In this document: positions 1 through 64,000 of the stretch, one piece after another | Layout of the letters: every line of letters starts with the position of its first letter | Position numbering within the stretch: the first letter of the stretch is position 1 | Origin: an uncultured Flavobacteriales bacterium | GTDB taxonomy: Bacteria > Bacteroidota > Bacteroidia > Flavobacteriales > BACL11 | Length of the DNA stretch: 64,000 nucleotides | Direction: 5' to 3' | Assembly: GCA_905478555.1 (NCBI GenBank) | Contig: CAJQIZ010000024.1 | Span: 1 to 64,000 of the forward strand | Made by a program: the position numbers and the translations under genes | Notes under the pieces: generated by a model | The model's database searches: none | What the model was told of the DNA's origin: nothing | Seen by the model: the letters and a program-made list of their open reading frames with translations, nothing else

Positions 1-340
1 TTTGACTTTCAAAATCTCTATTAATTCTATTCTCCCTAACTTTTCCTTTTCTATAAGTTGAATCTAAATTATTAGGTTTTATAATTTTATTTGTTCTAAT
101 TGTTTTGTAATTTTTTTGATCCAAAATCAAACTAATTCCATTAAAACTAATATTCCTTTCCTCTTTCAAAAATTTCACCAACCTATATAGTTTTTGTTGG
201 TAAGATGTGTAATGTGTTGTTTTTGTTAGTTTTGAAGAAATAATATCTTTATCAATTAATAATTTTGAATTTTTATATGATATTTTGTTTGATTCAAACT
301 TAGTCAATAACGGTAGAGTAAGGGATATTTTAGGAAATAT
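1..340 (-). CDS. Partial hypothetical ORF running off the left edge
   Basis: The minus strand stays open from just after the TAG at 341-343 to the window edge, about 113 codons, without an in-frame ATG. A TTG at 305-307 is a possible start. The predicted protein is rich in Lys, Ile and Asn, and has a stretch (YQQKLYRLVKFLKEE, then GISLILDQ) that loosely resembles the helical region of serine-recombinase-like DNA-binding proteins. That resemblance is weak and I do not assign a function. The frame is the same as that of the ORF at 341-583, so the two could be one gene split by a nonsense codon. The 3' end lies outside the window. Confidence 0.35.
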   Translation of the reverse strand, partial: MFPKISLTLPLLTKFESNKISYKNSKLLIDKDIISSKLTKTTHYTSYQQKLYRLVKFLKEERNISFNGISLILDQKNYKTIRTNKIIKPNNLDSTYRKGKVRENRINRDFESQ

Positions 341-583
341 CTATTCAGTTGGTTTGGTTACTTTGTAGTTAGTTTCTTGTAAACCACCAAGTCGATTCCA
401 CTTAACTTTCTTAATATTTTCAACTTCAGAGTGTTTAACACAGTACGTATTAACAGATTCTTTATTTTTCAAGTTAAAGATTTCTTTATAATTCTCTTTT
501 TCATACTTATGATGAGTAAGTTTTGTATCTATTATATTCCCACTAAATAGAAAAAATGATGTGCTAAAAAGGATTTCTAACAT
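341..583 (-). CDS. Hypothetical 80-aa protein with N-terminal hydrophobic segment
   Basis: This short protein has a hydrophobic N-terminus (about residues 3-17) that could be a signal peptide or anchor, followed by a charged, Lys/Asn-rich tail. No family is recognised. The start is supported by a TAGTTTTG promoter element ending 4 nt before ATG, the close-spaced arrangement seen at seven other genes in this window. The reading frame continues open beyond its TAG stop to the window edge, so it may be the 5' piece of a broken longer gene. Confidence 0.5.
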   Translation of the reverse strand: MLEILFSTSFFLFSGNIIDTKLTHHKYEKENYKEIFNLKNKESVNTYCVKHSEVENIKKVKWNRLGGLQETNYKVTKPTE

Positions 584-587
584 ACCA

Positions 588-595
588 CAAAACTA
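588..595 (-). promoter_or_regulatory. TAGTTTTG -7 element, leaderless spacing
   Basis: TAGTTTTG on the minus strand matches the Bacteroidota -7 consensus TAnnTTTG. Only 4 nt separate it from the ATG at 583, so transcription would begin at or next to the start codon. Confidence 0.5.
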
Positions 596-609
596 ACAAA
601 AATAAATCT

Positions 610-828
610 CTATTTTCTCAATCTTCCAATCGATTTTCTAATAAAATTGTAAACAAGTAGTATAAAAAACACGCCAGCACAAGTGAATGAGATGATGTCT
701 AGTATATAATGATCAATGAAAGCCTCAAGAAGGAAAGCATTTAAAAGTACTATAAACAAACATACTGACATGATCTTTCCAATCCCTTTTGGTTCACTCT
801 CATGTCCTAATAATTTCCAGTATTTCAT
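610..828 (-). CDS. Small two-helix membrane protein
   Basis: This 72-aa protein has two hydrophobic helices, at about residues 19-37 and 43-62, with a basic C-terminal tail ending RKSIGRLRK. The layout is that of a small inner-membrane protein. No family is recognised. It lies 14 bp from the end of the lipoprotein gene (stop at 837) on the same strand, so the two may be co-transcribed. No TAnnTTTG element is seen directly in front of it. Confidence 0.6.
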   Translation of the reverse strand: MKYWKLLGHESEPKGIGKIMSVCLFIVLLNAFLLEAFIDHYILDIISFTCAGVFFILLVYNFIRKSIGRLRK

Positions 829-836
829 AAAATATT

Positions 837-1244
837 TTATTTAATGTTTTTTAAAAATTCTGAGTATTCATTAGAACCCATTGTCATACCTGAAATTAAA
901 TTTAGACATTCATTTGTGATTTCAATTGATGACATTTTTTTTTTAAAATTAAATGCTCTCCCATCATATGAGGTTAAACTATTTTCATTAGAATTAAAAC
1001 ATATATTACAGTAAAAGTAATCTATTAATAATTCAGAACAACTTAATCCAAATTTTTCATGATATAATTCGAAATCAGTTTTTGAAAATGTAGTTTTTAA
1101 CTCTCTACGATTTTCATAATTATTTTCTGGATTGATATTATTTTTTGACATATAATTATTATTTGTACAATTGACTAAAACTTTATTAGAACAACCATAA
1201 AACAATAAACTTAAAAAAAAAATTATACTGATGGAATATTTCAT
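837..1244 (-). CDS. Putative lipoprotein, function unknown
   Basis: The N-terminus MKYSISIIFFLSLLFYGCSN is a lipoprotein signal with a lipobox at FYGC. The mature part is 118 residues, Asn-rich, with Cys residues clustered near the middle (SCSELL, YFYCNICFN). I place the start at the ATG 1244-1242. The ORF can extend two codons upstream to a TTG, but that puts extra residues in front of a typical signal sequence. A TATATTTG element lies 19 nt upstream. No functional family is recognised. Confidence 0.65.
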   Translation of the reverse strand: MKYSISIIFFLSLLFYGCSNKVLVNCTNNNYMSKNNINPENNYENRRELKTTFSKTDFELYHEKFGLSCSELLIDYFYCNICFNSNENSLTSYDGRAFNFKKKMSSIEITNECLNLISGMTMGSNEYSEFLKNIK

Positions 1245-1263
1245 TATCAAATTAATTTTAAAT

Positions 1264-1271
1264 CAAATATA
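1264..1271 (-). promoter_or_regulatory. TATATTTG -7 element for the lipoprotein gene
   Basis: TATATTTG on the minus strand matches TAnnTTTG and lies 19 nt before the ATG at 1244. No clear -33 TTG was identified. Confidence 0.45.
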
Positions 1272-1334
1272 TAGACCGTTAATGTTAAGCAGGATTGAAT
1301 CCAATAATTATATTAGTGAACTTACTTACACAAT

Positions 1335-1472
1335 TTATTTCCTGTTTTTTAATTCAGGATCATTTTTCATGTCTTCATCTTGAGATTTATTAGCGTAATT
1401 TATCATATACAAAAGCCCAAATATATAGACTGAAAATATAACAAACCCCACTATAAGCATTCCTGATTTCAT
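1335..1472 (-). CDS. Small single-pass membrane protein
   Basis: Starting at MKSGMLIVGF the protein is 45 aa, with one membrane helix (about residues 4-25) and an acidic/Asn tail (SQDEDMKNDPEL). I chose this start rather than an upstream codon because its ATG overlaps the stop of the preceding gene as ATGA (1469-1472), a usual sign of translational coupling. No family is recognised. Confidence 0.5.
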   Translation of the reverse strand: MKSGMLIVGFVIFSVYIFGLLYMINYANKSQDEDMKNDPELKNRK

Positions 1473-1648
1473 GATTTTCTTCTTTGTCTGATAGCTATAG
1501 CAAATAATAAGATTGTTCCTGGCCAATGTGCAGAATATTGTGCCTCTTCAGGAAATTCAAATATGTGTAAGCCAATCGAATACAACATACAAATAAATGC
1601 TAAGATAATTGGGTAATAAGTTGCAATAAAATTTTTTCTAATATTCAT
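1469..1648 (-). CDS. Small membrane protein, first of a coupled pair
   Basis: Starting at MNIRKNFIATYYP the protein is 59 aa, with two hydrophobic stretches (about residues 8-27 and 42-54) and a basic end (IRQRRKS). The longer ORF upstream would run through the promoter and the palindrome, so it is not used. The stop overlaps the ATG of the next small membrane protein by 4 nt. A TACGTTTG promoter element lies 16 nt upstream. The function is unknown. Confidence 0.5.
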   Translation of the reverse strand: MNIRKNFIATYYPIILAFICMLYSIGLHIFEFPEEAQYSAHWPGTILLFAIAIRQRRKS

Positions 1649-1664
1649 TTTAAATAATTTTAGG

Positions 1665-1672
1665 CAAACGTA
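1665..1672 (-). promoter_or_regulatory. TACGTTTG -7 element overlapping a palindrome
   Basis: TACGTTTG on the minus strand fits TAnnTTTG and lies 16 nt before the ATG at 1648. Its first three bases are the last three of the 28-bp palindrome, so a protein bound to the palindrome would cover the promoter. Confidence 0.5.
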
Positions 1673-1697
1673 TAGATTATTTATAAATAATCTATAC
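1670..1697. repeat. Perfect 28-bp palindrome, candidate operator
   Basis: Each 14-nt half (GTATAGATTATTTA and its exact complement) is perfect, with no spacer. It lies just upstream of, and overlaps, the -7 element of the small membrane protein pair, in the usual place for a repressor site. It is also about 57 nt downstream of the methyltransferase gene on the same strand. A terminator role is less likely because no T-run follows on that strand. Confidence 0.6.
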
Positions 1698-1753
1698 AAA
1701 AGACTTATTAATTTTGTTTTTTAAATATATTTATTTTATTACTAATAATATTA

Positions 1754-2329
1754 TTATTTATTTTTCATGCAAAAAACGTAAGCAGAAGGAATATTTCTCA
1801 TAACAAATTTAGTAGATAGTATAGAGAAATATTTTTTAAAAGTTTCTGTCTTAAATTTTGAATATTGAAAAGTAAGGAATAAAGTATTTTCCTGCATTAC
1901 ATTCTGTGCGCATTTCAATATATCATCTGTTATTTCTTTTGGAATGGAAGAAAAAGGAATCCCAGAAATAATATAATCTACTTTTTTCAACTTCTCCTTT
2001 TTTAAAATAATGGAAGTGTTTGCCACAGAATCTTCATAGATACTTATATTCTTATAATCTTTATATTTCTCTTGCAGGTTTTTAGCAAATTTCCTATTTA
2101 TCTCTATAACAATTAATCTGTGAGTAGGTTTTAGTTGCTTTACAATCTCTGTAGTAAATGGACCTGTACCAGGTCCATACTCTATAATAACTAATTCTTC
2201 TTCACTAAAATCTATGTAAGATAGAATTTTATCGGCCAAAAACTTAGAAGAAGGAAAAATAGAGCCTATAGTTTTCGGTTCTCCTAAAAACTGATACATA
2301 AATTCTATTTTTTCTTTAATCTTTTTCAA
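1754..2329 (-). CDS. SAM-dependent methyltransferase, phospholipid N-methyltransferase-like
   Basis: The 191-aa protein has the class I methyltransferase glycine motif EYGPGTGPF (about residues 50-58), an acidic end of strand 2 (VIEINRKF) and a motif IV-like DYIISGIPFSSIP. The region before motif I, GEPKTIGSIFPSS, is typical of the PmtA-like phospholipid N-methyltransferase group, which shares its fold with rRNA adenine dimethylases. The start used is TTG (2329-2327). No in-frame ATG precedes it, and the next ATG would remove part of the conserved N-terminus. It follows the S41 protease gene by about 10 nt and is the last gene of the mqnC operon. The actual substrate is not known. Confidence 0.75.
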   Translation of the reverse strand: MKKIKEKIEFMYQFLGEPKTIGSIFPSSKFLADKILSYIDFSEEELVIIEYGPGTGPFTTEIVKQLKPTHRLIVIEINRKFAKNLQEKYKDYKNISIYEDSVANTSIILKKEKLKKVDYIISGIPFSSIPKEITDDILKCAQNVMQENTLFLTFQYSKFKTETFKKYFSILSTKFVMRNIPSAYVFCMKNK

Positions 2330-2339
2330 GTATAATGCT

Positions 2340-3860
2340 TTATTTTTTATCTAAAATATCTAATGATTTTAGTAAGTACAAATCAGTTGAATTAATCACT
2401 TTAAAATATTCATTTTTATCCCAATTATTTTTTACTATTTGTGCTTTTATATATAATTTTAAATCATCTTCCTCTATTAAACCCATTGTAAAATCAAAAT
2501 TCTTATCTTTTTTACTCTTTATATAACTAAGAAAATTTATATATATATTCTCTTTATCTAAAGCATCTGCAGATTTACTTTTATCTACTTTATTTCTATA
2601 AGAAAGAGCAAATTCTGAAATCCAATTCTTAGATCTAATCCTATTAAACTTAATATAATTTAATGTAGTATCTCTAATAATGACAGAATCAGGAGTCACT
2701 CCACCTCCACCATATACTGTTCTTCCATTTTTAGTAATATATTTTAAGGAGTCTGGAATATTGTCATTTTTTTCTGTTCTGCTATACATTTCCATGTTAT
2801 ACTCATTTTCACTTTTTCCGTAAGGTTTTTGTATGCTTCTACCAGAAGGAATATAATATCTTTGTGTAGTAAGTCTAACAGCAGAACCATCCTTTAATCT
2901 TATCTCTTCTTGCACTAACCCTTTTCCAAAAGATCGACTTCCTACAATAATTGCTCTATCCAAATCTTGCATACATCCAGAGACAATTTCAGAAGCAGAA
3001 GCAGAACCTTCATTAATTAAAACTACTAACTCTATATCATGTAAACTTCCATCATTATCCGAAAAAATCTCTTCTTTTTTTCTATATTTTCCTTCGGTAT
3101 AAACAATCAATTCTCCTTCTTCCAAAAACTCATTACATATATATATTGCAGAACCTAAATAACCTCCCGGATTTCCCCTTAAGTCCAACACTAATTTAGT
3201 CATTCCTAAGGAAAGTAATTTTTGTGTGCCTTTAAAAAATTCTTGATTTGTAGTTGCTGAAAATCGATTTACCTTAATATATCCTATCTCAGGATTTACC
3301 ATATAACTAGCATCAACACTATAAAGAGGAATATCACCCCTAATAATTGTAAAGTCTAAAAGCTCTCTTTCTCCTCTTCTAAATATTCTAACCCTTACCG
3401 GAGAACCTTTCTCTCCTCTCAACTTAGTTACTACCCTCTCATTTGTTAAAGAAACAGAAGCTATATTTACACTATCTACCTCGACAATCCTATCTCCAGA
3501 TAATATCCCTAACTTTTCTGATGGCCCTCCAGAAATAGGAGATACAACTACTAAACTATCATCAATAATATTAAATTCAACACCAACTCCACTAAAACTA
3601 CCTTGCATATCTTCTTCCATAAAAGATTGCTCCTTTCTAGGAATATAATTAGAATGAGGATCTAACTCTTTCATTATAGAAGATAAAATAACATCTTCAT
3701 AATCATTCACATCAAAACCATCTACATAATTTTCTTCAATAAGTGTAATAATCGAATTGATTTTACCATTATCTGAAACTGGATTTATGATAATAAAACT
3801 GTTGCCTAAGTACAGACCAACAATCAGAATTAAGGAATATATAATAGGTTGATTATTCAT
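2340..3860 (-). CDS. S41 family C-terminal processing peptidase
   Basis: The order is an N-terminal signal or anchor helix, a short helical domain, a PDZ domain (GVGVEFNIIDDSLVVVSPI, about residues 95-175) and the S41 catalytic domain. The catalytic Ser is in EGSASASEIVSG (about residue 287) and the catalytic Lys in SFGKGLVQEE (about residue 313). These enzymes cleave substrates in the periplasm or envelope from their C-termini. At 506 aa it has the usual length for the Bacteroidota group with a C-terminal extension. The start overlaps the end of the dCMP deaminase gene by 8 nt, so it is in the same operon. Confidence 0.93.
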   Translation of the reverse strand: MNNQPIIYSLILIVGLYLGNSFIIINPVSDNGKINSIITLIEENYVDGFDVNDYEDVILSSIMKELDPHSNYIPRKEQSFMEEDMQGSFSGVGVEFNIIDDSLVVVSPISGGPSEKLGILSGDRIVEVDSVNIASVSLTNERVVTKLRGEKGSPVRVRIFRRGERELLDFTIIRGDIPLYSVDASYMVNPEIGYIKVNRFSATTNQEFFKGTQKLLSLGMTKLVLDLRGNPGGYLGSAIYICNEFLEEGELIVYTEGKYRKKEEIFSDNDGSLHDIELVVLINEGSASASEIVSGCMQDLDRAIIVGSRSFGKGLVQEEIRLKDGSAVRLTTQRYYIPSGRSIQKPYGKSENEYNMEMYSRTEKNDNIPDSLKYITKNGRTVYGGGGVTPDSVIIRDTTLNYIKFNRIRSKNWISEFALSYRNKVDKSKSADALDKENIYINFLSYIKSKKDKNFDFTMGLIEEDDLKLYIKAQIVKNNWDKNEYFKVINSTDLYLLKSLDILDKK

Positions 3861-4290
3861 ATAATGTATTTACATCTAATTTACAAACCTCAACGCCTGC
3901 TTCCTGTAGGAATTTCACACCACTTGTATCTTTATATTCATTTATATATACCAAACGACTAATACCTGCTTGATGTACTAATTTACTACAATCCTTACAA
4001 GGAGACATAGTTAAATATAATGTAGATCCACTACAATTATGAGTTGAAGAAGCGGTTTTTAATATAGCATTCGCCTCTGCATGTAACACATACCATTGTG
4101 TTTTCCCTTCTTCATTTTCACAACAATTATCAAATCCTGAAGGAGTACCATTATACCCATCAGAAATAATCATTCTATTTTTAACAATAATTGCACCTAC
4201 TTTCTTTCTATTACAATGAGAAAGTTTCGCCCATTCTAAAGCCATTCTTAGATAAGCTTTGTCGTATCTTTCTTGCTTTTTTTCTGTCAT
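3853..4290 (-). CDS. dCMP deaminase (ComEB-type cytidine/deoxycytidylate deaminase)
   Basis: This zinc-dependent deaminase carries the catalytic HAEANAI motif (Zn-binding His and proton-shuttling Glu) and the PCKDCSK motif with two Zn-binding Cys. The N-terminal AKLSHCNRKKVGAIIVKN region and the 145-aa length fit dCMP deaminase rather than the tRNA adenosine deaminase TadA. It would supply dUMP for thymidylate synthesis. The gene sits 2 nt after ribE and overlaps the protease gene. Confidence 0.9.
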   Translation of the reverse strand: MTEKKQERYDKAYLRMALEWAKLSHCNRKKVGAIIVKNRMIISDGYNGTPSGFDNCCENEEGKTQWYVLHAEANAILKTASSTHNCSGSTLYLTMSPCKDCSKLVHQAGISRLVYINEYKDTSGVKFLQEAGVEVCKLDVNTLYE

Positions 4291-4292
4291 AA

Positions 4293-4880
4293 TTAAAAAT
4301 CCATGAAGGCCATTTTACCAATATATTTACCTACAATATCAAACTCTATATTTACCACTGTATCTATTTTAAAAGTATTAAAATTAGTATGTTCGTAAGT
4401 ATAAGGAATAATTGCAACCGAAAAATCATTATCTCCTGAATTCACCACCGTTAAACTAACTCCATTCACACAAACTGATCCTTTTTCAACCGTAATATTA
4501 TCAGAATTTTTATATTTAAAACTAAAAACCCAAGATCCGTTTTCCTCCACAACTTTAGTGCACTTTGCCTTTTGATCTACATGTCCTTGTACAATATGGC
4601 CATCTAACCTATCTCCTAGCCTCATGCTTCTTTCTAAGTTTATCTGATTACCTACTTCCAAAAGTCCCATATTACTTTTTTCTAAAGTTTCTTTAATAGC
4701 AGTTACGGTATAGATATCATTATCAATTTTTACTACCGTTAAACAAACCCCATTATGAGATACACTTTGGTCAATTTTTAACTCATTAGTAATATCCGAC
4801 TTTAAACTTATATCTAAGTTACTCCCATCCTTTATAATAGAAACAACCTCCCCTTTAGTTTCAATAATCCCTGTAAACAT
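4293..4880 (-). CDS. ribE: Riboflavin synthase, alpha subunit
   Basis: The protein starts with the family hallmark MFTGIIETKGEV and contains two lumazine-binding repeats. The first has NGVCLTVV and the second VCVNGVSLTVV, with GHIVQGHVD between them. It condenses two molecules of 6,7-dimethyl-8-ribityllumazine to riboflavin in the cytoplasm. At 195 aa it has the normal length. It starts 1 nt after the mqnC stop, in the same operon. I saw no FMN riboswitch ahead of the operon. Confidence 0.96.
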   Translation of the reverse strand: MFTGIIETKGEVVSIIKDGSNLDISLKSDITNELKIDQSVSHNGVCLTVVKIDNDIYTVTAIKETLEKSNMGLLEVGNQINLERSMRLGDRLDGHIVQGHVDQKAKCTKVVEENGSWVFSFKYKNSDNITVEKGSVCVNGVSLTVVNSGDNDFSVAIIPYTYEHTNFNTFKIDTVVNIEFDIVGKYIGKMAFMDF

Positions 4881-4881
4881 A

Positions 4882-6006
4882 TTAATAATCTATTTCTTGT
4901 TGCACCATATTTTCTGGTATTTCTCTAAAGTCATATTCCTGCGTTCTTAACTGAGGCTCAAATCCTGCATCTTTAATACATTGTTGAATATCATTTGAGG
5001 TAAATCGGTGTGGAGCTCCTGCTACTGATACAACATTTTCTTCCAACATTATCGATCCCATGTCATTCGCACCTCCATGCAAACACATTTGTGCAATATC
5101 AGCACCCACCGTAAGCCAAGACGCTTGTATGTTAATTATATTAGGAAGCATTATTCTACAAATAGCTAATGTTTTTAAATATTCATCATCCGTAACTGTA
5201 TTATTTATTCCTTTTACTCTTTGTAAAAGTGTACCGTCATCCATATATGGCCATGGAATAAATGCATTGAAGCCTTTTGACTCTTGTGGTTTTTCTGACT
5301 GTACCTCTCGAATCCACACTAAATGTTCAAATCTTTCTTCCAGAGTTTCTACATGTCCGAACATCATAGTAGCAGATGTAGTAATATTTAATTGATGTGC
5401 CTCTCTCATTACATCTAACCAAACTTTACCAGAACATTTTCCAGTACTAATAATTCTTCTAACTCTGTCATTTAGTATTTCTGCTCCCGCACCAGGTAAA
5501 CTATCCATTCCTGACTCTTTCAAAGCCAATAAAGCTTGTCTATAAGTTATCTTATCAATCTTACAAATATGTGCAATTTCAGGTGGTCCTAAGGCGTGTA
5601 GTTTAATCTGTGGATATAAAGTTTTTAATTCTCTAAATAGATTGGTGTAAAATTCAATTCCTAATTTAGGATGATGACCACCTTGTAATAAAATTTGATT
5701 GCCACCAAATTTAATAGTTTCCTCTATTTTTTTCTTATATTGTTCAACAGTAGTAATATAAACCTCAGGATGATTGGGAGGACGAAAAAAATTACAGAAT
5801 TTGCAATTTGCAACACATGCATTAGTAGTATTTACATTTCTATCTATTTGCCAAGTTACAATGTTTCCAGGTACTGATTGTTGTCTTAATTCGTTCGCTA
5901 TCCACATCAATTCGCTAGTAGGAATATTTTCGTATAAAAACTGTCCTTCTTCTGCAGATAAAAAATCTTTATTTAAGGCTCTTTGTATAAGCGCTTGCTT
6001 ATTCAT
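4882..6006 (-). CDS. mqnC: Cyclic dehypoxanthine futalosine synthase (radical SAM)
   Basis: The radical SAM cluster motif is CVANCKFC (CxxxCxxC). It is followed by LLQGGHHP, HALGPPEIAHI, a DSLPGAGAEIL segment, SATMMFGHVET and AFIPWP. This set matches MqnC rather than its relative MqnE. MqnC acts in the futalosine route to menaquinone. I chose the ATG at 6006 (MNKQALIQRA), giving 374 aa. The longer ORF adds a hydrophobic, non-conserved start that would read through the promoter. It is the first gene of a five-gene minus-strand operon. Confidence 0.92.
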   Translation of the reverse strand: MNKQALIQRALNKDFLSAEEGQFLYENIPTSELMWIANELRQQSVPGNIVTWQIDRNVNTTNACVANCKFCNFFRPPNHPEVYITTVEQYKKKIEETIKFGGNQILLQGGHHPKLGIEFYTNLFRELKTLYPQIKLHALGPPEIAHICKIDKITYRQALLALKESGMDSLPGAGAEILNDRVRRIISTGKCSGKVWLDVMREAHQLNITTSATMMFGHVETLEERFEHLVWIREVQSEKPQESKGFNAFIPWPYMDDGTLLQRVKGINNTVTDDEYLKTLAICRIMLPNIINIQASWLTVGADIAQMCLHGGANDMGSIMLEENVVSVAGAPHRFTSNDIQQCIKDAGFEPQLRTQEYDFREIPENMVQQEIDY

Positions 6007-6015
6007 AAAATTATT

Positions 6016-6023
6016 TAATTTTG
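6016..6023 (+). promoter_or_regulatory. TAATTTTG -7 element for the M17 aminopeptidase
   Basis: TAATTTTG matches TAnnTTTG and lies 23 nt before ATG 6047. A TTG at 5995-5997, 18 nt further upstream, can serve as the -33 element. It shares a 40-nt divergent interval with the mqnC promoter. Confidence 0.55.
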
Positions 6024-6030
6024 TAGTCTC

Positions 6031-6038
6031 CAAAAATA
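6031..6038 (-). promoter_or_regulatory. TATTTTTG -7 element for the mqnC operon
   Basis: TATTTTTG on the minus strand lies 24 nt before the mqnC ATG at 6006. The diverging aminopeptidase element at 6016-6023 is only 7 nt away, so the two promoters overlap. Confidence 0.5.
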
Positions 6039-6046
6039 CTAAATAT

Positions 6047-7462
6047 ATGAAAACTAATATCAAAAAAACTAAAGAAATAACATTTAAAGAAAATGTAATT
6101 TTCTTTTACTCTAATAATACCGCAAAAGACCTTTATCTAAACGAAAAAGAAATAGAATACCTAGAAAAAGAAGTAGTAAAAGGAACAGAAATAATTAAAT
6201 TGTATGATTATGAAAGATATTTATTTATAATAAATCCTAAAGTAGAAAAAAATAAGAATCAACAAACTGAAAATCTTAGATTAATTGGTGATAAATTACA
6301 ATCTATGCTAAAAGAGGAAGAATTAGTTGTCATTACTTTACTTCAAAATGAAGCCAAGAAAGGTCTTGATCTTGCAGAAGGTTTATCTCTCTCAAATTAT
6401 ACTTTCACAGAACACAAAACTGATCCGAAAACAAGTAAATTAAAAGAAATTACACTTACAAATGTCTCTGAAAAAGAAGTTAATGAACTTCAGAACATTG
6501 TTGATTCTGTATATTTAACAAGAGATTTAATAAACGAACCTTTTTCTCATTTAACCGCTACTGAGCTAGCAAATAGAGCAAAAATAGCAGGTCAAAATAG
6601 TGGGTTTACCACAGATATTTTCAATAAAAAGAAAATTGAAAGTCTAAAGATGGGAGGTCTGCTAGCAGTAAATAAAGGAAGTATTGACGAACCTACATTT
6701 AGTATAATGGAGTGGAAACCAAAAAATCCTAAAAACAAAAAACCATTAATACTAGTTGGAAAAGGAATAGTGTACGACACAGGAGGATTAAGTTTGAAAC
6801 CAACTGCTAACTCTATGGATTTAATGAAAACAGATATGGGAGGTGCAGGAGTCGTTATAGGAGCAATGAACGCAATTGCATCTAACAAATTAGATGTTCA
6901 TGTTGTCGCTTTAGTACCTGCAACAGACAACCGACCTTCTGGGAATGCTTACGCTCCAGGAGATGTGATTACTATGCATGACGGGACTACTGTGGAGGTT
7001 TTAAACACAGATGCAGAAGGAAGATTAGTATTAGCAGACGCTCTATCTTATGCTAAAAAATACAATCCAGATTTAGTAATTGATCTCGCCACTTTAACAG
7101 GAGCTGCAGCCTATTCTATTGGTCATTACGGAATTGTTTCAATGCATAAAAACTCTGAAAAGGATCATTCCGAATTAAAAGAAAGTGGAGAGAATACACA
7201 TGAAAGATTAGCTGAATTCCCATTTTGGTCAGATTATGATGAACTAATAGAATCAGAAGTTGCAGATATAAAAAACCTTGGAGGGCCTGCTGGAGGAGCT
7301 ATTACTGCTGGTAAATTTCTATCTCATTTTGTAGATTACCCATGGATACATTTAGATATTGCTGGCCCAACTTTTATAAAATCAAAATACGGATATAGAG
7401 GAAAAGGAGCTACTGGAATGGGAGTGAGGTTACTTTATAATTTCGTAAAAAATAGATATTAA
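6047..7462 (+). CDS. Leucyl aminopeptidase, M17 family
   Basis: The C-terminal catalytic domain has GKGIVYDTGGLSLKP (metal-binding Lys and Asp) and the family signature NTDAEGRLVLADAL. The less conserved N-terminal domain covers roughly residues 1-160. The protein is a two-metal hexameric exopeptidase of the cytoplasm that removes N-terminal residues from peptides. The ATG at 6047 gives 471 aa, the usual length. The ORF extends 91 codons upstream, but only through antisense mqnC sequence. It has its own promoter, and pdxA follows 1 nt after its stop. Confidence 0.93.
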   Translation: MKTNIKKTKEITFKENVIFFYSNNTAKDLYLNEKEIEYLEKEVVKGTEIIKLYDYERYLFIINPKVEKNKNQQTENLRLIGDKLQSMLKEEELVVITLLQNEAKKGLDLAEGLSLSNYTFTEHKTDPKTSKLKEITLTNVSEKEVNELQNIVDSVYLTRDLINEPFSHLTATELANRAKIAGQNSGFTTDIFNKKKIESLKMGGLLAVNKGSIDEPTFSIMEWKPKNPKNKKPLILVGKGIVYDTGGLSLKPTANSMDLMKTDMGGAGVVIGAMNAIASNKLDVHVVALVPATDNRPSGNAYAPGDVITMHDGTTVEVLNTDAEGRLVLADALSYAKKYNPDLVIDLATLTGAAAYSIGHYGIVSMHKNSEKDHSELKESGENTHERLAEFPFWSDYDELIESEVADIKNLGGPAGGAITAGKFLSHFVDYPWIHLDIAGPTFIKSKYGYRGKGATGMGVRLLYNFVKNRY

Positions 7463-7463
7463 A

Positions 7464-8510
7464 ATGAAAAAAATCAGAAATAAAATTAGAGTTGGTGTTT
7501 CAGTTGGAGATTTAAATGGTATTGGAATGGAGGTTATAATTAAAACATTCATGGATAAACGAATGATGGATTTTTGCACTCCAATAGTTTTCGGATCTGG
7601 AAAAACAGCTGCATTTCACAGAAAAACCTTAGAAATTCAAAACTTTAGCTTTAATGTAATTAATGATTTTAAAGATGTAAATAACAACAAAGCTAATCTA
7701 ATAAATTGTTGGAAAGAAGATATAGAAATACAACTAGGAGAAACAAATGACGATATAGGAAAGTACGCCTATCTATCTTTAGAAAAAGCAAAAGAAGCTC
7801 TTAAAAAAGAGGAAATTGATGTATTGGTAACTGCTCCAATTAATAAATCTTCTATTAAAAAAAATCAGGATAATTTTATAGGACATACCGAATATTTAGA
7901 GCAAAATTTTGAAGGAGATTCACTGATGATGATGGTTAGTAATAATATGAAAATAGCATTTGTAACTTCTCATGTGCCACTATCTGAAGTTCCAAATTTA
8001 CTAACAAAAGAAAAAATAACAAGCAATCTGAAGAGCATGAACACTACTTTAATACAAGATTTTGGTATACAAAAACCAAAAATCGCTGTTATAGGTTTAA
8101 ACCCTCATGCTGGGGAAGAGGGAATGTTAGGAAAAGAAGAAGAGGAAATCATTATCCCTGCAATACAAGAAAGTAATGAAGAAGAAGGTATCTTATCATT
8201 TGGTCCCTATCCAGCAGATAGTTTCTTTACCTCTACAAACTTAAATAGGTTTGACGCAATATTATCTATGTACCACGACCAAGGATTAACTCCATTTAAA
8301 ACTCTATCCTTTTCTGAAGGAGTAAATTACACATCTGGACTAGAAATAGTAAGAACCTCACCGGTACATGGAACTGCCTACGACATTGCAGGTAAAAATA
8401 TTGCTGACGAGCAATCATTAAGGGAAGCGGTCTATTTATCCTGCGAAATTATTAAAAAAAGAGAGGAATATTTTCTACTTAAAAAGAACTCATTAAACAT
8501 CAAAAAATGA
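7464..8510 (+). CDS. pdxA: 4-hydroxythreonine-4-phosphate dehydrogenase
   Basis: Family motifs include GVSVGDLNGIGMEV at the N-terminus, TAPINKSSIK, GHTEYLE, GLNPHAGEEGMLGKEE and MYHDQGL. The enzyme oxidises 4-phosphohydroxy-L-threonine in the DXP-dependent route to pyridoxal phosphate. It uses a divalent metal held by His residues, including those in GHTEYL and YHDQ. Its length of 348 aa is normal. It follows the aminopeptidase stop with a 1-nt gap. dxs, which makes the other precursor, is also in this window but in a separate unit. Confidence 0.95.
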   Translation: MKKIRNKIRVGVSVGDLNGIGMEVIIKTFMDKRMMDFCTPIVFGSGKTAAFHRKTLEIQNFSFNVINDFKDVNNNKANLINCWKEDIEIQLGETNDDIGKYAYLSLEKAKEALKKEEIDVLVTAPINKSSIKKNQDNFIGHTEYLEQNFEGDSLMMMVSNNMKIAFVTSHVPLSEVPNLLTKEKITSNLKSMNTTLIQDFGIQKPKIAVIGLNPHAGEEGMLGKEEEEIIIPAIQESNEEEGILSFGPYPADSFFTSTNLNRFDAILSMYHDQGLTPFKTLSFSEGVNYTSGLEIVRTSPVHGTAYDIAGKNIADEQSLREAVYLSCEIIKKREEYFLLKKNSLNIKK

Positions 8511-8548
8511 GAAGATTAACAATTGTATTGCAATTTGTTAAAAAATAG

Positions 8549-8556
8549 TATCTTTG
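8549..8556 (+). promoter_or_regulatory. TATCTTTG promoter for the yceD-rpmF-fatty acid operon
   Basis: TATCTTTG matches TAnnTTTG and lies 21 nt before ATG 8578. A TTG at 8528-8530, 18 nt upstream of it, fits the -33 element. An imperfect inverted repeat (8517-8540) covers that -33 region and could be the pdxA terminator or an operator. Confidence 0.6.
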
Positions 8557-8577
8557 CCGACTATTTAAAATTGAAAA

Positions 8578-9093
8578 ATGCTCAATTATAATATCCGTAT
8601 TTCAGCTGTTAAAGATGGGAATCATGAGTATAATTTTAATATTGATAGTAAGTTCTTTGAATCATTTAACAATTCTGAAGTAACAAATTCACAGATTAAA
8701 GCTACGGTCATCTTACATAAAGATGGAAATAGGTTTAAATTAACCCTCAATTTTGATGGAGAAATTTATAATTTAATGTGTGATCTATGTGCCTCCGAAA
8801 TGACAATATCTATTAATAATTCTATATCTGTATTATTACACGAAACAGAAGAAGAGTTATACGATACGGATGAAATTATCTACATGAAACCCAATCAGTA
8901 TGAATTAGATATCTCTCAATTGATATATGAAGGAATAGTAATTTATTTACCTTCAAAAAGAGAACATAGCGGTGAGCAAGGAAATAAGTGTGATAAAGAA
9001 ATGATAGCATTGCTAGATAAATATGCACAAAAAGAAGATAAGAAAAACGATCCGTTAAGGAACGAACTAAATAAATTAAAAGATTTAATATAA
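8578..9093 (+). CDS. YceD/DUF177 family protein
   Basis: DUF177 proteins are usually encoded directly ahead of rpmF and are linked in other organisms with 23S rRNA or ribosome assembly. Here the paired cysteines (CDLC near residue 68 and a Cys in NKCDKE near residue 141), the acidic middle and the C-terminal NDPLRNELNKLKDL all fit the family. The 171-aa length is normal. rpmF follows after 6 nt. The exact biochemical role is not established from the sequence. Confidence 0.88.
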   Translation: MLNYNIRISAVKDGNHEYNFNIDSKFFESFNNSEVTNSQIKATVILHKDGNRFKLTLNFDGEIYNLMCDLCASEMTISINNSISVLLHETEEELYDTDEIIYMKPNQYELDISQLIYEGIVIYLPSKREHSGEQGNKCDKEMIALLDKYAQKEDKKNDPLRNELNKLKDLI

Positions 9094-9099
9094 AATAAG

Positions 9100-9285
9100 A
9101 TGGCACATCCTAAAAGAAAGATTTCAAAAACTAGAAGAGACAAGAGAAGAACTCATTATAAAGCTTCCGAAACTACTTTGTATACATGTCCCAATTGTTC
9201 TACACCAGTTCAATATCACAGAGTTTGTGAAGAATGTGGAACTTACAGAGGGAAACAAGCAATAGTGAAACAAGTTTCTTTATAA
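9100..9285 (+). CDS. rpmF: 50S ribosomal protein L32
   Basis: The N-terminus [17 protein letters not shown] is the basic rRNA-binding part of L32. It is followed by a zinc ribbon formed by CPNC and CEEC (about residues 30-48). The 61-aa length is normal. This is the four-cysteine, zinc-binding form. It lies between yceD and plsX, a gene order found in many bacteria that links ribosome and membrane lipid synthesis. Confidence 0.97.
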
Positions 9286-9344
9286 TCCGACTCTTAAAAG
9301 ATTTTTGTAGTTTTATCAACTGAACTAAAACTATAAAATAGTAA

Positions 9345-10283
9345 ATGAGAATTGGAATAGACATCATGGGGGGCGATTACGCTCCTCAAAAAACAGTACA
9401 TGGAGCAATCCTTGCACAAAAAGAACTTACTAAAGAAGCAGAAATTGTTCTTTTTGGAAATAAAGAAGATATTCTTTCCGAGCTAAAATCGCATAAAATT
9501 TCTGAGAACATGTTCGAAATCGTTGATTGCCTAGAAGTAATTGAGATGGGGGAACATGCTGTAAAAGCACTTAAATTAAAACCCAAGTCGAGTATTTCTA
9601 CTGGGTTTCATTATTTATCTACTGGTAAAATTGATGGATTTGCATCTGCAGGAAATACAGGAGCAATGTTTGCTGGTGGTTTCTTTTCAGTAAAAGCAAT
9701 ATCAGGAGTTATTCGCCCATGTATTTCAACAGTTTTACCAAAAGAAAATGGTGGTGTTGGAGTATTATTAGATGTTGGAGCTAATGCCGATTGTAAAGCA
9801 GATGTTCTGTACCAATTTGGTATTCTAGGATCTCTTTTTGCAGAACATGTTTGCGGAATAAAATATCCTAAAGTAGGATTACTAAACTTAGGAGAAGAAA
9901 AAACAAAAGGGAACTTACTTACACAAGCTTCCTACGAAATGATGGAAGGAAATAGAGATTATAACTTTGTAGGAAATATAGAAAGTAGAGATTTATTTGA
10001 AGAGAGTTCGGATGTTATTGTTTGTGATGGATTTACAGGAAATATTGTACTTAAAGAGGCAGAAGCTTTTTATAATTTGATTAAGAAAAGAGGATACGAA
10101 GATGAATATTTTCAAAGATTTAATTACGAGAACTATGGAGGGACGCCTGTTTTAGGGCTAAATAAAACTGTAATTATTGGTCATGGTATTTCCAATGAAA
10201 TTGCAATAAAAAATATGATATCACTCACTAAAGATGTAGTAGAAGCAGATTTAACAACTAAAATAGAAGAAAAATTAAAATAA
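9345..10283 (+). CDS. plsX: Phosphate acyltransferase PlsX
   Basis: [18 protein letters not shown] is the characteristic PlsX start. It is followed by [32 protein letters not shown] and [11 protein letters not shown]. The enzyme makes acyl-phosphate from acyl-ACP, the acyl donor for PlsY in phospholipid synthesis. At 312 aa it is slightly short but covers the domain. It follows rpmF by 59 nt, and its stop overlaps the fabH ATG by 1 nt. Confidence 0.96.
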
Positions 10284-11284
10284 TGGGTAAAATTACTGCA
10301 GCTATTACTGGTGTTCAGGGATATGTTCCGGATTACATTCTGACAAATAAAGAGTTAGAAACTTTAGTAGATACTAATGATGAGTGGATTACAAGTAGAA
10401 CCGGAGTAAAAGAAAGAAGAATTCTGAAGGGGGAAGGATCAGCAACATCTGACCTAGGAAGTAAAGCTATTGAAGGACTGTTAGAGAAAACAAATACTTC
10501 TGTAGAAGAAATTGACTTAATTATTTGTGCTACAGCAACTCCTGACATGCTATTTCCTTCTACAGCATGTATTATTGCTGATAAAGTAGGAGCTAAAAAT
10601 GCTTTTGCTTACGATATTATGGCCGCTTGTTCTGGATTTTTATTTTCATTAGCAACAGCTTCTAAATTTATTGAAACTGGATCTTATAAAAAAATAATAG
10701 TTGTTGGAGCTGATAAGATGTCATCCATTGTAGACTATACTGATAGATCAACTTGTATCATTTTTGGTGATGGAGCTGGAGCAATTTTATTAGAACCATC
10801 TGAAGAAGGATTTGGAATACAAGATTCTATCTTAAAAAGTGATGGATCGGGTAGGTCGTTTTTACATATGAAGGGAGGTGGATCTCAAAAACCATCTACT
10901 CATGAAACAGTGGACAGTAAAGATCATTATATTTTTCAAGATGGACAACCCGTATTTAAAGCAGCTGTAAAAAGTATGGCAGATGTTTCAGAAGAAATAA
11001 TGGAACGAAACAATCTGTCAGCAGAGGATGTAGCATGGTTAGTTCCTCATCAAGCAAACAAAAGAATTATTGACGCAACCGCTAGAAGAATGGGAGTTGG
11101 AGATGATAAAGTAATGCTAAATATTCAGAAATATGGAAATACTACAAACGGAACTATTCCTTTATGTTTATGGGAATGGGAAAATCAATTAAATAAAGGA
11201 GATAATATTATACTTGCCGCTTTTGGAGGAGGATTTACATGGGGATCCATATATCTGAAATGGGCATACGATTCTAATAAATAA
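10283..11284 (+). CDS. fabH: 3-oxoacyl-ACP synthase III (KAS III)
   Basis: The thiolase-fold enzyme carries the catalytic triad. Cys is in [13 protein letters not shown] (about residue 115), His in VPHQANKRI and Asn in [10 protein letters not shown]. FabH starts fatty acid chains by condensing acetyl-CoA or a branched acyl-CoA with malonyl-ACP. At 333 aa it is full length. The start overlaps the plsX stop (TAATG), and accB follows after 32 nt. Confidence 0.96.
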
Positions 11285-11287
11285 TAC

Positions 11288-11295
11288 TATTTTTG
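11288..11295 (+). promoter_or_regulatory. TATTTTTG possible internal promoter before accB
   Basis: TATTTTTG fits TAnnTTTG and lies 21 nt before the accB ATG, in the 32-nt gap after fabH. No good -33 TTG was found, so this could be an internal promoter for accBC or chance. Confidence 0.35.
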
Positions 11296-11316
11296 TAAAT
11301 ATAAATATACATTAAA

Positions 11317-11829
11317 ATGAAAAAAATGAATTTAGAAGACATTCAAGAGTTAATAAAATTTGTAGCTAAATCAGGTGCTACAGAGGTAGATTTAGAATTT
11401 GATGGAATTAAGATTTCAATAAAATCTCCCGCAAAGAAAAAAAGAGGTGAAGTAGAAGAGGTTACTATTATTCAGCAAACCGCTGCTCCGATTCAGACAG
11501 TAGCAGCTCCAGTAGCAGCTCCAGTAGCAGCTCCAATAGCAGCTCCAATAGCAGCTCAAGAAACTCCAGTATCTGAAGAAAATTCAAACTACATTACAGT
11601 AAAAGCTTCTATGATTGGCACTTTCTATAGAAGTTCTTCCCCAGATAAACCTCCATTTGTAAGTGTAGGAGATATTATTAAAGAAGGGGACACTATTTGT
11701 ATTATTGAAGCTATGAAGCTATTCAATGAAATTGAATCAGAAGTTTGTGGTACAATTGTAAAAGTATTGGTAGATGACTCTAGTCCTATTGAGTTTGATC
11801 AGCCATTATTCTTAGTAGATCCTTCATAA
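11317..11829 (+). CDS. accB: Biotin carboxyl carrier protein of acetyl-CoA carboxylase
   Basis: The C-terminal biotinyl domain (about residues 90-170) contains the biotin-accepting Lys in EAMKLFNEI. It is preceded by an Ala/Pro linker of VAAP-type repeats (about residues 60-82) that lets the domain swing between active sites. The N-terminal region (MNLEDIQELIKFVAKS) is the usual subunit-binding part. Its length of 170 aa is normal. accC follows after 18 nt. Confidence 0.96.
   Translation: MKKMNLEDIQELIKFVAKSGATEVDLEFDGIKISIKSPAKKKRGEVEEVTIIQQTAAPIQTVAAPVAAPVAAPIAAPIAAQETPVSEENSNYITVKASMIGTFYRSSSPDKPPFVSVGDIIKEGDTICIIEAMKLFNEIESEVCGTIVKVLVDDSSPIEFDQPLFLVDPS
11500..11559 (+). repeat. 12-bp tandem repeat in the accB linker
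   Basis: Five consecutive 12-bp units of the type GTAGCAGCTCCA encode the Val/Ile-Ala-Ala-Pro linker. The units are nearly identical at DNA level, so copy number could change by slippage in frame, altering linker length. Confidence 0.8.
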
Positions 11830-11847
11830 ATAATCTAAATAAATATT

Positions 11848-13185
11848 ATGTTTAAGAAGATATTAATTGCAAATAGAGGAGAAATTGCTCTTAGAATTAT
11901 CCGTACTTGTAAAGAAATGGGAATTAAAACTGTTGCTGTTTACTCCAAAGCAGATGCCGATAGTTTACATGTAAGATTTGCAGATGAAGCAGTATGTATT
12001 GGACCTGCAGCAAGTGCGGAATCGTACCTAAAAATACCTAATATTATTGCTGCTGCAGAAATCACAAATGCAGATGCTATTCATCCTGGATACGGTTTCC
12101 TTGCAGAAAACTCTAACTTTTCTAAAATCTGTGATGAAAACGGCATCAAATTTATTGGAGCTTCTCCTGAAATGATTGATGGAATGGGAGATAAAGCAAA
12201 TGCAAAAGAAACCATGAAAAAAGCAGGAGTTCCTACAATTCCTGGTTCAGTAGGTTTAATTAAAGATTTTGCAGACTGCACTAAATTAGCAAAAGAAATT
12301 GGATATCCAGTAATGCTAAAAGCAACTGCTGGTGGTGGTGGTAAAGGAATGAGATTAGTTTGGGAACAGGAAAATCTTAAAGATTCATGGAATTCCGCTC
12401 GTCAGGAATCAAAAGCAGCATTCGGTAATGACGGAATGTACATGGAAAAATTTATTGAAGATCCAAGACATATTGAGATACAAATTATTGGAGATTACAC
12501 AGGAAAAGCAGCTCATCTTTCTGAAAGAGATTGTTCTATACAAAGAAGACACCAAAAATTAGCAGAAGAAACTCCTTCTCCTTTTATGACAAATAAATTG
12601 AGAAAAGAAATGGGAGTAGCTGCAATTAAAGCAGCTGAAGCAGTAAAATATGAAGGTGTTGGTACAGTAGAATTTTTGGTAGATAAACATAGAGATTTTT
12701 ACTTTATGGAAATGAATACTAGAATTCAGGTAGAACATCCAATTACAGAAGAGGTTGTTGATTTTGACCTAATCCGTGAGCAAATAAAAGTAGCTGCAGG
12801 GATTGAAATTTCTGGCAAAAACTACATGCCTCAACTACATGCTATTGAATGTAGAATAAATGCAGAAGATCCTTATAACGGATTCCGTCCGTGCCCAGGA
12901 ATGATTTCTGCATTTCATGCACCAGGAGGCCATGGTATCAGGATTGATACACATGTATATGCTAATTACATGATTCCTCCATATTACGATTCTATGATTG
13001 CAAAAGTAATTACGGTTGCACAAACTAGACAAGAAGCGATTTCTAAAATGGAAAGAGCATTAGATGAATTTATAATTGAGGGAATAAAAACAACTATTCC
13101 TTTTCATCAAGAACTTATGAAAAATGAAGATTTCCGAAATGGAAATTATACTACTAAATTTATGGAGACTTTTGAAATGAAATAA
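11848..13185 (+). CDS. accC: Acetyl-CoA carboxylase, biotin carboxylase subunit
   Basis: The ATP-grasp enzyme begins [17 protein letters not shown]. It contains the glycine-rich ATP loop GGGGKGMR, the biotin carboxylase segment [13 protein letters not shown] and the catalytic [16 protein letters not shown]. It carboxylates biotin on AccB using bicarbonate and ATP. At 445 aa it is full length. It is the last gene of the plus-strand operon and is followed by a strong hairpin terminator. Confidence 0.97.
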
Positions 13186-13210
13186 ATTTCATAACATAGA
13201 TAATGATATC

Positions 13211-13243
13211 AAAAAACCCTTCCAATTTTGGAGGGGTTTTTTA
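13211..13243. terminator. Bidirectional terminator between accC and dxs
   Basis: AAAACCCTTCC pairs with GGAGGGGTTTT across the loop AATTTT, with one G-U wobble. It has a T-run on the plus side and an A-run on the other, so it can end both accC (plus) and the converging dxs (minus). Confidence 0.85.
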
Positions 13244-13321
13244 TTTATAATCTTTAATTTATTAACAAAAAATTTGTCCTTACTTATAGTGTTCTTAATA
13301 TAAGAGTATAAGGAAGAAGAA

Positions 13322-15244
13322 CTAAACTACTTGAGATTTTCTAACGATTAGTTTATGAACACTTTCTTTTATAGCTCCTATATCAAAATAGCATTCGGTA
13401 TAAAGTTGTTGTTGAGTTCCATGATTTATAAATTCATCTGGAACTCCTAGTCTCACTAACTCCGATTTGTAATTATTATCTACCATAAACTCTATAACGG
13501 CTGATCCAAACCCACCCTGTAAACAAGCGTCTTCAATAGTAATTACTTTATCAAATTTCTGGAATATTGTATGTAATAATTCCTTATCAATTGGCTTTAC
13601 AAATCTCATATCAAAATGAGCAATATCTAAACCTTCTTTTATAAAATCTTTATCGGCTTCTACAACAAAATTACCGGTAATCCCGATAGATAAAATAGCA
13701 ATTTCTTCTCCATCTTTTATCCTTCTACCCTTCCCTATTTCAATTTCTTCTAATGGTGTTTCCCAATCTAACATCACTCCATTACCTCTTGGATATCGGA
13801 TAGAAAAAGGACCTTTATTTGGAAGTTGAGCTGTGTACATTAAATTCCTTAGCTCCTGTTCATTCATTGGAGCAGAAACAGTCATATTTGGGATACATCT
13901 TAAAAATGCAATATCATAAACTCCATGATGAGTTGCACCATCAGCACCAACAAAACCACCTCTATCTAAGCAAAAAACAACATCTAAATTCTGCAAAGCT
14001 ACATCATGTATCAACTGATCGTAAGACCTTTGCATAAAGGTAGAATAAATATTGCAGAAAGGAATCATACCTTGAGTCGCTAATCCAGCAGAAAAAGTAA
14101 CTGCATGTTGTTCTGCAATACCTACATCAAACACTCTATCAGGCATTACGGATAGCATTTTAGTTAAAGAAGATCCAGATAACATAGCTGGAGTAACACC
14201 AACAATAGATGCATTTTCTTTCGCTAATTCAATTATAGTGTCCCCAAAAACATCCTGATATTTAGGAGGAGTTTTTTTCTTCTTCGGAGAAATTATCTCT
14301 CCTGTTTCTTTATTAAACAAACCTGGCGCATGCCATTTTGTAGTATCTCCATCTTCAGCTGGTTTAAATCCTTTTCCCTTTTGAGTAATACAATGTAAAA
14401 TTTTAGGACCTGGAATATGTTTTAAATCTTCCATTACCTCTACTAAATGTTTTACATCATGACCATCAATAGGCCCGAAATAACGGAAATTTAAAGATTC
14501 AAAATAATTGCTCTCACCTAATAAAGAAGATTTAATAGCCCCCTCTACTTTCTGAGCTACCTTCTGAGCATTCGGACCAAATTTACTGATTTTACCCAAT
14601 ATTTTCCAGACTTTATTTTTTACTCTATTATAAGTTTTAGAAGTTGCAATATCAGTTAAATATTCTTTTAAAGCGCCTACAGCAGGGTCAATGGACATGC
14701 AATTATCATTTAAGATAATTAGCAAGTTTGTATCTTCCGAACCCGCATGGTTTAATCCTTCAAAAGCAAGTCCAGCAGTCATAGATCCATCCCCAATAAC
14801 TGCAATATGTTGTTTGTTTTTATCTCCTTTTAATTCGGAAGCTAAGGACATACCCAAAGCTGCTGAAATAGAAGTAGAGGAATGCCCCACACCAAAAGTA
14901 TCATAAACACTTTCTGATCTTTTAGGGAATCCACTAATTCCTTTGTAAATTCTATTAGTATGAAAATTTTCTCTTCTTCCAGTAAGTATTTTATGACCAT
15001 AAGCCTGATGACCTACATCCCAAACTAACTGATCGTAAGGGGTATTAAAAGTAAAATGTAAAGCAACCGTTAACTCTACAACACCCAAACTAGCACCAAA
15101 ATGACCTCCTTTTTCAGAAACAACATCAACAATAAATTGTCGTAAATCTTCTGAAACTTGAGGCAAATCAGTTTTACTCAACTTTCTTAAATCAGAAGGA
15201 GAATTTATTTTAGATAATAATGGACTAGCAGAGTATTTACTCAT
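13322..15244 (-). CDS. dxs: 1-deoxy-D-xylulose-5-phosphate synthase
   Basis: The thiamine-diphosphate enzyme has GDGSMTAGLAFEGLNHAG with NDN downstream (cofactor and Mg site), DVGHQAYGHKILTGR near the N-terminus and the transketolase Glu region VGIAEQHAVTFSAGLA. It joins pyruvate and glyceraldehyde 3-phosphate for isoprenoids and for pyridoxal phosphate. At 640 aa it is full length. It is a single-gene unit with a TATCTTTG element 11 nt before the ATG. Confidence 0.97.
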   Translation of the reverse strand: MSKYSASPLLSKINSPSDLRKLSKTDLPQVSEDLRQFIVDVVSEKGGHFGASLGVVELTVALHFTFNTPYDQLVWDVGHQAYGHKILTGRRENFHTNRIYKGISGFPKRSESVYDTFGVGHSSTSISAALGMSLASELKGDKNKQHIAVIGDGSMTAGLAFEGLNHAGSEDTNLLIILNDNCMSIDPAVGALKEYLTDIATSKTYNRVKNKVWKILGKISKFGPNAQKVAQKVEGAIKSSLLGESNYFESLNFRYFGPIDGHDVKHLVEVMEDLKHIPGPKILHCITQKGKGFKPAEDGDTTKWHAPGLFNKETGEIISPKKKKTPPKYQDVFGDTIIELAKENASIVGVTPAMLSGSSLTKMLSVMPDRVFDVGIAEQHAVTFSAGLATQGMIPFCNIYSTFMQRSYDQLIHDVALQNLDVVFCLDRGGFVGADGATHHGVYDIAFLRCIPNMTVSAPMNEQELRNLMYTAQLPNKGPFSIRYPRGNGVMLDWETPLEEIEIGKGRRIKDGEEIAILSIGITGNFVVEADKDFIKEGLDIAHFDMRFVKPIDKELLHTIFQKFDKVITIEDACLQGGFGSAVIEFMVDNNYKSELVRLGVPDEFINHGTQQQLYTECYFDIGAIKESVHKLIVRKSQVV

Positions 15245-15255
15245 AATTAATATTG

Positions 15256-15263
15256 CAAAGATA
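15256..15263 (-). promoter_or_regulatory. TATCTTTG -7 element for dxs
   Basis: TATCTTTG on the minus strand lies 11 nt before the dxs ATG. It diverges from the element at 15300-15307. Confidence 0.5.
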
Positions 15264-15299
15264 CAGATTAATATGAAATTAAATGTTGAAGTTATTTCG

Positions 15300-15307
15300 T
15301 ATATTTG
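15300..15307 (+). promoter_or_regulatory. TATATTTG -7 element, leaderless spacing
   Basis: TATATTTG is followed after 4 nt (GTGT) by the ATG at 15312, predicting a leaderless mRNA. It also argues against the upstream ATG at 15273 as the start. Confidence 0.5.
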
Positions 15308-15311
15308 GTGT

Positions 15312-16049
15312 ATGAGAAATTTAATCTGGATTCTTATTTTACTACCTATATTCAGCTACTCACAAACAAGGAAAATTAATATAAAACACGGAGAAAGTTG
15401 CTCCTATAACATACATTATGGATTATTTAGCGGAGGTTATGCTAAATATTCAGTAGATAAAAAAAATAATGAAATAACAGTTGTATTAGAAGGCAAGACC
15501 AATAGTATTATTGATGTATTTTTCAAAATTAGAGATAGATACGAAACTATAGTTAACACTTCCAGTAGATTACCAAGATATTTTAAAAGAGATATCATTG
15601 AAGGTAGTGATAAAATTCATCAGGAGTATTTTTTTAATCAAGAAACAAATAAGGTAAATACACAGGAGGGTAGTTATGATTGCGTCAAAAAAAGCCAAGA
15701 CATGCTCTCTTCTTTTATTTATGGAAGAAGTTTATCATCAAAAGAATTGAAAAGTAAAGAACCATTTTATATCAACATGTTTTTAGATGAAGAAAATTAC
15801 ATGATGGAAGTAAAGTATTTAGCTACTGAAGTAATTAATAGCAAAATAGGAAAGATAAGATGTATCAAACTACAACCTAAAGTCCAAATTGGGAGAGTAT
15901 TTAGCAATGAAGATGATTTAATAATTTGGGTTTCTGATGATAAAAATCACATATTAATAAAATTAGAAATGGGAATATTAGTTGGAAGTCTGGAAGTTGA
16001 CATTCAAACAGCAAAAAATATTAAATATCCATTGTCAATAACTGATTAA
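15312..16049 (+). CDS. DUF3108 domain-containing secreted protein
   Basis: Starting at MRNLIWILILLPIFSYSQ the protein has a signal peptide cleaved after about SYSQ. The rest (HGESCSYNIHYGLFSGGYAKYSV and a series of beta strands) fits the DUF3108 family of periplasmic or envelope beta-rich proteins, whose function is not established. It has 245 residues from this start. The ORF extends 13 codons upstream, but the signal peptide and a promoter element 4 nt before ATG 15312 support this start. It precedes the M23 peptidase gene by 63 nt. Confidence 0.75.
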   Translation: MRNLIWILILLPIFSYSQTRKINIKHGESCSYNIHYGLFSGGYAKYSVDKKNNEITVVLEGKTNSIIDVFFKIRDRYETIVNTSSRLPRYFKRDIIEGSDKIHQEYFFNQETNKVNTQEGSYDCVKKSQDMLSSFIYGRSLSSKELKSKEPFYINMFLDEENYMMEVKYLATEVINSKIGKIRCIKLQPKVQIGRVFSNEDDLIIWVSDDKNHILIKLEMGILVGSLEVDIQTAKNIKYPLSITD

Positions 16050-16112
16050 AATTTCTAAAATTTATGTGGAATTTATACTTATTTTGGCATAACATTTAAT
16101 TACAACATTCTA

Positions 16113-17423
16113 ATGAGAAAATACTTCTTTCCTACTACTCTATTACTTTTTATTTCAACTATTCTGATTTTTTGTAATACCGCATCTGAAAACGATACTA
16201 CTAAAGAAGATGAAGTAACAGTAGATACTGTTAAAATTATTCCACCAACAATTAATGAAATTATTGAAGATGGTATCCCACAGGATTCTATAGAATTAAG
16301 AGATGGAATTAGTTATGAGACAGACGAGTATTCTGTAATAGAAGGAGTTATCAATCCAGGACAAGCCATTAGCCAAATATTAGGAAAGTACAATATTAAT
16401 AATACTGATATCTATAAATTAGAACAAGCTTCAAAGGATATTTTCGACTTACGAAACATACAAAGTGGAAAAGGGTATACAGTTATCTGTTCTAAAGACT
16501 CTAATTCTATTGCTAAATGTTTTGTTTATCAAAAATCTAAAACTGAATATATAGTATTCGACTTTAGAGATACCATATCTGTGTATAAAGGTGAAAAAGA
16601 AGTTACAACAAAAAACAATATTATAAGTGGAACTATAAAACAAGGTGGTGGATTGTGGTATTCTATTGCAAAACAACTTGGTGAAGAGAAAGCTCCCCCA
16701 TTAGTAGATAAACTTGCTAATAGTATTTATGGATGGTCTATTGATTTCTTCCAAATTCAAGCTAAAGATTCTTTTATAGTTTATTTTGAAGAAAAATATG
16801 TAGATGATGAATATGTAGGTATTGGCAAGGTATTTGCGGCATCCTTTACTCATAAAGGAAAAACAATAAACGCATTTAGATTTAATGAAGATGAAAATTA
16901 TGTAGACTACTTTGATGAAAATGAAAACAATTTGAGAAGCGCCTTTCTAAAATCGCCAATTGATTTTGCTAGAGTAAGTTCTAGTTTTGGGAATAGAAAA
17001 CACCCTATTTCTGGGAAATGGAAAAAACATAAAGGAACAGATTATGCTGCTAGTACCGGAACCCCTATAATGACTACGGCAAGTGGTACTGTCACATACT
17101 CAAGCCGGAAAGGTGGATATGGTAATTGCGTTATCGTAAAACACAATGATAAGTACACTACTCTTTACGCACACCTTTCTAAATTTAAATCTGGGGCAAG
17201 AAAAGGTGATTATGTAAAACAAGGTGATGTAATAGGATATGTAGGAAGTACCGGATATGCTACCGGTCCACATTTACATTACGAATTCTTTTTATATGGA
17301 AAACAGGTCGACCATTTTAAACAATCCTTACCTCCTTCGCTACCTCTAAAGAAAGAAAACAAAGAAGCTTTTGAAAAAGTAAGAACTAAATACACTAAAA
17401 TACTTAAGAATTTCGTAAAATAG
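16113..17423 (+). CDS. M23 family metallopeptidase (murein endopeptidase type)
   Basis: The N-terminus is hydrophobic up to LIFC (about residues 8-21), either a signal peptide or a poor lipobox. The central part (about residues 75-290) resembles the OapA/LysM-like region of MepM-type proteins. The C-terminal lysostaphin-like domain carries the zinc ligands in KHKGTDYAA and GPHLHYEFF (HxxxD and HxH). Such enzymes cut peptidoglycan cross-links, or are inactive regulators. Both metal motifs are intact here, so activity is likely. The T9SS cargo gene follows after 4 nt. Confidence 0.88.
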   Translation: MRKYFFPTTLLLFISTILIFCNTASENDTTKEDEVTVDTVKIIPPTINEIIEDGIPQDSIELRDGISYETDEYSVIEGVINPGQAISQILGKYNINNTDIYKLEQASKDIFDLRNIQSGKGYTVICSKDSNSIAKCFVYQKSKTEYIVFDFRDTISVYKGEKEVTTKNNIISGTIKQGGGLWYSIAKQLGEEKAPPLVDKLANSIYGWSIDFFQIQAKDSFIVYFEEKYVDDEYVGIGKVFAASFTHKGKTINAFRFNEDENYVDYFDENENNLRSAFLKSPIDFARVSSSFGNRKHPISGKWKKHKGTDYAASTGTPIMTTASGTVTYSSRKGGYGNCVIVKHNDKYTTLYAHLSKFKSGARKGDYVKQGDVIGYVGSTGYATGPHLHYEFFLYGKQVDHFKQSLPPSLPLKKENKEAFEKVRTKYTKILKNFVK

Positions 17424-17427
17424 CAGT

Positions 17428-20400
17428 ATGAGAAATAACAGGGGAAAATCTCGTTGGCTAATTGGTCTTTTTATGAGTATTTCTGTGTTTAGTTTTTCTC
17501 AAACAAATTATCCTTTTATTGAAAACAAAGGACAATTACCTAACTCTGTTCACTCTAAAGTTAAGACTCCTGGAGGTTCTATTTTTATAGAAAAGGGGGA
17601 GTTTATATACTCCTTTTATAACAGCAAACAATTACAAGAAAGACATGATTTAACACGAAATGAAGATTGGATAGACGCTCACTCCTTTTCTGCAAATTTC
17701 ATAAATTCAAGTCCAAATACTGAAATAATCCTTTCTGAAAAGAGTAATTATTACGAAAATTTTTACAATACTAAAAACTGGGCCGAGAAAGTATATTTTT
17801 ACAAATCGGTATCTCAAAAAAATATTTATAATGGAATAGATTTACAAATGTATTTTTCAGAAGAAAATCTGAAATACGATTTAATTGTTCATCCAAATTA
17901 TTCTACTGAGAAAATAAAAATAAAATATTCAGGACAAGAAGATATATATTTAAAAAATGGAAATTTAATTGTTAAAACCTCTGTAAATATCGTTACAGAA
18001 TTAGCTCCTTATGCCTATCAAATAATAAATGGAATAGAGGTAAAGGTAGAAGTTAATTTCAACCTAAAACAGAATATCTTATCTTTTGAATTTCCAAATA
18101 GGTACGATAAATCCAAGAAACTTGTTATTGACCCTACCTTAATTTTCTCTACTTATTCTGGTTCTACATCTGATAATTTTGGATATACTGCAACCTACGA
18201 TAATTATGGATTTTTATATTCCGGTAGCACTGTATTTGGTATAGGATACCCCACAACACTCGGTGCTTATCAGATTAATTATGCAAATACTTCTGGAGGA
18301 ACAGATATTGGAATTACAAAATACGACACCACCGGAACAGTCAGGATATACTCTACTTATTTGGGAGGGAGTAAGGATGAGTTACCACATAGTATGATTG
18401 TAAATAATTTGGATGAACTATTTATTTTCGGAACGACTGGTTCAGATGACTACCCAACAACAAATGGAGCGTATCAAACTAATTTTAGTGGAGGAAGTGG
18501 ATTTTCTCCAAGTGGACTTGGAGTTTCTTTCCCAAATGGAAGTGATATTATAGTAAGTAGAATTAGTACAAATGGGGGTAATTTACTTGCTTCTACTTAT
18601 ATTGGTGGTACTGGAAATGATGGACTAAATACATCACAAAAACTAAAAAGTAATTATGCAGATGAGGTAAGAGGTGAAATTGATATTGACCAAAACAACA
18701 ATATTTATTTGGCTACATCTACTTACTCTACCGACTTTCCAGTTACTTCTTCCTTTCAACAAAATAACAATGGATTTCAGGAGGGGTGTATTGTAAAAAT
18801 GGACAACCAACTAAGTGCGATTATTTGGAGCTCTTACTTGGGAGGTGATAGAGATGACGCAATTTATTCTTTGACATTGGATAATAACAACAATATATTT
18901 GTTACTGGAGGTACTATTTCCGATAACTTTCCTGTTTCTACAAATGCCTATCAAAACTCATATTTAGATTCTATAAAAGCAGACGCTTTTGTAACGCATA
19001 TTTCTTCTGATGGAAATACTATTATCAATTCTACTTATTTTGGTTCCGAATTTTACGATCAATCCTATTTTGTAGAACTGAACTCGGAGGAAGAAGTTTA
19101 TATTTTTGGACAAACAAAAGCTCTAGGGAGTACACTCATACAGAATGCTTCTTATTTTGAAACAGAAGCAAATCAGTTTATTGCTATTTTATCTAATAAT
19201 TTAGAACAACTTTTGCGTTCCACAGTTGTAGGAACAGGGAAAGGAACACCAGATATTTCTCCTACAGCATTTTTGGTAGATGTTTGTAATAATATTTACA
19301 TTTCAGGTTGGGGAAGTGGAACTGGAAACGGACCTCTTTCTTCTTTAAATATGCCTATTACAGCAAATGCATTTCAGAATACAACAGACGGAAATGATTT
19401 TTACATCATGATTTTAGATGATGGGCTAAACAATCTTGTTTATGGAACTTATTTTGGGGGAAGTCAAAGTGCAGAACATGTAGATGGGGGAACAAGTAGA
19501 TTCGATAAAAAGGGGGTAATTTATCAATCCGTTTGTGCGGGATGTGGCAATTATAACGACTTCCCAATTTACCCAAATCCGGGAGCAGTATCTACAACTA
19601 ACAACTCTAACAATTGTAATAATGGAGTATTTAAGTTCGATTTAAATTTCCCTATTATTTTAGCAGATTTTGACGCTCCTTGGGTGGGTTGTAGTAATAA
19701 CATTTCCTTTACCAACCTAAGTACTCATCCTCAAAACACAACTTATTTTTGGGATTTTGGAGATGGAAATAACTCTACACAAAACAACCCAACCCATCAA
19801 TATTTAACTCCTGGAATTTATATTATTACTCTTATTTCTTCCTCTCCTACTGCTTGTAATCTATCAGATACTATTACAAAACAGATTTATATATTATCCA
19901 ACTCTTCCTCTAATTTACAAGAAGTAGAAATCTGTAAAGGAGAATCAGTACAAATTGGAGTTTTACCAATTAACGACCCTTCTATTTCCTACTTTTGGTT
20001 TCCATCTGTGGGATTGAATAATGTAGCTATTCCGAACCCTATTGCTTCTGTAAATTCCTCTACTCAATATAAATTAATTATTTCAGACGGAAATTGTGCT
20101 GACACAATTTACCAGTGGGTGTACACAGATAGTCTAAATATAAATCCTAGTGATGACACCTCCTTTTGTAAGGAACCTATCCAACTTTCCGCTAATACTA
20201 GCGGAACTATAAATTCAATTATTTGGTCTACAAATATTAACTTTACGGATACTATTAGCTTCTCCAATTTTTACACCGCAAATAATATAGGAACATTTTA
20301 TATTTTAGTGGAAAACAATAATTGTTCGGATATGGATAGCGTAAAGGTAACGAACAATAATATTGCAATTAATTTAAGTGGAATTACTGAAATTTGTAAG

Positions 20401-21117
20401 GCAGATTCTATCTTTATAAAAGTAGATGATTTAAGCTCTTTAGATCCAATAGTATCTTATAATTGGGAGTCAAAATACGAATTATTTTTCGGTTCAGATT
20501 CATCCAGTTTTATTTCATTTCCCGATAGTTCTTCATGGTATAAAGTAACATCAACAAATATAATAGGTTGTTATATTTCCGACTCTATTTTTGTTACAGT
20601 TCACAACTATCCCATTTCAGATTCCCTTTGGGCAACTGATACTATTATATTTGTAGGTGAATCTACTCAGTTACATATTTCTACAAATGAGAATGTGATT
20701 TGGAGTACAAATGATACCATAAATTCTATCTTACTTTATCCGGAAATTTCTACGCAATACAATGCAATTATTTACAATGAATTCTGTCAAATTGAAGACT
20801 CTATTTTTATAATTGTAAAAAATGTATTTTGTGATAAAAGTAGAATACTAATTCCAAATGCTTTTAGTCCAAATGAAGATCTTAAAAATGACTTTTACAG
20901 AATTGTAGATGAAGATGGTATTATCACAAAATTTAAAATAGAAATATTTAATAGATTTGGAGAAAAAGTATATTTTTCTGAAAATGTAAATGAAAGCTGG
21001 AACGGTTATTTTAAAGGGGAATTACTCGCTCCGCAAGTATTGGATTATTATTTGGAAATTAAATGTATTGGAGAGAAAATACTCTTTGAAAAAGGAAATA
21101 TAACTATTATAAGATGA
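17428..21117 (+). CDS. T9SS type B cargo: beta-propeller, PKD and gliding-motility-type C-terminal domain
   Basis: The protein has 1229 residues with an N-terminal signal peptide (to about FSFSQ). A Bacteroidota N-terminal domain of the DUF7948 type (NYPFIENKGQLP) follows, then a run of SBBP-type propeller repeats with recurring STYLGG and NIFVTGG motifs (about residues 180-720). A PKD domain lies at WDFGDGNNSTQNNPTHQY (near residue 775), followed by Ig-like repeats. The last 95 residues (LIPNAFSPNEDLKNDFY to the end) are a type B T9SS sorting domain. It is therefore a large secreted or surface protein. The next gene encodes its likely partner, a PorP/SprF protein, and overlaps it by 4 nt. 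Confidence 0.92.
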   Translation: MRNNRGKSRWLIGLFMSISVFSFSQTNYPFIENKGQLPNSVHSKVKTPGGSIFIEKGEFIYSFYNSKQLQERHDLTRNEDWIDAHSFSANFINSSPNTEIILSEKSNYYENFYNTKNWAEKVYFYKSVSQKNIYNGIDLQMYFSEENLKYDLIVHPNYSTEKIKIKYSGQEDIYLKNGNLIVKTSVNIVTELAPYAYQIINGIEVKVEVNFNLKQNILSFEFPNRYDKSKKLVIDPTLIFSTYSGSTSDNFGYTATYDNYGFLYSGSTVFGIGYPTTLGAYQINYANTSGGTDIGITKYDTTGTVRIYSTYLGGSKDELPHSMIVNNLDELFIFGTTGSDDYPTTNGAYQTNFSGGSGFSPSGLGVSFPNGSDIIVSRISTNGGNLLASTYIGGTGNDGLNTSQKLKSNYADEVRGEIDIDQNNNIYLATSTYSTDFPVTSSFQQNNNGFQEGCIVKMDNQLSAIIWSSYLGGDRDDAIYSLTLDNNNNIFVTGGTISDNFPVSTNAYQNSYLDSIKADAFVTHISSDGNTIINSTYFGSEFYDQSYFVELNSEEEVYIFGQTKALGSTLIQNASYFETEANQFIAILSNNLEQLLRSTVVGTGKGTPDISPTAFLVDVCNNIYISGWGSGTGNGPLSSLNMPITANAFQNTTDGNDFYIMILDDGLNNLVYGTYFGGSQSAEHVDGGTSRFDKKGVIYQSVCAGCGNYNDFPIYPNPGAVSTTNNSNNCNNGVFKFDLNFPIILADFDAPWVGCSNNISFTNLSTHPQNTTYFWDFGDGNNSTQNNPTHQYLTPGIYIITLISSSPTACNLSDTITKQIYILSNSSSNLQEVEICKGESVQIGVLPINDPSISYFWFPSVGLNNVAIPNPIASVNSSTQYKLIISDGNCADTIYQWVYTDSLNINPSDDTSFCKEPIQLSANTSGTINSIIWSTNINFTDTISFSNFYTANNIGTFYILVENNNCSDMDSVKVTNNNIAINLSGITEICKADSIFIKVDDLSSLDPIVSYNWESKYELFFGSDSSSFISFPDSSSWYKVTSTNIIGCYISDSIFVTVHNYPISDSLWATDTIIFVGESTQLHISTNENVIWSTNDTINSILLYPEISTQYNAIIYNEFCQIEDSIFIIVKNVFCDKSRILIPNAFSPNEDLKNDFYRIVDEDGIITKFKIEIFNRFGEKVYFSENVNESWNGYFKGELLAPQVLDYYLEIKCIGEKILFEKGNITIIR

Positions 21118-22058
21118 AGGGGAAACTACTAATATTACTATTATTTATTAGTGGAATTAGCCTTTCACAAGACATCCATTTTTCCCAAAATTTTGTAGAC
21201 AGAATGTATTTCAACCCTGCTGTAGTAGGTGATTTAGGAGAAGAAGATTACAGAGTTTCTGTTCAAAGAAAATCACAATGGAATTCGGTTACTGTACCTT
21301 TTTCTACCTTTTCTACTTCCTTTGAAAATAAAGATTTCATTAAAGGTTTAAGCTTAGGAGTTCAGTTTTTTAACGATAAATCAGGTGATTCGAAACTTAC
21401 ATTAAATCAATTAAATATAGCTCTTAGTAAAAACTATAAAGTGTTAAAAGTAAATAGTTTTTCTATCGGTGGAATTATTGGTTTTGGACAAAAAACTATT
21501 GATTATTCCTCTTTAATTTTTGAGGAAGAGGAAAACTTTATTTCAGATAATTTTCTTTTCCCAGATATTGGAATCGGACTAGATTATAGAACAAATCCGT
21601 ATGAAATATTAAGTTATCATTTAGGATTGTCTACCTACCATATTAATCAGGCAAATATGTCTTTTAATGAGAATGTGAAATTACCAATAAAAAACAATGT
21701 AAATCTGGGGGTTTCGTATAAATATTCTGAAATGATAAAAGTGAATTCAGAGCTAATAATTACTAATCAATGGGTACAAAAAGAGATATTAATTGGTGTA
21801 CGATCGGAAATAAAATTGGATGAAATAATATTATTTCCTTTGGCTTATTACAGAATAAATGATGCGGCCATATTTGGTTTTGGATTAGAAAAAGATAATC
21901 TTCAGTTTAATATAAGTTACGATATCAACACTTCTGATTTAACTATAGCAAGTAATTATAAAAGTGGTTTCGAGTTCTCTATTATATATCTTTGGAAAAA
22001 GAAGAAAAAGAAAAAAATAATAAATAAAGAAGAAGAGAAATGTCCAAAATATTTATAA
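21114..22058 (+). CDS. PorP/SprF family T9SS outer-membrane protein
   Basis: A signal peptide (to about GISLSQ) is followed by DIHFSQNFVDRMYFNPAVVG, the N-terminal signature of PorP/SprF, and by many amphipathic strands of an outer-membrane barrel. Family members pair with type B sorting-domain cargo and help retain or attach it at the surface. The C-terminus is unusually lysine-rich (WKKKKKKKIINKEEEK). The start overlaps the cargo stop (ATGA) and the end overlaps the next gene by 19 nt, so cargo, barrel and OmpA protein form one unit. Confidence 0.93.
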   Translation: MKGKLLILLLFISGISLSQDIHFSQNFVDRMYFNPAVVGDLGEEDYRVSVQRKSQWNSVTVPFSTFSTSFENKDFIKGLSLGVQFFNDKSGDSKLTLNQLNIALSKNYKVLKVNSFSIGGIIGFGQKTIDYSSLIFEEEENFISDNFLFPDIGIGLDYRTNPYEILSYHLGLSTYHINQANMSFNENVKLPIKNNVNLGVSYKYSEMIKVNSELIITNQWVQKEILIGVRSEIKLDEIILFPLAYYRINDAAIFGFGLEKDNLQFNISYDINTSDLTIASNYKSGFEFSIIYLWKKKKKKKIINKEEEKCPKYL

Positions 22059-23464
22059 AAATAATATTGATTTATATTCCATTTATTTCTTTATCACAAG
22101 AAGTGAAAATAGAACATTTGACTAAAAATATAAATACAGTTGGAGCGGAATTCAACTTTGTACAAACAAATGAAAACAAGGCTTTTTACACCTCCTCTAC
22201 TTTAGAAGAAGGAGAATACCAATCCTTAATTTTCAGAACAGAACTAGAAAATGGAGTATGGAAAAAAGGAAAATATCATCATTTAGGAAAAGCATATTCA
22301 TATGCAAATATCTCTTATCTAAAAGATGAACATTATATTTATTATAGTGTAATAGATAAATTTGGGCATAGTAAAATTGCGTTTAGAGATTATAAAAAAC
22401 CTGTTACTCAATTTTTGAATAACAAAATTAACCTTCCAAATTCTGTCAATACACAGCCTCATAAAAGCAACTACAACAATAAAAGCATTTTATATTTTGT
22501 TTCGGACCGAAAGGGTGGATTTGGAGGATTTGATATTTGGTTTTCGGTAATAGATAAGTTTAGAAATTATGGAGAAGCTATAAATGCTGGAAAGAGAATA
22601 AACTCTGAATACAATGAGATTACTCCATTTTATAATGTATGGACAGGAGAACTTTTCTTTAGTTCGGATAGAGATGAAAAAGAAAATGGAATTGATATTT
22701 ATAAAGCTGCTGGGAATTTAAATTTGTGGAATAAGACAGAAAAAGTAGAAGAGTTAAACTCCAAAGAAGATGATTTATATTTGAGTTTTTATGATGAATA
22801 TTCTGGGCACTTCTCCTCCAACAGAAGTCCCTCCATTTTCGAAAATGAAGAAAATTGTTGTAATGATGTTTTCTCTTTTAAATACCCTGAAAAAGATAGT
22901 ATTATCTTAACTTTTAACGATACTATTAAAAAACATCTGCCTATAAAATTATACTTTCATAATGATGAACCCGATAGAAACACCCTGAAAATATCAACTA
23001 AAAAAACATACAAGGAAACATATATTTCATATTACTTACTAAAAGATAAATACCTGAAAATAAATGAAAATATAGAAATAGAAAATTTCTTTGAATCTAA
23101 CCTAAAAGGGAATTATAATAAATTAAATGCTACTTTAAATTATGTTCTTCAATCCTTAAAAAAAGGAAATAATATGGAACTTCATATCAAAGGATTCGCC
23201 AGTCCATTACACAAGAAAGACTATAATATTAATCTGACAAGAAGGAGAATTTCATCTTTTATAAATTTAATAAATACTTTTGATAACGGTCATCTAAAAT
23301 TCTTTCTTAATAACGGAAATTTGAAAATTATTGAACTTCCATTTGGAGAAAATCAATCTAAGAAAAATGTGAGTGATAATCCAAAAGATAGAAGAAATTC
23401 AGTTTATAGTAAAGATGCTATGCTAGAACGAAAAATAGAAATTGTAGAGATTATTGAATTATAA
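22040..23464 (+). CDS. Secreted PD40-type propeller protein with C-terminal OmpA-like domain
   Basis: After a signal peptide (to about ISLSQ) come propeller-like repeats (YFVSDRKGGFGGFDIWFS, LFFSSDRDEKENGIDIY) typical of PD40 proteins. The C-terminal region (HIKGFASPLHKKDYNINLTRRRISSFINLI, later DRRNSV) resembles an OmpA peptidoglycan-binding domain. No TPR repeats are seen, so it is not a full PorE-like architecture. The role is likely to anchor or assist the PorP/cargo pair at the cell wall. Its last 61 nt overlap the 3' end of the opposing gene. Confidence 0.78.
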   Translation: MSKIFIKIILIYIPFISLSQEVKIEHLTKNINTVGAEFNFVQTNENKAFYTSSTLEEGEYQSLIFRTELENGVWKKGKYHHLGKAYSYANISYLKDEHYIYYSVIDKFGHSKIAFRDYKKPVTQFLNNKINLPNSVNTQPHKSNYNNKSILYFVSDRKGGFGGFDIWFSVIDKFRNYGEAINAGKRINSEYNEITPFYNVWTGELFFSSDRDEKENGIDIYKAAGNLNLWNKTEKVEELNSKEDDLYLSFYDEYSGHFSSNRSPSIFENEENCCNDVFSFKYPEKDSIILTFNDTIKKHLPIKLYFHNDEPDRNTLKISTKKTYKETYISYYLLKDKYLKINENIEIENFFESNLKGNYNKLNATLNYVLQSLKKGNNMELHIKGFASPLHKKDYNINLTRRRISSFINLINTFDNGHLKFFLNNGNLKIIELPFGENQSKKNVSDNPKDRRNSVYSKDAMLERKIEIVEIIEL

Positions 23465-24060
23465 TTTATTATAATTATGCTTTGCAGTAAAGATCCTAAA
23501 ACAAAACCTGTATAAACTTGAGGTCTATTATGTGCTTTCAGATCTAATCTTGAAAATGATAATAATCCTGAAAGGACAATAAAGCAAATCACCCAATAAT
23601 ATAAACCTCCAAACATGTAATTTAAAGCAATAAAGCTTCCTGTCGCACCTCCAATTCCCATCATGTGTAAACTAATTTTCCATTTCTTGCTAATAAAATA
23701 TGCAAAAACTAATATAACAATGGTGGAAACATACATAGCAGTGAGAAATGAAGAGAGCTGAGCTATTCTATTGAAAATTGGTAAACCAATAATCATAATG
23801 AAGATAAAAGCTAAAATAGGACCCTCTCGTTCCTCTCTTATATTCATCTTTAAAGACTCCACTTTATTAGTCTTTACAAAAATTATAGAGGCAATTAATG
23901 GAAAAATTATTGTGAAAATAGAAAGAGATATATAAAGGGGTACTTGATAGTTTTCAAAAATTATCATATAATATTCTACATAATTTAATGCAACATACAT
24001 TACTATAATAGGCATAAATATAGGATGTAAAATATAAGAAAGTATTTTTGAAAGTTTCAT
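23404..24060 (-). CDS. PAP2-like integral membrane protein
   Basis: The 218-aa protein has about six membrane helices. The segment KISLHMMGIGGATGSFIAL with SRLDLKAHNRPQVYTGFVLG near the end resembles the PAP2 (phosphatidic acid phosphatase) superfamily as found in a short Bacteroidota group. His residues fall at plausible catalytic places, but enzyme activity is uncertain. The start shares one base with the rpoN stop (TAATG), so the two are coupled. The 3' end overlaps the converging OmpA-type gene by 61 nt. Confidence 0.65.
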   Translation of the reverse strand: MKLSKILSYILHPIFMPIIVMYVALNYVEYYMIIFENYQVPLYISLSIFTIIFPLIASIIFVKTNKVESLKMNIREEREGPILAFIFIMIIGLPIFNRIAQLSSFLTAMYVSTIVILVFAYFISKKWKISLHMMGIGGATGSFIALNYMFGGLYYWVICFIVLSGLLSFSRLDLKAHNRPQVYTGFVLGSLLQSIIIINYNSIISTISIFRSSIASLL

Positions 24061-25412
24061 TATAATTCCCTACGGTATTTTGAAGTTTCTATGGATAATC
24101 CTTCTCTGTATTTTGAGACAGTTCTTCTGGCAATATGGTACTCATCTTCTCCTAAAAGCTCTGCAAGTTTTTCATCTGTGTAAGGGTTTTTTTTATCTTC
24201 CATCTCAATAATTTCTTTCAATCTACTTTTTATTACTTTTGTAGAAATTAATTCTCCATTATCTTTTCTATATGCTTCTGAAAACAAATCTTTCAATAAA
24301 AAAGTTCCGAAAAAAGTTTGTACATATTTACTATTTGTAACACGAGAGATAGTAGAGATATTCATCTTTACAATATTCGCAATATCTGCTAAAATCATTG
24401 GTTTTAAATGTTCATCCTCTCCAGATAAAAAATATTTTTCCTGAAAACTTACGATTGCATTCATTACATTTAATAAAGTTTCTTCTCTTTGTAAAATTGC
24501 ATTTTTAAACCAATTAGCCGACTCAATTTTCTTTTTTAAAAATTCCTTTGCTGCTTCATCAGAAGTATCATCCATCATTTTCTGATAATGTTTATTAACT
24601 CGTATTTCTTTACCACTTCTTTTGGAAAGTGAAATTATATGTTTTTCATTAATAATATTCACCAAAAAATCAGCAGTAATATAAGCAGAAGTAGTGCTTT
24701 TTATAAAGTTAGAAACTGGAAAAGGGTTCAACTTTTCAACTAAATCATACACCTGTTTTAAATCTATTTCAGATAAATTTAACTGCCTCATTATACCCTC
24801 AAAATTCTTTTTACTAAATCGTTCGTATTGATTTTTTAAAACAAGAATAGAGCGTTCTACAATCTCATTTTGTTCCTTGTTTTTTAATTGAATGAGTAAA
24901 CATTCTTTCAGATTTCTTGCTCCTACCCCATAAGGCTCTAAGTTCTGAATTATTTGCAATGATTTTATTATTTCTTCTTCCGAAAACTCTAAATTTAGGT
25001 TGATGAGTAAATCATCTGAAATAGAAAAAATCTCTCTATTTATCCATCCATACTCATCTAAACTATCAATTAAGTATTCTATTAGAAACTTGTTTTTTTC
25101 CTGAATATTTAATACAAGTAGTTGTTTTTTTAAATATTCTGCTAATGATTCTTCTGAATTAGATAATTGAATTTCAGTAAATTCAACAGCATTATTTTGT
25201 CTGTATTTATAGGAATTAGGATGATCTTCTTGAAGTTCTTCAATAGGGATATCATCCGATTGATCCGTTTCTTCTAAAGCTGGATTCTCCTCTAGTTCAT
25301 CTTGTATTCTACTATTTAAAGAAACTAATGGAATTTGCAACAAACTTAAAAACTGAATCTGTTGAGGAGACAGTTTAAAACCTAATTTTTGTTGTAATTT
25401 CTGTTTTTGCAT
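24060..25412 (-). CDS. rpoN: RNA polymerase sigma-54 factor
   Basis: The N-terminal activator-contact region (KLGFKLSPQQIQFLSLLQ, region I) is followed by an acidic stretch (EENPALEETDQSDD). The core-binding domain and a helix-turn-helix come next. Near the C-terminus the RpoN box appears as ARRTVSKYRE, which reads the -24 promoter element. At 450 aa it is somewhat shorter than in proteobacteria but complete. It lies 3 nt after asnS in a trhO-asnS-rpoN-membrane protein unit. No bacterial enhancer-binding protein is encoded in this window. Confidence 0.95.
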   Translation of the reverse strand: MQKQKLQQKLGFKLSPQQIQFLSLLQIPLVSLNSRIQDELEENPALEETDQSDDIPIEELQEDHPNSYKYRQNNAVEFTEIQLSNSEESLAEYLKKQLLVLNIQEKNKFLIEYLIDSLDEYGWINREIFSISDDLLINLNLEFSEEEIIKSLQIIQNLEPYGVGARNLKECLLIQLKNKEQNEIVERSILVLKNQYERFSKKNFEGIMRQLNLSEIDLKQVYDLVEKLNPFPVSNFIKSTTSAYITADFLVNIINEKHIISLSKRSGKEIRVNKHYQKMMDDTSDEAAKEFLKKKIESANWFKNAILQREETLLNVMNAIVSFQEKYFLSGEDEHLKPMILADIANIVKMNISTISRVTNSKYVQTFFGTFLLKDLFSEAYRKDNGELISTKVIKSRLKEIIEMEDKKNPYTDEKLAELLGEDEYHIARRTVSKYREGLSIETSKYRREL

Positions 25413-25415
25413 CTA

Positions 25416-26855
25416 TTAAAAATCTGCATTTTGAGGAGTTCTTGGAAAAGGAATTACATCACGAATATTTTTCATTCCTGTAACAAACATAATTAACCTT
25501 TCAAAACCTAATCCAAAACCAGAATGAGTACAAGTACCAAACTTTCTAGTTTCTAAATACCACCAAAGTTCATCTTTATCTACCTCCATTTCCTCCATTC
25601 TGGCAACTAATTTATCTAGGTTTTCTTCTCTTTGCGATCCACCAATAATCTCACCAATTTGAGGGAATAAGATATCCATAGCCCTTACAGTTTCCCCATC
25701 CTCATTTTGTTTCATATAAAATGCCTTTATTCCTTTAGGGTAATCTGTAATTATAACTGGCTTCTTAAATTTCTTTTCTACTAAATATCTTTCGTGTTCA
25801 GATTGTAAATCAGAACCAAAACCTTCAATGATATAATTAAATTTCTTCTTTTTATTTGGCTTTGAATTTCTTAAAATATCAATTGCTTCTCTGTAAGTTA
25901 ATCTTACAAAATCATTTTCAATTACAAACTGAAGTTTTTCTAAAAGACCCATTTCTGATCTTTCTTCTTTCTTCATGTTTTTCTCTTCATTCTCTAACCT
26001 ACCATCTAAAAATCTTAAATCATCTGCACAATTTGTAATACAATACTGAATACAATATTTTAAAAATTCTTCTGCCAGGTCCATGTTTTCATCCAAATCA
26101 GCAAAGGCAATCTCAGGCTCTATCATCCAAAATTCTGATAAATGACGAGAGGTATTTGAATTTTCAGCTCTAAAAGTTGGACCAAAAGTATAAACCTGAC
26201 CAAGAGCCATTGCTGCTAATTCAGCTTCAAGTTGACCAGAAACAGTAAGATTAGTTTTACTCCCAAAAAAATCTTTTGTGTAGTCAACTTTACCATCTGT
26301 TTTAGGTATATTTTCTAAATTGAGATTAGTTATCTGAAACATTTCCCCTGCACCTTCCGCATCTGCTCCTGTTATTATTGGAGTATGAATATTAGAGAAC
26401 CCTTTATCGTTAAAAAACTTATGCACAGCAAAAGTAAGTGCGTGTCTTAATCTGAAGACTGCTGAAAATGTATTGGTTCTAAATCTTAAGTGAGCCTTCT
26501 CTCTCAAAAAATCTAAAGAATGTTTTTTAGGCTGTAACGGATATTCATCTGCATCCGCTTCACCTAATACTTCAATTGCAGCAGCCAAAACCTCTACATT
26601 TTGTCCACCTCCTTTCGATTCTACTAAAATACCAATAACAGAAATTGCAACTCCTGTTGTAATCTTTTTTAAAACATCTTCATTAAAACTCTCTCCTTCT
26701 GCAACAACTTGAATATTATTAATTGTAGACCCATCATTCAATGCAATAAAAGAAACATTCTTACTCCCTCTACGAGTACGCACCCAGCCTTTCAAACAAA
26801 TTTCTTGTCCTATTACTTTATTACTTAAAGCACTCTTTATCTTAGTTCTTTTCAT
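25416..26855 (-). CDS. asnS: Asparaginyl-tRNA synthetase
   Basis: This class IIb synthetase has an N-terminal OB-fold anticodon-binding domain (about residues 15-110). Motif 2 is in [24 protein letters not shown] and motif 3 in [16 protein letters not shown]. The 479-aa length and the [13 protein letters not shown] segment fit AsnS rather than AspS. The start overlaps the trhO stop by 4 nt (ATGA). Confidence 0.95.
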
Positions 26856-27916
26856 TTTTCTACTCTTTTCAAGTTTAATTTAACTCTGCTATGGCTATAA
26901 TATATCTTTTTATTTTCTACACCTTTTCTAAGTGTGAGCTTTTCTTCTTCAGTAAGTGTTAATATCTCAATACATTCTACCGAACAACAATTCTCATGTA
27001 ATTTCTGACATTTATTACATTGTAAAAATAGTAAATTACAATTTACATTATTACAATTTACATGCATATCACAAGGTTCATCACACTGATGGCATGTACT
27101 AATAACATCTTCAGATATTCTTTCTCCTCTTCTTTCATCAAAAACAAAGTTCTTCCCTAAAAATTTATTTTCAATAGTTTCATCTTCATTTAACTGGCGT
27201 ACATAATCTATAATTCCTCCATGTAACTGACTTACATTTTCAAAACCACAATGTTTTAAATATGCAGAAGTTTTTTCGCACCTAATTCCTCCTGTACAAT
27301 AAAGTAGAACCTCTTCCTTTTCTTTTCCTTTCAATAAATCTTTCACAACAGGAAGTTCTTCTTTAAATGTTTCTACATCTGGACAAATTGCATCTTCAAA
27401 TTTCCCAATTTCACTTTCATAATGATTTCTCATATCTACCACTATTGCCCCATTATTCATGGCCTCATTCCATTGTTTTGCTGAAAGATGTTTTCCTACA
27501 TTTGTAACATCATAATCTTTAATAGACAAACCATCAGCAACAATTTGTTTCCTGATTTTAATTGTCAATTTAAAAAATGATTTTCCATCATCTTCTACCG
27601 CAATCTTAAAATGGATATCTTCAAAAAAATCATACGAATTAATGTTTTTTACAAATTCTTCCCAATGCAGTTCCGGAACACTTAACTGTGCATTTACCCC
27701 CTCCTGCGCAATGTATATTCTACCTAAAATTCCTAAATCACTCCACTTGTTATAAAGTTCATCTCTCAATTCTGGCAAATCTTTTAAAATAATATATTTA
27801 TAAAAAGAAATAGTAACTCTATTAAAAGTTTCTTTTTCTAGTAAAGCTACGCACTGATCTTTACTTAATTTATTAAACATATGTTTTTTACCAGCGTTGG
27901 GATCCATATTGATCAT
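26852..27916 (-). CDS. trhO: tRNA uridine-34 hydroxylase, rhodanese domain (YceA/TrhO)
   Basis: The order is an N-terminal acylphosphatase-like domain (about residues 30-125), a rhodanese domain (about 140-245) with the catalytic Cys in [10 protein letters not shown], and a C-terminal Cys-rich zinc-binding part ([28 protein letters not shown]). TrhO hydroxylates U34 of tRNA to ho5U. The protein is 354 aa if started at the first ATG. An ATG three codons later (MDPNAG) is also possible. It is the first gene of the rpoN unit, with a TATCTTTG element 11 nt before the ATG. Confidence 0.92.
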
Positions 27917-27927
27917 TTTATGAATTG

Positions 27928-27935
27928 CAAAGATA
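27928..27935 (-). promoter_or_regulatory. TATCTTTG -7 element for the trhO-asnS-rpoN unit
   Basis: TATCTTTG on the minus strand lies 11 nt before ATG 27916. The same octamer serves the diverging gene at 27993-28000. Confidence 0.55.
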
Positions 27936-27992
27936 TAAAAACTATGATTTGTATTGATTAGGATTTTTAACTAAAAATTTGGTCTGAAATAT

Positions 27993-28000
27993 TATCTTTG
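27993..28000 (+). promoter_or_regulatory. TATCTTTG -7 element for threonine dehydrogenase-cysS
   Basis: TATCTTTG matches TAnnTTTG and lies 14 nt before ATG 28015. A TTTG sits 11 nt upstream, closer than the usual -33 distance. Confidence 0.5.
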
Positions 28001-28014
28001 TCAAAATTATTTTA

Positions 28015-28974
28015 ATGAGAGAGAGAATTTTAATTATAGGTTCTTCAGGGCAAATTGGTACTGAATTAGTAATGGAACTAAGGAAAAAGTACGGCAATGA
28101 AAATGTTATCGCTTCTGATATTAGACCTTCCTGCAAGGAAGTGATGGAATCCGGTCCGTTTGAGGAATTAGATATAATGAATCAATCATTACTCATTAGT
28201 ATTGTTATAAAATATAAAGTTACTCAAGTTTATTTATTAGCAGCTCTTCTTTCAGCAACTGCAGAACAAAATATAGAATTAGGATGGAAATTAAATATGA
28301 GATCACACTCTCATGTATTGGATTTAGCAAAAGATGGGTTAATAAAAAAGATTTTTTGGCCTTCTTCTATTGCGGTTTTCGGTCCAACAACCCCAAGGGA
28401 AAACACACCACAATACACAGTAATGGAACCGAATACAGTTTATGGAATTACCAAACAATCTGGGGAAAGATGGAACGAATATTATTTCAATAAATTTGGG
28501 ATAGACGTAAGAAGTATCCGTTATCCTGGATTGATTGGATGGAAAGCATCACCTGGAGGTGGAACAACAGATTATGCGGTAGACATCTTTCATCAAGCTA
28601 TTCAGTATGGAAAATATGAAAGTTTTCTCTCTGAAAATACAGGATTACCAATGATGTATATGCCAGACGCAATTCGTGCCACTATTGAATTAATGGAGGC
28701 TCCTGCAGAACAAGTGAAAATTCGTTCTTCTTATAATCTGGCAGGAATAAGCTTTACCCCAAAACAACTTGCATCAGAAATTAAAAAACATATCCCTGAT
28801 TTTGAAATGACTTACAATCCTGATTTCAGACAAGCAATTGCTGATTCTTGGCCATCCTCCATTAATGATAATTATGCTCAGAAAGATTGGGGTTGGGAAT
28901 TGAAATATAATTTAGAGAAAATGACTTCAAATATGATGAAAAATCTAATTGAGAAATATAAAACCATAGCATAA
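28015..28974 (+). CDS. SDR-type L-threonine 3-dehydrogenase (NAD-dependent epimerase family)
   Basis: The Rossmann motif is GSSGQIG (about residues 8-14) and the extended-SDR active site is YGITKQSGE with a Ser/Thr partner in WPSSIAVFG. The run [26 protein letters not shown] is typical of the SDR-type threonine dehydrogenase known from Flavobacterium and other bacteria, which makes 2-amino-3-ketobutyrate. General UDP-sugar epimerases differ in this part. The 319-aa length is normal. Its stop shares one base with the cysS start. Confidence 0.85.
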
Positions 28975-30443
28975 TGAGCAGAAAAATACAGATATATAAT
29001 ACTCTTACAAGGCAAAAAGAAGTATTTAATCCTATAGTAGAAAATCATGTAGGAATGTATGTTTGTGGACCTACCGTTTATGGAGACCCACATCTAGGAC
29101 ATGCTCGTCCTGGGATTACTTTTGATATCGTGTTTCGTTATCTTACTCATTCTGACTACAAAGTAAGATATGTAAGGAACATCACAGATGCGGGACACCT
29201 TGAAAATGATGCAGATGAAGGAGAAGATAAAATTGCTAAAAAAGCAAGATTAGAACAATTAGAACCTATGGAAATTGTTCAGTTTTATACCATAAGTTAC
29301 CACAAAGCAATGTCAGAATTAAATTGTTTACCTCCAAGTATTGAACCTACTGTAACTGGTCATATTATTGAACAAATTGAAATGGTAAAACAAATCCTGA
29401 AAAATGGATTTGCTTATCAGGTAAATGGAACCGTATATTTGGATGTGAATAAATACAATGAAAAGTATCCTTATGGAACTTTATCAGGCAGAAAATTAGA
29501 AGATACTTTAGAAGGAACTAGAACTTTAGACGGACAATCGGAAAAGAAAAGTCCTGTTGATTTTGCTATTTGGATACAAGCAAACACTGAGCACATCATG
29601 AGGTGGCCTTCCCCATGGGGAGAAGGATTTCCAGGTTGGCACATAGAATGTTCGGCAATGAGTAAAAAGTACTTGGGTGAAACCTTTGATATACATGGGG
29701 GGGGAATGGACTTGGTTTTCCCACATCATGAAGCGGAAATTGCTCAAAGCAATGCTAGTAATGGTTGTGATCCTGCAAATTATTGGATGCACAACAACAT
29801 GATTACTGTAGATGGAAAAAAGATGGGGAAATCCCTTGGAAACTTTATTAATTTGGAAGAGTTTTTTACTGGTAGTCACGCTAAATTAGAAAGGTCGTAT
29901 GCACCAATGACTATTCGCTTCTTCATTTTGCAAGCACACTACAGAAGTACAGTAGATTTTAGTAATGCAGCTCTACAAGCAGCAGAAAAAGGATTTACAA
30001 AACTGATGAACGCCATGCAAACATTAGGAAGGATCCCAACTTCTGACACTTCAACTTATGATGTAAATGCTTTAGAAGAAAAGTGCTATACCGCCATGGA
30101 TGACGATTTTAATACTCCTATTCTTATTGCACATTTATTTGATGGGGTAAGAATTATCAATTCAGTAAAAGACGGAAAGGAAAGTTTAACTTCAATTGAT
30201 TTATCAAAACTAAAAACAATATTTAGCACGTTTGTTACTGATATTTTAGGGTTTATCTCTCCAAAAGAAAGTAGTGGCAATGACCTAACTAATGAGGTAA
30301 TGGAATTAGTATTACAACTAAGAAGAAATGCAAAAAAGAACAAAAATTTTGAGACTGCTGATTTGATTAGAGAAGAGTTAGACAAGTTAGGTGTTCAAAT
30401 AAAAGATGGTAGAGAAGGAAGCAGCTGGGAAGTTAAAAAATAG
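28974..30443 (+). CDS. cysS: Cysteinyl-tRNA synthetase
   Basis: The class I HIGH-like motif is HLGHAR in [16 protein letters not shown] and the KMSKS-like motif is KKMGKSLGN. The zinc-binding residues are the N-terminal Cys in CGPT, Cys in HIECSAMS, and His/Glu in HHEAEIAQS. The 489-aa length is normal. It starts on the last base of the threonine dehydrogenase stop codon (TAATG) and is followed after 7 nt by the M28 peptidase gene. Confidence 0.97.
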
Positions 30444-30450
30444 ATTTAAG

Positions 30451-31482
30451 ATGATAGATATGAAATATGATATTTTTAAAAAAAAAATCCTTCTAAAAAG
30501 AGAAGTTATCTCTGTAATGGGCACAATCATAATGCTATTCATTTTTTCTTGCTCCACAGAACCTCAACAAAAGAAGAAAGAGGTATCTGATCCAAAATTA
30601 AAAATTGATGTTCCTGTATTTAATGCAGATTCGGCTTATATTTTTGTAGAAAAACAAGTAAGTTTCGGACCAAGAGTTATTAGTAGTAAACCATGGAAGA
30701 ACTGTGCTATTTGGTTAGAAAAAAAGTTCAGAACTTATACTCCAGATGTAATTGTACAAGAAGCAGCTATCACAACTTATGATGGAAAGAATCACACTTT
30801 AAAAAATATAATTGCTAGTTTTTCTGCTGAGAAAGTAAATAGAATTGCCTTATTTGCTCATTGGGATAGCAGACATATTGCCGACCATGATACCGAAAAC
30901 CAAAACTCCCCTATCTTAGGAGCAAATGATGGAGGAAGTGGAGTTGGAGTATTGTTAGAATTAGCACGACAATTCAGTTTAAAAAATCCAAAAATTGGAG
31001 TGGACATCATCCTCTTTGATGCAGAAGATTATGGGCAGCCAGAAAACTCTAATTTTCCTATTATGCAGGATTCCTGGTGTTTAGGATCGCAACATTGGAG
31101 TAAAACTCCTCATCAATCAAATTATAATGCTCGTTTTGGTATTCTACTAGATATGGTTGGAGCGAAAAATGCAAGCTTTTACATGGAAGGAAATTCCTCT
31201 TATTTTGCTTCTTCTATTCTGCAGAAAGTTTGGAAAAAAGGACATGAAATTGGATTTGGAAAATATTTTGAATATAAAAATGGACCTGAGATTATGGACG
31301 ACCATGTATATGTAAATATACTTGCACACATACCAACTATTGATATTATTGAGTACGACCCATCCACTGAAAGCCATTTTAACAAACATTGGCATACCCA
31401 TAAAGATGATATGAATAATATTGATAGAGAAACATTAAATGCAGTTGGACAAACTTTATTGGAAGTCGTTTATAGAGAGTAA
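30451..31482 (+). CDS. M28-family lipoprotein, glutaminyl-peptide cyclotransferase-like
   Basis: The mature protein has the M28 zinc ligands: His/Asp in FAHWDSRHIADHD, the bridging Asp in GANDGGSGVG, Glu in LFDAEDYG and a late His in HTHKDDMNNID. This arrangement resembles bacterial glutaminyl cyclases and single-zinc M28 peptidases. The N-terminus leads into a lipobox at LFIFSC. I start at ATG 30451, just after the cysS stop. An upstream GTG/ATG start would overlap cysS and a later ATG at 30517 would leave a short signal, so the exact start is open. The gene ends 1 nt before the tRNA-like 23-mer that opens the island. Confidence 0.85.
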   Translation: MIDMKYDIFKKKILLKREVISVMGTIIMLFIFSCSTEPQQKKKEVSDPKLKIDVPVFNADSAYIFVEKQVSFGPRVISSKPWKNCAIWLEKKFRTYTPDVIVQEAAITTYDGKNHTLKNIIASFSAEKVNRIALFAHWDSRHIADHDTENQNSPILGANDGGSGVGVLLELARQFSLKNPKIGVDIILFDAEDYGQPENSNFPIMQDSWCLGSQHWSKTPHQSNYNARFGILLDMVGAKNASFYMEGNSSYFASSILQKVWKKGHEIGFGKYFEYKNGPEIMDDHVYVNILAHIPTIDIIEYDPSTESHFNKHWHTHKDDMNNIDRETLNAVGQTLLEVVYRE

Positions 31483-31483
31483 A

Positions 31484-31506
31484 GGTTCGAATCCTGCTAC
31501 CCCGAC
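31484..31506 (+). repeat. tRNA 3'-end-like 23-mer, left copy (candidate attL)
   Basis: The sequence reads GGTTCGAAT followed by CCTGCTACCCCGAC, exactly the T-loop, T-stem 3' strand, acceptor 3' strand and discriminator of a tRNA whose 5' end would be CGGGGTA (best fit tRNA-Pro). The 5' part of a tRNA is absent: the preceding bases are the end of the M28 peptidase gene. Confidence 0.75.
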
Positions 31507-31515
31507 ACTTTTCTC

Positions 31516-31538
31516 CCCGAAAATCACTGATTTTCGGG
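31516..31538. terminator. GC-capped palindrome, possible terminator
   Basis: CCCGAAAATCA is repeated as its exact complement around a single central C, giving a hairpin with a stem of at least 9 bp. It starts 10 nt after the 23-mer. It may end transcription from the M28 peptidase gene or be part of the recombination site. No long T-run follows. Confidence 0.4.
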
Positions 31539-31579
31539 AGTAACACACTGATTACCAAGCCCAAGAACATAAGATTTAG

Positions 31580-31601
31580 AAATTATTTTATAAAATAATT
31601 T
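31580..31601. repeat. Perfect 22-bp AT palindrome
   Basis: AAATTATTTTA and its complement meet without a spacer, and a T-run follows on the plus strand. In this AT-rich context it may be a weak terminator or a protein site for the integrase. Confidence 0.45.
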
Positions 31602-31821
31602 TTTACCCCCTTTTATCAGATAATGCCACCAAAAAAAATGTAAAACGGTGCAAATTCTGGTGAAAGAAAATTGGAGTAAAAATTTTCTTCTTTTTTCATC
31701 ATTAAAAAAATCATCTTTTTGCATCTGTAAACGTATATCTTTAAAGATAATTTATATTTATTTTTAAAGATAACTTATTGATAATCAATTTATTAAATGG
31801 TAACTATATTGTATAATTTAA

Positions 31822-31829
31822 TAAATTTG
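31822..31829 (+). promoter_or_regulatory. TAAATTTG -7 element for the integrase, leaderless spacing
   Basis: TAAATTTG is separated from the integrase ATG at 31834 by only 4 nt (TAAG). A TTG lies 10 nt upstream. Confidence 0.5.
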
Positions 31830-31833
31830 TAAG

Positions 31834-33078
31834 ATGAAAAAACAGTTATTAGTAAGCTTCTTGGCAAGAAAATCAATGATGAAGAAAAATGGCATGGCGC
31901 CAATTTATTGTCGTGTGAGATATGACGACACCACAACTAAGTTTAGTACTAAAATAGATGTGCCGTATATAAATTGGGATTCCAAAAGAACACGCGTAAT
32001 AGGTAATAGTAAAAAAGCAATGAATTTGCAATTAGAAACGATTCGTATAGAAATAATAGAGAAATACGAAGAGCTTACTAAAGCGAATGTAGTAGTTACT
32101 TCCAAAAAAATAGTAGATTACTATAAAAATGAAATGGTTATTATGAATTCTATAGTAAATGTAGTTATAGAACATAATAAAAACATGAAATCTCTAATTG
32201 GCAAAGAATACTCTTATGGCTCTTTTAAAAATTATAAAACGACTCTTAAGCATTTACGTAGTTATATTAAAGAAACTTATAGTAAAAAAGACGTATTACT
32301 AAGTAAAGTAGATTATCATTTTATCTCTCATTTTTCTCTCTATATTTTGAAAGAGACAGAATGTAATAATAATGGTATGATGAAGCATATGCAAAGGCTT
32401 AAGAAAATTATTAATTTCTCTCTTAAGAATAACTACATAACAAATGATCCATTTACTGGATTTAAAATAAGCTTTAAAAGAACAAATAGAGTTTACTTAA
32501 CAAAAGAAGAATTACTTACTATTTCGCAAGTAACATTAAATGAAAGCTTAAGTAAAGTAAGAGACGTTTTTTTGTTCTCTTGCTACACGGGTCTTTCGTA
32601 CGTAGATTTATACAATTTGAAAAAAGAAAACATAAAGAGCGGTAATGATGGATTAGAGTGGATTTACATAAAGCGTAGTAAAACAAACATTCCTTCTAAT
32701 TTACCTCTCTTGCCACCTGCTTTCTCTCTTTTGAAAAAATATAGAGAAATAGAGAAGAAAAATAGAGAGAACAAAGAGAACGCAAGAGAAAAAATAGAAA
32801 GAAATAGAGAAAATAGAGTGTTTCCAATGATTAGTAATCAAAAGACAAATAAAGCTCTTAAAGAAATTTCTCTTTTATGTAATTTTAATAAGAAGATTAC
32901 TTTTCATAGTGCTCGCCATACTTTTGCTACGACCGTTACTTTAACAAACGGAGTGCCTATAGAAACAGTCTCTAAAATGCTTGGACATAATAATATAAGA
33001 ACTACTCAAATTTATGCTCGAGTAATTGATTCAAAAATTAGTTCTGATATGCTTATTTTAAGAAATAAAATATTTTAA
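31834..33078 (+). CDS. Tyrosine recombinase/integrase, IntDOT-like
   Basis: The order is an N-terminal arm-binding domain (about residues 1-80), a SAM-like core-binding domain (about 105-205) and a catalytic domain. Catalytic residues visible are Lys283 in RSKTN, His358 and Arg361 in HSARH, His385 in LGHNN and Tyr394 in QIYAR. The first catalytic Arg is replaced by Ser255 in TGLSYVDLY, as in the integrase of the Bacteroides element CTnDOT. A charged insertion rich in Arg, Glu and Asn (about residues 305-328) is unusual. The gene is next to the left 23-mer, as expected for the enzyme that inserted the island. Confidence 0.93.
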   Translation: MKKQLLVSFLARKSMMKKNGMAPIYCRVRYDDTTTKFSTKIDVPYINWDSKRTRVIGNSKKAMNLQLETIRIEIIEKYEELTKANVVVTSKKIVDYYKNEMVIMNSIVNVVIEHNKNMKSLIGKEYSYGSFKNYKTTLKHLRSYIKETYSKKDVLLSKVDYHFISHFSLYILKETECNNNGMMKHMQRLKKIINFSLKNNYITNDPFTGFKISFKRTNRVYLTKEELLTISQVTLNESLSKVRDVFLFSCYTGLSYVDLYNLKKENIKSGNDGLEWIYIKRSKTNIPSNLPLLPPAFSLLKKYREIEKKNRENKENAREKIERNRENRVFPMISNQKTNKALKEISLLCNFNKKITFHSARHTFATTVTLTNGVPIETVSKMLGHNNIRTTQIYARVIDSKISSDMLILRNKIF

Positions 33079-33135
33079 TTATTAACAAGACTATAGAATA
33101 AATGAAACATTATTGAGAAACAAATAATTAAATTA

Positions 33136-33143
33136 TAAATTTG
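33136..33143 (+). promoter_or_regulatory. TAAATTTG -7 element for the methyltransferase, leaderless spacing
   Basis: TAAATTTG is followed by 5 nt (CTAGT) and ATG 33149, so the methyltransferase mRNA is predicted to be leaderless. Confidence 0.5.
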
Positions 33144-33148
33144 CTAGT

Positions 33149-34384
33149 ATGTCTAAAAAAATAAAAGTAATTGAATTATTTGCTGGCGTTGGAGGATTTC
33201 GTCTTGGATTAGAGAAGAGTAATTATAAAATTGTTTGGAGTAACCAATGGGAACCGTCAACCAAGAAGCAACATGCCTCAATGGTTTATGAAGCACGTTT
33301 TGGAAAAGCAAATCACTCAAACGAAAATATCAATGAGGTTGTATCTAGAAATGTAGAGGAAATTCCAGATCATGATTTATTAGTTGGTGGATTTCCTTGT
33401 CAGGATTATTCTGTTGCAACTACATTACATAATTCAAAAGGGTTAAAAGGTAAAAAAGGAGTTCTTTGGTGGTCAATTCATAAAATTCTAGAAAACAAGA
33501 AGAATAAACCAAAATATTTGTTTTTAGAAAATGTTGATAGGCTTCTAAAATCACCAGTTAGTCAAAGAGGGCGTGATTTTGCAGTAATGCTACAAAGTTT
33601 AAATAATTTGGGATATGCAGTAGAATGGAGAGTAATAAATGCAGCAGAATACGGAATGCCACAGAGAAGAAGAAGAATTTTCTTTCTTGCTTATCATAAA
33701 TCTACAGAAGTTTATAAAACACTTCAAAAGTCTAATAAAATCGATTGGATTATAAAAGAAGGAACGATTGCTAGTGCTTTTCCAGTCATTCAATCAAATG
33801 TAATGCAAGAATTTCAGTTAAGAGGTAATTTGGTAGAAATAACCAACGAATTCAATAAAACTGGCAAAATATCACCTTTCCTAAATACCGGATTATTGAT
33901 TAAAGGAAAAGTTTATACAACAAAAACGAAGCCTAAATATAATGGCCAAAAAACTGTATTAGGTGATATATTACAAAATGGAGAAGTGAGCTCTGAATTC
34001 TTTATTGATGAAAATGACAAGCCTAAATGGGAATACTTAAAGGGTGCTAAAAAAGAAAAAAGAAAAACTAAGAATGGATTTGAATACAATTATACTGAAG
34101 GCGGAATGATTTACCCTGATGCATTAGATAATGCCTCAAGAACTATAATTACTGGAGAAGGAGGAAAATCTCCTTCAAGATTTAAACATGTAGTTGATTC
34201 TGATAGAGGTTTAAGAAGATTAACACCTGTCGAATTAGAAAGACTGAATATGTTTCCTATTAACCACACTAAACTTGATAATATTACTGATGCAAAAAGA
34301 GCATTCTTTATGGGGAATGCACTTGTTGTTGGAGTGGTAGAGAAAATAGGAGATGTTCTTTTTAGAAAGATAAGATCTCTCTAG
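33149..34384 (+). CDS. DNA (cytosine-5) methyltransferase
   Basis: The C5 methyltransferase motifs are in order: motif I FAGVGGFRLG (SAM binding, residues 11-20), motif IV GGFPCQDYS with catalytic Cys84, motif VI LENVDR (Glu127), motif VIII QRRRRIF (about residues 172-178) and motif X FFMGNALVVGVV near the C-terminus. The target-recognition region lies at about residues 230-345. The target sequence cannot be read from the protein. It is 411 aa. The gene converges on a BglII-like endonuclease gene with a 23-nt overlap, so the pair is probably a type II restriction-modification system. Confidence 0.95.
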   Translation: MSKKIKVIELFAGVGGFRLGLEKSNYKIVWSNQWEPSTKKQHASMVYEARFGKANHSNENINEVVSRNVEEIPDHDLLVGGFPCQDYSVATTLHNSKGLKGKKGVLWWSIHKILENKKNKPKYLFLENVDRLLKSPVSQRGRDFAVMLQSLNNLGYAVEWRVINAAEYGMPQRRRRIFFLAYHKSTEVYKTLQKSNKIDWIIKEGTIASAFPVIQSNVMQEFQLRGNLVEITNEFNKTGKISPFLNTGLLIKGKVYTTKTKPKYNGQKTVLGDILQNGEVSSEFFIDENDKPKWEYLKGAKKEKRKTKNGFEYNYTEGGMIYPDALDNASRTIITGEGGKSPSRFKHVVDSDRGLRRLTPVELERLNMFPINHTKLDNITDAKRAFFMGNALVVGVVEKIGDVLFRKIRSL

Positions 34385-34973
34385 TTTCTTTTTCTATTAT
34401 GAAACTTTCAGGTGAGGTAAGTCCAATTAGAACTATTGGTGTTGATATAAGATTATGATATGGTTTAAAGTATTCCTTAAATTTTTCAAAAGTACCAATT
34501 GCTCCATCAAAATTTCCTGATTTCTTTAGTTCTTCAGTAGCAACAATTATTATTCCTAATTCTGTTTTGATTTCTTTTTCTACATGATTTAATTCACTTG
34601 CTAAAACAGGCTTCATGATATTATGAGCAGTTGCTTCTTGGTGATTAAATGCAACTTCAATTGAAATGAAGTTTTTTGCAAAATCTAACCTCCATCTACT
34701 TCTGTTGGATTTATTATAAGGAGGCTCTTTAAATAATCCACTTTCAGAATTCCAACCTAAATTTTCTAACCTTTCCTTAAGTAAACTATTAATTGGTTCA
34801 GACAAACTCTTAATATTTTTTCTTGTTGTTTTTCTAGAGTTAAATTCTTTAATCAGATCTGAATCAGAGATAGAATCAATAACCTTAATTATTTGACTAT
34901 AATCTTTTTTAAACTTATTGTCATGTTCAACTAATACGTTTGAGTTCCTATGATTATAGATTGAGTAGTTCAT
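34362..34973 (-). CDS. Probable type II restriction endonuclease, BglII/BstYI-like
   Basis: The 203-aa protein has WRLDFAKNFISIEVAF at residues 94-109. The Asp97-to-Glu106 spacing of nine matches the catalytic Asp84 and Glu93 of BglII. The Gln two residues after Glu in BglII is Ala here. The following segment, NHQEATAHNIMKPVLASEL, also resembles that family. The position, converging on the cytosine methyltransferase, supports a restriction enzyme. It follows the DUF262 gene by 30 nt on the same strand. The assignment is from motif and context and was not checked by search. Confidence 0.65.
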   Translation of the reverse strand: MNYSIYNHRNSNVLVEHDNKFKKDYSQIIKVIDSISDSDLIKEFNSRKTTRKNIKSLSEPINSLLKERLENLGWNSESGLFKEPPYNKSNRSRWRLDFAKNFISIEVAFNHQEATAHNIMKPVLASELNHVEKEIKTELGIIIVATEELKKSGNFDGAIGTFEKFKEYFKPYHNLISTPIVLIGLTSPESFIIEKETREILSF

Positions 34974-35003
34974 ATTTTTTTAATAGAGAAATAATTTAGA
35001 TGC

Positions 35004-36860
35004 TTAATATTTAAAGTCAGTGATATAAGCCTTCTTTATGTAATCTGCTAATATTTTTGTTCTTTTGTCAATCTCTGAAGGGCTGGATATAAAGTCTGAA
35101 GTAGTTAGATTTTCTTCATTTAACTTTTCAAAATTATAATCTCCATCTGTCTTTTCATTTGTTTCAATAAATTCTTTAGTAATTAGAGTTTTGGATTCCG
35201 CATTATTGAGTAGTTTTAATTTCTCTACGTGAGATTTATTTTGCATTTCACCATTTAATGATGCATCTATAATTAAGATATTGCCTAATTTATTTTCGTG
35301 TGCTCTACTAATATCTTTCGAGATGTCCCAATTGTCTTGTGCTTCCTGTGGCATGTAATGTTCTATAGAATGATTTTGTTGATTATGGAATGATCCATTT
35401 AAAACAAGTTCCTCAATATCACCAAAAATAGTATGAATAAGATGTTTGTTATTATTGTCATGTTTTATTTTATTGATTCCCTCATAATATTCTTCATTTA
35501 GGACTTTATAAACATCGATAGTTTTCTTTACATATCCATCAAAATGATTCTTGAAGGCTTTTTTTACATCTTTGTTGGACTTTTCATGGTCTTGAGGAAA
35601 ATCAATTAATGATTTATTTATTGCTTTTGACAACTTATACATTGCAGGCGTAAAATCTCTTGTAGGAAATGAAAAGATATTAAAATGTAAAAATGAGAAA
35701 ACAAAATGTTTCCTAAATATCTTTACAAGATAATTATCTTTATTTATAATTGAAACTTGTCTTTCATTTAATTTTGTTTCATAATCTAAAAGTGTAAAGA
35801 TTGGAATAATCCAAGATTTATTTCTTATAAATCTAAAACAATTCAAATATCTCATATAAACAGCTGAGTGCCTTGGATTTGAATTTGCAGACGGGTAATG
35901 AACTTTAAATGAATTATAGTCTTTACAGTTAAATATGTTTTCAAATGTTTTAGATGATAATTCTAAATCATGAAAGAATTCTAACCATTTATCAGAATCA
36001 CTCTTGAATTCTTTTTTCATAGAAGTAAATAGATGTTTTTTTCCAACAGGTTTGAATTTTGCAATCCAATAATAATGCATAAACTCAATAAATGAGAATC
36101 CTGTTAATGATAATCTATTATTTATTTTATTCCATCTATCATCTAAATCTTCAAGATCTTTATCATTAAGTCTGGCATGTTTAATTAATATATTCTTTAC
36201 CAATTCTGAGGCATTTAATTGTTCTCCTCTATGATTAACTGACTCAAAAATTTCAATACCTAAGACTATGTCAGAAATAGTCATCTCTACAACTTCTAGT
36301 TCAGATAACCTTTGTTTATAAAGTTTGTAAAATTCATCAGTATTATTATTGGTGTTTAGATAATCTTCTACTTGCGTATAAAAGTATAAATATGCTTTAT
36401 AAATCTCCTTTTCTATTTTAGTATTTCCATTTTCTGGTTCTTTATGAATATCACTGTTTTGAAAATTGAGAGTAAAATAATTTGCAATAGTTTTACTTAC
36501 AATTAATTTAGGTTTATCGTCAAATCCAATAATAAATTGTCTTAAGATTGCTCCTGCATTTATAACATCATCATTTTCCACTAATACATCTATAATCGCT
36601 TTTGATAAAATAGTTAATGTTGTAATCCTTTGCTGTCCGTCAAAAATCTGTTTTGGTTCTCCAATTATTTCTGGCTCTAGGAAGATAAAACTTCCAAGAA
36701 ATGTGTCTTGGTCTTCTATTGAGAAAAATGAGTTCCACATTGTTTCCCAGTTTCCCTTTGACCATGTATATGACCTTTGGTTATATGGTATCTTATTTGG
36801 TATATTAGTGGAAATTATCTCATAAAGTGATTTTGTTGTACTTATAACTTTTTTTGACAT
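35004..36860 (-). CDS. DUF262/DUF1524 (GmrSD-like) defence protein
   Basis: The N-terminal DUF262 domain contains the ParB-like DGQQRITT motif (residues 74-81). The C-terminal DUF1524 part has the HNH-like IEHYMPQ, then KLGNILIID with a downstream Asn and Lys (about residues 490-545). This is the single-chain form of GmrSD-type IV restriction enzymes, which cut modified DNA and use nucleotides. At 618 aa it has the usual length. It is the first gene of a minus-strand pair with the endonuclease, and its 5' side borders the 125-bp repeat at the right end of the island. Confidence 0.85.
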   Translation of the reverse strand: MSKKVISTTKSLYEIISTNIPNKIPYNQRSYTWSKGNWETMWNSFFSIEDQDTFLGSFIFLEPEIIGEPKQIFDGQQRITTLTILSKAIIDVLVENDDVINAGAILRQFIIGFDDKPKLIVSKTIANYFTLNFQNSDIHKEPENGNTKIEKEIYKAYLYFYTQVEDYLNTNNNTDEFYKLYKQRLSELEVVEMTISDIVLGIEIFESVNHRGEQLNASELVKNILIKHARLNDKDLEDLDDRWNKINNRLSLTGFSFIEFMHYYWIAKFKPVGKKHLFTSMKKEFKSDSDKWLEFFHDLELSSKTFENIFNCKDYNSFKVHYPSANSNPRHSAVYMRYLNCFRFIRNKSWIIPIFTLLDYETKLNERQVSIINKDNYLVKIFRKHFVFSFLHFNIFSFPTRDFTPAMYKLSKAINKSLIDFPQDHEKSNKDVKKAFKNHFDGYVKKTIDVYKVLNEEYYEGINKIKHDNNNKHLIHTIFGDIEELVLNGSFHNQQNHSIEHYMPQEAQDNWDISKDISRAHENKLGNILIIDASLNGEMQNKSHVEKLKLLNNAESKTLITKEFIETNEKTDGDYNFEKLNEENLTTSDFISSPSEIDKRTKILADYIKKAYITDFKY

Positions 36861-36930
36861 TATTTTATTCTTTTAATTTAATGCTAATTTATATATTTAT
36901 TTTTTAAAATAACGAATTACTCTTAAATTT

Positions 36931-37055
36931 CAATTATTTTTTTAATTTTGGCTTACTAGATTGATTAGCGGTGCAAAAAGCGGAGCAATTTTTAGTTTGA
37001 ATGCTTGCTGTAATCATGTAAAAAGGTGTTAGGTTGTAATCCTGCTACCCCGACT
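36931..37055 (+). repeat. 125-bp dispersed repeat, copy 1
   Basis: This segment is 94% identical (118 of 125 by hand alignment, no gaps) to the reverse complement of 60466-60590. It contains GCGGTGCAAAAAGCGGAGC, an AGCAA/TTGCT inverted pair, TGTAATCATGTAAA, and ends with the tRNA-like 23-mer. It marks the right end of the island and is followed by a decayed T9SS tail. Confidence 0.9.
37032..37054 (+). repeat. tRNA 3'-end-like 23-mer, right copy (candidate attR)
   Basis: GGTTGTAAT followed by CCTGCTACCCCGAC is in direct orientation to the copy at 31484. It differs at two positions inside the T-loop, so it no longer forms a canonical TTCGAAT loop. Confidence 0.75.
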
Positions 37056-37071
37056 AAAAAATTCATGTTGT

Positions 37072-37272
37072 GTGACCTGGATATGGGATGCGAATTCAGG
37101 AGTTTGGGCTAAGATGGGTAGTATGACCTCTATAGGAGAGATAGGATCATTTGACAAAAAGATAATGAAAGTAGTTGATATCTTAGTTAGAGAATCTAAA
37201 GATTTAAAAAATCAAACTCTCTTTTATATCTATGACGATGGAACAGTAAAGAAAAGAATAGTTATAGAATAA
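37072..37272 (+). pseudogene. Remnant of a secreted protein with a T9SS C-terminal tail
   Basis: The last 38 codons (MKVVDILVRESKD to FYIYDDGTVKKRIVIE) closely match the C-terminal tails of the two cargo genes at 59507 and 60624 (IYDDGTVEKRIVVE and similar). Upstream there is only a GTG-initiated, incoherent reading frame of about 28 codons and no signal peptide. It starts 17 nt after the right 23-mer, the same position relative to the repeat as the intact cargo genes. It is therefore probably the 3' end of a deleted cargo gene. Confidence 0.7.
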
Positions 37273-37293
37273 AATTATTTTAAAAAAGTTGTT

Positions 37294-37314
37294 TTAATTA
37301 GACAATCTAATTAA
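37294..37314. repeat. 8-bp inverted repeat upstream of the omega-amidase promoter
   Basis: TTAATTAG and CTAATTAA flank a 5-nt centre. The repeat ends 5 nt before the -7 element, where a regulator could bind. The AT-rich sequence makes chance possible. Confidence 0.4.
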
Positions 37315-37319
37315 TTCTT

Positions 37320-37327
37320 TAAGTTTG
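37320..37327 (+). promoter_or_regulatory. TAAGTTTG -7 element for the omega-amidase, leaderless spacing
   Basis: TAAGTTTG is followed by 5 nt (CTTTT) and ATG 37333. The sequence TAAGTTTGCTTT is the same as at the two cargo genes near the right end of the window. Confidence 0.55.
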
Positions 37328-37332
37328 CTTTT

Positions 37333-38109
37333 ATGAAAAAAACCCTCATTCTGTCTCTTATACAATCCAATATTTTTTGGGAAGATGTAGATAAAAACCT
37401 TCTTCATCTTGAAGAATTAATATCAAAAAATTCGAATACAGATATTATTCTACTACCTGAAATGTTTAATACTTCTTTTTGTCCAAAATCTAATCATTTA
37501 GCAGAAACTATGAACGGCAAAACGGTGCGTTGGATGAATGAAATTGCTAGAAAGAAAGGATGTGCTATTGCTGGAAGTTTAATGATTTCAGAAGATGAAA
37601 AGGTTTATAATCGCCTAGTTTGGATTTCAAAAAATGGAGCAATACACACTTATGATAAACATCATTTATTCTCTTTAATTAAAGAAGAAAGATACATAAG
37701 TAAAGGAGAAGAAAGGTTAATTGTAGAGATAGAGGGATGGAAAATCTGTCCACTTATTTGTTACGATTTGCGTTTCCCTGTTTTTAGTAGAAATGATGTA
37801 GATTATGATGTACTGATTTATTTAGCAAATTGGCCTGTTAAAAGAATTGAGGCTTGGGATACCCTTCTAAAAGCTCGTTCTATTGAAAATCAGTGTTACA
37901 CCATTGGGGTGAATAGAGTAGGAGAAGATGGAAACGGAATTCTTTTTAATGGTCACACCAAAGTGTTTGATGCTTTTGGTAACGAATTACTTTCTGCAAC
38001 AGAAAATGAAATAGAGGTGCTTCAAATAGAAATTAGCTTAGAAGATTTAAAGTTAAAAAGAAGGCAGATGAATTTCTTACAAGACAGAGATGATTTTACT
38101 CTAACGTAA
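37333..38109 (+). CDS. Nitrilase-superfamily omega-amidase (YafV-like)
   Basis: The catalytic triad is Glu in LLPEMFNTSF (about residue 43), Lys in YDKHHLF (about 112) and Cys in ICYDLRFP (about 146). The Phe/His-rich HHLFSLIKEE region and the 258-aa length fit omega-amidases. These hydrolyse alpha-ketoglutaramate or alpha-ketosuccinamate to clear side products of transamination. The gene is monocistronic and its last 14 nt overlap the 3' end of the facing lipoprotein gene. Confidence 0.88.
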   Translation: MKKTLILSLIQSNIFWEDVDKNLLHLEELISKNSNTDIILLPEMFNTSFCPKSNHLAETMNGKTVRWMNEIARKKGCAIAGSLMISEDEKVYNRLVWISKNGAIHTYDKHHLFSLIKEERYISKGEERLIVEIEGWKICPLICYDLRFPVFSRNDVDYDVLIYLANWPVKRIEAWDTLLKARSIENQCYTIGVNRVGEDGNGILFNGHTKVFDAFGNELLSATENEIEVLQIEISLEDLKLKRRQMNFLQDRDDFTLT

Positions 38110-39139
38110 TCCACTCTAACTCTATGTCCCAATTGGAGCGAATGGTTATTTTTTCATGAAAATGATATGTTTTTTCTGATTGTTTCTTCTCAGAAAAATT
38201 CCCTGTATCCCAATAACCATTATCATTTTCATCCTGAAAAGCTCTTAAAGTATATTCTCCTGTGGAAATGTTTTTTAGCGTAAAGTTAAAAGTATTCTCA
38301 AATTTTTCTTGAACAATAACTTTATCTGCTTTTAATAGTTGAAGTACAATATTTCCACTAAAATCGGAATTTAAAGTCAAGTTTCCACCTTCTGTTATTG
38401 TTGTATCTTTCAATATCTCTGTAGAATCAATTTCGTATAAAGGATTAAAAGTATAAAGTTTAATTGAGGTGTCTACACCTGCAACAAATAATTTATCTGA
38501 AAAAGAAATAATTTCATCTTCATGATAAAAATAATCATCCCCAGAAAGAGAAACTACTTTGTAACTTCCCTCAATTATATTATTGAAAACGAAATAGCCG
38601 TCTATATTAGATTTACTCACATAATTTGGAGATGTTTTAAAGATTATAGAATCCTGAACATCAAATTGATACAGTAAAACCCAATGGTTTTTTTCATCTT
38701 CCTTTGTAAGAGAGTTCTGTAGAGAAACCTCTAAAGGTTGTAAGTTTATTTCTTTATTAAAAGTATAAATCTCATCAATTAATTTGGTTAAAACATTTCC
38801 TTCTGTAAGGTCTTTTATACAATTTCCAAAACTTACTTCATAATGTAAATTAGTATCTATATAGTCCTTAATAATTATCTCTAATACATTTCCCTTTACT
38901 TTATGAGAAACTCCATTTAAAGGCGGTGAAATATAGAAATTACCTACAAATTTATGTTCTTGTATTCTTTCATCAAATACATAAGTAAGCTTACTTTCTT
39001 TATTGTTATCTATTTCAATTTGATGAAAGTGATCAATACAACGTGGAGCCTCTTGGTCTTTCTCTCCTCCAGATGGCGCTACCATATTGGCGCATCCGCT
39101 AAATAGTAAAACAAAAAAAATAGAGAGGTGTAATTTCAT
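38096..39139 (-). CDS. Lipoprotein with SbsA-type Ig-like domain
   Basis: From MKLHLSIFFVLLFSGCAN the signal ends in the lipobox FSGC, followed by MVAPSGGEKDQEAP, a common start of a Bacteroidota lipoprotein group. Residues about 50-130 form an SbsA/Big_5-type Ig-like domain (LTYVFDERIQ, NVLEIIIKD, LHYEVSFGN). The later part has repeated beta-sandwich strands. I start at ATG 39139 because a promoter element ends 5 nt upstream. The ORF continues 13 codons further upstream. It is likely a surface or periplasmic structural protein, with no enzyme motif. Confidence 0.8.
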   Translation of the reverse strand: MKLHLSIFFVLLFSGCANMVAPSGGEKDQEAPRCIDHFHQIEIDNNKESKLTYVFDERIQEHKFVGNFYISPPLNGVSHKVKGNVLEIIIKDYIDTNLHYEVSFGNCIKDLTEGNVLTKLIDEIYTFNKEINLQPLEVSLQNSLTKEDEKNHWVLLYQFDVQDSIIFKTSPNYVSKSNIDGYFVFNNIIEGSYKVVSLSGDDYFYHEDEIISFSDKLFVAGVDTSIKLYTFNPLYEIDSTEILKDTTITEGGNLTLNSDFSGNIVLQLLKADKVIVQEKFENTFNFTLKNISTGEYTLRAFQDENDNGYWDTGNFSEKKQSEKTYHFHEKITIRSNWDIELEWITLE

Positions 39140-39144
39140 ATCAG

Positions 39145-39152
39145 CAAATATA
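39145..39152 (-). promoter_or_regulatory. TATATTTG -7 element, leaderless spacing
   Basis: TATATTTG on the minus strand lies 5 nt (CTGAT) before ATG 39139. It supports this start over the upstream in-frame codon. Confidence 0.5.
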
Positions 39153-39155
39153 ACA

Positions 39156-39846
39156 TTAAGCAATAGCAATTGTAACAATACTAACTTTTATTCCTTCAAT
39201 TTGTTGTAGTGATGTAATGCAAGCTTCCAAAGTAGATCCAGTTGTTACCACATCATCAATTAGTAAAATGTGTTTATATTTTAATTTTTCTAAATCTGTC
39301 ATTCGGAATACTTCTCCAACATTTTCTCATCTGATGTATTTGTTCTTTTTAGTTTGCGATTCAGTATCTACCGTTCTTGTTAGTGTTGTTGTCTCTATTT
39401 CTGTTTTTAGAACTTCTTTATTGCTTTTTCAATACACCTACTTTGGCTGTATCCTCTTATCTTTTCCTTTTTAGAATGAAGAGGAACAGGGATAATATAG
39501 TCAATATCTTTAAAAAATATACCCTCTTCTATTTCATATCCAATTTGTTTGCCTAAAAAGATTCCAACTTTTTGGTTTTCCTCATATTTCAGGGCATATA
39601 TCATTTTTTGCAAAGGACTATCTTTTACAAATTCGTAAAGAGCCGCAGAATGACCTAATTGAACTTTTCCCCAAAAGAGTTTTTGTAAGTCGTTCTCTTT
39701 TATCTCAAAATGATTTGTTTTTGGAATGTGAAACTGACAAACAGTACAAATACACTGTTCATATTTAAATAGGGAATTGTTCCACCCTAAACAAATTTTA
39801 TGATAAATAAGGAAATGAAATCATCAAAAAGGGAAGAAATCCACAT
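39156..39846 (-). pseudogene. comF: Broken comF (phosphoribosyltransferase-like competence protein)
   Basis: Reading the minus strand in pieces gives a full ComF order. It runs from a start (MWISSLFDDFISLF), through an N-terminal Cys-rich part (KICLGW, QCICTVC) and PLQKMIYALKYEE, to PVPLHSKKEKIRGYSQS, and ends with the PRPP motif LLIDDVVTTGSTLEA. The frame is broken near 39808, again near 39410-39430 (TAA at 39407), and by TGA at 39327 where family members have the Trp of a RWENVG-type motif. A zinc-ligand Cys is replaced by Trp. At least three lesions mean it is not functional. ComF takes part in DNA uptake. Confidence 0.85.
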
Positions 39847-39859
39847 AAATTAGCATAAA

Positions 39860-39884
39860 AAAGAGGTCTTAAAAAGACCTCTTT
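39860..39884 (-). terminator. Terminator of nrdJ
   Basis: A perfect 11-bp stem (AAAGAGGTCTT and complement) with a 3-nt loop lies 10 nt after the nrdJ stop. A T-run (TTTT) follows on the minus strand. Confidence 0.85.
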
Positions 39885-39893
39885 ACTATTATT

Positions 39894-42479
39894 TTATCCA
39901 CACTTACTGTATCCACAGTTTACACATTTCAGACAGCCTTCTTCATAAATTAGTCCTTCTGTATTGCAATCAGAACATTTATGATCATCTGCTTTTGTCC
40001 CATCAGGAATAAATGTTTTAAGAGCTCTTACAACTCCGCTTTTCCAAGTATTGATATTTTCATCATAAAGATTCATCTTACCAATTAAATCTACCACATA
40101 TTGTATTGGCATTCCATGACGTAATACTCCAGAAATTAGTTTTGCATAGTTCCAGAATTCTTTATTGAACGAACGAGAAAGTCCACCAAAAGTAACTTTG
40201 TACCCTTCTTTATCTTCATATTGAAAATCGTACTGACTAGTTCCGTCTTCTCTTTTATTTTTCACTACCCAACCGTACTCTACCCCTTTTGGTAAAACAA
40301 AAACATCTTCAATTTTACCAGTAAAAATCTCATAAGGTCTTCCGTTTAATAAACCAACAACTGCCATCCATTTTTCTTTGTTATTTTGAAAACGGATTAC
40401 TTTTGCATCTAATCTTTTCGGACGAGATGGTGCATGATTTACTGAAAATTCTGAATTAGCTTCTTCAACTCCTCCTTTATCGTCATTAGCAACTAGTACT
40501 CCAGATCTTGATCCATCTCTGTACACAGTAATTCCTTTTAATCCTTGTTTCCAAGATTCTAAGTAAATATTACTTACTTCTTCTTCTGATACATCATTTG
40601 GTAAATTGATAGTAGAACTAATAGAGTGCGTTACATATTTTTGAACTACAGCTTGCATCTTTACTCTTTGTTCCCAGTTTATTTCTGGAGCTGTAGATCC
40701 CGAATAAGGGCTTTTCTTAGCATCTGTTTCTCCAGTAATTTCCATCCACTTTTTCAAGTTATGGTGGTAAACAGTAAACTCTTGCCACTTGTCTCCCATA
40801 TCATCAATAAAGTCTACTTTTTCTTCAGTATCTCTATCGTTTAATTTTCTTCTTCTTTTATAGTCCGTCATAAATACTGGCTCTATTCCTGAAGAAGTTT
40901 GAGCTAACATACTAAGTGTCCCTGTAGGCGCAACGGTACTAATAGAAATGTTTCTTCTTCCGAACTTCATCATTCTTTCGTATACTTCCGGAAGTTCTAC
41001 TTTTAACATTTGTACGAATTCTGATGTCTCTTCAATATCTTTATCAAAACCAACAAACGAACCTCTTTCTAGCGACATGTCAATAGAACAATCGAATTCT
41101 GCTCTACATTTCTCTTTCATCATTCCCTCAATAAACTTAATAGATTCATCAGAATCATATTTCATTCCTAGAGCTGCAACCATATCGGCAAGTGCAGTAA
41201 ATCCAAGTCCGGTTCTTCTACCCTCTTTACCAGTTTTTAGTAATAACTCCCAAGTTTCTTTTTCTACCATCTTAATGATTTCCGGTTCTTCATCAGCATC
41301 TACTTTTGCTAATATTCTACCAATAGCTTCTATTTCTAAATCTACTAAATCATCCATTAATCTTTGTCCTTCATAAGTTGCTTGATAGAACTTTTTCATA
41401 TTGAACTTTGCTTGTGAAGTAAACGGTTGTTCAACAAATTTAAATAGGTTTAAAGCAATTAATCTACAACTGTCTCCACCTTGCATTGCAATTTCCGAAC
41501 AAGGGTTTGTAGATGTATTCTCATATCCTGGATAAACAGATGACGTAGAGTACCAATGTTGTCTGTCCCAGTAAATTAAACCAGGTTCAGCTGTGTTGTG
41601 CGCACATTGTATAATAGTATTCCAAAGATCTCTAGCTTGTATTGTTTTTGTAACTTTAGGTTCGTCAGAATCAATTGGCCATCTATGTGTATATTCTGTT
41701 TTATTATCTACTGCTTTCATAAATTCATCTGAAAGTCTTAGTGAGATATTAGCTCCTGTTACTTGAGATAAATCTTGTTTAATAGTTGTGAAATCTTCCA
41801 CATCTGGGTGAGCGATATCCATAGAAAGCATCAAAGCTCCTCTTCTACCATTCTGAGCTACTTCTCTTGTTGTATGGGAGAATCTTTTCATAAAAGAAAC
41901 TGCACCAGAAGTAGATCCTGCAGCATTTGAAACATGAGAACCAGAGGGTCTTAAGTTAGAGATGTCTACTCCAACACCACATCTTCTTTTAAATAATTGA
42001 GCTAATTGTTGGTCGGTATAAAATACTCCACCATAAGAATCATGCATTTCAGGAACAACAATACAGTTTGATAATGAAGCAATTTTATAAATATTTCCAA
42101 GTGAACTCATTACACTTCCTTGTGGGATGATGTGTCCAAAATTCTCGAATAAATCAAAAATTCTTCCCTCACTTAAGTGCTCTCTATTCTGTCCGTATTC
42201 CGATAAGAATTTAGCCGATCCATTCAGATTATATTTTAATTTATAATCTTCTTCAATCCTCCCGAACTCTCTAGCCATTCTTCTATGCATATCTTCTGGA
42301 GATTGTTCTACAAAGTTTTCTTCAAAATCCTTCATAGCATACTTATTCATCCATGTAGTAGCGGCTAATTCATCTCCATTAAAGTATTTAATACTTTCTG
42401 CCAATACTTCATTATAAGTATAAGTCTGAACTTTTTGGTCGTTTAGTAAGTTTGTGTTTGCTTCTTTTGTTTTTGCCAT
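39894..42479 (-). CDS. nrdJ: Class II (adenosylcobalamin-dependent) ribonucleoside reductase
   Basis: The 861-aa protein has the NrdJ-type catalytic barrel. It includes NCIVVPEMHDSYGG, CGVGVDISNLRPSGS, the active-site NPCSEI segment and APTGTLSMLAQTSSGIEP. The C-terminus has a Cys-rich zinc or redox tail (CSDCNTEG, CLKCVNCGYSKCG). It reduces ribonucleotides using B12 to make the thiyl radical, so it works with or without oxygen. It has its own 267-nt upstream region and a terminator. No cobalamin riboswitch was recognised there, and no class I nrdAB is in the window. Confidence 0.95.
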   Translation of the reverse strand: MAKTKEANTNLLNDQKVQTYTYNEVLAESIKYFNGDELAATTWMNKYAMKDFEENFVEQSPEDMHRRMAREFGRIEEDYKLKYNLNGSAKFLSEYGQNREHLSEGRIFDLFENFGHIIPQGSVMSSLGNIYKIASLSNCIVVPEMHDSYGGVFYTDQQLAQLFKRRCGVGVDISNLRPSGSHVSNAAGSTSGAVSFMKRFSHTTREVAQNGRRGALMLSMDIAHPDVEDFTTIKQDLSQVTGANISLRLSDEFMKAVDNKTEYTHRWPIDSDEPKVTKTIQARDLWNTIIQCAHNTAEPGLIYWDRQHWYSTSSVYPGYENTSTNPCSEIAMQGGDSCRLIALNLFKFVEQPFTSQAKFNMKKFYQATYEGQRLMDDLVDLEIEAIGRILAKVDADEEPEIIKMVEKETWELLLKTGKEGRRTGLGFTALADMVAALGMKYDSDESIKFIEGMMKEKCRAEFDCSIDMSLERGSFVGFDKDIEETSEFVQMLKVELPEVYERMMKFGRRNISISTVAPTGTLSMLAQTSSGIEPVFMTDYKRRRKLNDRDTEEKVDFIDDMGDKWQEFTVYHHNLKKWMEITGETDAKKSPYSGSTAPEINWEQRVKMQAVVQKYVTHSISSTINLPNDVSEEEVSNIYLESWKQGLKGITVYRDGSRSGVLVANDDKGGVEEANSEFSVNHAPSRPKRLDAKVIRFQNNKEKWMAVVGLLNGRPYEIFTGKIEDVFVLPKGVEYGWVVKNKREDGTSQYDFQYEDKEGYKVTFGGLSRSFNKEFWNYAKLISGVLRHGMPIQYVVDLIGKMNLYDENINTWKSGVVRALKTFIPDGTKADDHKCSDCNTEGLIYEEGCLKCVNCGYSKCG

Positions 42480-42746
42480 ATTTATTGTTCTCGATTAAGC
42501 GTTATATATTTATTGTCTTATTTTTCTGTTTACAATTTTAAAAATATAATCTCTCATATTACACGTTTATTATTTGTTTACTAACATATTTTTTAACAAA
42601 ATCTAAAAATATTTTGTGCTAGATAAATATAATATAGTGTAAAAAACACACTATCTTTTCATGAAAATTCTAAGTTGTTGAAATTCAGTAAAATGAATTT
42701 AAAAAATAAAGTGTAGAAAATATTTTCATAATAAAGTTTTTAACAA
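42480..42746. other. Upstream region of nrdJ
   Basis: No gene is seen in these 267 bases between purQ and nrdJ. The region is very AT-rich and holds one 7-bp hairpin (42634-42654) but no exact TAnnTTTG element. The nearest is TAGATTTTG on the minus strand, one base too long. Confidence 0.5.
42634..42654. promoter_or_regulatory. Inverted repeat upstream of nrdJ
   Basis: ATAGTGT and ACACTAT flank a 7-nt AT-rich loop about 155 nt ahead of the nrdJ start. On the minus strand the segment ACACTATAT matches the first part of the NrdR box, but the second half of the box is absent, so an NrdR site is only a possibility. Confidence 0.3.
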
Positions 42747-43436
42747 CTATGATAAAACGATATTTAAAATACTGTCGAATAATATTTTCCCATCGGCATT
42801 ATTTAATTCCGCATCTGCAGCTCGTTCAGGGTGCGGCATCATTCCAAATACATTTCTGTTTTTATTACAAACTCCAGCAATATTTAATAAAGATCCATTT
42901 GGATTAGCCTCTTCTGTAATATTTCCATTTTCATCAGAATACTTAAATAAAATCTGCTCATTAGTAATTAACTCTTGTAAAGTCTCTTCATCAGCATGGT
43001 ACCTACCTTCTCCGTGTGCAATTGGTATTTTTACTGCATTATCAGAATATTGATTAGTAACTAATGTATTTTTTGTAATAGCTGTTAAATGTATATTTTT
43101 ACAAATAAATTTATGATTAGTATTATGTAGAAGTGCTCCTGGTAAAAGTCCTGACTCACATAAAATCTGGAATCCGTTACAGATACCCATAACATATCCA
43201 CCATTATTAGCATGTTCTACTAATTTTTCCATAATTGGAGAGTAGTTAGCAATTGCTCCCGATCTTAAGTAATCTCCAAAAGAAAATCCTCCAGGAAGAA
43301 TAATGAAATCACAATTTTGTAAGTTAGTATCTTTATGCCATAACTTTACTACCTCTTGTTTCATTATGCTTTCTAAAACATAAACCATATCCATATCACA
43401 ATTCGATCCCGGGAAAACGACTACTCCAAATTTCAT
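42747..43436 (-). CDS. purQ: Phosphoribosylformylglycinamidine synthase, glutaminase subunit
   Basis: The class I glutamine amidotransferase has the FPGSNCDMDM start, the nucleophile Cys in GICNGFQIL and the His/Glu pair in PHPERA. It supplies ammonia to PurL for the fourth step of purine synthesis. The 229-aa length is normal for the small, separate form, which implies a separate PurL elsewhere. A TAATTTTG element lies 22 nt upstream, inside the end of the DUF6427 gene. Confidence 0.95.
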   Translation of the reverse strand: MKFGVVVFPGSNCDMDMVYVLESIMKQEVVKLWHKDTNLQNCDFIILPGGFSFGDYLRSGAIANYSPIMEKLVEHANNGGYVMGICNGFQILCESGLLPGALLHNTNHKFICKNIHLTAITKNTLVTNQYSDNAVKIPIAHGEGRYHADEETLQELITNEQILFKYSDENGNITEEANPNGSLLNIAGVCNKNRNVFGMMPHPERAADAELNNADGKILFDSILNIVLS

Positions 43437-43458
43437 ATAATTTGTTTTAATTGAATTG

Positions 43459-43466
43459 CAAAATTA
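43459..43466 (-). promoter_or_regulatory. TAATTTTG -7 element for purQ
   Basis: TAATTTTG on the minus strand lies 22 nt before the purQ ATG and uses the DUF6427 stop codon as its first three bases. purQ can thus be transcribed alone. Confidence 0.5.
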
Positions 43467-44402
43467 CATATTAATCATTGTAATTCTATAAAAAATAGAA
43501 CTAAATAGAAAAAGGAAAAATATAAATTCGGACCACCTTATTTTTATATGATACACAAAATAATTACCTATAATCACACTAAGTGGCGTTACTATTAATA
43601 TTACTGTTTCTTCCTTGCCTGAAGATAGAAATATAAACACAGAAAAAAAGAAATATAAAATTATAATTGTAAAGGATTCTCTGCTTCTGATACTCTTTTT
43701 ATACATCCACCTAAAAATTTCAAAGAATGACAACAAACTCACTAATGATAAAACATAAAACCATATTTTCTGATTTAATGCTATTTCCACTATACTAAAA
43801 TTAAATAGTTTAAAATTAAATTCAAATACAGGAAAATATAGTTCAGTTTTAGTAAATATTTGATAACTCCACAAGAAGAAATAAGGAACAAACAAAGAGA
43901 GTATACTGATAGTATTGATTCTCCAATTAATGTTTCTGAAAATTAAAGTAGATATTAATATTATTGGAAATAAAAGTAAAATATTAGGTAGATAAAACGA
44001 TAAAATAGAAAGTAAAATACCCGCATTAAACACTATAGAAAATGGTTGTTTCTGCTTATAAAGTTGTAGTAAAAAGTTTAAGAAAAACAATAGAACAAAT
44101 GAAATCAACATCATTTTATGATTCGTTACAAATGTTGTGTTTAGAAGTAAGAAGACAAATGCTAATACAAAATTTGGTCTTTTAATGATGTCTTTATCAT
44201 AGATTAAGTTATTTAACCCAATAGAGTGGAAAAACGTAAGTATTGCACTAATTACTACTAGTAAAACAGAATAAAATGGAAATTTGTTTTCAATATTTTG
44301 AAACTGAGAAGTGAAAAATGAGGGTATAAAAAACAATATGGAAAACAGTAGAAATAGTATAATTAAATACGAATGACTATTTTTTAAGGATTTTAGAATC
44401 AT
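43464..44402 (-). CDS. DUF6427 family integral membrane protein
   Basis: The 312-aa protein consists almost wholly of hydrophobic helices (about ten), with short charged loops and a FRNINWRI motif in the middle. Composition and position beside DUF6341 and purD match the DUF6427 family of Flavobacteria, which has no known function. It diverges from the small DUF6341 gene across 50 nt. Confidence 0.75.
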   Translation of the reverse strand: MILKSLKNSHSYLIILFLLFSILFFIPSFFTSQFQNIENKFPFYSVLLVVISAILTFFHSIGLNNLIYDKDIIKRPNFVLAFVFLLLNTTFVTNHKMMLISFVLLFFLNFLLQLYKQKQPFSIVFNAGILLSILSFYLPNILLLFPIILISTLIFRNINWRINTISILSLFVPYFFLWSYQIFTKTELYFPVFEFNFKLFNFSIVEIALNQKIWFYVLSLVSLLSFFEIFRWMYKKSIRSRESFTIIILYFFFSVFIFLSSGKEETVILIVTPLSVIIGNYFVYHIKIRWSEFIFFLFLFSSIFYRITMINM

Positions 44403-44419
44403 TTATTGTTAAAATATTT

Positions 44420-44427
44420 TAGTTTTG
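44420..44427 (+). promoter_or_regulatory. TAGTTTTG -7 element for the DUF6341 gene
   Basis: TAGTTTTG matches TAnnTTTG and lies 25 nt before ATG 44453. Confidence 0.5.
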
Positions 44428-44452
44428 CATTCAAATTAATACAGTTTTACAG

Positions 44453-44629
44453 ATGAACGACTTTTTATACGCTACTGGAGATTTATTCGAATCAATTTTT
44501 GATGTAATGCCGCTTTTTGGAGACTACATCAACTACTTTTTTATGGTTGTTATTTTCACTTTTCTTGTTGTATGGACGACTAAGATGTTTGGCCATAAAA
44601 AGAGAGGAGAAGAACACGCTTCATCATAA
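44453..44629 (+). CDS. Small DUF6341-type membrane protein (58 aa)
   Basis: ATG 44453 opens a 58-codon frame ending TAA 44627-44629. The protein has an acidic, aromatic N-terminal part (NDFLYATGDLFESIFDVMPL), one membrane helix (about residues 30-43) and a polar tail (KKRGEEHASS). Its size and place next to DUF6427 and purD match the DUF6341 family. A TAGTTTTG promoter precedes it. The last 6 nt overlap the end of the converging purD gene. The function is unknown. Confidence 0.75.
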   Translation: MNDFLYATGDLFESIFDVMPLFGDYINYFFMVVIFTFLVVWTTKMFGHKKRGEEHASS

Positions 44630-45895
44630 ATCAAATCCGATATCTTTTCGGTAGTACTTTCCTTTAAAATCTATCTTTTCAGCATTCTGTAAAGATTTAT
44701 TTACCGCTTTATTTATATCTTGCCCAAAAGAGGTTATCGCCATAACCCTACCTCCATTTGTAACTATTTTATCATCTTTAGTTATTGTACCTGAATGGAA
44801 TAAGATACTACCTTCTAACTCATCAAAACCATTTATTTCCATTCCTTTTTCATAGCTTTCAGGATAACCTCCTGAAACTAACATTATAGTTGCTGCTACC
44901 TCTTCTGAAATATCAAAATCTACTTCTGAAAAAGAACCGTTTCCGATTCCCTTAAAAAGATTTAGTAAATCTGATTTTATTCTAGGTATAACCACTTCCG
45001 TTTCAGGGTCTCCCATTCTTACATTGTACTCTATTACCTTTGGGTTTCCATTTTCAACCATTAATCCGATAAAGATAAATCCTTTATAATCAATATTTTC
45101 TTCTACTAATCCTTTTATAGTTGGTTTTATAATTTCTCTTTCTACTTTCTCAATAAAAAATCTATCTACAAAAGGTACTGGTGAAATAGCTCCCATTCCT
45201 CCAGTGTTTAGTCCTTTATCTCCTTCTCCAATTCTTTTATAATCTTTTGCTGAAGGTAAAATTTTATAGGAAACTCCATCCGTTAAAACAAATACCGAAA
45301 GTTCTATTCCTTTTAGATGTTCTTCAATTACAACCTTACTACTTGCATCACCAAATTTTGCATCTGCAAGCATCTCTTTTAATGATTCTTTAGCTTCTTC
45401 AAGGGTTTCAGGAATTAAAACCCCCTTACCAGCAGCTAATCCATCTGCTTTTAAAACATACGGAGCACTAAGTGTTTCTAAAAACTGATATCCCTCCTCT
45501 AAAGTATCTTTAGTAAAACTTTGATAAGCGGCTGTTGGAATATTATGTTTTATCATAAATTTCTTAGAAAACTCTTTACTTCCTTCTAATCGAGCTCCTT
45601 TTTTTGAAGGTCCGATTACTGTAATATGTTGAAGAGATGCGTCTTCATTAAAAAAATCGTAGATACCATTTACTAGTGGATCTTCTGGACCCACCACTAT
45701 CATGCTTACTTGTTCTGAAATACAGAGTTCTTTTATCTTTTCAAAATCATTTACTCCGATATTAACATTGTTACCCACCTGATTTGTACCTGCATTTCCA
45801 GGTGCTATAAATAGTTTTTTACACAAACTTGATTGAGATATTTTCCATGCAAACGCATGTTCTCTTCCCCCGCTTCCTAATATTAATACATTCAT
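44624..45895 (-). CDS. purD: Phosphoribosylamine-glycine ligase
   Basis: The N-terminus MNVLILGSGGREHAFAWK and the ATP-grasp motifs (SAPYVLKADGLAAGKGV, then EYNVRMGDPETEVV) identify GAR synthetase. It joins 5-phosphoribosylamine and glycine in purine synthesis. The 423-aa length is normal. Its start shares one base with the yebC stop, so it is the last gene of a lepA-yebC-purD unit. Confidence 0.96.
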   Translation of the reverse strand: MNVLILGSGGREHAFAWKISQSSLCKKLFIAPGNAGTNQVGNNVNIGVNDFEKIKELCISEQVSMIVVGPEDPLVNGIYDFFNEDASLQHITVIGPSKKGARLEGSKEFSKKFMIKHNIPTAAYQSFTKDTLEEGYQFLETLSAPYVLKADGLAAGKGVLIPETLEEAKESLKEMLADAKFGDASSKVVIEEHLKGIELSVFVLTDGVSYKILPSAKDYKRIGEGDKGLNTGGMGAISPVPFVDRFFIEKVEREIIKPTIKGLVEENIDYKGFIFIGLMVENGNPKVIEYNVRMGDPETEVVIPRIKSDLLNLFKGIGNGSFSEVDFDISEEVAATIMLVSGGYPESYEKGMEINGFDELEGSILFHSGTITKDDKIVTNGGRVMAITSFGQDINKAVNKSLQNAEKIDFKGKYYRKDIGFDL

Positions 45896-46641
45896 TATTC
45901 TTCCATAGCTTTTAATATTTCTTCTGTTAGTTCCATATTATGAAATACCTGTTGTACATCATCATCTTCCTCTAACTTGTCTAATAGTTTTAGAACTAAT
46001 TTCGCATCTTCTGCAGAGATAGTCTTAGTGTTATTTGGTATTCTTTGTAATTCTGAATTTTGAATTTCAATCTCTAAATTTTCTAAGCAATTCTGCATAT
46101 TACTAAAATCAGGGAAATTGCAATATGCTGTAATTGCTTCCTCATCCACTTCTAACTCCTCTAGTCCTCCATCAATTAATTCCATCTCTAACTCTTCTGT
46201 ATCTATAGATATTTGATTAGGCTCAATAGTAAAAACTCCCTTCCTGTCAAATATAAACTCCAAAGAACCATTAGTACCTAAATTTCCTTCACATTTACTA
46301 AAATGTGACCTTACATTAGCAACTGTTCTGTTGTTATTATCAGAAGTACAGTCTACAAAAACTGCAATTCCATGTGGAGCATATCCCTCCAAAGTAATCT
46401 CTACATAGTTAGCCGCATCTGCACCACTTGCTTTTTTAATAGCTCTTTCTACATTATCTTTTGGCATGTTGGCAGCTTTTGCATTTTGCATAACTTGCCT
46501 CAATCTGGAATTAGAATCTGGATCTGGACCACCTTCTTTTACAGCCATTACAATTTCTCTTCCTATTCTAGAAAACGCTTTGGACATTGCAGACCAACGC
46601 TTCATCTTTCTTGCTTTTCTGAATTCGAACGCTCTTCCCAT
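45895..46641 (-). CDS. YebC/PmpR family protein
   Basis: MGRAFEFRKARKMKRWSAMSKAFSRIGREI is close to the highly conserved YebC start. The remainder has the three-domain layout with NMPKDNVERAIKK, EGYAPHGIAVFVDC and NLGTNGSLEFIFDRKG. Members act as DNA-binding regulators or in translation of difficult sequences. The name transcriptional regulator is inherited. The 248-aa length is normal. It lies between lepA and purD. Confidence 0.93.
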   Translation of the reverse strand: MGRAFEFRKARKMKRWSAMSKAFSRIGREIVMAVKEGGPDPDSNSRLRQVMQNAKAANMPKDNVERAIKKASGADAANYVEITLEGYAPHGIAVFVDCTSDNNNRTVANVRSHFSKCEGNLGTNGSLEFIFDRKGVFTIEPNQISIDTEELEMELIDGGLEELEVDEEAITAYCNFPDFSNMQNCLENLEIEIQNSELQRIPNNTKTISAEDAKLVLKLLDKLEEDDDVQQVFHNMELTEEILKAMEE

Positions 46642-46650
46642 ATTTATTTT

Positions 46651-48441
46651 TTAATCATCAAGTTTTAATACTGCCATAAATGCTTTCTGTGGAATTTCTA
46701 CATTCCCAACTTGTTTCATTCTCTTTTTACCTTTTTTCTGCTTCTCTAATAATTTTCTCTTTCTAGAAATATCCCCTCCATAACATTTTGCTGTTACATC
46801 TTTTCGGAGAGCTTTTATTGTTTCTCTACTTATAATTTTAGCTCCAATTGCAGATTGTATCGCAATATCAAATTGTTGTCTTGGTATTAATTCTTTTAGT
46901 TTTACGCATATTTTCCTTCCTAAATTCTGGGCATTATTTCTATGGATAAGTGCAGAAAGAGCATCTACTCCATCTCCATTTAAAAGTATGTCTAATTTTA
47001 TTAAGTCAGATTGTCGGTATTCTGAAGGTTGGTAATCGAAAGAAGCATACCCCTTAGAAACAGATTTTAATTTATCGTAAAAATCAAATACTATTTCTCC
47101 TAATGGCATATTAAAAGATAATTCAACTCTATCAGTAGTTAAATAAACCTGATTAGTAAGTTCTCCTCTTTTATCAATACATAAACTCATAATAGTCCCA
47201 ACATACTCAGCTTTTGTAATGATTTGTGCTTTTATATAAGGTTCTTCTACATAATCTAATGTACTTGGATCTGGGAAATCAGTCGGATTGTGAACCTCAA
47301 TTTTTGCTCCGGCAGTTGTGTAAGCTTTATATGATACATTAGGGACAGTGGTAATAACAATCATATCAAATTCCCTTTCCAATCTCTCTTGTATTATTTC
47401 CATGTGCAGCATTCCTAAGAATCCACATCTAAAGCCAAAACCAAGTGCTACAGAAGATTCTGGTTCGAAAGTTAAAGAGGCATCATTTAATTGCAGTTTC
47501 TCCATTGATTTTCGGAGTTCTTCATAATCTTCTGTTTCTACAGGGTATATACCCGCAAAAACCATTGGTTTTACATCTTCAAATCCTTTAATTGCTTCTA
47601 AAGATGGATTGTGTTTTGTGGTAATAGTATCTCCCACTTTTACATCTCTAGCTTCTTTTATCCCAGAGATAATATAACCTACCTCTCCTGTGCTTAATTT
47701 CTTTTTTGGTTCTTGTTTAAATTTTAAAACTCCAATCTCATCTGCAAAATATTCCTTTCCAGTTGCTAGGAATTTCACTTTCTCTCCTTTTTTCAGCTCC
47801 CCATTTATAATTTTAAAATAAGCTTCAATACCCCTAAAAGAATTGTAAACCGAATCAAAAATCATAGCTTGAAGTGGAGCGTTTGGATTTCCTTCGGGAG
47901 ACGGAACTCTGTTTACAATTGCTTCTAAAATAGCGTCAATACCTATTCCAGTTTTTGCAGAAGCGGGGATAATATCCTCATCATTACAACCAATCAAATC
48001 AATAATATGATCTTTTACTACTTCAGGGTCAGCTGATGGTAAGTCAATTTTATTTAAAACAGGAATAATTTCTAAGTCGTTTTCTAAAGCTAAATACAGA
48101 TTAGAAATAGTTTGCGCCTGAATTCCTTGTGCCGCATCAACAATTAAAAGAGCTCCTTCACAAGCAGCAATAGAACGAGACACTTCATAAGAAAAATCTA
48201 CATGTCCTGGGGTGTCAATTAGGTTTAGGGTATAGTCTTCTCCATTAAGAGAGTACTCCATTTGTATGGCATGACTCTTTATAGTAATCCCTCTTTCTTT
48301 CTCCAAATCCATACTATCTAACAGCTGATCTTGAGACTCTCTATCGGTAACTGCACCAGTAAATTCCAGTAACCTGTCAGCTAGAGTACTTTTCCCATGG
48401 TCAATATGAGCAATAATGCAAAAATTTCTAATGTTCTTCAT
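46651..48441 (-). CDS. lepA: Elongation factor 4 (LepA)
   Basis: The GTPase has the P-loop [17 protein letters not shown] and NKIDLPSAD. Domains II and III follow, then the LepA-specific C-terminal domain ([14 protein letters not shown], later [17 protein letters not shown]). It is a translation factor that acts on stalled or assembling ribosomes. I start at [12 protein letters not shown] (48441), giving 596 aa. The ORF runs six codons further upstream. It heads the lepA-yebC-purD unit. Confidence 0.97.
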
Positions 48442-48525
48442 AAGTATGCGAAAATACATTTTTTAGTTCAATTAAATAATGTTGTAGCTGTCAAAAAAAT
48501 GATTATTATTGCTGAAACAGAAAAA

Positions 48526-48774
48526 ATGAGTAAATTGAAAATCAGTAAAAGAAGGCATCTTATAAAAGCAATAAGTTGGAGTACATTAGCTATGATTACA
48601 ACTTATATTGTTTTAACTGAACTTCCCCCCTTAATAGGTTATGAACCAATTGCTAAGGAAGGAGCGGGGTTTTTAGTCGTTTTGGATAGGTTAGTAAAAT
48701 TAGTATTTTATTACATACACGAAAGAACTTGGTTTGCTTCTAATTGGGGGGTAATAAAACCTAAAGATCAATAA
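48526..48774 (+). CDS. DUF2061 family membrane protein
   Basis: From MSKLKISKRRHLIKAISWSTL the protein is 82 aa, with two hydrophobic segments and the family end LVKLVFYYIHERTWF. DUF2061 proteins are small membrane proteins of unknown function. The ORF can be extended upstream, but that part overlaps lepA antisense and is not conserved in character. An ATG nine codons earlier (48499) is possible. Confidence 0.75.
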   Translation: MSKLKISKRRHLIKAISWSTLAMITTYIVLTELPPLIGYEPIAKEGAGFLVVLDRLVKLVFYYIHERTWFASNWGVIKPKDQ

Positions 48775-48823
48775 TTTAATTCTTCTTTTTATAGTTGTAA
48801 TGAATGTTCAAATCATTTATGTC

Positions 48824-49450
48824 TTAAAGATTTTCTTTAATTAGTTCTTCTATATCTTCCTCTATTTCATAAAGGTATTTTTTAGGTTGTGGTCCTTTTT
48901 TTCTGAGAAGAAAAGCAATAATTATGCCAGCAATAAATCCAGACAAATGACCTTCCCAAGACACTTGATTAGGCATTGGTAACATTCCCCAAAAGAAACT
49001 TCCGTACATAAAAATCACAAAAAAAGATAAGATAGAAAGTCTAGGTTGTTTTTTTATAAATCCACTTATTAATACAAATGACGCAAGAGCATAAACTACT
49101 CCACTCGCTCCGATGACATTAGCATTAGGATTACCAATAATAAATAAAATTATACCGCTCAAAAGGTAAGAATACAAAAACACTTTATTAGAAATAGTAT
49201 TATAAACTTGAGAGATGATCCCTCCTAAAATTAAAATAGGATAACTATTATTTATTAAATGGTTTAGATCAGCATGTAGAAAAGGAAAGGTAAATATACC
49301 AGTAATTTTATTAAAATCCCACGCTTTTATACTGAATTGTCTAAAATCAGTTTCATTAATATATTCAAATCCCTTCACAAACCATATTGCAAAAACAAAC
49401 AAAATAGGGATGAACATTATATTAATAATATGTGATAAATTCTTTTTCAT
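48824..49450 (-). CDS. Rhomboid family intramembrane serine protease
   Basis: Six membrane helices are visible. The catalytic Ser is in VIGASGVVYAL (about residue 116) and the catalytic His in WEGHLSGFIAG (about residue 168), with HADLNHLINN giving the family His/Asn motif. Rhomboids cleave membrane proteins within the bilayer. The 208-aa length suits the basic six-helix form. A charged C-terminal tail (PKKYLYEIEEDIEELI) follows. No TAnnTTTG element was found in front. Confidence 0.88.
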   Translation of the reverse strand: MKKNLSHIINIMFIPILFVFAIWFVKGFEYINETDFRQFSIKAWDFNKITGIFTFPFLHADLNHLINNSYPILILGGIISQVYNTISNKVFLYSYLLSGIILFIIGNPNANVIGASGVVYALASFVLISGFIKKQPRLSILSFFVIFMYGSFFWGMLPMPNQVSWEGHLSGFIAGIIIAFLLRKKGPQPKKYLYEIEEDIEELIKENL

Positions 49451-49495
49451 TTATACTTTAAAATTGAGGATAAAATTATAGTTTTACATACAATT

Positions 49496-52255
49496 ATGAC
49501 AGGAAAAAAGAAATTATTTTTATTAGATGCTTATGCTCTTATTTATAGAGCGTTTTTTGCTTTTGCGAAAAACCCACGAATAAATTCAAAAGGATTAGAT
49601 ACTTCAGCAATTTTAGGATTTACTAATACTATAGTAGAAGTAATACGAAAAGAGAAACCTACTCATATTGCGGTATGTTTTGACAGGAAAGCTCCTACTT
49701 TTCGACATATAGAGTTTAAAGAATATAAAGCTAACAGAGATCCAACTCCTGATGGGATTGCTCAGGCCATCCCTTATATTGACAGATTATTAGATTGCAT
49801 GAATATACCTAGGCTGTATTTAGATGGATTTGAAGCAGATGATGTAATTGGTACTTTAGCAAAAAAAGCAGAGAAAAAAGATTTTCAAGTGTATATGATG
49901 ACTTCAGATAAAGATTTTGCTCAACTTGTATCAGAAAACATCTTCATGTACCGACCAGGAAACAAGTGGAGTCCTACGCAAGTTTGGGGAATAAAAGAAG
50001 TTTTAGAGAAGTTTCAAATTCAGAAAGTTTCGCAAGTAATTGATTTTTTAGGAATGATGGGAGATGCAGTAGATAATATTCCTGGTTTACCTGGCGTTGG
50101 AAAGAAAACTGCTCAAAAATTTATTGCACAATACGGATCTATGGAGGGGTTATTAGCTAACACGCATGAAATAAAAGGAAAATTAAGAGAAAAAGTAGAA
50201 GCAGCTAGAGATCAAGGAATACAGTCAAAACAATTAGCAACTATAATTACTAATGTACCTATTGATTTTGATGAAGAATCAGTAAAATTTAATAATTTTA
50301 ATACAAATGATTTAAAAGAATTATTTGAAGAGTTAGAGTTTAAAACTATTCTTTCAAGAGTTTTATCTTTATCCAATTCTGAAGAAGATGAAAAAGCTGA
50401 AACTGCAGTAGTAAGAGAAGAAAATAAAAATACAGAATCACAATTAGACATGTTCGCTCTAAACGAAACAACTTCAGAAAAAAAGGAAGAGATAATAAAA
50501 GATTATCAAATTACATCATCTATTAAAGAAGTGTATTCTGAAATTGAAAAATCAAAAATATGTTCCTTTCAGATTTTATGTAATACATTTAATAATAACG
50601 AGCAGATTATTGGATTGTCTTTGTCCTACAAGAAGGATAAGTCCGTATACATACCCATTAAGGAAGTTGATTTTGAATTGATAAATTCTCTTTTTAGAAA
50701 TAAAGATATATTGAAAATAGGATGTAATATTAAAGAACAACTAAAAATATTATTAAAATATAATATTACTGATATCCAAAATATTTTTGATGTTTCTATT
50801 GCTCATTATTTATTACAGCCAGACATGAGACATGATATTGAGATATTATCTGAAAATTATCTAAAATATTCAACTACCGATATTAGTTCTCTTTTAGGAA
50901 AGGGAAAACAAAAAAGAAATCTATCTGATTTATCAGAAGAAAAACAATCTTTTTATTGTTCGGAATTAGCAGACGTTCAAATACAGTTAACAGAATTATT
51001 TTTAGAGGAATTAAAAGAATTGAAATTATTAGACTTATTTAATGATATTGAGATGCCTTTACTAAAGTTGTTGTCTAAAATAGAGTTAGAAGGAATTAAT
51101 CTAGATGTAATAATGCTTCAGGAGTTCTCCAAAGAATTAACAGAAGAGATAAAATTAATAGAAAGTAAAATATATGAGTATTCTGAAGAGGAATTTAATA
51201 TCGCTTCTCCAAAACAAATGGGGGAAATATTGTTTGATAAAATGCAGATTGTAGAAAAGGTGAAGAAAACAAAATCTGGACAGTATTCTACATCTGAAGA
51301 AACTTTAAGTAAATTAAAAGGGGTTCACCCAATAATTGATTTAATTTTAGAATTTAGAGGACTTCAAAAATTACTAACAACTTATGTAAAGGCTTTACCT
51401 CAATTAATTGATGATACAAGTGGGAGAATTCACACTACCTTTAATCAATCAGTGGCTGCAACAGGAAGACTAAGTTCTGTTAACCCTAATTTACAAAACA
51501 TACCTATTAGAACTGAAAAAGGTAGAAAAATGAGAGAGGCTTTTGTTCCTAGAAATTCTGATTTTGAATTACTAGCTGCCGATTATTCTCAAATTGAATT
51601 AAGAATTATAGCTTCCCTCTCTGGTGATGAATCTATGTTAAAAGCGTTTAATAATGGTGTAGACATTCATTCTGCCACTGCTGCAAAAGTATATAAGGTA
51701 GAAAAAGAAGAAGTTAGTAGAGAAATGAGATCGAATGCTAAAATGGTCAATTTTGGAATTATTTATGGAATTTCAGCATTTGGTTTAGCTCAACGATTAG
51801 GAATAAAAAGAAAAGAGGCTGCTGAAATAATTGAGAATTATTTTATAGAGTTTCCAAAGGTTAAGAAATATATGGATTTATGTATTCAGAATGCCAGAGA
51901 TAATGAATTTGTAGAAACGATATTAGGAAGGAGAAGATATCTGAAGGATATTAATTCCCAGAATGGAATGATGCGTGCTTTTGCAGAAAGAAATGCCATA
52001 AATGCACCGATTCAAGGGTCTGCAGCTGATATTATTAAAAAGGCTATGATTGATGTACAACAGGAAATAGAAAAACAGAATTTAGAGTCTAGAATGTTAC
52101 TTCAAGTTCATGATGAATTAGTATTCGACATGAAAAAATCAGAAAAAGAGATTCTGATGAAGATTGTAAAAGACAAGATGGAGCGAACTATTAAATTAGA
52201 TGTTCCTTTATTAGTAGATATTGGTGTTGGAGAAAACTGGCTAGTAGCTCACTAA
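49496..52255 (+). CDS. polA: DNA polymerase I, with decayed 3'-5' exonuclease domain
   Basis: The order is a 5' nuclease domain (about residues 1-300, with DGFEADDVIGT and TSDKDFAQLV), a 3'-5' exonuclease-like domain (about 340-520) and the polymerase domain with ADYSQIELRI, RSNAKMVNFGIIYG and LQVHDELVF. At 919 aa it is full length. In the exonuclease domain the usual Asp-x-Glu is replaced by SFQILC, and the Asp of the second motif by Gln (CNIKEQLKI). Proofreading is therefore probably lost, as in Taq polymerase. The last 4 nt overlap the facing small gene. Confidence 0.96.
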   Translation: MTGKKKLFLLDAYALIYRAFFAFAKNPRINSKGLDTSAILGFTNTIVEVIRKEKPTHIAVCFDRKAPTFRHIEFKEYKANRDPTPDGIAQAIPYIDRLLDCMNIPRLYLDGFEADDVIGTLAKKAEKKDFQVYMMTSDKDFAQLVSENIFMYRPGNKWSPTQVWGIKEVLEKFQIQKVSQVIDFLGMMGDAVDNIPGLPGVGKKTAQKFIAQYGSMEGLLANTHEIKGKLREKVEAARDQGIQSKQLATIITNVPIDFDEESVKFNNFNTNDLKELFEELEFKTILSRVLSLSNSEEDEKAETAVVREENKNTESQLDMFALNETTSEKKEEIIKDYQITSSIKEVYSEIEKSKICSFQILCNTFNNNEQIIGLSLSYKKDKSVYIPIKEVDFELINSLFRNKDILKIGCNIKEQLKILLKYNITDIQNIFDVSIAHYLLQPDMRHDIEILSENYLKYSTTDISSLLGKGKQKRNLSDLSEEKQSFYCSELADVQIQLTELFLEELKELKLLDLFNDIEMPLLKLLSKIELEGINLDVIMLQEFSKELTEEIKLIESKIYEYSEEEFNIASPKQMGEILFDKMQIVEKVKKTKSGQYSTSEETLSKLKGVHPIIDLILEFRGLQKLLTTYVKALPQLIDDTSGRIHTTFNQSVAATGRLSSVNPNLQNIPIRTEKGRKMREAFVPRNSDFELLAADYSQIELRIIASLSGDESMLKAFNNGVDIHSATAAKVYKVEKEEVSREMRSNAKMVNFGIIYGISAFGLAQRLGIKRKEAAEIIENYFIEFPKVKKYMDLCIQNARDNEFVETILGRRRYLKDINSQNGMMRAFAERNAINAPIQGSAADIIKKAMIDVQQEIEKQNLESRMLLQVHDELVFDMKKSEKEILMKIVKDKMERTIKLDVPLLVDIGVGENWLVAH

Positions 52256-52467
52256 TTATTTTTTCTGATAAATAGTATATACAATAATATGATTGCAATT
52301 ACACCTATAAACGTATTGCCCGCATCTTTCACATTACCAACTGGATCCCATCCAAATAGCGTATCGTTGAGTAATAGCTGAACAATAATTCCTAAACATA
52401 GAAAAGTTAGTGCGGTTGCAGTAACTTCAGTCATTAATTCTCTAATCTTAGTTAATTTATCTTTCAT
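52252..52467 (-). CDS. Small two-helix membrane protein
   Basis: The 71-aa protein has a charged amphipathic start (MKDKLTKIRELMTEV) and two hydrophobic helices (about residues 17-33 and 50-66). A loop, DTLFGWDPVGNVKDAGN, lies between them. Its length and layout parallel the neighbour at 52542-52769, so the two may be distant paralogues. The function is unknown. A strong terminator separates it from that neighbour. Confidence 0.6.
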   Translation of the reverse strand: MKDKLTKIRELMTEVTATALTFLCLGIIVQLLLNDTLFGWDPVGNVKDAGNTFIGVIAIILLYILFIRKNN

Positions 52468-52490
52468 TAGTTTAGTTTTAATTAAAAAAG

Positions 52491-52521
52491 AAAATAGCCC
52501 TTAAATGTTAAGGGCTATTTT
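52491..52521 (-). terminator. Perfect 14-bp hairpin terminator
   Basis: AAAATAGCCCTTAA and its exact complement flank the 3-nt loop ATG. It lies about 20 nt after the stop of the gene at 52542 (minus), and a TTTTCTTTTTT run follows on that strand. Confidence 0.85.
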
Positions 52522-52541
52522 ATCAAATCTTAATAGTATGA

Positions 52542-52769
52542 TTATTTACTTGAAATTAAGTTCCAAACAATCAAAAGACCAATTAATCCAATTACACCAC
52601 CTCCGGCAAAACCAGTTACAACTCCTGTAATATTACTTATAACATTAATTCCTGAAATTGATCCAGCTCCGAAAAGGAAATCAGCTACAATAGAAAGAGC
52701 TAATAATCCCATGATTAATCCTGTTAGACCTTTAAAAAAGTCATTGAAGTACTTAAATACTTTGTCCAT
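52542..52769 (-). CDS. Small glycine-rich membrane protein
   Basis: The 75-aa protein starts with an amphipathic stretch (MDKVFKYFNDFFKGLTG) and has two hydrophobic helices joined by a Gly/Asn loop (GAGSISGINVISN). The second helix carries a GFAGGGVIGLIGLL glycine run. A TAAGTTTG promoter lies 30 nt upstream and a perfect terminator follows, so it forms a complete single-gene unit. No family is recognised. Confidence 0.65.
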   Translation of the reverse strand: MDKVFKYFNDFFKGLTGLIMGLLALSIVADFLFGAGSISGINVISNITGVVTGFAGGGVIGLIGLLIVWNLISSK

Positions 52770-52799
52770 AATAAAAATAAATTTTAGTTAATAATACCC

Positions 52800-52807
52800 C
52801 AAACTTA
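52800..52807 (-). promoter_or_regulatory. TAAGTTTG -7 element for the small membrane protein
   Basis: TAAGTTTG on the minus strand lies 30 nt before ATG 52769. Confidence 0.5.
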
Positions 52808-53172
52808 GAAACATATTTCCATTTTTAAGTCATTTACTTCATTTTTATTTCAAATTAGTATCATCTTTAATTTTTTAGATAAATATCTACTAAATTACGT
52901 ATAAACTTTTAGTTATCAAATGTTTAACTATATTAATTTATAAAAATAGTGTGATATAAGGTAGCTATTTTCAACATAAAATTGTTAAGAATCTAAAACA
53001 GATGTAATTAACTAGTTTACAAATACTTAAATGTAAATACCATTAGAATGCTTCTATTTTTTGGTTCATTTTTTCAATATTTACTTTTGTGTAGTAAAAA
53101 AATATTAAAAAATCAAAAAATCATTAAAATTGATATAATTATAACTTCTAATAAAATTAAAAATAGTGGAAT
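52808..53172. other. Gene-free AT-rich interval
   Basis: About 365 bases between the small membrane protein promoter and the end of the cystathionine enzyme gene hold no supported gene. A plus-strand ORF starting at 53048 is mostly antisense of the PLP enzyme gene. I see no hairpin with a T-run and no RNA gene. A small RNA cannot be excluded. Confidence 0.5.
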
Positions 53173-54318
53173 TTACAATGAATCTAATGCCATTTTAAGG
53201 TCATCTACTAAATCTTCTATATCTTCAATACCAACGCTTAACCTGATAAGAGTGTCTACTACTCCTGTTTTTTCTCTTGCTTCTTTTGGTATGGCAGCAT
53301 GTGTCATAGAAGCAGGATGTCCTATTAAAGACTCCACTCCACCTAAACTTTCCGCTAGTGTAAAATAATGTGTTGTAGAAACTAAATTAATAGCATCTTC
53401 TAATTTATTACCTTTTAGATTGAAGGAAACCATCCCTCCAAAATCATCCATTTGTTTTTTAGCAATATCATGATTTGGATGATCCTCAAATCCTGGCCAA
53501 TATACCTCCCCTACTTTAGGATGTGTTTTAAGGAAGTTAGCAATTACTTTTCCGTTTTCACAATGGCGTTGCATTCTCAAGTGAAGTGTTTTTATCCCCC
53601 TCAATACTAAGAAACAGTCTTGTGGACCTGGTACTGCACCGCAAGAATTCTGAATAGCAAATAACTTTCCTGCTAATTTATCATCTTTACAAATAGCGGC
53701 TCCCATTACTACATCCGAATGACCTCCCATATATTTTGTTAAAGAATGCATCACAATGTCAGCACCCATATCTAATGGTCGTTGCAAATAAGGTGTCGCA
53801 AAGGTATTATCCACTACAAAAGTAAGATTATGTTTTGCAGAAATTTCGCCTAACTTTTCAATATCAATAATATTAAGCATTGGGTTTGTTGGAGTTTCTG
53901 CCCAAAGCATTTTTGTATTTTCATTAATTAAAGATTCAATTTTAGAACTGTCATCCATTCCTACAAAATGAAATTTAATTCCAAACGGCTCAAAAATAGA
54001 ATTGAATATTCGGTAGGTACCACCATATAAATCGTTAGTTGAAATTACTTCATCTCCAGGTTTTAATAGTTTTATAATAGCATCAATTGCCGCTAATCCA
54101 CTTCCAAAACATAATCCGAATTCTCCATTTTCTAATTCAGCAAGGTTTTTCTCTAATGCATTTCTTGTAGGGTTTCCTGTTCTGGAATATTCATATCCTT
54201 TAAAATCTCCAGGGCTTGCTTGTTTGTATGTAGAGGTTTGAAAAATTGGAGTCATGATAGCTCCTGTTGAAGGATCCGCTTCCTGTCCAGCATGTATTGT
54301 TTTTGTTCCGAATTTCAT
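53173..54318 (-). CDS. Cystathionine gamma-synthase/gamma-lyase family PLP enzyme
   Basis: This Cys/Met-metabolism PLP enzyme has TRAMINO-type features: YEYSRTGNPTRNALE, the PLP-stacking region NDLYGGTYRIF, and the PLP Lys in HSLTKYMGGHSDV. The 381-aa length is normal. Sequence alone does not separate synthase (O-acylhomoserine to cystathionine) from lyase (cystathionine to cysteine). No neighbouring methionine gene helps. A TAGGTTTG promoter lies 29 nt upstream. No SAM riboswitch fits in the short leader. Confidence 0.92.
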   Translation of the reverse strand: MKFGTKTIHAGQEADPSTGAIMTPIFQTSTYKQASPGDFKGYEYSRTGNPTRNALEKNLAELENGEFGLCFGSGLAAIDAIIKLLKPGDEVISTNDLYGGTYRIFNSIFEPFGIKFHFVGMDDSSKIESLINENTKMLWAETPTNPMLNIIDIEKLGEISAKHNLTFVVDNTFATPYLQRPLDMGADIVMHSLTKYMGGHSDVVMGAAICKDDKLAGKLFAIQNSCGAVPGPQDCFLVLRGIKTLHLRMQRHCENGKVIANFLKTHPKVGEVYWPGFEDHPNHDIAKKQMDDFGGMVSFNLKGNKLEDAINLVSTTHYFTLAESLGGVESLIGHPASMTHAAIPKEAREKTGVVDTLIRLSVGIEDIEDLVDDLKMALDSL

Positions 54319-54347
54319 CTTTTTAAGTCTTGTTTTTATAAGGTTAG

Positions 54348-54355
54348 CAAACCTA
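54348..54355 (-). promoter_or_regulatory. TAGGTTTG -7 element for the cystathionine enzyme
   Basis: TAGGTTTG on the minus strand lies 29 nt before ATG 54318 and diverges from the EamA transporter promoter at 54378. Confidence 0.45.
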
Positions 54356-54377
54356 CAAAAATTTCAGTATTTAATTT

Positions 54378-54385
54378 TACTTTTG
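54378..54385 (+). promoter_or_regulatory. TACTTTTG -7 element for the EamA transporter
   Basis: TACTTTTG fits TAnnTTTG and lies 15 nt before the TTG start at 54401. Confidence 0.45.
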
Positions 54386-54400
54386 TAAAAAATTAATCTG

Positions 54401-55306
54401 TTGAATAAAACCCTTTTAGCTCATCTTTCTTTATTGTTTGCTAATTTAATTTATGCTTTAAATTACACTTTTGCTAAAGATGTAATGCCAGAGTACATAC
54501 AACCATCCGGATTTATTTTATTAAGGGTAATAGGAGCTTTTTTATTATTTACTCTTAGTTATTTACTATTTATTAAGGAAAAGGTAGAAAAAGAAGATAT
54601 CATCCGCTTTGCTATATGTGGACTTTTTGGTGTGGCAATTAACCAGTTATTATTTTTTGAAGGATTAAATCTCACTACACCTATCAATGCGGCAATTATT
54701 ATGACTTCCAACCCGATTTTGGTAATAATTATGTCCTTATTAATTTTGAAAGAAAAAATAAATTTCCGAAAAGGATTAGGAATTATTTTAGGAATTGTTG
54801 GAGCTTCTTCTTTAATATTAAAAGCGGGGGATGTTAATCTCATTTCAGATACACAATTGGGAAATATATTCGTTTTTTTAAACGCTACTAGTTATGGTTT
54901 GTATTTGGTATTAGTACAACCTCTCATGAAAAAATACAAACCTATAACGGTTATGTTTCATGTATTTGCTTTTGGTTTAATATTAGTTTTTCCATTCGGT
55001 ATTTCCACATTATCTGATGTCAATTGGAACGAAATACCAACTAATATCTACTGGGAAATTTTATTTGTAGTGGTTTGCACCACCTTTATTGCTTATTTAT
55101 TTAATTCTTCTGCTCTAAAGGAGTTGAATCCAACCACAGTGAGCATTTATATTTACCTACAGCCTATTTTAGCTACTCTATTTGCTATAATACGGAAGAG
55201 TGATAGCTTAGATAAACAAAAAATTATCTCTTCTGCAATTATATTTTTAGGGGTTTATTTAGTAAGTGTTCGTTCTAAAAAGCCAACTAAGAAGAAACTT
55301 TCCTAA
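54401..55306 (+). CDS. EamA/DMT superfamily transporter
   Basis: Ten membrane helices form two EamA repeats (about residues 5-135 and 150-295). The conserved NAAIIMTSNPILVIIMSLLIL marks the end of the first repeat and YLQPILATLFAI that of the second. Such proteins export metabolites or amino acids; the substrate cannot be told. The start is TTG (54401), which gives a natural first helix right after the promoter. An in-frame ATG only occurs later. The yicC promoter element uses its stop codon. Confidence 0.88.
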   Translation: MNKTLLAHLSLLFANLIYALNYTFAKDVMPEYIQPSGFILLRVIGAFLLFTLSYLLFIKEKVEKEDIIRFAICGLFGVAINQLLFFEGLNLTTPINAAIIMTSNPILVIIMSLLILKEKINFRKGLGIILGIVGASSLILKAGDVNLISDTQLGNIFVFLNATSYGLYLVLVQPLMKKYKPITVMFHVFAFGLILVFPFGISTLSDVNWNEIPTNIYWEILFVVVCTTFIAYLFNSSALKELNPTTVSIYIYLQPILATLFAIIRKSDSLDKQKIISSAIIFLGVYLVSVRSKKPTKKKLS

Positions 55307-55311
55307 ATTTG
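55304..55311 (+). promoter_or_regulatory. TAAATTTG -7 element for yicC-gmk-nadD
   Basis: TAAATTTG begins on the EamA stop codon and lies 16 nt before ATG 55328. Confidence 0.5.
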
Positions 55312-55327
55312 CCAAAAATATTTTAAG

Positions 55328-56227
55328 ATGATACAATCTATGACGGGCTATGGAAAAGCCGAACTTAACCTAACAAATGCTAACTTTACTATTGAAGTAA
55401 AGTCCTTAAATTCCAAGCAAATTGATGCCAATCTAAAGATGTCTTCTGTTTATAGAGACAAAGAAATTGGTTTAAGAAAACTTTTATCAGAGAAATTACA
55501 AAGAGGAAAAATTGAACTTTCTATTTGGAGAGAGAAGTCAGAGTCTTCTCCAAAATTCACATTAAATAAAGAGGTGATAAAAGACTATCATAATCAGATT
55601 GAAGCCCTAAGAAAAGAATTGGGATACAAAGCTCCATTTTCTAAAATAGAAACGGGAATCTATTCTGATATTATGCAAACTATGGTTCATATGCCAGAAA
55701 TAATGATAAAGGGAGAAGAAAAATCGGAGGATAATGAATGGGGGGAGATACAGAAAGGAGTAGATATAGCAATAACAAACTTACTGCAATTCCGATTGGA
55801 TGAAGGGAAAAAATTAGAGGACGATATTACAAATAGAATAAATAAATTATCTACTCTATTGATTGACATTGCTCCTTTTGCAAATGTAAGAATTGAAAAA
55901 ATAAAAAAGAGCTTGTCAGATAAATTAGCGGAGATTGAAATTAAAAATATTGATGAGAATCGATTTGAACAAGAGTTAATTTACTATTTAGAGAAACAAG
56001 ACATTACAGAAGAGCAGGTGAGATTAGATGCTCACTTGACTTACTTTATAGAAACTATGAAAGCGGATGCTCCAAATGGAAAGAAATTAGGTTTTATTGG
56101 TCAAGAAATAGGTAGAGAAATAAATACTATTGGATCGAAATCATCAGACGCAGAAATGCAAAAATTAGTAGTTCAGATGAAAGATGAATTAGAGAAAATA
56201 AAGGAGCAATTACTAAATATTTTATAG
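55328..56227 (+). CDS. YicC family endoribonuclease
   Basis: MIQSMTGYGKAE is the YicC signature start. The C-terminal part contains EEQVRLDAHLTYF and KLGFIGQEIGREINTIGSK, the most conserved region of the family. YicC proteins are endoribonucleases linked with RNA turnover. The 299-aa length is normal. Its stop shares one base with the GTG start of gmk, a frequent pairing in bacteria. Confidence 0.94.
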   Translation: MIQSMTGYGKAELNLTNANFTIEVKSLNSKQIDANLKMSSVYRDKEIGLRKLLSEKLQRGKIELSIWREKSESSPKFTLNKEVIKDYHNQIEALRKELGYKAPFSKIETGIYSDIMQTMVHMPEIMIKGEEKSEDNEWGEIQKGVDIAITNLLQFRLDEGKKLEDDITNRINKLSTLLIDIAPFANVRIEKIKKSLSDKLAEIEIKNIDENRFEQELIYYLEKQDITEEQVRLDAHLTYFIETMKADAPNGKKLGFIGQEIGREINTIGSKSSDAEMQKLVVQMKDELEKIKEQLLNIL

Positions 56228-56790
56228 TGGGAAAGTTAATTGTAATATCAGCACCATCTGGTTCAGGGAAAACTTCTATTGTTAGTTATTTACTAAAAAA
56301 TATGGAAACACTTTCTTTCTCCATTTCTGCTTGTAGTAGAGTGAAAAGAGAAAATGAAATAGAAGGAAAAGATTATCATTTTTTAGGAATAGAAGGATTT
56401 AAGAGGAGTATAAAAGAAGATTCCTTCTTAGAATGGGAGGAAGTATATAAAAATCAATTTTACGGAACTTTAAAATCCGAAGTGGAGAGAATTTGGAGTG
56501 AAGGAAAAACTGTAATTTTTGATGTAGATGTTGTGGGCGGATTAAATATTAAAAAACAATATCCAAAAGAATGTTTATCTATTTTTATTATGCCACCATC
56601 AGTAGAGGTCTTAGCAGAAAGATTGATTGGGAGAGGGTCGGAATCAGATGAAAGTTTACAAAAAAGATTAGATAAAGCAGAGGAAGAAATATCTCAAAAT
56701 CAAGAGTTCGATACAGTGATTTTAAATGACGATTTATCCATAGCTTGTGAGGAAACGCAGGAAGTAATTACAAATTTTATAAAATCTTAA
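56227..56790 (+). CDS. gmk: Guanylate kinase
   Basis: The P-loop is SAPSGSGKTS, followed by the GMP-binding region (FSISACSRVKRENEIEGKDYHFL, with W-EEVYKNQFYGT) and the lid region RLIGRGSESDES. It phosphorylates GMP to GDP. The 187-aa length is normal. The start codon is GTG at 56227, overlapping the yicC stop by one base (TAGTG). nadD follows after 1 nt. Confidence 0.95.
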   Translation: MGKLIVISAPSGSGKTSIVSYLLKNMETLSFSISACSRVKRENEIEGKDYHFLGIEGFKRSIKEDSFLEWEEVYKNQFYGTLKSEVERIWSEGKTVIFDVDVVGGLNIKKQYPKECLSIFIMPPSVEVLAERLIGRGSESDESLQKRLDKAEEEISQNQEFDTVILNDDLSIACEETQEVITNFIKS

Positions 56791-56791
56791 A

Positions 56792-57364
56792 ATGAAGATA
56801 GGTCTATTTTTCGGTTCGTTTAATCCCATGCATGTAGGGCATAAAATAATAGCATCTTATATGGCAGAATTTTCTGACTTAGAAAAAGTATTATTTATTG
56901 TTTCTCCTCAAAACCCCTTAAAAAAGAAAAAGACTTTACTAGATCAAAACCATAGATTACAAATTATTAAAGCGGAGGTGGAAGATATTCCTCATCTAGA
57001 AGTTTCAGATATTGAATTTAGTATGCCACAACCCTCTTTTACTATTGATACCTTAGTAAGGTTAAAAGAGCAACAACCTGAACATGAGTTTGCACTTATT
57101 TTGGGTGCAGATAATCTGCAAAATTTTCATAAGTGGAAGAATTTCGAACAGATTTTGGAAGACTACTCTTTATATGTTTACCCCAGACATGGTTATCAGG
57201 TGGAAGGAACACACAAAAATATACACCTTATTAAGGGAGTCCCTCAGATGGAGATATCGGCTTCTTTTATTCGTAATTCTATAAAACAAGGCAAAGATAT
57301 TTCTTATTTAATGACAGAGAAAGCTTGGAAATATACAGATGAAATGAATTTTTACAAAAAGTAA
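56792..57364 (+). CDS. nadD: Nicotinate-nucleotide adenylyltransferase
   Basis: The nucleotidyltransferase motif is GSFNPMHVGHKII (GxFxPxHxGH), with SPQNPLKKKK, LILGADNLQNFHKW and the C-terminal ISASFIRNSIKQG (SxTxxR-like). It makes nicotinate adenine dinucleotide in NAD synthesis. The 190-aa length is normal. It lies 1 nt after gmk and 1 nt before the lipoprotein gene. Confidence 0.95.
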   Translation: MKIGLFFGSFNPMHVGHKIIASYMAEFSDLEKVLFIVSPQNPLKKKKTLLDQNHRLQIIKAEVEDIPHLEVSDIEFSMPQPSFTIDTLVRLKEQQPEHEFALILGADNLQNFHKWKNFEQILEDYSLYVYPRHGYQVEGTHKNIHLIKGVPQMEISASFIRNSIKQGKDISYLMTEKAWKYTDEMNFYKK

Positions 57365-57365
57365 A

Positions 57366-57764
57366 ATGAAAATATTAGACTTGAAATATAAGACTCTTAT
57401 TTTTTTGATTTCCATTTTAGGAATCTCTTCTTGCAGCTCTACAAAAAAAGTTGTGATAGAGAATGAAAACAGATCATTCGATTTATCAACTAACAGAGGA
57501 ATTCCAAGGACTGCTTTTACAGGTTGGTGGGTGTATGGAGAGGGACATCACATTTTTAAAGATGAAGAAACATTGGAAGAATATGATTTAATTTTCCCTG
57601 AAGAAAATATGGAAGAATTAGTTGAACTTTATTTGGCAGTTTGTGAGATGGAATATTTCCCCATGGAATGCGAAATGACCGGTTATATTTTCTATATAGA
57701 TAAAGTACCGGTTTTACAAGTTTCTAATTTTGAGATCCTATATATTCAAGGTTGCGGGGAGTAA
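57366..57764 (+). CDS. Putative lipoprotein, function unknown
   Basis: The signal peptide ends in the lipobox GISSCSS (about residue 23). The mature 110 residues are acidic with Cys residues in VCEMEYFPMECEMTG and at the end (IQGCGE), which might form disulfides. No family is recognised. It starts 1 nt after nadD, so it is the last gene of the yicC operon. Confidence 0.65.
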   Translation: MKILDLKYKTLIFLISILGISSCSSTKKVVIENENRSFDLSTNRGIPRTAFTGWWVYGEGHHIFKDEETLEEYDLIFPEENMEELVELYLAVCEMEYFPMECEMTGYIFYIDKVPVLQVSNFEILYIQGCGE

Positions 57765-57798
57765 TCACTTCTTTACTCCATTATCTAATCTATTATCC

Positions 57799-57806
57799 TA
57801 ACTTTG
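57799..57806 (+). promoter_or_regulatory. TAACTTTG -7 element for the DEAD-box helicase
   Basis: TAACTTTG matches TAnnTTTG and lies 31 nt before ATG 57838. Confidence 0.5.
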
Positions 57807-57814
57807 CAAAAAAT

Positions 57815-57832
57815 AATTCCACAAAAGGAATT
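57815..57832 (+). promoter_or_regulatory. Leader hairpin covering a purine-rich site
   Basis: AATTCC pairs with GGAATT around a 6-nt loop ACAAAA, ending 5 nt before the helicase ATG. The right arm with AAAAGGA could be a ribosome-binding site, so folding might limit translation in a temperature-dependent way. This is inference. Confidence 0.4.
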
Positions 57833-57837
57833 CTCAT

Positions 57838-59088
57838 ATGAAATTTGAAGATTTAAAATTACACCCTACTTTACTAAAAGCGGTAAAGGACCAAAACTAT
57901 ATTACACCAACTACTATTCAGCAAAAAGCAATTCCTCTAATATTAAACCGAAAAGATGTTTTGGGTACCGCTCAAACAGGTACTGGGAAAACAGCTGCAT
58001 TTGCTTTACCTATATTACATCATTTGATGAATGAAAAGAAAGAGGGTAATAAGTCAAAAATAAAAGCATTAATAGTAACTCCAACTCGTGAGCTTGCAAT
58101 ACAAATTAGTGAAAACTTTACAGATTATTCAAAACACAACAACATAAAAAATACTGTAATTTATGGTGGGGTAAAACAGATAAAACAAGTTAAAAGGTTA
58201 GAAGCTGGAGTAGATGTATTGATTGCAACTCCTGGTAGGTTATTAGACTTGATGGGACAAGGTTTTATTTCTTTAAAAGATGTTTCTTATTTTGTGTTAG
58301 ATGAGGCCGACAGAATGTTAGACATGGGTTTTATTAATGATATAAAAAAATTATTACAGAAGTTGCCTAATAAGCGTCAATCGTTATTCTTCTCGGCTAC
58401 TATGCCTTCTAATATCCTTAATTTATCTAATACTATTCTTAACAATCCTCAAAAGGTAGCAGTGCATCAAGTTTCTACTACTGCTGACACTATTCAGCAG
58501 TTTATTTATTACACTAATAAATCAGAAAAAAATGATTTGTTATTACACATCTTAAAAGATGAAAAGATCAATCAACTCCTTCTTTTTTCTAGAACTAAAA
58601 GAGGTGCAGATAGAATTGTAAAAAGATTATCGCAGCAGAAAATTAAGTCAGCTGCTATTCATGGTGACAAATCTCAGCCCCAAAGACAGAAAGCCTTACA
58701 ATCTTTTAAAAACTGGGAGATTAGAGTATTGGTAGCAACAGATATTGCTGCAAGAGGAATAGATATTGATAAATTAAGTTACGTACTGAATTATGATATA
58801 CCTAATGAACCAGAAACTTATGTACACCGTATTGGTAGATGTGGTAGAGCTGGAGAAAAAGGGATTTCTATTTCTATTTGCGAACCAGAAGAAAATATTT
58901 TTGCTAAGGATATTGAAAAGCTAATAAAGAAAAATATTCAAGAAATTAAAAACCATCCTTTTCCTCAAACAGAAAAACCAATGAATGCTAAGCAAAAAAA
59001 GGAGTTTGAAAAAGAAAAAAATAGAAAAAAACAAGAATTTTTTGCCAACAGAAAGAAGAATAGAAACTCTACTAATGGTAGGAGGTAA
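57838..59088 (+). CDS. DEAD-box RNA helicase (RhlE-like)
   Basis: Motifs in order are the Q motif (PTTIQQKAIP), I (AQTGTGKT), Ia (PTRELA), II (DEAD), III (SAT), IV to VI (LLFSRTKRGADR, ATDIAARGID, HRIGRCGRAG). The C-terminus is a Lys/Arg/Asn-rich tail (KKEFEKEKNRKKQE), as usual for RhlE-type proteins binding RNA. It is 416 aa. It has its own promoter with a small hairpin in the leader. The VF530 gene follows after 30 nt. Confidence 0.93.
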   Translation: MKFEDLKLHPTLLKAVKDQNYITPTTIQQKAIPLILNRKDVLGTAQTGTGKTAAFALPILHHLMNEKKEGNKSKIKALIVTPTRELAIQISENFTDYSKHNNIKNTVIYGGVKQIKQVKRLEAGVDVLIATPGRLLDLMGQGFISLKDVSYFVLDEADRMLDMGFINDIKKLLQKLPNKRQSLFFSATMPSNILNLSNTILNNPQKVAVHQVSTTADTIQQFIYYTNKSEKNDLLLHILKDEKINQLLLFSRTKRGADRIVKRLSQQKIKSAAIHGDKSQPQRQKALQSFKNWEIRVLVATDIAARGIDIDKLSYVLNYDIPNEPETYVHRIGRCGRAGEKGISISICEPEENIFAKDIEKLIKKNIQEIKNHPFPQTEKPMNAKQKKEFEKEKNRKKQEFFANRKKNRNSTNGRR

Positions 59089-59118
59089 TTTATTATAAAC
59101 AACTATAAGTTTATTAAT

Positions 59119-59358
59119 ATGATAGAGGAAAATAACAAAGATAATTCTCAAGTAAATAATCCATTACACGGAATAAGATTAATTGATATACTAGATTTTT
59201 TGGTGAAGGAATATGGATGGAAAGAATTAGGATATGAAATTAAAATCAATTGTTTTATCAGTAACCCTTCTATAAAATCGAGCCTTAAGTTTTTAAGAAA
59301 AACCCAATGGGCAAGAGATAAAGTAGAAAAGCTTTATTTGAAAACAATTAAAGAATAA
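59119..59358 (+). CDS. VF530 family DNA-binding protein (DUF2132)
   Basis: The 79-aa protein holds the conserved core [32 protein letters not shown] and [19 protein letters not shown]. This is the compact VF530 fold, thought to bind DNA. The function in cells is not established. It lies 30 nt after the helicase gene on the same strand, possibly in one transcript, though a weak TAAGTTTA lies in between. Confidence 0.88.
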
Positions 59359-59390
59359 AATCAAAAGTTTAAACTTCTTAGTGACTATAT

Positions 59391-59420
59391 AAATGAACAT
59401 CACCATGAGAGTGTTCATTT
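59391..59420. terminator. Hairpin between converging genes
   Basis: AAATGAACA pairs with TGTTCATTT around a 12-nt loop in the gap between the VF530 gene and the converging cargo gene. No strong T-run follows, so this is a possible weak terminator for either side. Confidence 0.4.
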
Positions 59421-59506
59421 GTGTCTGACTTAATGGCTAGATCCTCTTGATTTTCCTCTGGCATCTCATGTGGAATTTCTGATTAGAAAAAACTTTTAAA
59501 AATAAT

Positions 59507-60421
59507 TTATTCAATAATTATTCTCTTTTCTACCGTTCCATCATCATAAAGATAAAATAGTGGAGAATTTGGTTTTTCATTAACTGTCCTGCCTAATAAA
59601 TCAATAATCTTATAAGGTCTTTCATTGTATAATTGATTATCTAATCCAGAAAATATTTTTTCTATACTAAACTTATTAAACCCATATACACCGTAAGATA
59701 TTCCATTTCCCATACCTCTCCAAGAATACCAATGTATATTATTATCCCAAGTATCATAACAACCAAACTCTTGAGTAGAATTATCATATCCTATACCTAC
59801 TACAAAGTGATCTGTCAAATCATCCCCATCAGTATCGACTAATATAATTACTGGTTTATTATTATCAATTTCCATCTTATATTCATCCCAGCTAATACTA
59901 GAATAATACTCATATTCTGTATTTGTAATATAATTTGGATTTCTAAAATATATATAATCCTCAAAGGCAGTTCCAATGTCACTAGACCAACTCCATCCCC
60001 AATAATTACCACAGACACTCATTGATGTTTTCATAAAATCTGCAATTGAATTATTCTGATGAGGAATACCTGTTTCAGAAATGTCTTGTAATAAATTTGG
60101 GTAATAATCCTGTGGTAATGAATAATCATCATAATGTTCATTACTAGCAATTAACATATTGATATTATTTGTTTGAAGCAACGTGCTATCATCATACAGA
60201 TCATAAAACCCATGCAAATCGTAGAAACCAACAATCATGCCTAATGCTGTAGGGCCACAGCCTCTATGCCATATATATGTAGGCATCTCATCTATTAAAA
60301 CAACGTTACTTTTATTTAGATTCCCAATAGGCACATTTAATGGTCTCATATTATAGCCTCTACTTTGTTGTGCAAAAACTAGAGTAGGTATAAAAAATGA
60401 TATTAGCAATAGTTTTTTCAT
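59507..60421 (-). CDS. Secreted papain-like C39-type peptidase with T9SS type A tail
   Basis: A signal peptide (to about LVFAQ) is followed by a C39-like cysteine peptidase domain. The catalytic Cys55 is in HRGCGPTALG, His205 in DHFVVGIGYD, and Asp223 or Asp226 in YDTWD. The last 35 residues (KIIDLLGRTVNEKP to LYDDGTVEKRIIIE) are a short T9SS type A sorting tail. The enzyme would act outside the cell or on the surface. A TAAGTTTG promoter lies 4 nt before ATG, and a 125-bp repeat with the tRNA-like 23-mer lies 45 nt upstream. The substrate is unknown. Confidence 0.8.
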   Translation of the reverse strand: MKKLLLISFFIPTLVFAQQSRGYNMRPLNVPIGNLNKSNVVLIDEMPTYIWHRGCGPTALGMIVGFYDLHGFYDLYDDSTLLQTNNINMLIASNEHYDDYSLPQDYYPNLLQDISETGIPHQNNSIADFMKTSMSVCGNYWGWSWSSDIGTAFEDYIYFRNPNYITNTEYEYYSSISWDEYKMEIDNNKPVIILVDTDGDDLTDHFVVGIGYDNSTQEFGCYDTWDNNIHWYSWRGMGNGISYGVYGFNKFSIEKIFSGLDNQLYNERPYKIIDLLGRTVNEKPNSPLFYLYDDGTVEKRIIIE

Positions 60422-60425
60422 AAAG

Positions 60426-60433
60426 CAAACTTA
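60426..60433 (-). promoter_or_regulatory. TAAGTTTG -7 element, leaderless spacing
   Basis: TAAGTTTG with CTTT between it and ATG 60421. The surrounding 50 nt match the upstream region of the gene at 61907. Confidence 0.6.
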
Positions 60434-60465
60434 CAAAAAATAATGAAAAATATTGAAGTGAAAAA

Positions 60466-60590
60466 AGTCGGGGTAGCAGGATTACAACCTAACACCTATT
60501 TACATGATTACAGCAAGTTTTCAAACTAAAAATTGCTCCGCTTTTTGCACCGCTAATCAATCTACTAAAACAAACTTAAAAAAATAATTG
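60466..60590 (-). repeat. 125-bp dispersed repeat, copy 2
   Basis: This is the inverted counterpart of 36931-37055, with seven substitutions and no gaps by hand alignment. It sits between the two cargo genes and ends (on the minus strand) with the 23-mer, which leads into the promoter of the C39-type gene. Confidence 0.9.
60467..60489 (-). repeat. tRNA 3'-end-like 23-mer, third copy
   Basis: On the minus strand it reads GGTTGTAAT plus CCTGCTACCCCGAC, identical to the copy at 37032. A T-run (TTTTTT) follows. Confidence 0.75.
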
Positions 60591-60623
60591 GAATATCTGA
60601 TTAGAAAATGCTTTTTAAAATAA

Positions 60624-61907
60624 TTATTCTACAACTATTCTTTTTTCTACTGTTCCATCATCATAGATTTCAATAAATGGAGTGTGAGTTTGAGGTTTAG
60701 TTTCTTTTCCTAGTATATCAACTGTCTTTTGTAGGTTTCTGTTTGGATTTATAGGAATATTGAATGTTGAGGTTATGTTTCCATTTCCATCTGTTTTTAT
60801 TAGATAGATATCACTAAATCCCCATCCTCCAGTAGTTCCTGTAATGATATAGCCTCCATCAGTGGTTTGTTGAACAGAATGACCTACGTCATCATCTGTT
60901 CCTCCAAATGTTTTACTCCATTGTTCTGTTCCATTACCATCTGTTTTTATTAGATAGACATCAAGACCTCCACTTCCTAAAGATTCTGTACTTCCTGTAA
61001 TGATACAACCTCCATCAGTGGTTTGTTGAACAGAACTACCTATATCATCTCCTACTCCTCCAAATATTTGACTCCATTGTTCTATACCATTTCCATCTGT
61101 TTTTATTAGATAGAGATCATGGTTAAATGCTAAATTATAATCTGATCCTGTAATGATATATCCTCCATCAGCGGTTTGTTGAACAGAATAACTGAAAGAG
61201 GAATGAGTACTACTAAAGTTTTCAGTCCATTGCTCTATTCCATTACCATCTGTTTTTATTAGACAGGTATAAAAGGAAGATCCAGACTTTGTACGTCCTG
61301 TAATAATATATCCTCCATCATTAGTTTGTTGAACGGAAGAACCCCAATCATCTCCTGTACCTCCAAATGTTTTACTCCATTGTTCTGTTCCATTACCATC
61401 TGTTTTTATTAGATAGACATCAAGACCTCCACTTCCTAAAGACTCTGTACTTCCTGTAATAATATATCCTCCATCAGAGGTTTGTTGAACTGATGTACCA
61501 TAATCATAACTTGTTCCTCCAAAAGTTTGACTCCATAACTCTACTCCATTAACATCTGTTTTGATGAGATAGACATCATCCCCATTCGCAAATGAAGTTG
61601 TATATCCCGTTATGATATAACCTCCATCAGTGGTTTGTTGAACTGATTTACCTTCATCAGCATCTGTTCCTCCAAAAGTTTGACTCCACTGATCTACTCC
61701 ATAAGCATCTGTTTTTAGGAGATAAACATCACTAGATCCATTTCCATTTCCATAAGAATGGGTTAATCCTGTAATGATATAACCTCCATCTGTGGTTTGT
61801 TGGACAGATTGACCAACATCTGCTGATGCTCCTCCAAAAGTTGTTTCCCATCCTTGCCCAAATCCAATCAAAGGCACACATAGTAAAATCAATAGTAATT
61901 TTTTCAT
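60624..61907 (-). CDS. Secreted seven-bladed beta-propeller protein with T9SS type A tail
   Basis: A signal peptide (to about LIGFGQ) is followed by seven repeats of about 50 residues, each with a W-x-x-TFGG start, SVQQTTDGGYIITG and DVYLIKTDGNG. Seven repeats suggest a closed propeller. The tail (VDILGKETKPQTHTPF to IYDDGTVEKRIVVE) is a T9SS type A sorting signal. The function is probably binding at the surface, with no catalytic motif. The mRNA is predicted leaderless. A 23-mer copy lies 45 nt upstream, and the 125-bp repeat follows its 3' end. Confidence 0.88.
   Translation of the reverse strand: MKKLLLILLCVPLIGFGQGWETTFGGASADVGQSVQQTTDGGYIITGLTHSYGNGNGSSDVYLLKTDAYGVDQWSQTFGGTDADEGKSVQQTTDGGYIITGYTTSFANGDDVYLIKTDVNGVELWSQTFGGTSYDYGTSVQQTSDGGYIITGSTESLGSGGLDVYLIKTDGNGTEQWSKTFGGTGDDWGSSVQQTNDGGYIITGRTKSGSSFYTCLIKTDGNGIEQWTENFSSTHSSFSYSVQQTADGGYIITGSDYNLAFNHDLYLIKTDGNGIEQWSQIFGGVGDDIGSSVQQTTDGGCIITGSTESLGSGGLDVYLIKTDGNGTEQWSKTFGGTDDDVGHSVQQTTDGGYIITGTTGGWGFSDIYLIKTDGNGNITSTFNIPINPNRNLQKTVDILGKETKPQTHTPFIEIYDDGTVEKRIVVE
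60780..61890 (-). repeat. Seven tandem coding repeats of about 150 bp
   Basis: The propeller blades are visible in DNA. One 105-bp stretch (60901-61005) differs from another (61360-61464) at only two positions, indicating recent duplication or gene conversion between non-adjacent blades. Confidence 0.85.
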
Positions 61908-61911
61908 AAAG

Positions 61912-61919
61912 CAAACTTA
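61912..61919 (-). promoter_or_regulatory. TAAGTTTG -7 element, leaderless spacing
   Basis: TAAGTTTG with CTTT between it and ATG 61907, the same arrangement as at 60426-60433. Confidence 0.6.
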
Positions 61920-61952
61920 CAGAAAATTATGGGAAATGTTGAAGAGAAAAAA

Positions 61953-61975
61953 GTCGGGGTAGCAGGATTATAACC
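61953..61975 (-). repeat. tRNA 3'-end-like 23-mer, fourth copy
   Basis: On the minus strand it reads GGTTATAAT plus CCTGCTACCCCGAC. It begins 2 nt after the sdhB stop, without the rest of the 125-bp repeat, in the same way that the left island copy abuts the M28 peptidase stop. Confidence 0.75.
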
Positions 61976-61977
61976 TT

Positions 61978-62730
61978 TTAATTCTCAGAAGTAATAGAAG
62001 CAGATAAATATTCTCTATTCATTTTTGCAATGTATTCAATAGAAATACTTTTCGGACATTCTACCTCACACGCTCCAGTATTGGTGCAATTCCCAAAACC
62101 TTCTTTATCCATTTGCTCTACCATATTCAACACTCTTTGTTTTCGCTCTAACTGGCCCTGTGGTAAATAAGCAAATTGAGAAACCTTAGCCGCCACAAAC
62201 AACATAGCAGAAGAGTTTTTACAAGTAGCAACACAAGCACCACAACCAATACAAGCCGCAACATCAAAAGCCTTATCCGCATTCATTTTAGGAATTGGTA
62301 ATGCATTTGCATCTTGTGTATTACCAGAAGTATTTACAGATACAAAACCTCCAGATTGTTGTATTCTTTCAAATGAACTTCTATCTACAATTAAATCTTT
62401 TACTACTGGCATGGATGCCGAACGCCAAGGTTCAACATAGATCGTTTCTCCATCTTCAAACATTCGCATGTGCAGCTGACAAGTAGTTACTTTTCTGTCA
62501 GGACCGTGCGCCTCCCCATTAATATAAAGCGAACAAGATCCACAAATTCCTTCTCTGCAATCATGATCAAAAGCAACAGGTTCTGTGCCTTCCATAATTA
62601 AATGTTCATTCATTACATCCAGCATTTCTAAGAATGAAGAGTTTTCTGAAATTCCAGTAACTTTATAAGTTTCTAAACCTCCCTTATCTTCTCTATTTTT
62701 CTGTCTCCAGACTTTTAGTGTTAAATCCAT
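61978..62730 (-). CDS. sdhB: Succinate dehydrogenase/fumarate reductase iron-sulfur subunit
   Basis: The N-terminal ferredoxin domain has the 2Fe-2S ligands in [12 protein letters not shown] and a later Cys in TTCQLHM. The C-terminal domain has [11 protein letters not shown] and [12 protein letters not shown], which hold the 4Fe-4S and 3Fe-4S clusters. It passes electrons from SdhA to the membrane quinone, menaquinone here if mqnC is a guide. The 250-aa length is normal. It begins 6 nt after sdhA. Confidence 0.96.
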
Positions 62731-62736
62731 AATTTT

Positions 62737-64000
62737 TTATTTATATGATCTTTGCTTCAATTCAATATCGTTAAATTCTAACTCTTCTTTGTGCATTACT
62801 GCATCAGATGGTTCACCTGTGTATTCCCAAGCAGCAACATAAGCATAATCAGTATCATTTCTTTTTGCCTCCCCTTTTTGCAATCCATCCTCCTCAACCG
62901 ACTCTTCTCTGAAATGGCCTCCACAACTTTCATTTCTATATAGAGCATCTTTAGCAAAAAGTTCTCCCAATTCTAAAAAGTCAGCAACTCTTCCTGCTTT
63001 TACCAACTCAGAATTTAAAGAGTTTTTATCACCAGGAATTCTTACATCATTCCAAAAATTAGTACGGATTTGTTTTATTTCTGACATTGCTTTTTTAAGT
63101 CCTTCTTCATTTCTGGACATACCAACATATTCCCACATTGCTTTTCCTAATAACTTATGGAAATAGTCAACAGATTTTGTTCCTTTAATATTCATCAACT
63201 TCTCAATTCTTTCCGAAACGTCTTTTTCTGCTTCCTCAAATTCTGGAGTTTCTGTAGAAATTTTCCCAGTTCTAATTTCATTAGAAAGGTAATCACCAAT
63301 TGTATAAGGCAATACAAAATAACCATCAGCCAAACCTTGCATTAGTGCAGATGCACCTAAACGATTCGCTCCATGATCAGAGAAATTCGCCTCTCCGATA
63401 CAGTAACATCCTTCAATAGAAGTCATTAAGTTGTAATCCACCCAAACGCCTCCCATGGTATAATGTACTGCTGGGTAAATCATCATTGGAGTTTTATACG
63501 GATTTTCTGCAACAATCTTTTCATACATTTGAAAAAGGTTACCATATTTTGCTTCAATAACCGCTTCTCCTAAATTTAAAATATCCTCTTCATTAGGATT
63601 TTCCATTCTAGCAATTGCCGCTTCTTGCTTTCCATATCTTTTTATAGCAGTAGAGAAGTCTAGATAAACCGCTTCACCTGTCTCGTTTACTCCAAAACCA
63701 GAATCACATCTCTCTTTTGCTGCCCTAGACGCTACATCTCTTGGTACTAAATTACCAAAAGCAGGGTACTTTCTCTCTAAATAATAATCTCTTTGTTCTT
63801 CTTGCAAATCAGTGGGTTTTAACCTACCTTCTCTGATAGCTAATACATCCTCTAAATTTTTAGGTACCCAAATTCTACCATCATTTCGTAATGATTCTGA
63901 CATCAAAGTCAATTTAGATTGATGATCTCCACTTCTAGGGATACAAGTAGGGTGAATTTGAGTATAACATGGATTTGCAAAATAGGCTCCTTTTTTATGA
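62737..64000 (-). CDS. sdhA: Succinate dehydrogenase/fumarate reductase flavoprotein subunit, 5' end outside the window
   Basis: The frame runs open to the right edge. The visible 420 or so residues start with [23 protein letters not shown] and [13 protein letters not shown], the catalytic region around the active-site His and Arg. They continue with [24 protein letters not shown], an FAD-binding segment near the C-terminal half. The FAD-linking N-terminal His is off the window. The [21 protein letters not shown] type is that of the Bacteroidota/Bacillus-like SdhA group. An internal ATG at 63912 is not the start. Confidence 0.95.

Follow-up and report, generated by a model that had tools for sequence, protein, structure and literature searches.

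A perfect palindrome before two small membrane genes in a Flavobacteriales bacterium: a probable light-regulon operator shared with proteorhodopsin genes

Why should a perfect 28-bp palindrome lie immediately before two small, overlapping genes of unassigned function in an uncultured Flavobacteriales bacterium, and what reads it? The window analysed here is the whole stretch of 64,000 nucleotides that carries the site, and an earlier note, made from its sequence alone, had described the palindrome, remarked that such symmetry is unusual even in AT-rich DNA, observed that its end forms the first bases of a promoter element, and proposed that a regulator encoded elsewhere binds there and blocks the two coupled genes. 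Our essential contention is that the palindrome is one copy of an operator that many marine Flavobacteriales also keep in front of proteorhodopsin, carotenoid and light-damage genes, and that it is probably read by a vitamin B12-based light sensor of the CarH/LitR type, a reading to which we would give a probability of about 0.75.

The palindrome and the small membrane genes

The features that concern us are these.
1670 to 1697, no strand assigned: perfect 28-bp palindrome, GTATAGATTATTTA|TAAATAATCTATAC, with fully complementary arms and no spacer; an operator of the TGTWTA-N18-TAWACA class, in which the conserved parts are the outer arms GTATA/TATAC and T8/A21.
1665 to 1672, minus strand: TACGTTTG, matching the flavobacterial sigma-A -7 box TAnnTTTG (PMC9723704).
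1469 to 1648, minus strand: gene for a 59-aa small membrane protein (SMP1), conserved in Flavobacteriales, with its ATG at 1648.
1335 to 1472, minus strand: gene for a 45-aa small membrane protein (SMP2), whose start overlaps the SMP1 stop as ATGA at 1469 to 1472.

The palindrome described in the earlier note is real. It is the only perfect even palindrome in the window with arms of 12 or more, the next longest having arms of 11, and in 557 first-order Markov simulations of 64 kb, arms of at least 13 were seen 0.0018 times per window and arms of at least 14 never; the extrapolated expectation for the latter is 0.0009 per window and 0.024 per 1.79-Mb genome. Although the window is 69% A+T and a search of the genome (44 contigs) returned no second copy within 3 mismatches, these figures, together with the spacing controls described below, make it very unlikely that the palindrome is a chance feature of AT-rich DNA. 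As the note stated, TACGTTTG (1672 to 1665) shares its TAC with the end of the palindrome, so that the site overlaps a -7-like element of the kind used by the primary sigma factor, although the promoter itself was not mapped. The note had proposed a search for further half-sites; within the window, half-site matches with up to 2 mismatches numbered 8, two of them the palindrome's own arms, against 3.3 expected, and 4 of 100 shuffles also reached 8.

The membrane character of both small proteins was judged from their sequences by eye. SMP1 matched nothing in Pfam (E<=1), NCBIfam (E<=1) or PHROGs (E<=0.01), and SMP2 gave only matches below the curated cut-offs; the pair recurs in relatives. SMP1 is also encoded on contigs labelled as uncultured viruses in IMG/VR (104 relatives, of which 80 were kept; for example L129:3001-3455, L172:3001-3428 and L186:3001-3407, where L numbers denote individual fetched loci), and the six that were read also have an SMP2-like gene. 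One of these, L110, has a minor-coat-protein-family gene (phrog_1644) nearby, but no INPHARED phage record matched the one query tried, and whether the contigs are phages was not examined further. None of the 51 distinct IMG/VR upstreams of SMP1 carries the dyad.

An alternative is that the inverted repeat acts in RNA, as a hairpin or as a terminator of the gene upstream. The minus strand does fold into a hairpin with a 13-bp stem (-12.3 kcal/mol, z -4.46, with 0 of 200 shuffles as good), and an upstream gene on the same strand, at 1754 to 2329, ends at 1754. However, a scan of 1200 to 2400 found 0 terminator-like sites, that is, no G+C-rich stem followed by a T run, and in relatives the arms are complementary while the three central pairs are so in only 3 to 6 of 15 sites. 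The upstream gene, which resembles lipid N-methyltransferases (OlsG/PmtA models, below cut-off), is patchy, being found in only 5 of 60 genomes at E<=1e-10 with the window's own included, while the dyad stays with the downstream gene; and the dyad also lies between divergent genes (proteorhodopsin/PTPS, proteorhodopsin/Blh and merR/crtI). We consider an RNA function very unlikely.

A dyad of fixed geometry in related genomes

The earlier note had named absence from relatives that keep the same two genes as the observation that would overturn its reading, and we looked for the site accordingly. SMP1 was found in 16 of 60 related genomes, the window's own included, and in 153 named contig places, of which 80 were kept. 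Upstream of many of these the full palindrome is not conserved, but a dyad of exactly its length is, for example GTATAACT-N12-AGTTATAC or GTATAGCT-N12-ATCTATAC. When the core G[TC][AT]TA-N-TA[AT][AG]C was sought at every gap from 8 to 29, it was found at gap 18 in 11 of 17 places of the window's family (own genome included) and in 15 of 78 distinct named upstreams, against at most 1 and 2, respectively, at any of the other 21 gaps; the two sets overlap in part. The 15 named loci are L030 to L034, L036, L037, L042, L050, L061, L078, L081, L085, L083 (Kordia) and L108 (Polaribacter). Of the six family places that lack it, none was seen in L008, L011 and L012, L013 contains Ns, and L014 and L015 miss the core pattern. 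The other 63 of 78 named upstreams lack the dyad directly before SMP1, although in L041 one lies upstream of two further genes, about 0.8 kb before SMP1, so the site is conserved in a part of the relatives only. The note's interpretation, an operator over the promoter of the coupled genes read by a regulator encoded elsewhere, is supported by this comparison; what could not be seen from the window is that the conserved part is the outer arms at a fixed spacing and not the whole palindrome, and that the site belongs to a wider regulon.

The same geometry emerges when the arms are defined differently. In 789,860 bp of named loci, TGTATA-N18-TATACA occurs 9 times and TGTTTA-N18-TAAACA 11 times, with at most 1 at any other gap from 4 to 30; of five further arm definitions (GTATAA, GTATAR, GTTTAAC, TGTTTAA and GTTTAA), four peak at the same geometry, with up to 3 elsewhere, and GTTTAAC gives single hits only. 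In 52 genomes of the window's family, GTATAACT-N12-AGTTATAC with up to one mismatch occurs in 36 places, against 10 for the reversed pattern. In the window's own genome, by contrast, GTATA-N18-TATAC occurs 3 times against 4 for the reversed pattern, so the own-genome count alone shows nothing; the three are the window site, one inside an ORF, and one on contig C13 (20366-20393, locus L280), where GTATAGATATTTATAGAAAATATTATAC lies about 24 bp before the ATG of a predicted secreted protein, a possible second regulon member that is not above chance by count.

Across a set of 15 sites the outer arms and T8/A21 are invariant or nearly so (A21, T24, A27 and C28 are invariant or 14 of 15), positions 6, 7, 22 and 23 vary, and the centre pairs poorly, so the perfect symmetry of the window's copy is the extreme of a looser operator. 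These sites were chosen by resemblance to GTATAACT and their conservation is partly built in, although positions 6, 7 and 8 entered the score equally and yet only 8 is invariant; left out were L008, L011, L012, L013, L015, L017, L037, L083, L085, L108 and duplicates.

Genes that share the dyad

Reading the neighbours of fetched sites in the window's family gave proteorhodopsin, 6-pyruvoyl-tetrahydropterin synthase (PTPS), YceI-like proteins, glutathione peroxidase, CIA30, an azurin-like cupredoxin and some surface proteins, and one example of each named family was confirmed by Pfam; the targets identified by Pfam, by one or two examples each, match PF01036, PF15461, PF01242, PF00255, PF04264, PF08547, PF00875 and PF01227. 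BirA, Fur-type, CRP/FNR-type and other operators, which had been weighed on general grounds only, were set aside when the targets turned out to be light-related genes. A UvdE gene follows the SMP pair in L004. In the named relatives L031 and L032 a proteorhodopsin gene with its own dyad lies about 4 kb from the SMP pair, and in L017 (contig C13 of genome G036) one dyad lies between divergent genes for proteorhodopsin and a distant SMP1 relative (35% identity), so that one site could serve both.

Nine of 10 distinct proteorhodopsin upstreams have the dyad at gap 18, with at most 1 at another gap. Four of these loci (L210, L211, L222 and L337) had been fetched because they carry a dyad; of the other six, five have it (L017, L031, L032, L050 and L224, the last being the window's own genome, with GTATAACTTTTATAGTAAATAACTATGC) and L065 does not, while L033 was left out because only 95 bases lie before its gene.

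In named loci of other families the arms are TGTTTA/TAAACA, and the site precedes PTPS, DUF2452, fasciclin and SMP genes among others. Exact TGTTTAA-N16-TTAAACA occurs in 69 of 196 genomes of the order; by a table summed by hand there are 133 places against 11 for the reversed pattern in 40 genomes of one family (here f3, probably Flavobacteriaceae by inference), 34 against 2 in 39 genomes of f8, 0 against 5 in 38 of f6, and 0 against 1 in 18 of the window's family. We examined 63 distinct f3-type sites out of about 174 places (by hand sum), drawn from 30 returned loci and from 40 stretches that we picked from part of the match list. Sixty are not inside an ORF of 100 aa or more and 3 are; within 1.6 kb, 14 have a fasciclin gene, 13 a MerR-B12 gene, 12 crtI, 8 a TetR_C_23 gene, 4 a photolyase-family hit, 1 proteorhodopsin with Blh and 1 FolE, while 15 intergenic sites have none of our query genes. 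In L341 (1675-1854; genome G159) a 59-aa protein with weak resemblance to SMP1, judged by eye, follows an f3-type dyad. The crt/photolyase clusters that carry the dyad in L331 and L342 may be of the same kind as the photolyase gene cluster enriched in proteorhodopsin-positive Flavobacteriia, reported in 2018 (PMC5932025); that account describes gene content, and neither 'MerR' nor 'transcriptional regulator' was found in its text.

The candidate regulator and its rivals

MerR-family hits occur in 48 of 52 genomes of the window's family. Those of about 290 aa carry MerR_1 (PF13411 in the four scanned, L257, L258, L260 and L265) and B12-binding_2 matches (PF02607, above its cut-off in L257, L258 and L260 and below it in L265), and the two searched match Thermus CarH (5c8d) in two stretches (E 3e-13, 3e-14). 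Of the W..EH and ExHxIG motifs of the cobalamin site, EH and ExH are kept in 10 of 10 aligned rows, the W in 8 and the IG in 9, so that the regulator in relatives has the architecture of a CarH protein. These genes lie next to crtI in many fetched loci, and in others beside DUF2452 or Fpg-like genes. All 10 MerR-B12 flanks examined in the window's family carry the dyad at gap 18, against at most 1 of 10 at any other gap, which, with crtI beside 12 of the 63 f3-type sites, places the dyad at carotenoid genes and at the carH gene in relatives, though not at the window's own site. The 10 flanks come from roughly 17 long MerR hits, and their windows of about 130-340 bp were set by hand, one (L269) differently in two scans.

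Known CarH operators of Thermus, Bacillus megaterium and myxobacteria share with the consensus half-site of the dyad the TnnACA recognition element, and with the present site overlap with a primary-sigma promoter element and, in relatives, carotenoid genes and the carH gene as neighbours. They are built of 11-bp direct repeats of nAnnTnnACAn, three or four in tandem in Thermus and B. megaterium (PMC8156234, PMC9304148), whereas here the site is 28-30 bp in all and two elements face outward as an inverted repeat with N18 between the hexamers, their centres about 20-21 bp, or two turns, apart; the gene set also reaches proteorhodopsin, fasciclin, pterin and small membrane genes. The consensus half-site fits TnnACA, and the conservation of A21, T24, A27 and C28 with the variability of positions 22 and 23 is as in the CarH repeat, but positions 25 and 26, free in that repeat, are fixed here (15 of 15). 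In the window one arm reads AATCTATACAA, which fits nAnnTnnACAn, and the other AATCTATACGT, whose last A is G; TATACA or TAAACA in both arms is frequent in relatives, but 4 of 15 left arms read GCATA, which breaks ACA, and in f3-type sites A at position x2 of the element is not enriched (56 of 140 half-sites A, 51 T), so whether each half-site holds the element is left undecided by these sequences. For CarA, a B12-independent CarH paralogue of Myxococcus xanthus acting on the same operator as CarH (PMC8156234), two inverted repeats were proposed, one overlapping the -35 region, although the same paper suggests that CarA too reads direct repeats (PMC9304148); arms and spacing were not compared base by base. 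Operators of classical MerR proteins are likewise (pseudo)palindromes within or over the promoter (PMC8156234), but their dyads are shorter than the 28-30 bp seen here, where the half-sites are about two helical turns apart.

We propose that two DNA-binding domains of a CarH-type MerR protein would bind the arms, each in this view an outward-reading copy of TnnACA (one base off in AATCTATACGT). A dimer or tetramer bound to both arms on one face of the DNA, with adenosylcobalamin and in the dark, would cover the -7 element and keep RNA polymerase off the SMP1-SMP2 promoter, while light would break the AdoCbl bond and release it, so that the pair would be made together with proteorhodopsin in daylight. 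The same 30-bp dyad would control a regulon of proteorhodopsin (in one case with retinal-forming Blh), crtI, the MerR gene itself, pterin genes, photolyase, oxidative-stress, fasciclin and small membrane proteins. What our analysis demonstrates is the site, its conservation in part of the relatives, its fixed geometry, its overlap with a -7-like element, its recurrence at these genes and the CarH architecture of the neighbouring regulator; that this protein binds the dyad, that it represses, that B12 and light control it, and that the window's own organism possesses it are inferences drawn from the CarH family, since neither binding nor light response was assayed.

The main weakness is that no CarH-type gene was found in the window's own genome (98.98% complete), either by PF13411 at E<=1e-5 or with the same-genus protein at E<=1. 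A MerR hit in a 308-aa frame was rejected as the regulator because it lies among recombinase-like genes and has no B12 domain match; a 303-aa MerR-like gene between recombinase-like genes (by eye), in L255 (contig C31 of the window's genome) and L261 (contig C1 of genome G015), looks like a mobile cassette. CrtI is also missing, although proteorhodopsin and Blh are present (L224 and L281, contig C4). As merR and crtI are neighbours in relatives, a single assembly gap would explain both absences, but this is not shown, loss cannot be excluded, and the organism may use outside carotenoid. Co-occurrence of the dyad and a long MerR among the 52 draft genomes is only moderate (14 both, 5 dyad only, 13 MerR only, 20 neither; one-sided Fisher p = 0.017); genomes were called MerR-positive from open-frame length (190 aa or more, leaving out the recombinase-flanked genes of the window's genome and G015 and the 154-aa gene of G007) in a list compiled by hand, and only the fetched genes were read.

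It is possible, though we think it unlikely, that the same regulon is read instead by a TetR-type repressor (TetR_C_23, PF17931), since TetR repressors commonly use palindromic operators. Of the 8 f3-type sites with a TetR_C_23 gene within 1.6 kb, 6 also have a TIGR01777-like epimerase gene and 2 a DUF2911 gene, with the site between divergent genes where the arrangement was read (the TetR genes at L334:1539-2195, L331:8025-8684 and L342:7544-8227 are divergent from the epimerase gene, with Pfam applied to the L334 pair). This falls short of deciding whether the dyad serves as a tetR gene's own operator: MerR-B12 lies by 13 of the 63 sites and by the dyad in all 10 loci examined in the window's family, where a TetR_C_23 query hit no fetched locus, whole genomes not having been searched, and both arm versions keep TnnACA.

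Similarly unlikely is a B12-independent switch read by shorter MerR proteins. A 219-aa CarH paralogue (L274:1936-2592, L268:1599-2255 and others) lacks most of the C-terminal cobalamin-binding part and is possibly CarA-like; it lies near dyads in 3 of 6 flanks, and in genomes G013, G031 and G035, and a 112-aa MerR is present in the window's genome, where the MerR-B12 protein was not found. However, the ~112-aa MerR occurs in most genomes of the family, including many without the dyad, and the 219-aa form was not found in the window's genome either, while 3 of its 6 flanks lack the dyad, against none of the 10 B12-type flanks.

How proteorhodopsin expression is controlled in Bacteroidota is, to our knowledge, an open question, and a fixed, searchable operator at proteorhodopsin, blh, crtI and the regulator gene makes the matter directly testable, since the light regulon of a genome can be predicted from it. 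If our reading is correct, light use in abundant marine bacteria would be tied to vitamin B12 supply, and an inverted-repeat binding mode, not described for CarH in the literature we consulted, would be added to the family. Searches of the literature, judged by titles and the opening of abstracts and with most subscription papers beyond their reach, listed no description of this motif (PMC7064467 and PMC9478572 were also consulted). On the broadest interpretation, which we regard as somewhat more likely than not, Flavobacteriales control proteorhodopsin, retinal and carotenoid synthesis, photo-damage repair and the small membrane pair through one B12-dependent light switch, the arm sequence having shifted between families (TATACA to TAAACA) at constant spacing; the small membrane pair would then be a light-induced partner of proteorhodopsin, which marine phages have taken without the switch.

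What the first reader, a model, noticed from the sequence alone, without database searches (positions are those of the whole stretch)
31484..37054. Defence island bounded by tRNA 3'-end-like direct repeats, with matching sites elsewhere
Four copies of a 23-nt sequence (common part CCTGCTACCCCGAC) occur at 31484, 37032, 60467 and 61953. It equals the T-loop to discriminator part of a tRNA with a 5' CGGGGTA (probably tRNA-Pro), yet none has the 5' half of a tRNA. Two copies lie directly after stop codons of housekeeping genes (M28 peptidase, sdhB). One copy adjoins the integrase. The simplest reading is an integrase that uses tRNA-derived sites, with secondary insertions outside the tRNA gene.
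Basis: partly seen in the sequence, partly recalled or inferred. Interest (0 to 1): 0.8.

Follow-up and report, generated by a model that had tools for sequence, protein, structure and literature searches.

The report
tRNA-anchored gene-cassette arrays, integron-like
Small marine Flavobacteriales bacteria appear to collect one- and two-gene mobile packets in rows, each ending in the same ~140-base tag whose tip copies the end of a proline tRNA gene, probably moved by an integrase that normally sits beside that tRNA: a system that works like an integron but is built from different parts.

Summary
The repeat is real and the guess of a tRNA-derived attachment site was right, but 'secondary insertions around a defence island' understates it. 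The 14-mer is the tip of a ~140-bp element present about 25 times in this genome and in 37 of 52 genomes of its family, often in head-to-tail arrays (51 of 51 neighbouring pairs in the same orientation, median spacing 1.3 kb). Each cassette is tRNA-Pro 3' end + promoter-like leader + gene(s) + element. The window's integrase unit (31483-37054: integrase, C5 methylase, BglII-like nuclease, GmrSD-like protein) is one such unit carrying its own integrase. In six relatives the same integrase lies directly behind an intact tRNA-Pro(TGG). Paired GGWGCAA repeats, 12 nt apart, mark both ends of the integrase unit and the right end of most cassettes. One cassette is shared between two genera at 97.9% DNA identity (sdhB 87.4%), and the match stops exactly at the core. 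The integrase is not IntI and the element has no attC motif or hairpin. A 23-kb segment (37055-60466) is also inverted in this assembly, its ends coinciding with two opposed element copies. Closest known: tRNA/ssrA tandem islands, cis-mobilizable elements, tycheposons, integrons. New variant of a known kind; excision not shown.

The parts
31483..31506 (+). left core site (AGGTTCGAATCCTGCTACCCCGAC) of the integrase unit, directly after the M28 peptidase stop codon; T-arm plus acceptor 3' strand of tRNA-Pro
31514..31541 (+). short inverted repeat just inside the left end, conserved in integrase units of relatives
   Evidence: sequence comparison
31647..31665 (+). left arm-type repeat pair (GGTGCAAattctGGTGaAA, one mismatch), 12-nt spacing; perfect in most relatives
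31834..33078 (+). tyrosine integrase (Arm-DNA-bind_5, Phage_int_SAM_5, Phage_integrase), intact, 414 aa
33149..34384 (+). C5-cytosine DNA methyltransferase
34362..34973 (-). BglII-like restriction endonuclease
   Evidence: PF09195, E 9e-10
35004..36860 (-). GmrSD-type (DUF262/GmrSD_C) protein, HEC-06/Orf5-like
36919..37054 (+). cassette-end element of the integrase unit (arm repeats 36970-36988, core 37031-37054)
37055..37275 (+). remnant of a secreted-protein gene tail (..YIYDDGTVKKRIVIE*), probably the truncated next cassette
37055..60466 (.). segment inverted in this assembly relative to relatives; ends coincide with opposed element copies
59470..59490 (-). first bases of a truncated element behind gene B
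59507..60421 (-). cassette gene B, secreted C39-peptidase-like protein with a T9SS-type tail
60454..60602 (-). cassette-end element of the gene A cassette (core 60467-60490, arm repeats 60533-60551)
60624..61907 (-). cassette gene A, secreted repeat protein with a T9SS-type tail; related gene in a cassette of G006
61953..61976 (-). left core site (AGGTTATAATCCTGCTACCCCGAC) of the gene A cassette, directly after the sdhB stop codon

Best explanation
This is a cassette-capture system anchored on a tRNA gene. A Bacteroidota-type tyrosine integrase recombines double-stranded sites made of the T-arm and acceptor 3' end of tRNA-Pro(TGG). The primary site, playing the role of attI, is the tRNA-Pro gene: an incoming circle recombines there and its leading CCTGCTACCCCGAC rebuilds the tRNA 3' end, so the gene stays whole and the newest unit always lies next to it. 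Each cassette is a leader with a promoter-like motif, usually one or two genes, and at its 3' end a ~140-bp element with two integrase arm-binding repeats (GGWGCAA x2) before the core. Most cassettes lack an integrase and would be moved in trans by units that carry one, such as 31483-37054. Cassettes also enter secondary core-like sites, several of them just behind stop codons of housekeeping genes. Shown by sequence: element, array layout, tRNA-Pro linkage, shared arm repeats, empty sites, cassette exchange between genera. Inferred: excision as circles, this integrase as the enzyme, crossover within AATCCTGC, and promoter activity.
For: Element in 37 of 52 family genomes. 92 full elements in the loci studied, 51 of 51 neighbours head-to-tail. 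65 cassettes, median 1.36 kb, 42 of 62 with a first gene starting within 110 nt of the left end. The same integrase (64-72% identical) lies directly behind intact tRNA-Pro in G015, G022, G029, G032, G045 and G049. Cassettes follow tRNA-Pro directly in G006 and G014; no unit there in G000, G021, G034. Arm repeat pair at both ends of integrase units and in 47 of 67 elements. Empty sites behind sdhB and M28 in relatives. Same cassette in G000 (genus g1) and G044 (g15): 97.9% body identity against 87.4% for sdhB, match ending at CCTGC. Second case G049/G048, five genes at 93.4%. Catalytic HxxR, H and Y intact. Cassette cargo is very diverse.
Against: No excised circle, junction read or activity was observed. 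Several element-rich genomes (G011-G014, G042) lack this integrase in their assemblies, although these are draft genomes. A second integrase group (36-42% identical) also sits at tRNA-Pro in G048 and could be responsible for part. About a quarter of cassette ORFs run against the element.
Confidence: 0.8

Rival explanations
1. Ordinary tandem accretion of genomic islands at a tRNA: integrase-bearing islands stacked behind tRNA-Pro and decayed, leaving small cis-mobilizable remnants bounded by attL/attR. No dedicated cassette form exists.
For: Integrase units and integrase-less units share one core at one tRNA; degenerate integrase units exist (G049 C1 with an in-frame TGA, G013 and G003 left-end remnants). 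Published precedent with ssrA repeats in Dehalococcoides (PMC3146451).
Against: Unit size is uniformly small (median 1.36 kb), genes start at a fixed distance from the left end, and the cassette left end lacks the integrase unit's left arm and carries a promoter-like motif instead. Random decay would not give this regular layout.
Confidence: 0.15
2. The element is a tRNA-derived interspersed repeat (SINE- or MITE-like) that spread by copying itself; arrays and shuffling come from homologous recombination between copies.
For: Many dispersed copies; an inversion between opposed copies; lineage-specific versions of the element.
Against: Copies have one orientation relative to neighbours (51 of 51) and flank genes as units; arm repeats are shared with the integrase unit; insertions rebuild tRNA-Pro; shared cassettes have exact ends.
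Confidence: 0.04
3. A true integron (IntI plus attC cassettes) that happens to lie near tRNA sites.
For: Head-to-tail single-gene cassettes, an integrase at one end in relatives.
Against: Integron-integrase model scores 51.7 bits against a cut-off of 265; 0 of 67 elements have the attC R''/R' pair and folding is no better than shuffled sequence, mean z -0.27 and +0.09.
Confidence: 0.01

Closest known systems
Integrons and their CALIN cassette arrays (PMC11389934)
   Same: Head-to-tail arrays of small gene cassettes ending in a conserved recombination site, one entry site, integrase-bearing and integrase-less arrays.
   Different: Integrase is not IntI; the site is double-stranded-type with arm repeats, no attC hairpin; entry site is a tRNA gene; cassettes carry a promoter-like leader; the integrase sits inside a unit with the same ends.
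Tandem islands at ssrA in Dehalococcoides, interpreted as IMEs and cis-mobilizable elements (PMC3146451)
   Same: Direct repeats of a tRNA-like gene 3' end separate successive units, some with and some without integration genes; insertion in the T-loop region.
   Different: There serine recombinases and integration modules of several genes; here a single tyrosine integrase and units usually of one or two genes.
Additive flexible island of 'Ca. [quoted passage not shown]
   Same: Repeated tRNA 3' ends at variable islands in small aquatic genomes; islands of 330 bp to 42 kb. The paper also found no bona fide integrons among its small insertions.
   Different: In the passages read, the paper describes no cassette structure, arm repeats, integrase link or conserved element beyond the 20 bp.
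Tycheposons (known here only through PMC10872708 and PMC11389934; original paper not held)
   Same: tRNA-associated elements with a tyrosine recombinase and cargo in marine bacteria with small genomes.
   Different: Described as 4-200 kb cargo carriers; here median 1.36 kb units in rows, most without recombinase.
NBU1/CTnDOT-type integrases of Bacteroidota (from knowledge)
   Same: Arm-binding domain, SAM-like core domain and catalytic domain; Ser at the Arg I position as recalled for IntDOT; NBU1 also uses a tRNA gene.
   Different: No conjugation or mobilization genes in the unit; serves a cassette population.
pdif/dif modules of Acinetobacter plasmids (PMC6449649)
   Same: Small gene modules without their own recombinase, shuffled by tyrosine recombinases acting in trans.
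   Different: Use XerCD and dif-type sites on plasmids; here a dedicated integrase and a chromosomal tRNA site.

Membership tests
Integron | IntI-type integrase | tested here: not met
   TIGR02249 51.7 bits against cut-off 265; best stretch is only residues 332-400
Integron | attC sites: RYYYAAC...GTTRRRY and a single-strand hairpin | tested here: not met
   0 of 67 elements have the pair; folding z near 0 on both strands in 30 elements
Integron | array of head-to-tail cassettes | tested here: met
   51 of 51 neighbouring pairs
Integron | cassettes mostly promoterless | tested here: inconclusive
   TAnnTTTG motif near a fixed position in 25 of 65 leaders against 7.9 expected; activity untested
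tRNA-targeting integrative element with cis-mobilizable relatives | integrase next to an intact tRNA whose 3' end is duplicated at the other end | tested here: met
   integrase behind tRNA-Pro in six relatives, core repeated at downstream elements
tRNA-targeting integrative element with cis-mobilizable relatives | integrase-less units bounded by the same core | tested here: met
   65 cassettes, nearly all without integrase
tRNA-targeting integrative element with cis-mobilizable relatives | site-specific excision and integration | not testable with these tools
   no reads or experiments; only empty sites and shared cassettes
Tycheposon | large (4-200 kb) cargo element at a tRNA with a tyrosine recombinase | tested here: not met
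   cassettes have median 1.36 kb and mostly no recombinase, although the 5.6-kb integrase unit alone would fit the size range given in PMC10872708
NBU1/CTnDOT-type integrase | Arm-DNA-bind_5, Phage_int_SAM_5 and Phage_integrase domains | tested here: met
NBU1/CTnDOT-type integrase | Ser in place of Arg I (recalled for IntDOT) | tested here: met
   CYTGLSY invariant in 8 of 8 integrases; the IntDOT comparison itself is from memory

The most novel reading that the evidence does not exclude
An integron analogue that arose independently in Flavobacteriales: a tRNA gene is the landing platform, a conventional double-strand integrase replaces IntI, and a shared pool of promoter-bearing one-gene cassettes circulates between genera, with each lineage stamping its own version of the end element onto shared cassettes.
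Probability: 0.5. Interest if true: 0.88.

Novelty: new variant of a known kind. Interest (0 to 1): 0.73.

Why it matters
Integrons are the textbook way in which bacteria stockpile single-gene cassettes. A second, unrelated solution with the same logic in small-genome marine bacteria would show which parts of that logic are essential (one entry site, one conserved cassette end, recombinase in trans) and which are not (IntI, single-strand attC). It could explain much of the variable gene content of these genomes, which programs that look for IntI and attC would not detect, and it offers a simple sequence signature for mining cassettes from marine metagenomes.

Tried and rejected
attC-like folding of the element: no signal. 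Integron integrase: far below the cut-off. Viral carriage: no core in IMG/VR and no integrase relative there. Element in GenBank phages or PLSDB plasmids: none. Known RNA family: none in the window or L012. Solved structures: only general tyrosine recombinases. GTTRRRY in 16 of 67 elements looked like an integron core at first, but it is not conserved and lacks a partner. The original tycheposon paper is not held. Paper searches found no description of this system; subscription papers are mostly outside the library.

Full report
Observation. The 14-mer CCTGCTACCCCGAC is present exactly four times in the window, where 0.04 matches would be expected by chance even with two mismatches, and there is no tRNA gene in the window. 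It is the end of the T-arm plus the acceptor 3' strand of tRNA-Pro(TGG); the intact gene is at G000:C40:3746-3823. The four copies differ in the T-loop (TTCGAAT, TTGTAAT twice, TTATAAT), so the '23-nt repeat' is exact only over its last 14 nt. Two copies directly follow the stop codons of an M28 peptidase and sdhB, as reported.

A longer element. Upstream of the copies at 37041 and 60480 about 110 further bases are conserved. A 96-nt query found 25 matches in this 1.79-Mb genome, ten or more of them in one direction on contig C30. A 124-nt query found it in 37 of 52 genomes of the family. Outside the family, weaker relatives occur in families f7 and f9, some of them several to a contig and with a different core sequence. 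Exact copies in a collection of named genomes all come from MAGs labelled Flavobacteriales or Crocinitomicaceae.

Arrays and cassettes. A profile found 92 full elements in 50 loci; all 51 neighbouring pairs closer than 5 kb point the same way, at a median distance of 1,266 bp. This holds in the least fragmented assemblies too (G048, 2 contigs; G049, 4 contigs). The 65 stretches between elements have a median length of 1,355 bp; 62 hold an ORF of at least 60 aa, 37 of them just one, and in 42 the first gene starts within 110 nt of the left end in the direction of the element. The left end is typically TACCCCGACTTTTTTCTCTTC...TGTAAGTTTGC-ATG; the Bacteroidota-type motif TAnnTTTG occurs there in 25 of 65 against 7.9 expected. 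Cargo is diverse: 103 Pfam families over 96 ORFs, with six T9SS secretion tails the commonest, and defence families only occasionally.

The integrase and its site. 31834-33078 encodes an intact tyrosine integrase with arm-binding, SAM-like and catalytic domains. Relatives at 64-72% identity exist in seven other genomes. In six genomes (G015, G022, G029, G032, G045, G049) it lies directly behind an intact tRNA-Pro. In G006 and G014 cassettes follow tRNA-Pro with no integrase; in G048 another integrase does; in G000, G021 and G034 nothing recognisable does. About 163 nt inside the left end of the integrase units is a pair of GGTGCAA repeats spaced 12 nt; the same pair lies in the element (47 of 67 elements, 12 nt apart in all those listed). 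In the window the pair occurs, allowing one mismatch, at 31647, 36970, 60533 and one coding site. I read these as arm-type binding sites; that is an inference. They tie this integrase to the cassettes.

Where the crossover lies. Left ends keep a variable T-loop while elements mostly read TTGTAAT, and the right end of the C30 array changes to other DNA straight after CCTGC. The crossover is therefore probably within AATCCTGC. Integrases of the IntDOT type are known (from memory) to tolerate mismatch in this region, so this is not firm.

Evidence of movement. (1) Empty sites: in G039, G042 and G049 the CN-hydrolase gene follows sdhB within about 75 bp, and in most relatives M28 is followed by something other than the core. 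(2) One cassette with a 167-aa antisense ORF is in G000 and in G044 of another genus, with 97.9% identity over 624 aligned bases of body, while sdhB is 87.4% identical in DNA; the match ends at CCTGC, after which G000 has other DNA and G044 the next cassette. (3) A five-gene cassette is shared by G049 and G048 at 93.4% from its exact left end.

The inversion. In G013, G042, G044, G045, G048 and G049 the genes between M28 and sdhB lie in the opposite order. In G000 the segment 37055-60466 is inverted and its ends coincide with the opposed elements. Undoing it gives M28-core-integrase unit-gene B cassette on one side and sdhB-core-gene A cassette-truncated cassette-CN hydrolase on the other. Site-specific or homologous recombination would both explain it; since the repeats are about 115-140 bp and this is a draft assembly, misassembly cannot be excluded.

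What it is not. Not an integron: the integrase is far below the integron model's cut-off, no element has the attC sequence pair, and neither strand folds better than shuffled sequence. No trace was found in viral contigs, phages or plasmids, so how cassettes pass between cells is unknown.

Relation to known systems. Rows of units separated by tRNA or tmRNA 3' repeats are known: Dehalococcoides ssrA islands, some without integration genes and proposed to be cis-mobilizable elements (PMC3146451), and an island of 'Ca. Methylopumilus' with repeats of the tRNA-Lys end (PMC10872708). Tycheposons are larger. What is new here is the regular cassette anatomy, the conserved element with arm repeats, the extent across a family and the exchange between genera. 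I therefore call it a new variant of a known kind that works like an integron without being one.

Limits. Most genomes are drafts; counts per genome were capped by the search tool (16 candidates scored), so copy numbers are lower bounds; integrase action, circles and promoter activity are inferred.

Noticed in passing
G000:C30:8486-9234 (L012) against G044:C5 (L116): The cassette body is 97.9% identical between genera but the end element only 87.7%, each copy carrying its own genus's version (g1 mostly AGCAATTTT/ATCATG, g15 mostly GCAAATT/ATCTAGTG). End elements seem to be converted to the host's type; mechanism unknown.
   Followed up: partly
window 37055-60466: 23.4-kb inversion relative to six relatives with ends at opposed elements; real rearrangement or misassembly.
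   Followed up: partly
L104:4300-4417, L111:1798-1910, L108:8880-9009: A second type of sequence left of the core (GATGTGTAAAATAGCGAGGGACCTATTAGGGTACC...) shared by G049 and G048, possibly the element of the second integrase group.
   Followed up: no
L120, L121 (G047:C7, G004:C6): Second-group integrases (38% identical) lie next to a tRNA-Val gene; the same design may exist at other tRNAs.
   Followed up: no
L266, L268, L269 (family f7) and L109:7938: Divergent elements with cores such as GGGTTCATTTACTGCTACC instead of GGTTGTAATCCTGCTACC.
   Followed up: partly
M28 stop codon in G000, G012, G013, G038, G047: The same secondary site behind M28 carries the core in five genomes of two genera: a repeatedly used site or an old insertion.
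   Followed up: partly
window 33149-34973: Converging C5 methylase and BglII-like endonuclease overlapping by 23 bp, probably a restriction-modification pair; the methylase is 86% identical to one in the G029 integrase unit.
   Followed up: partly
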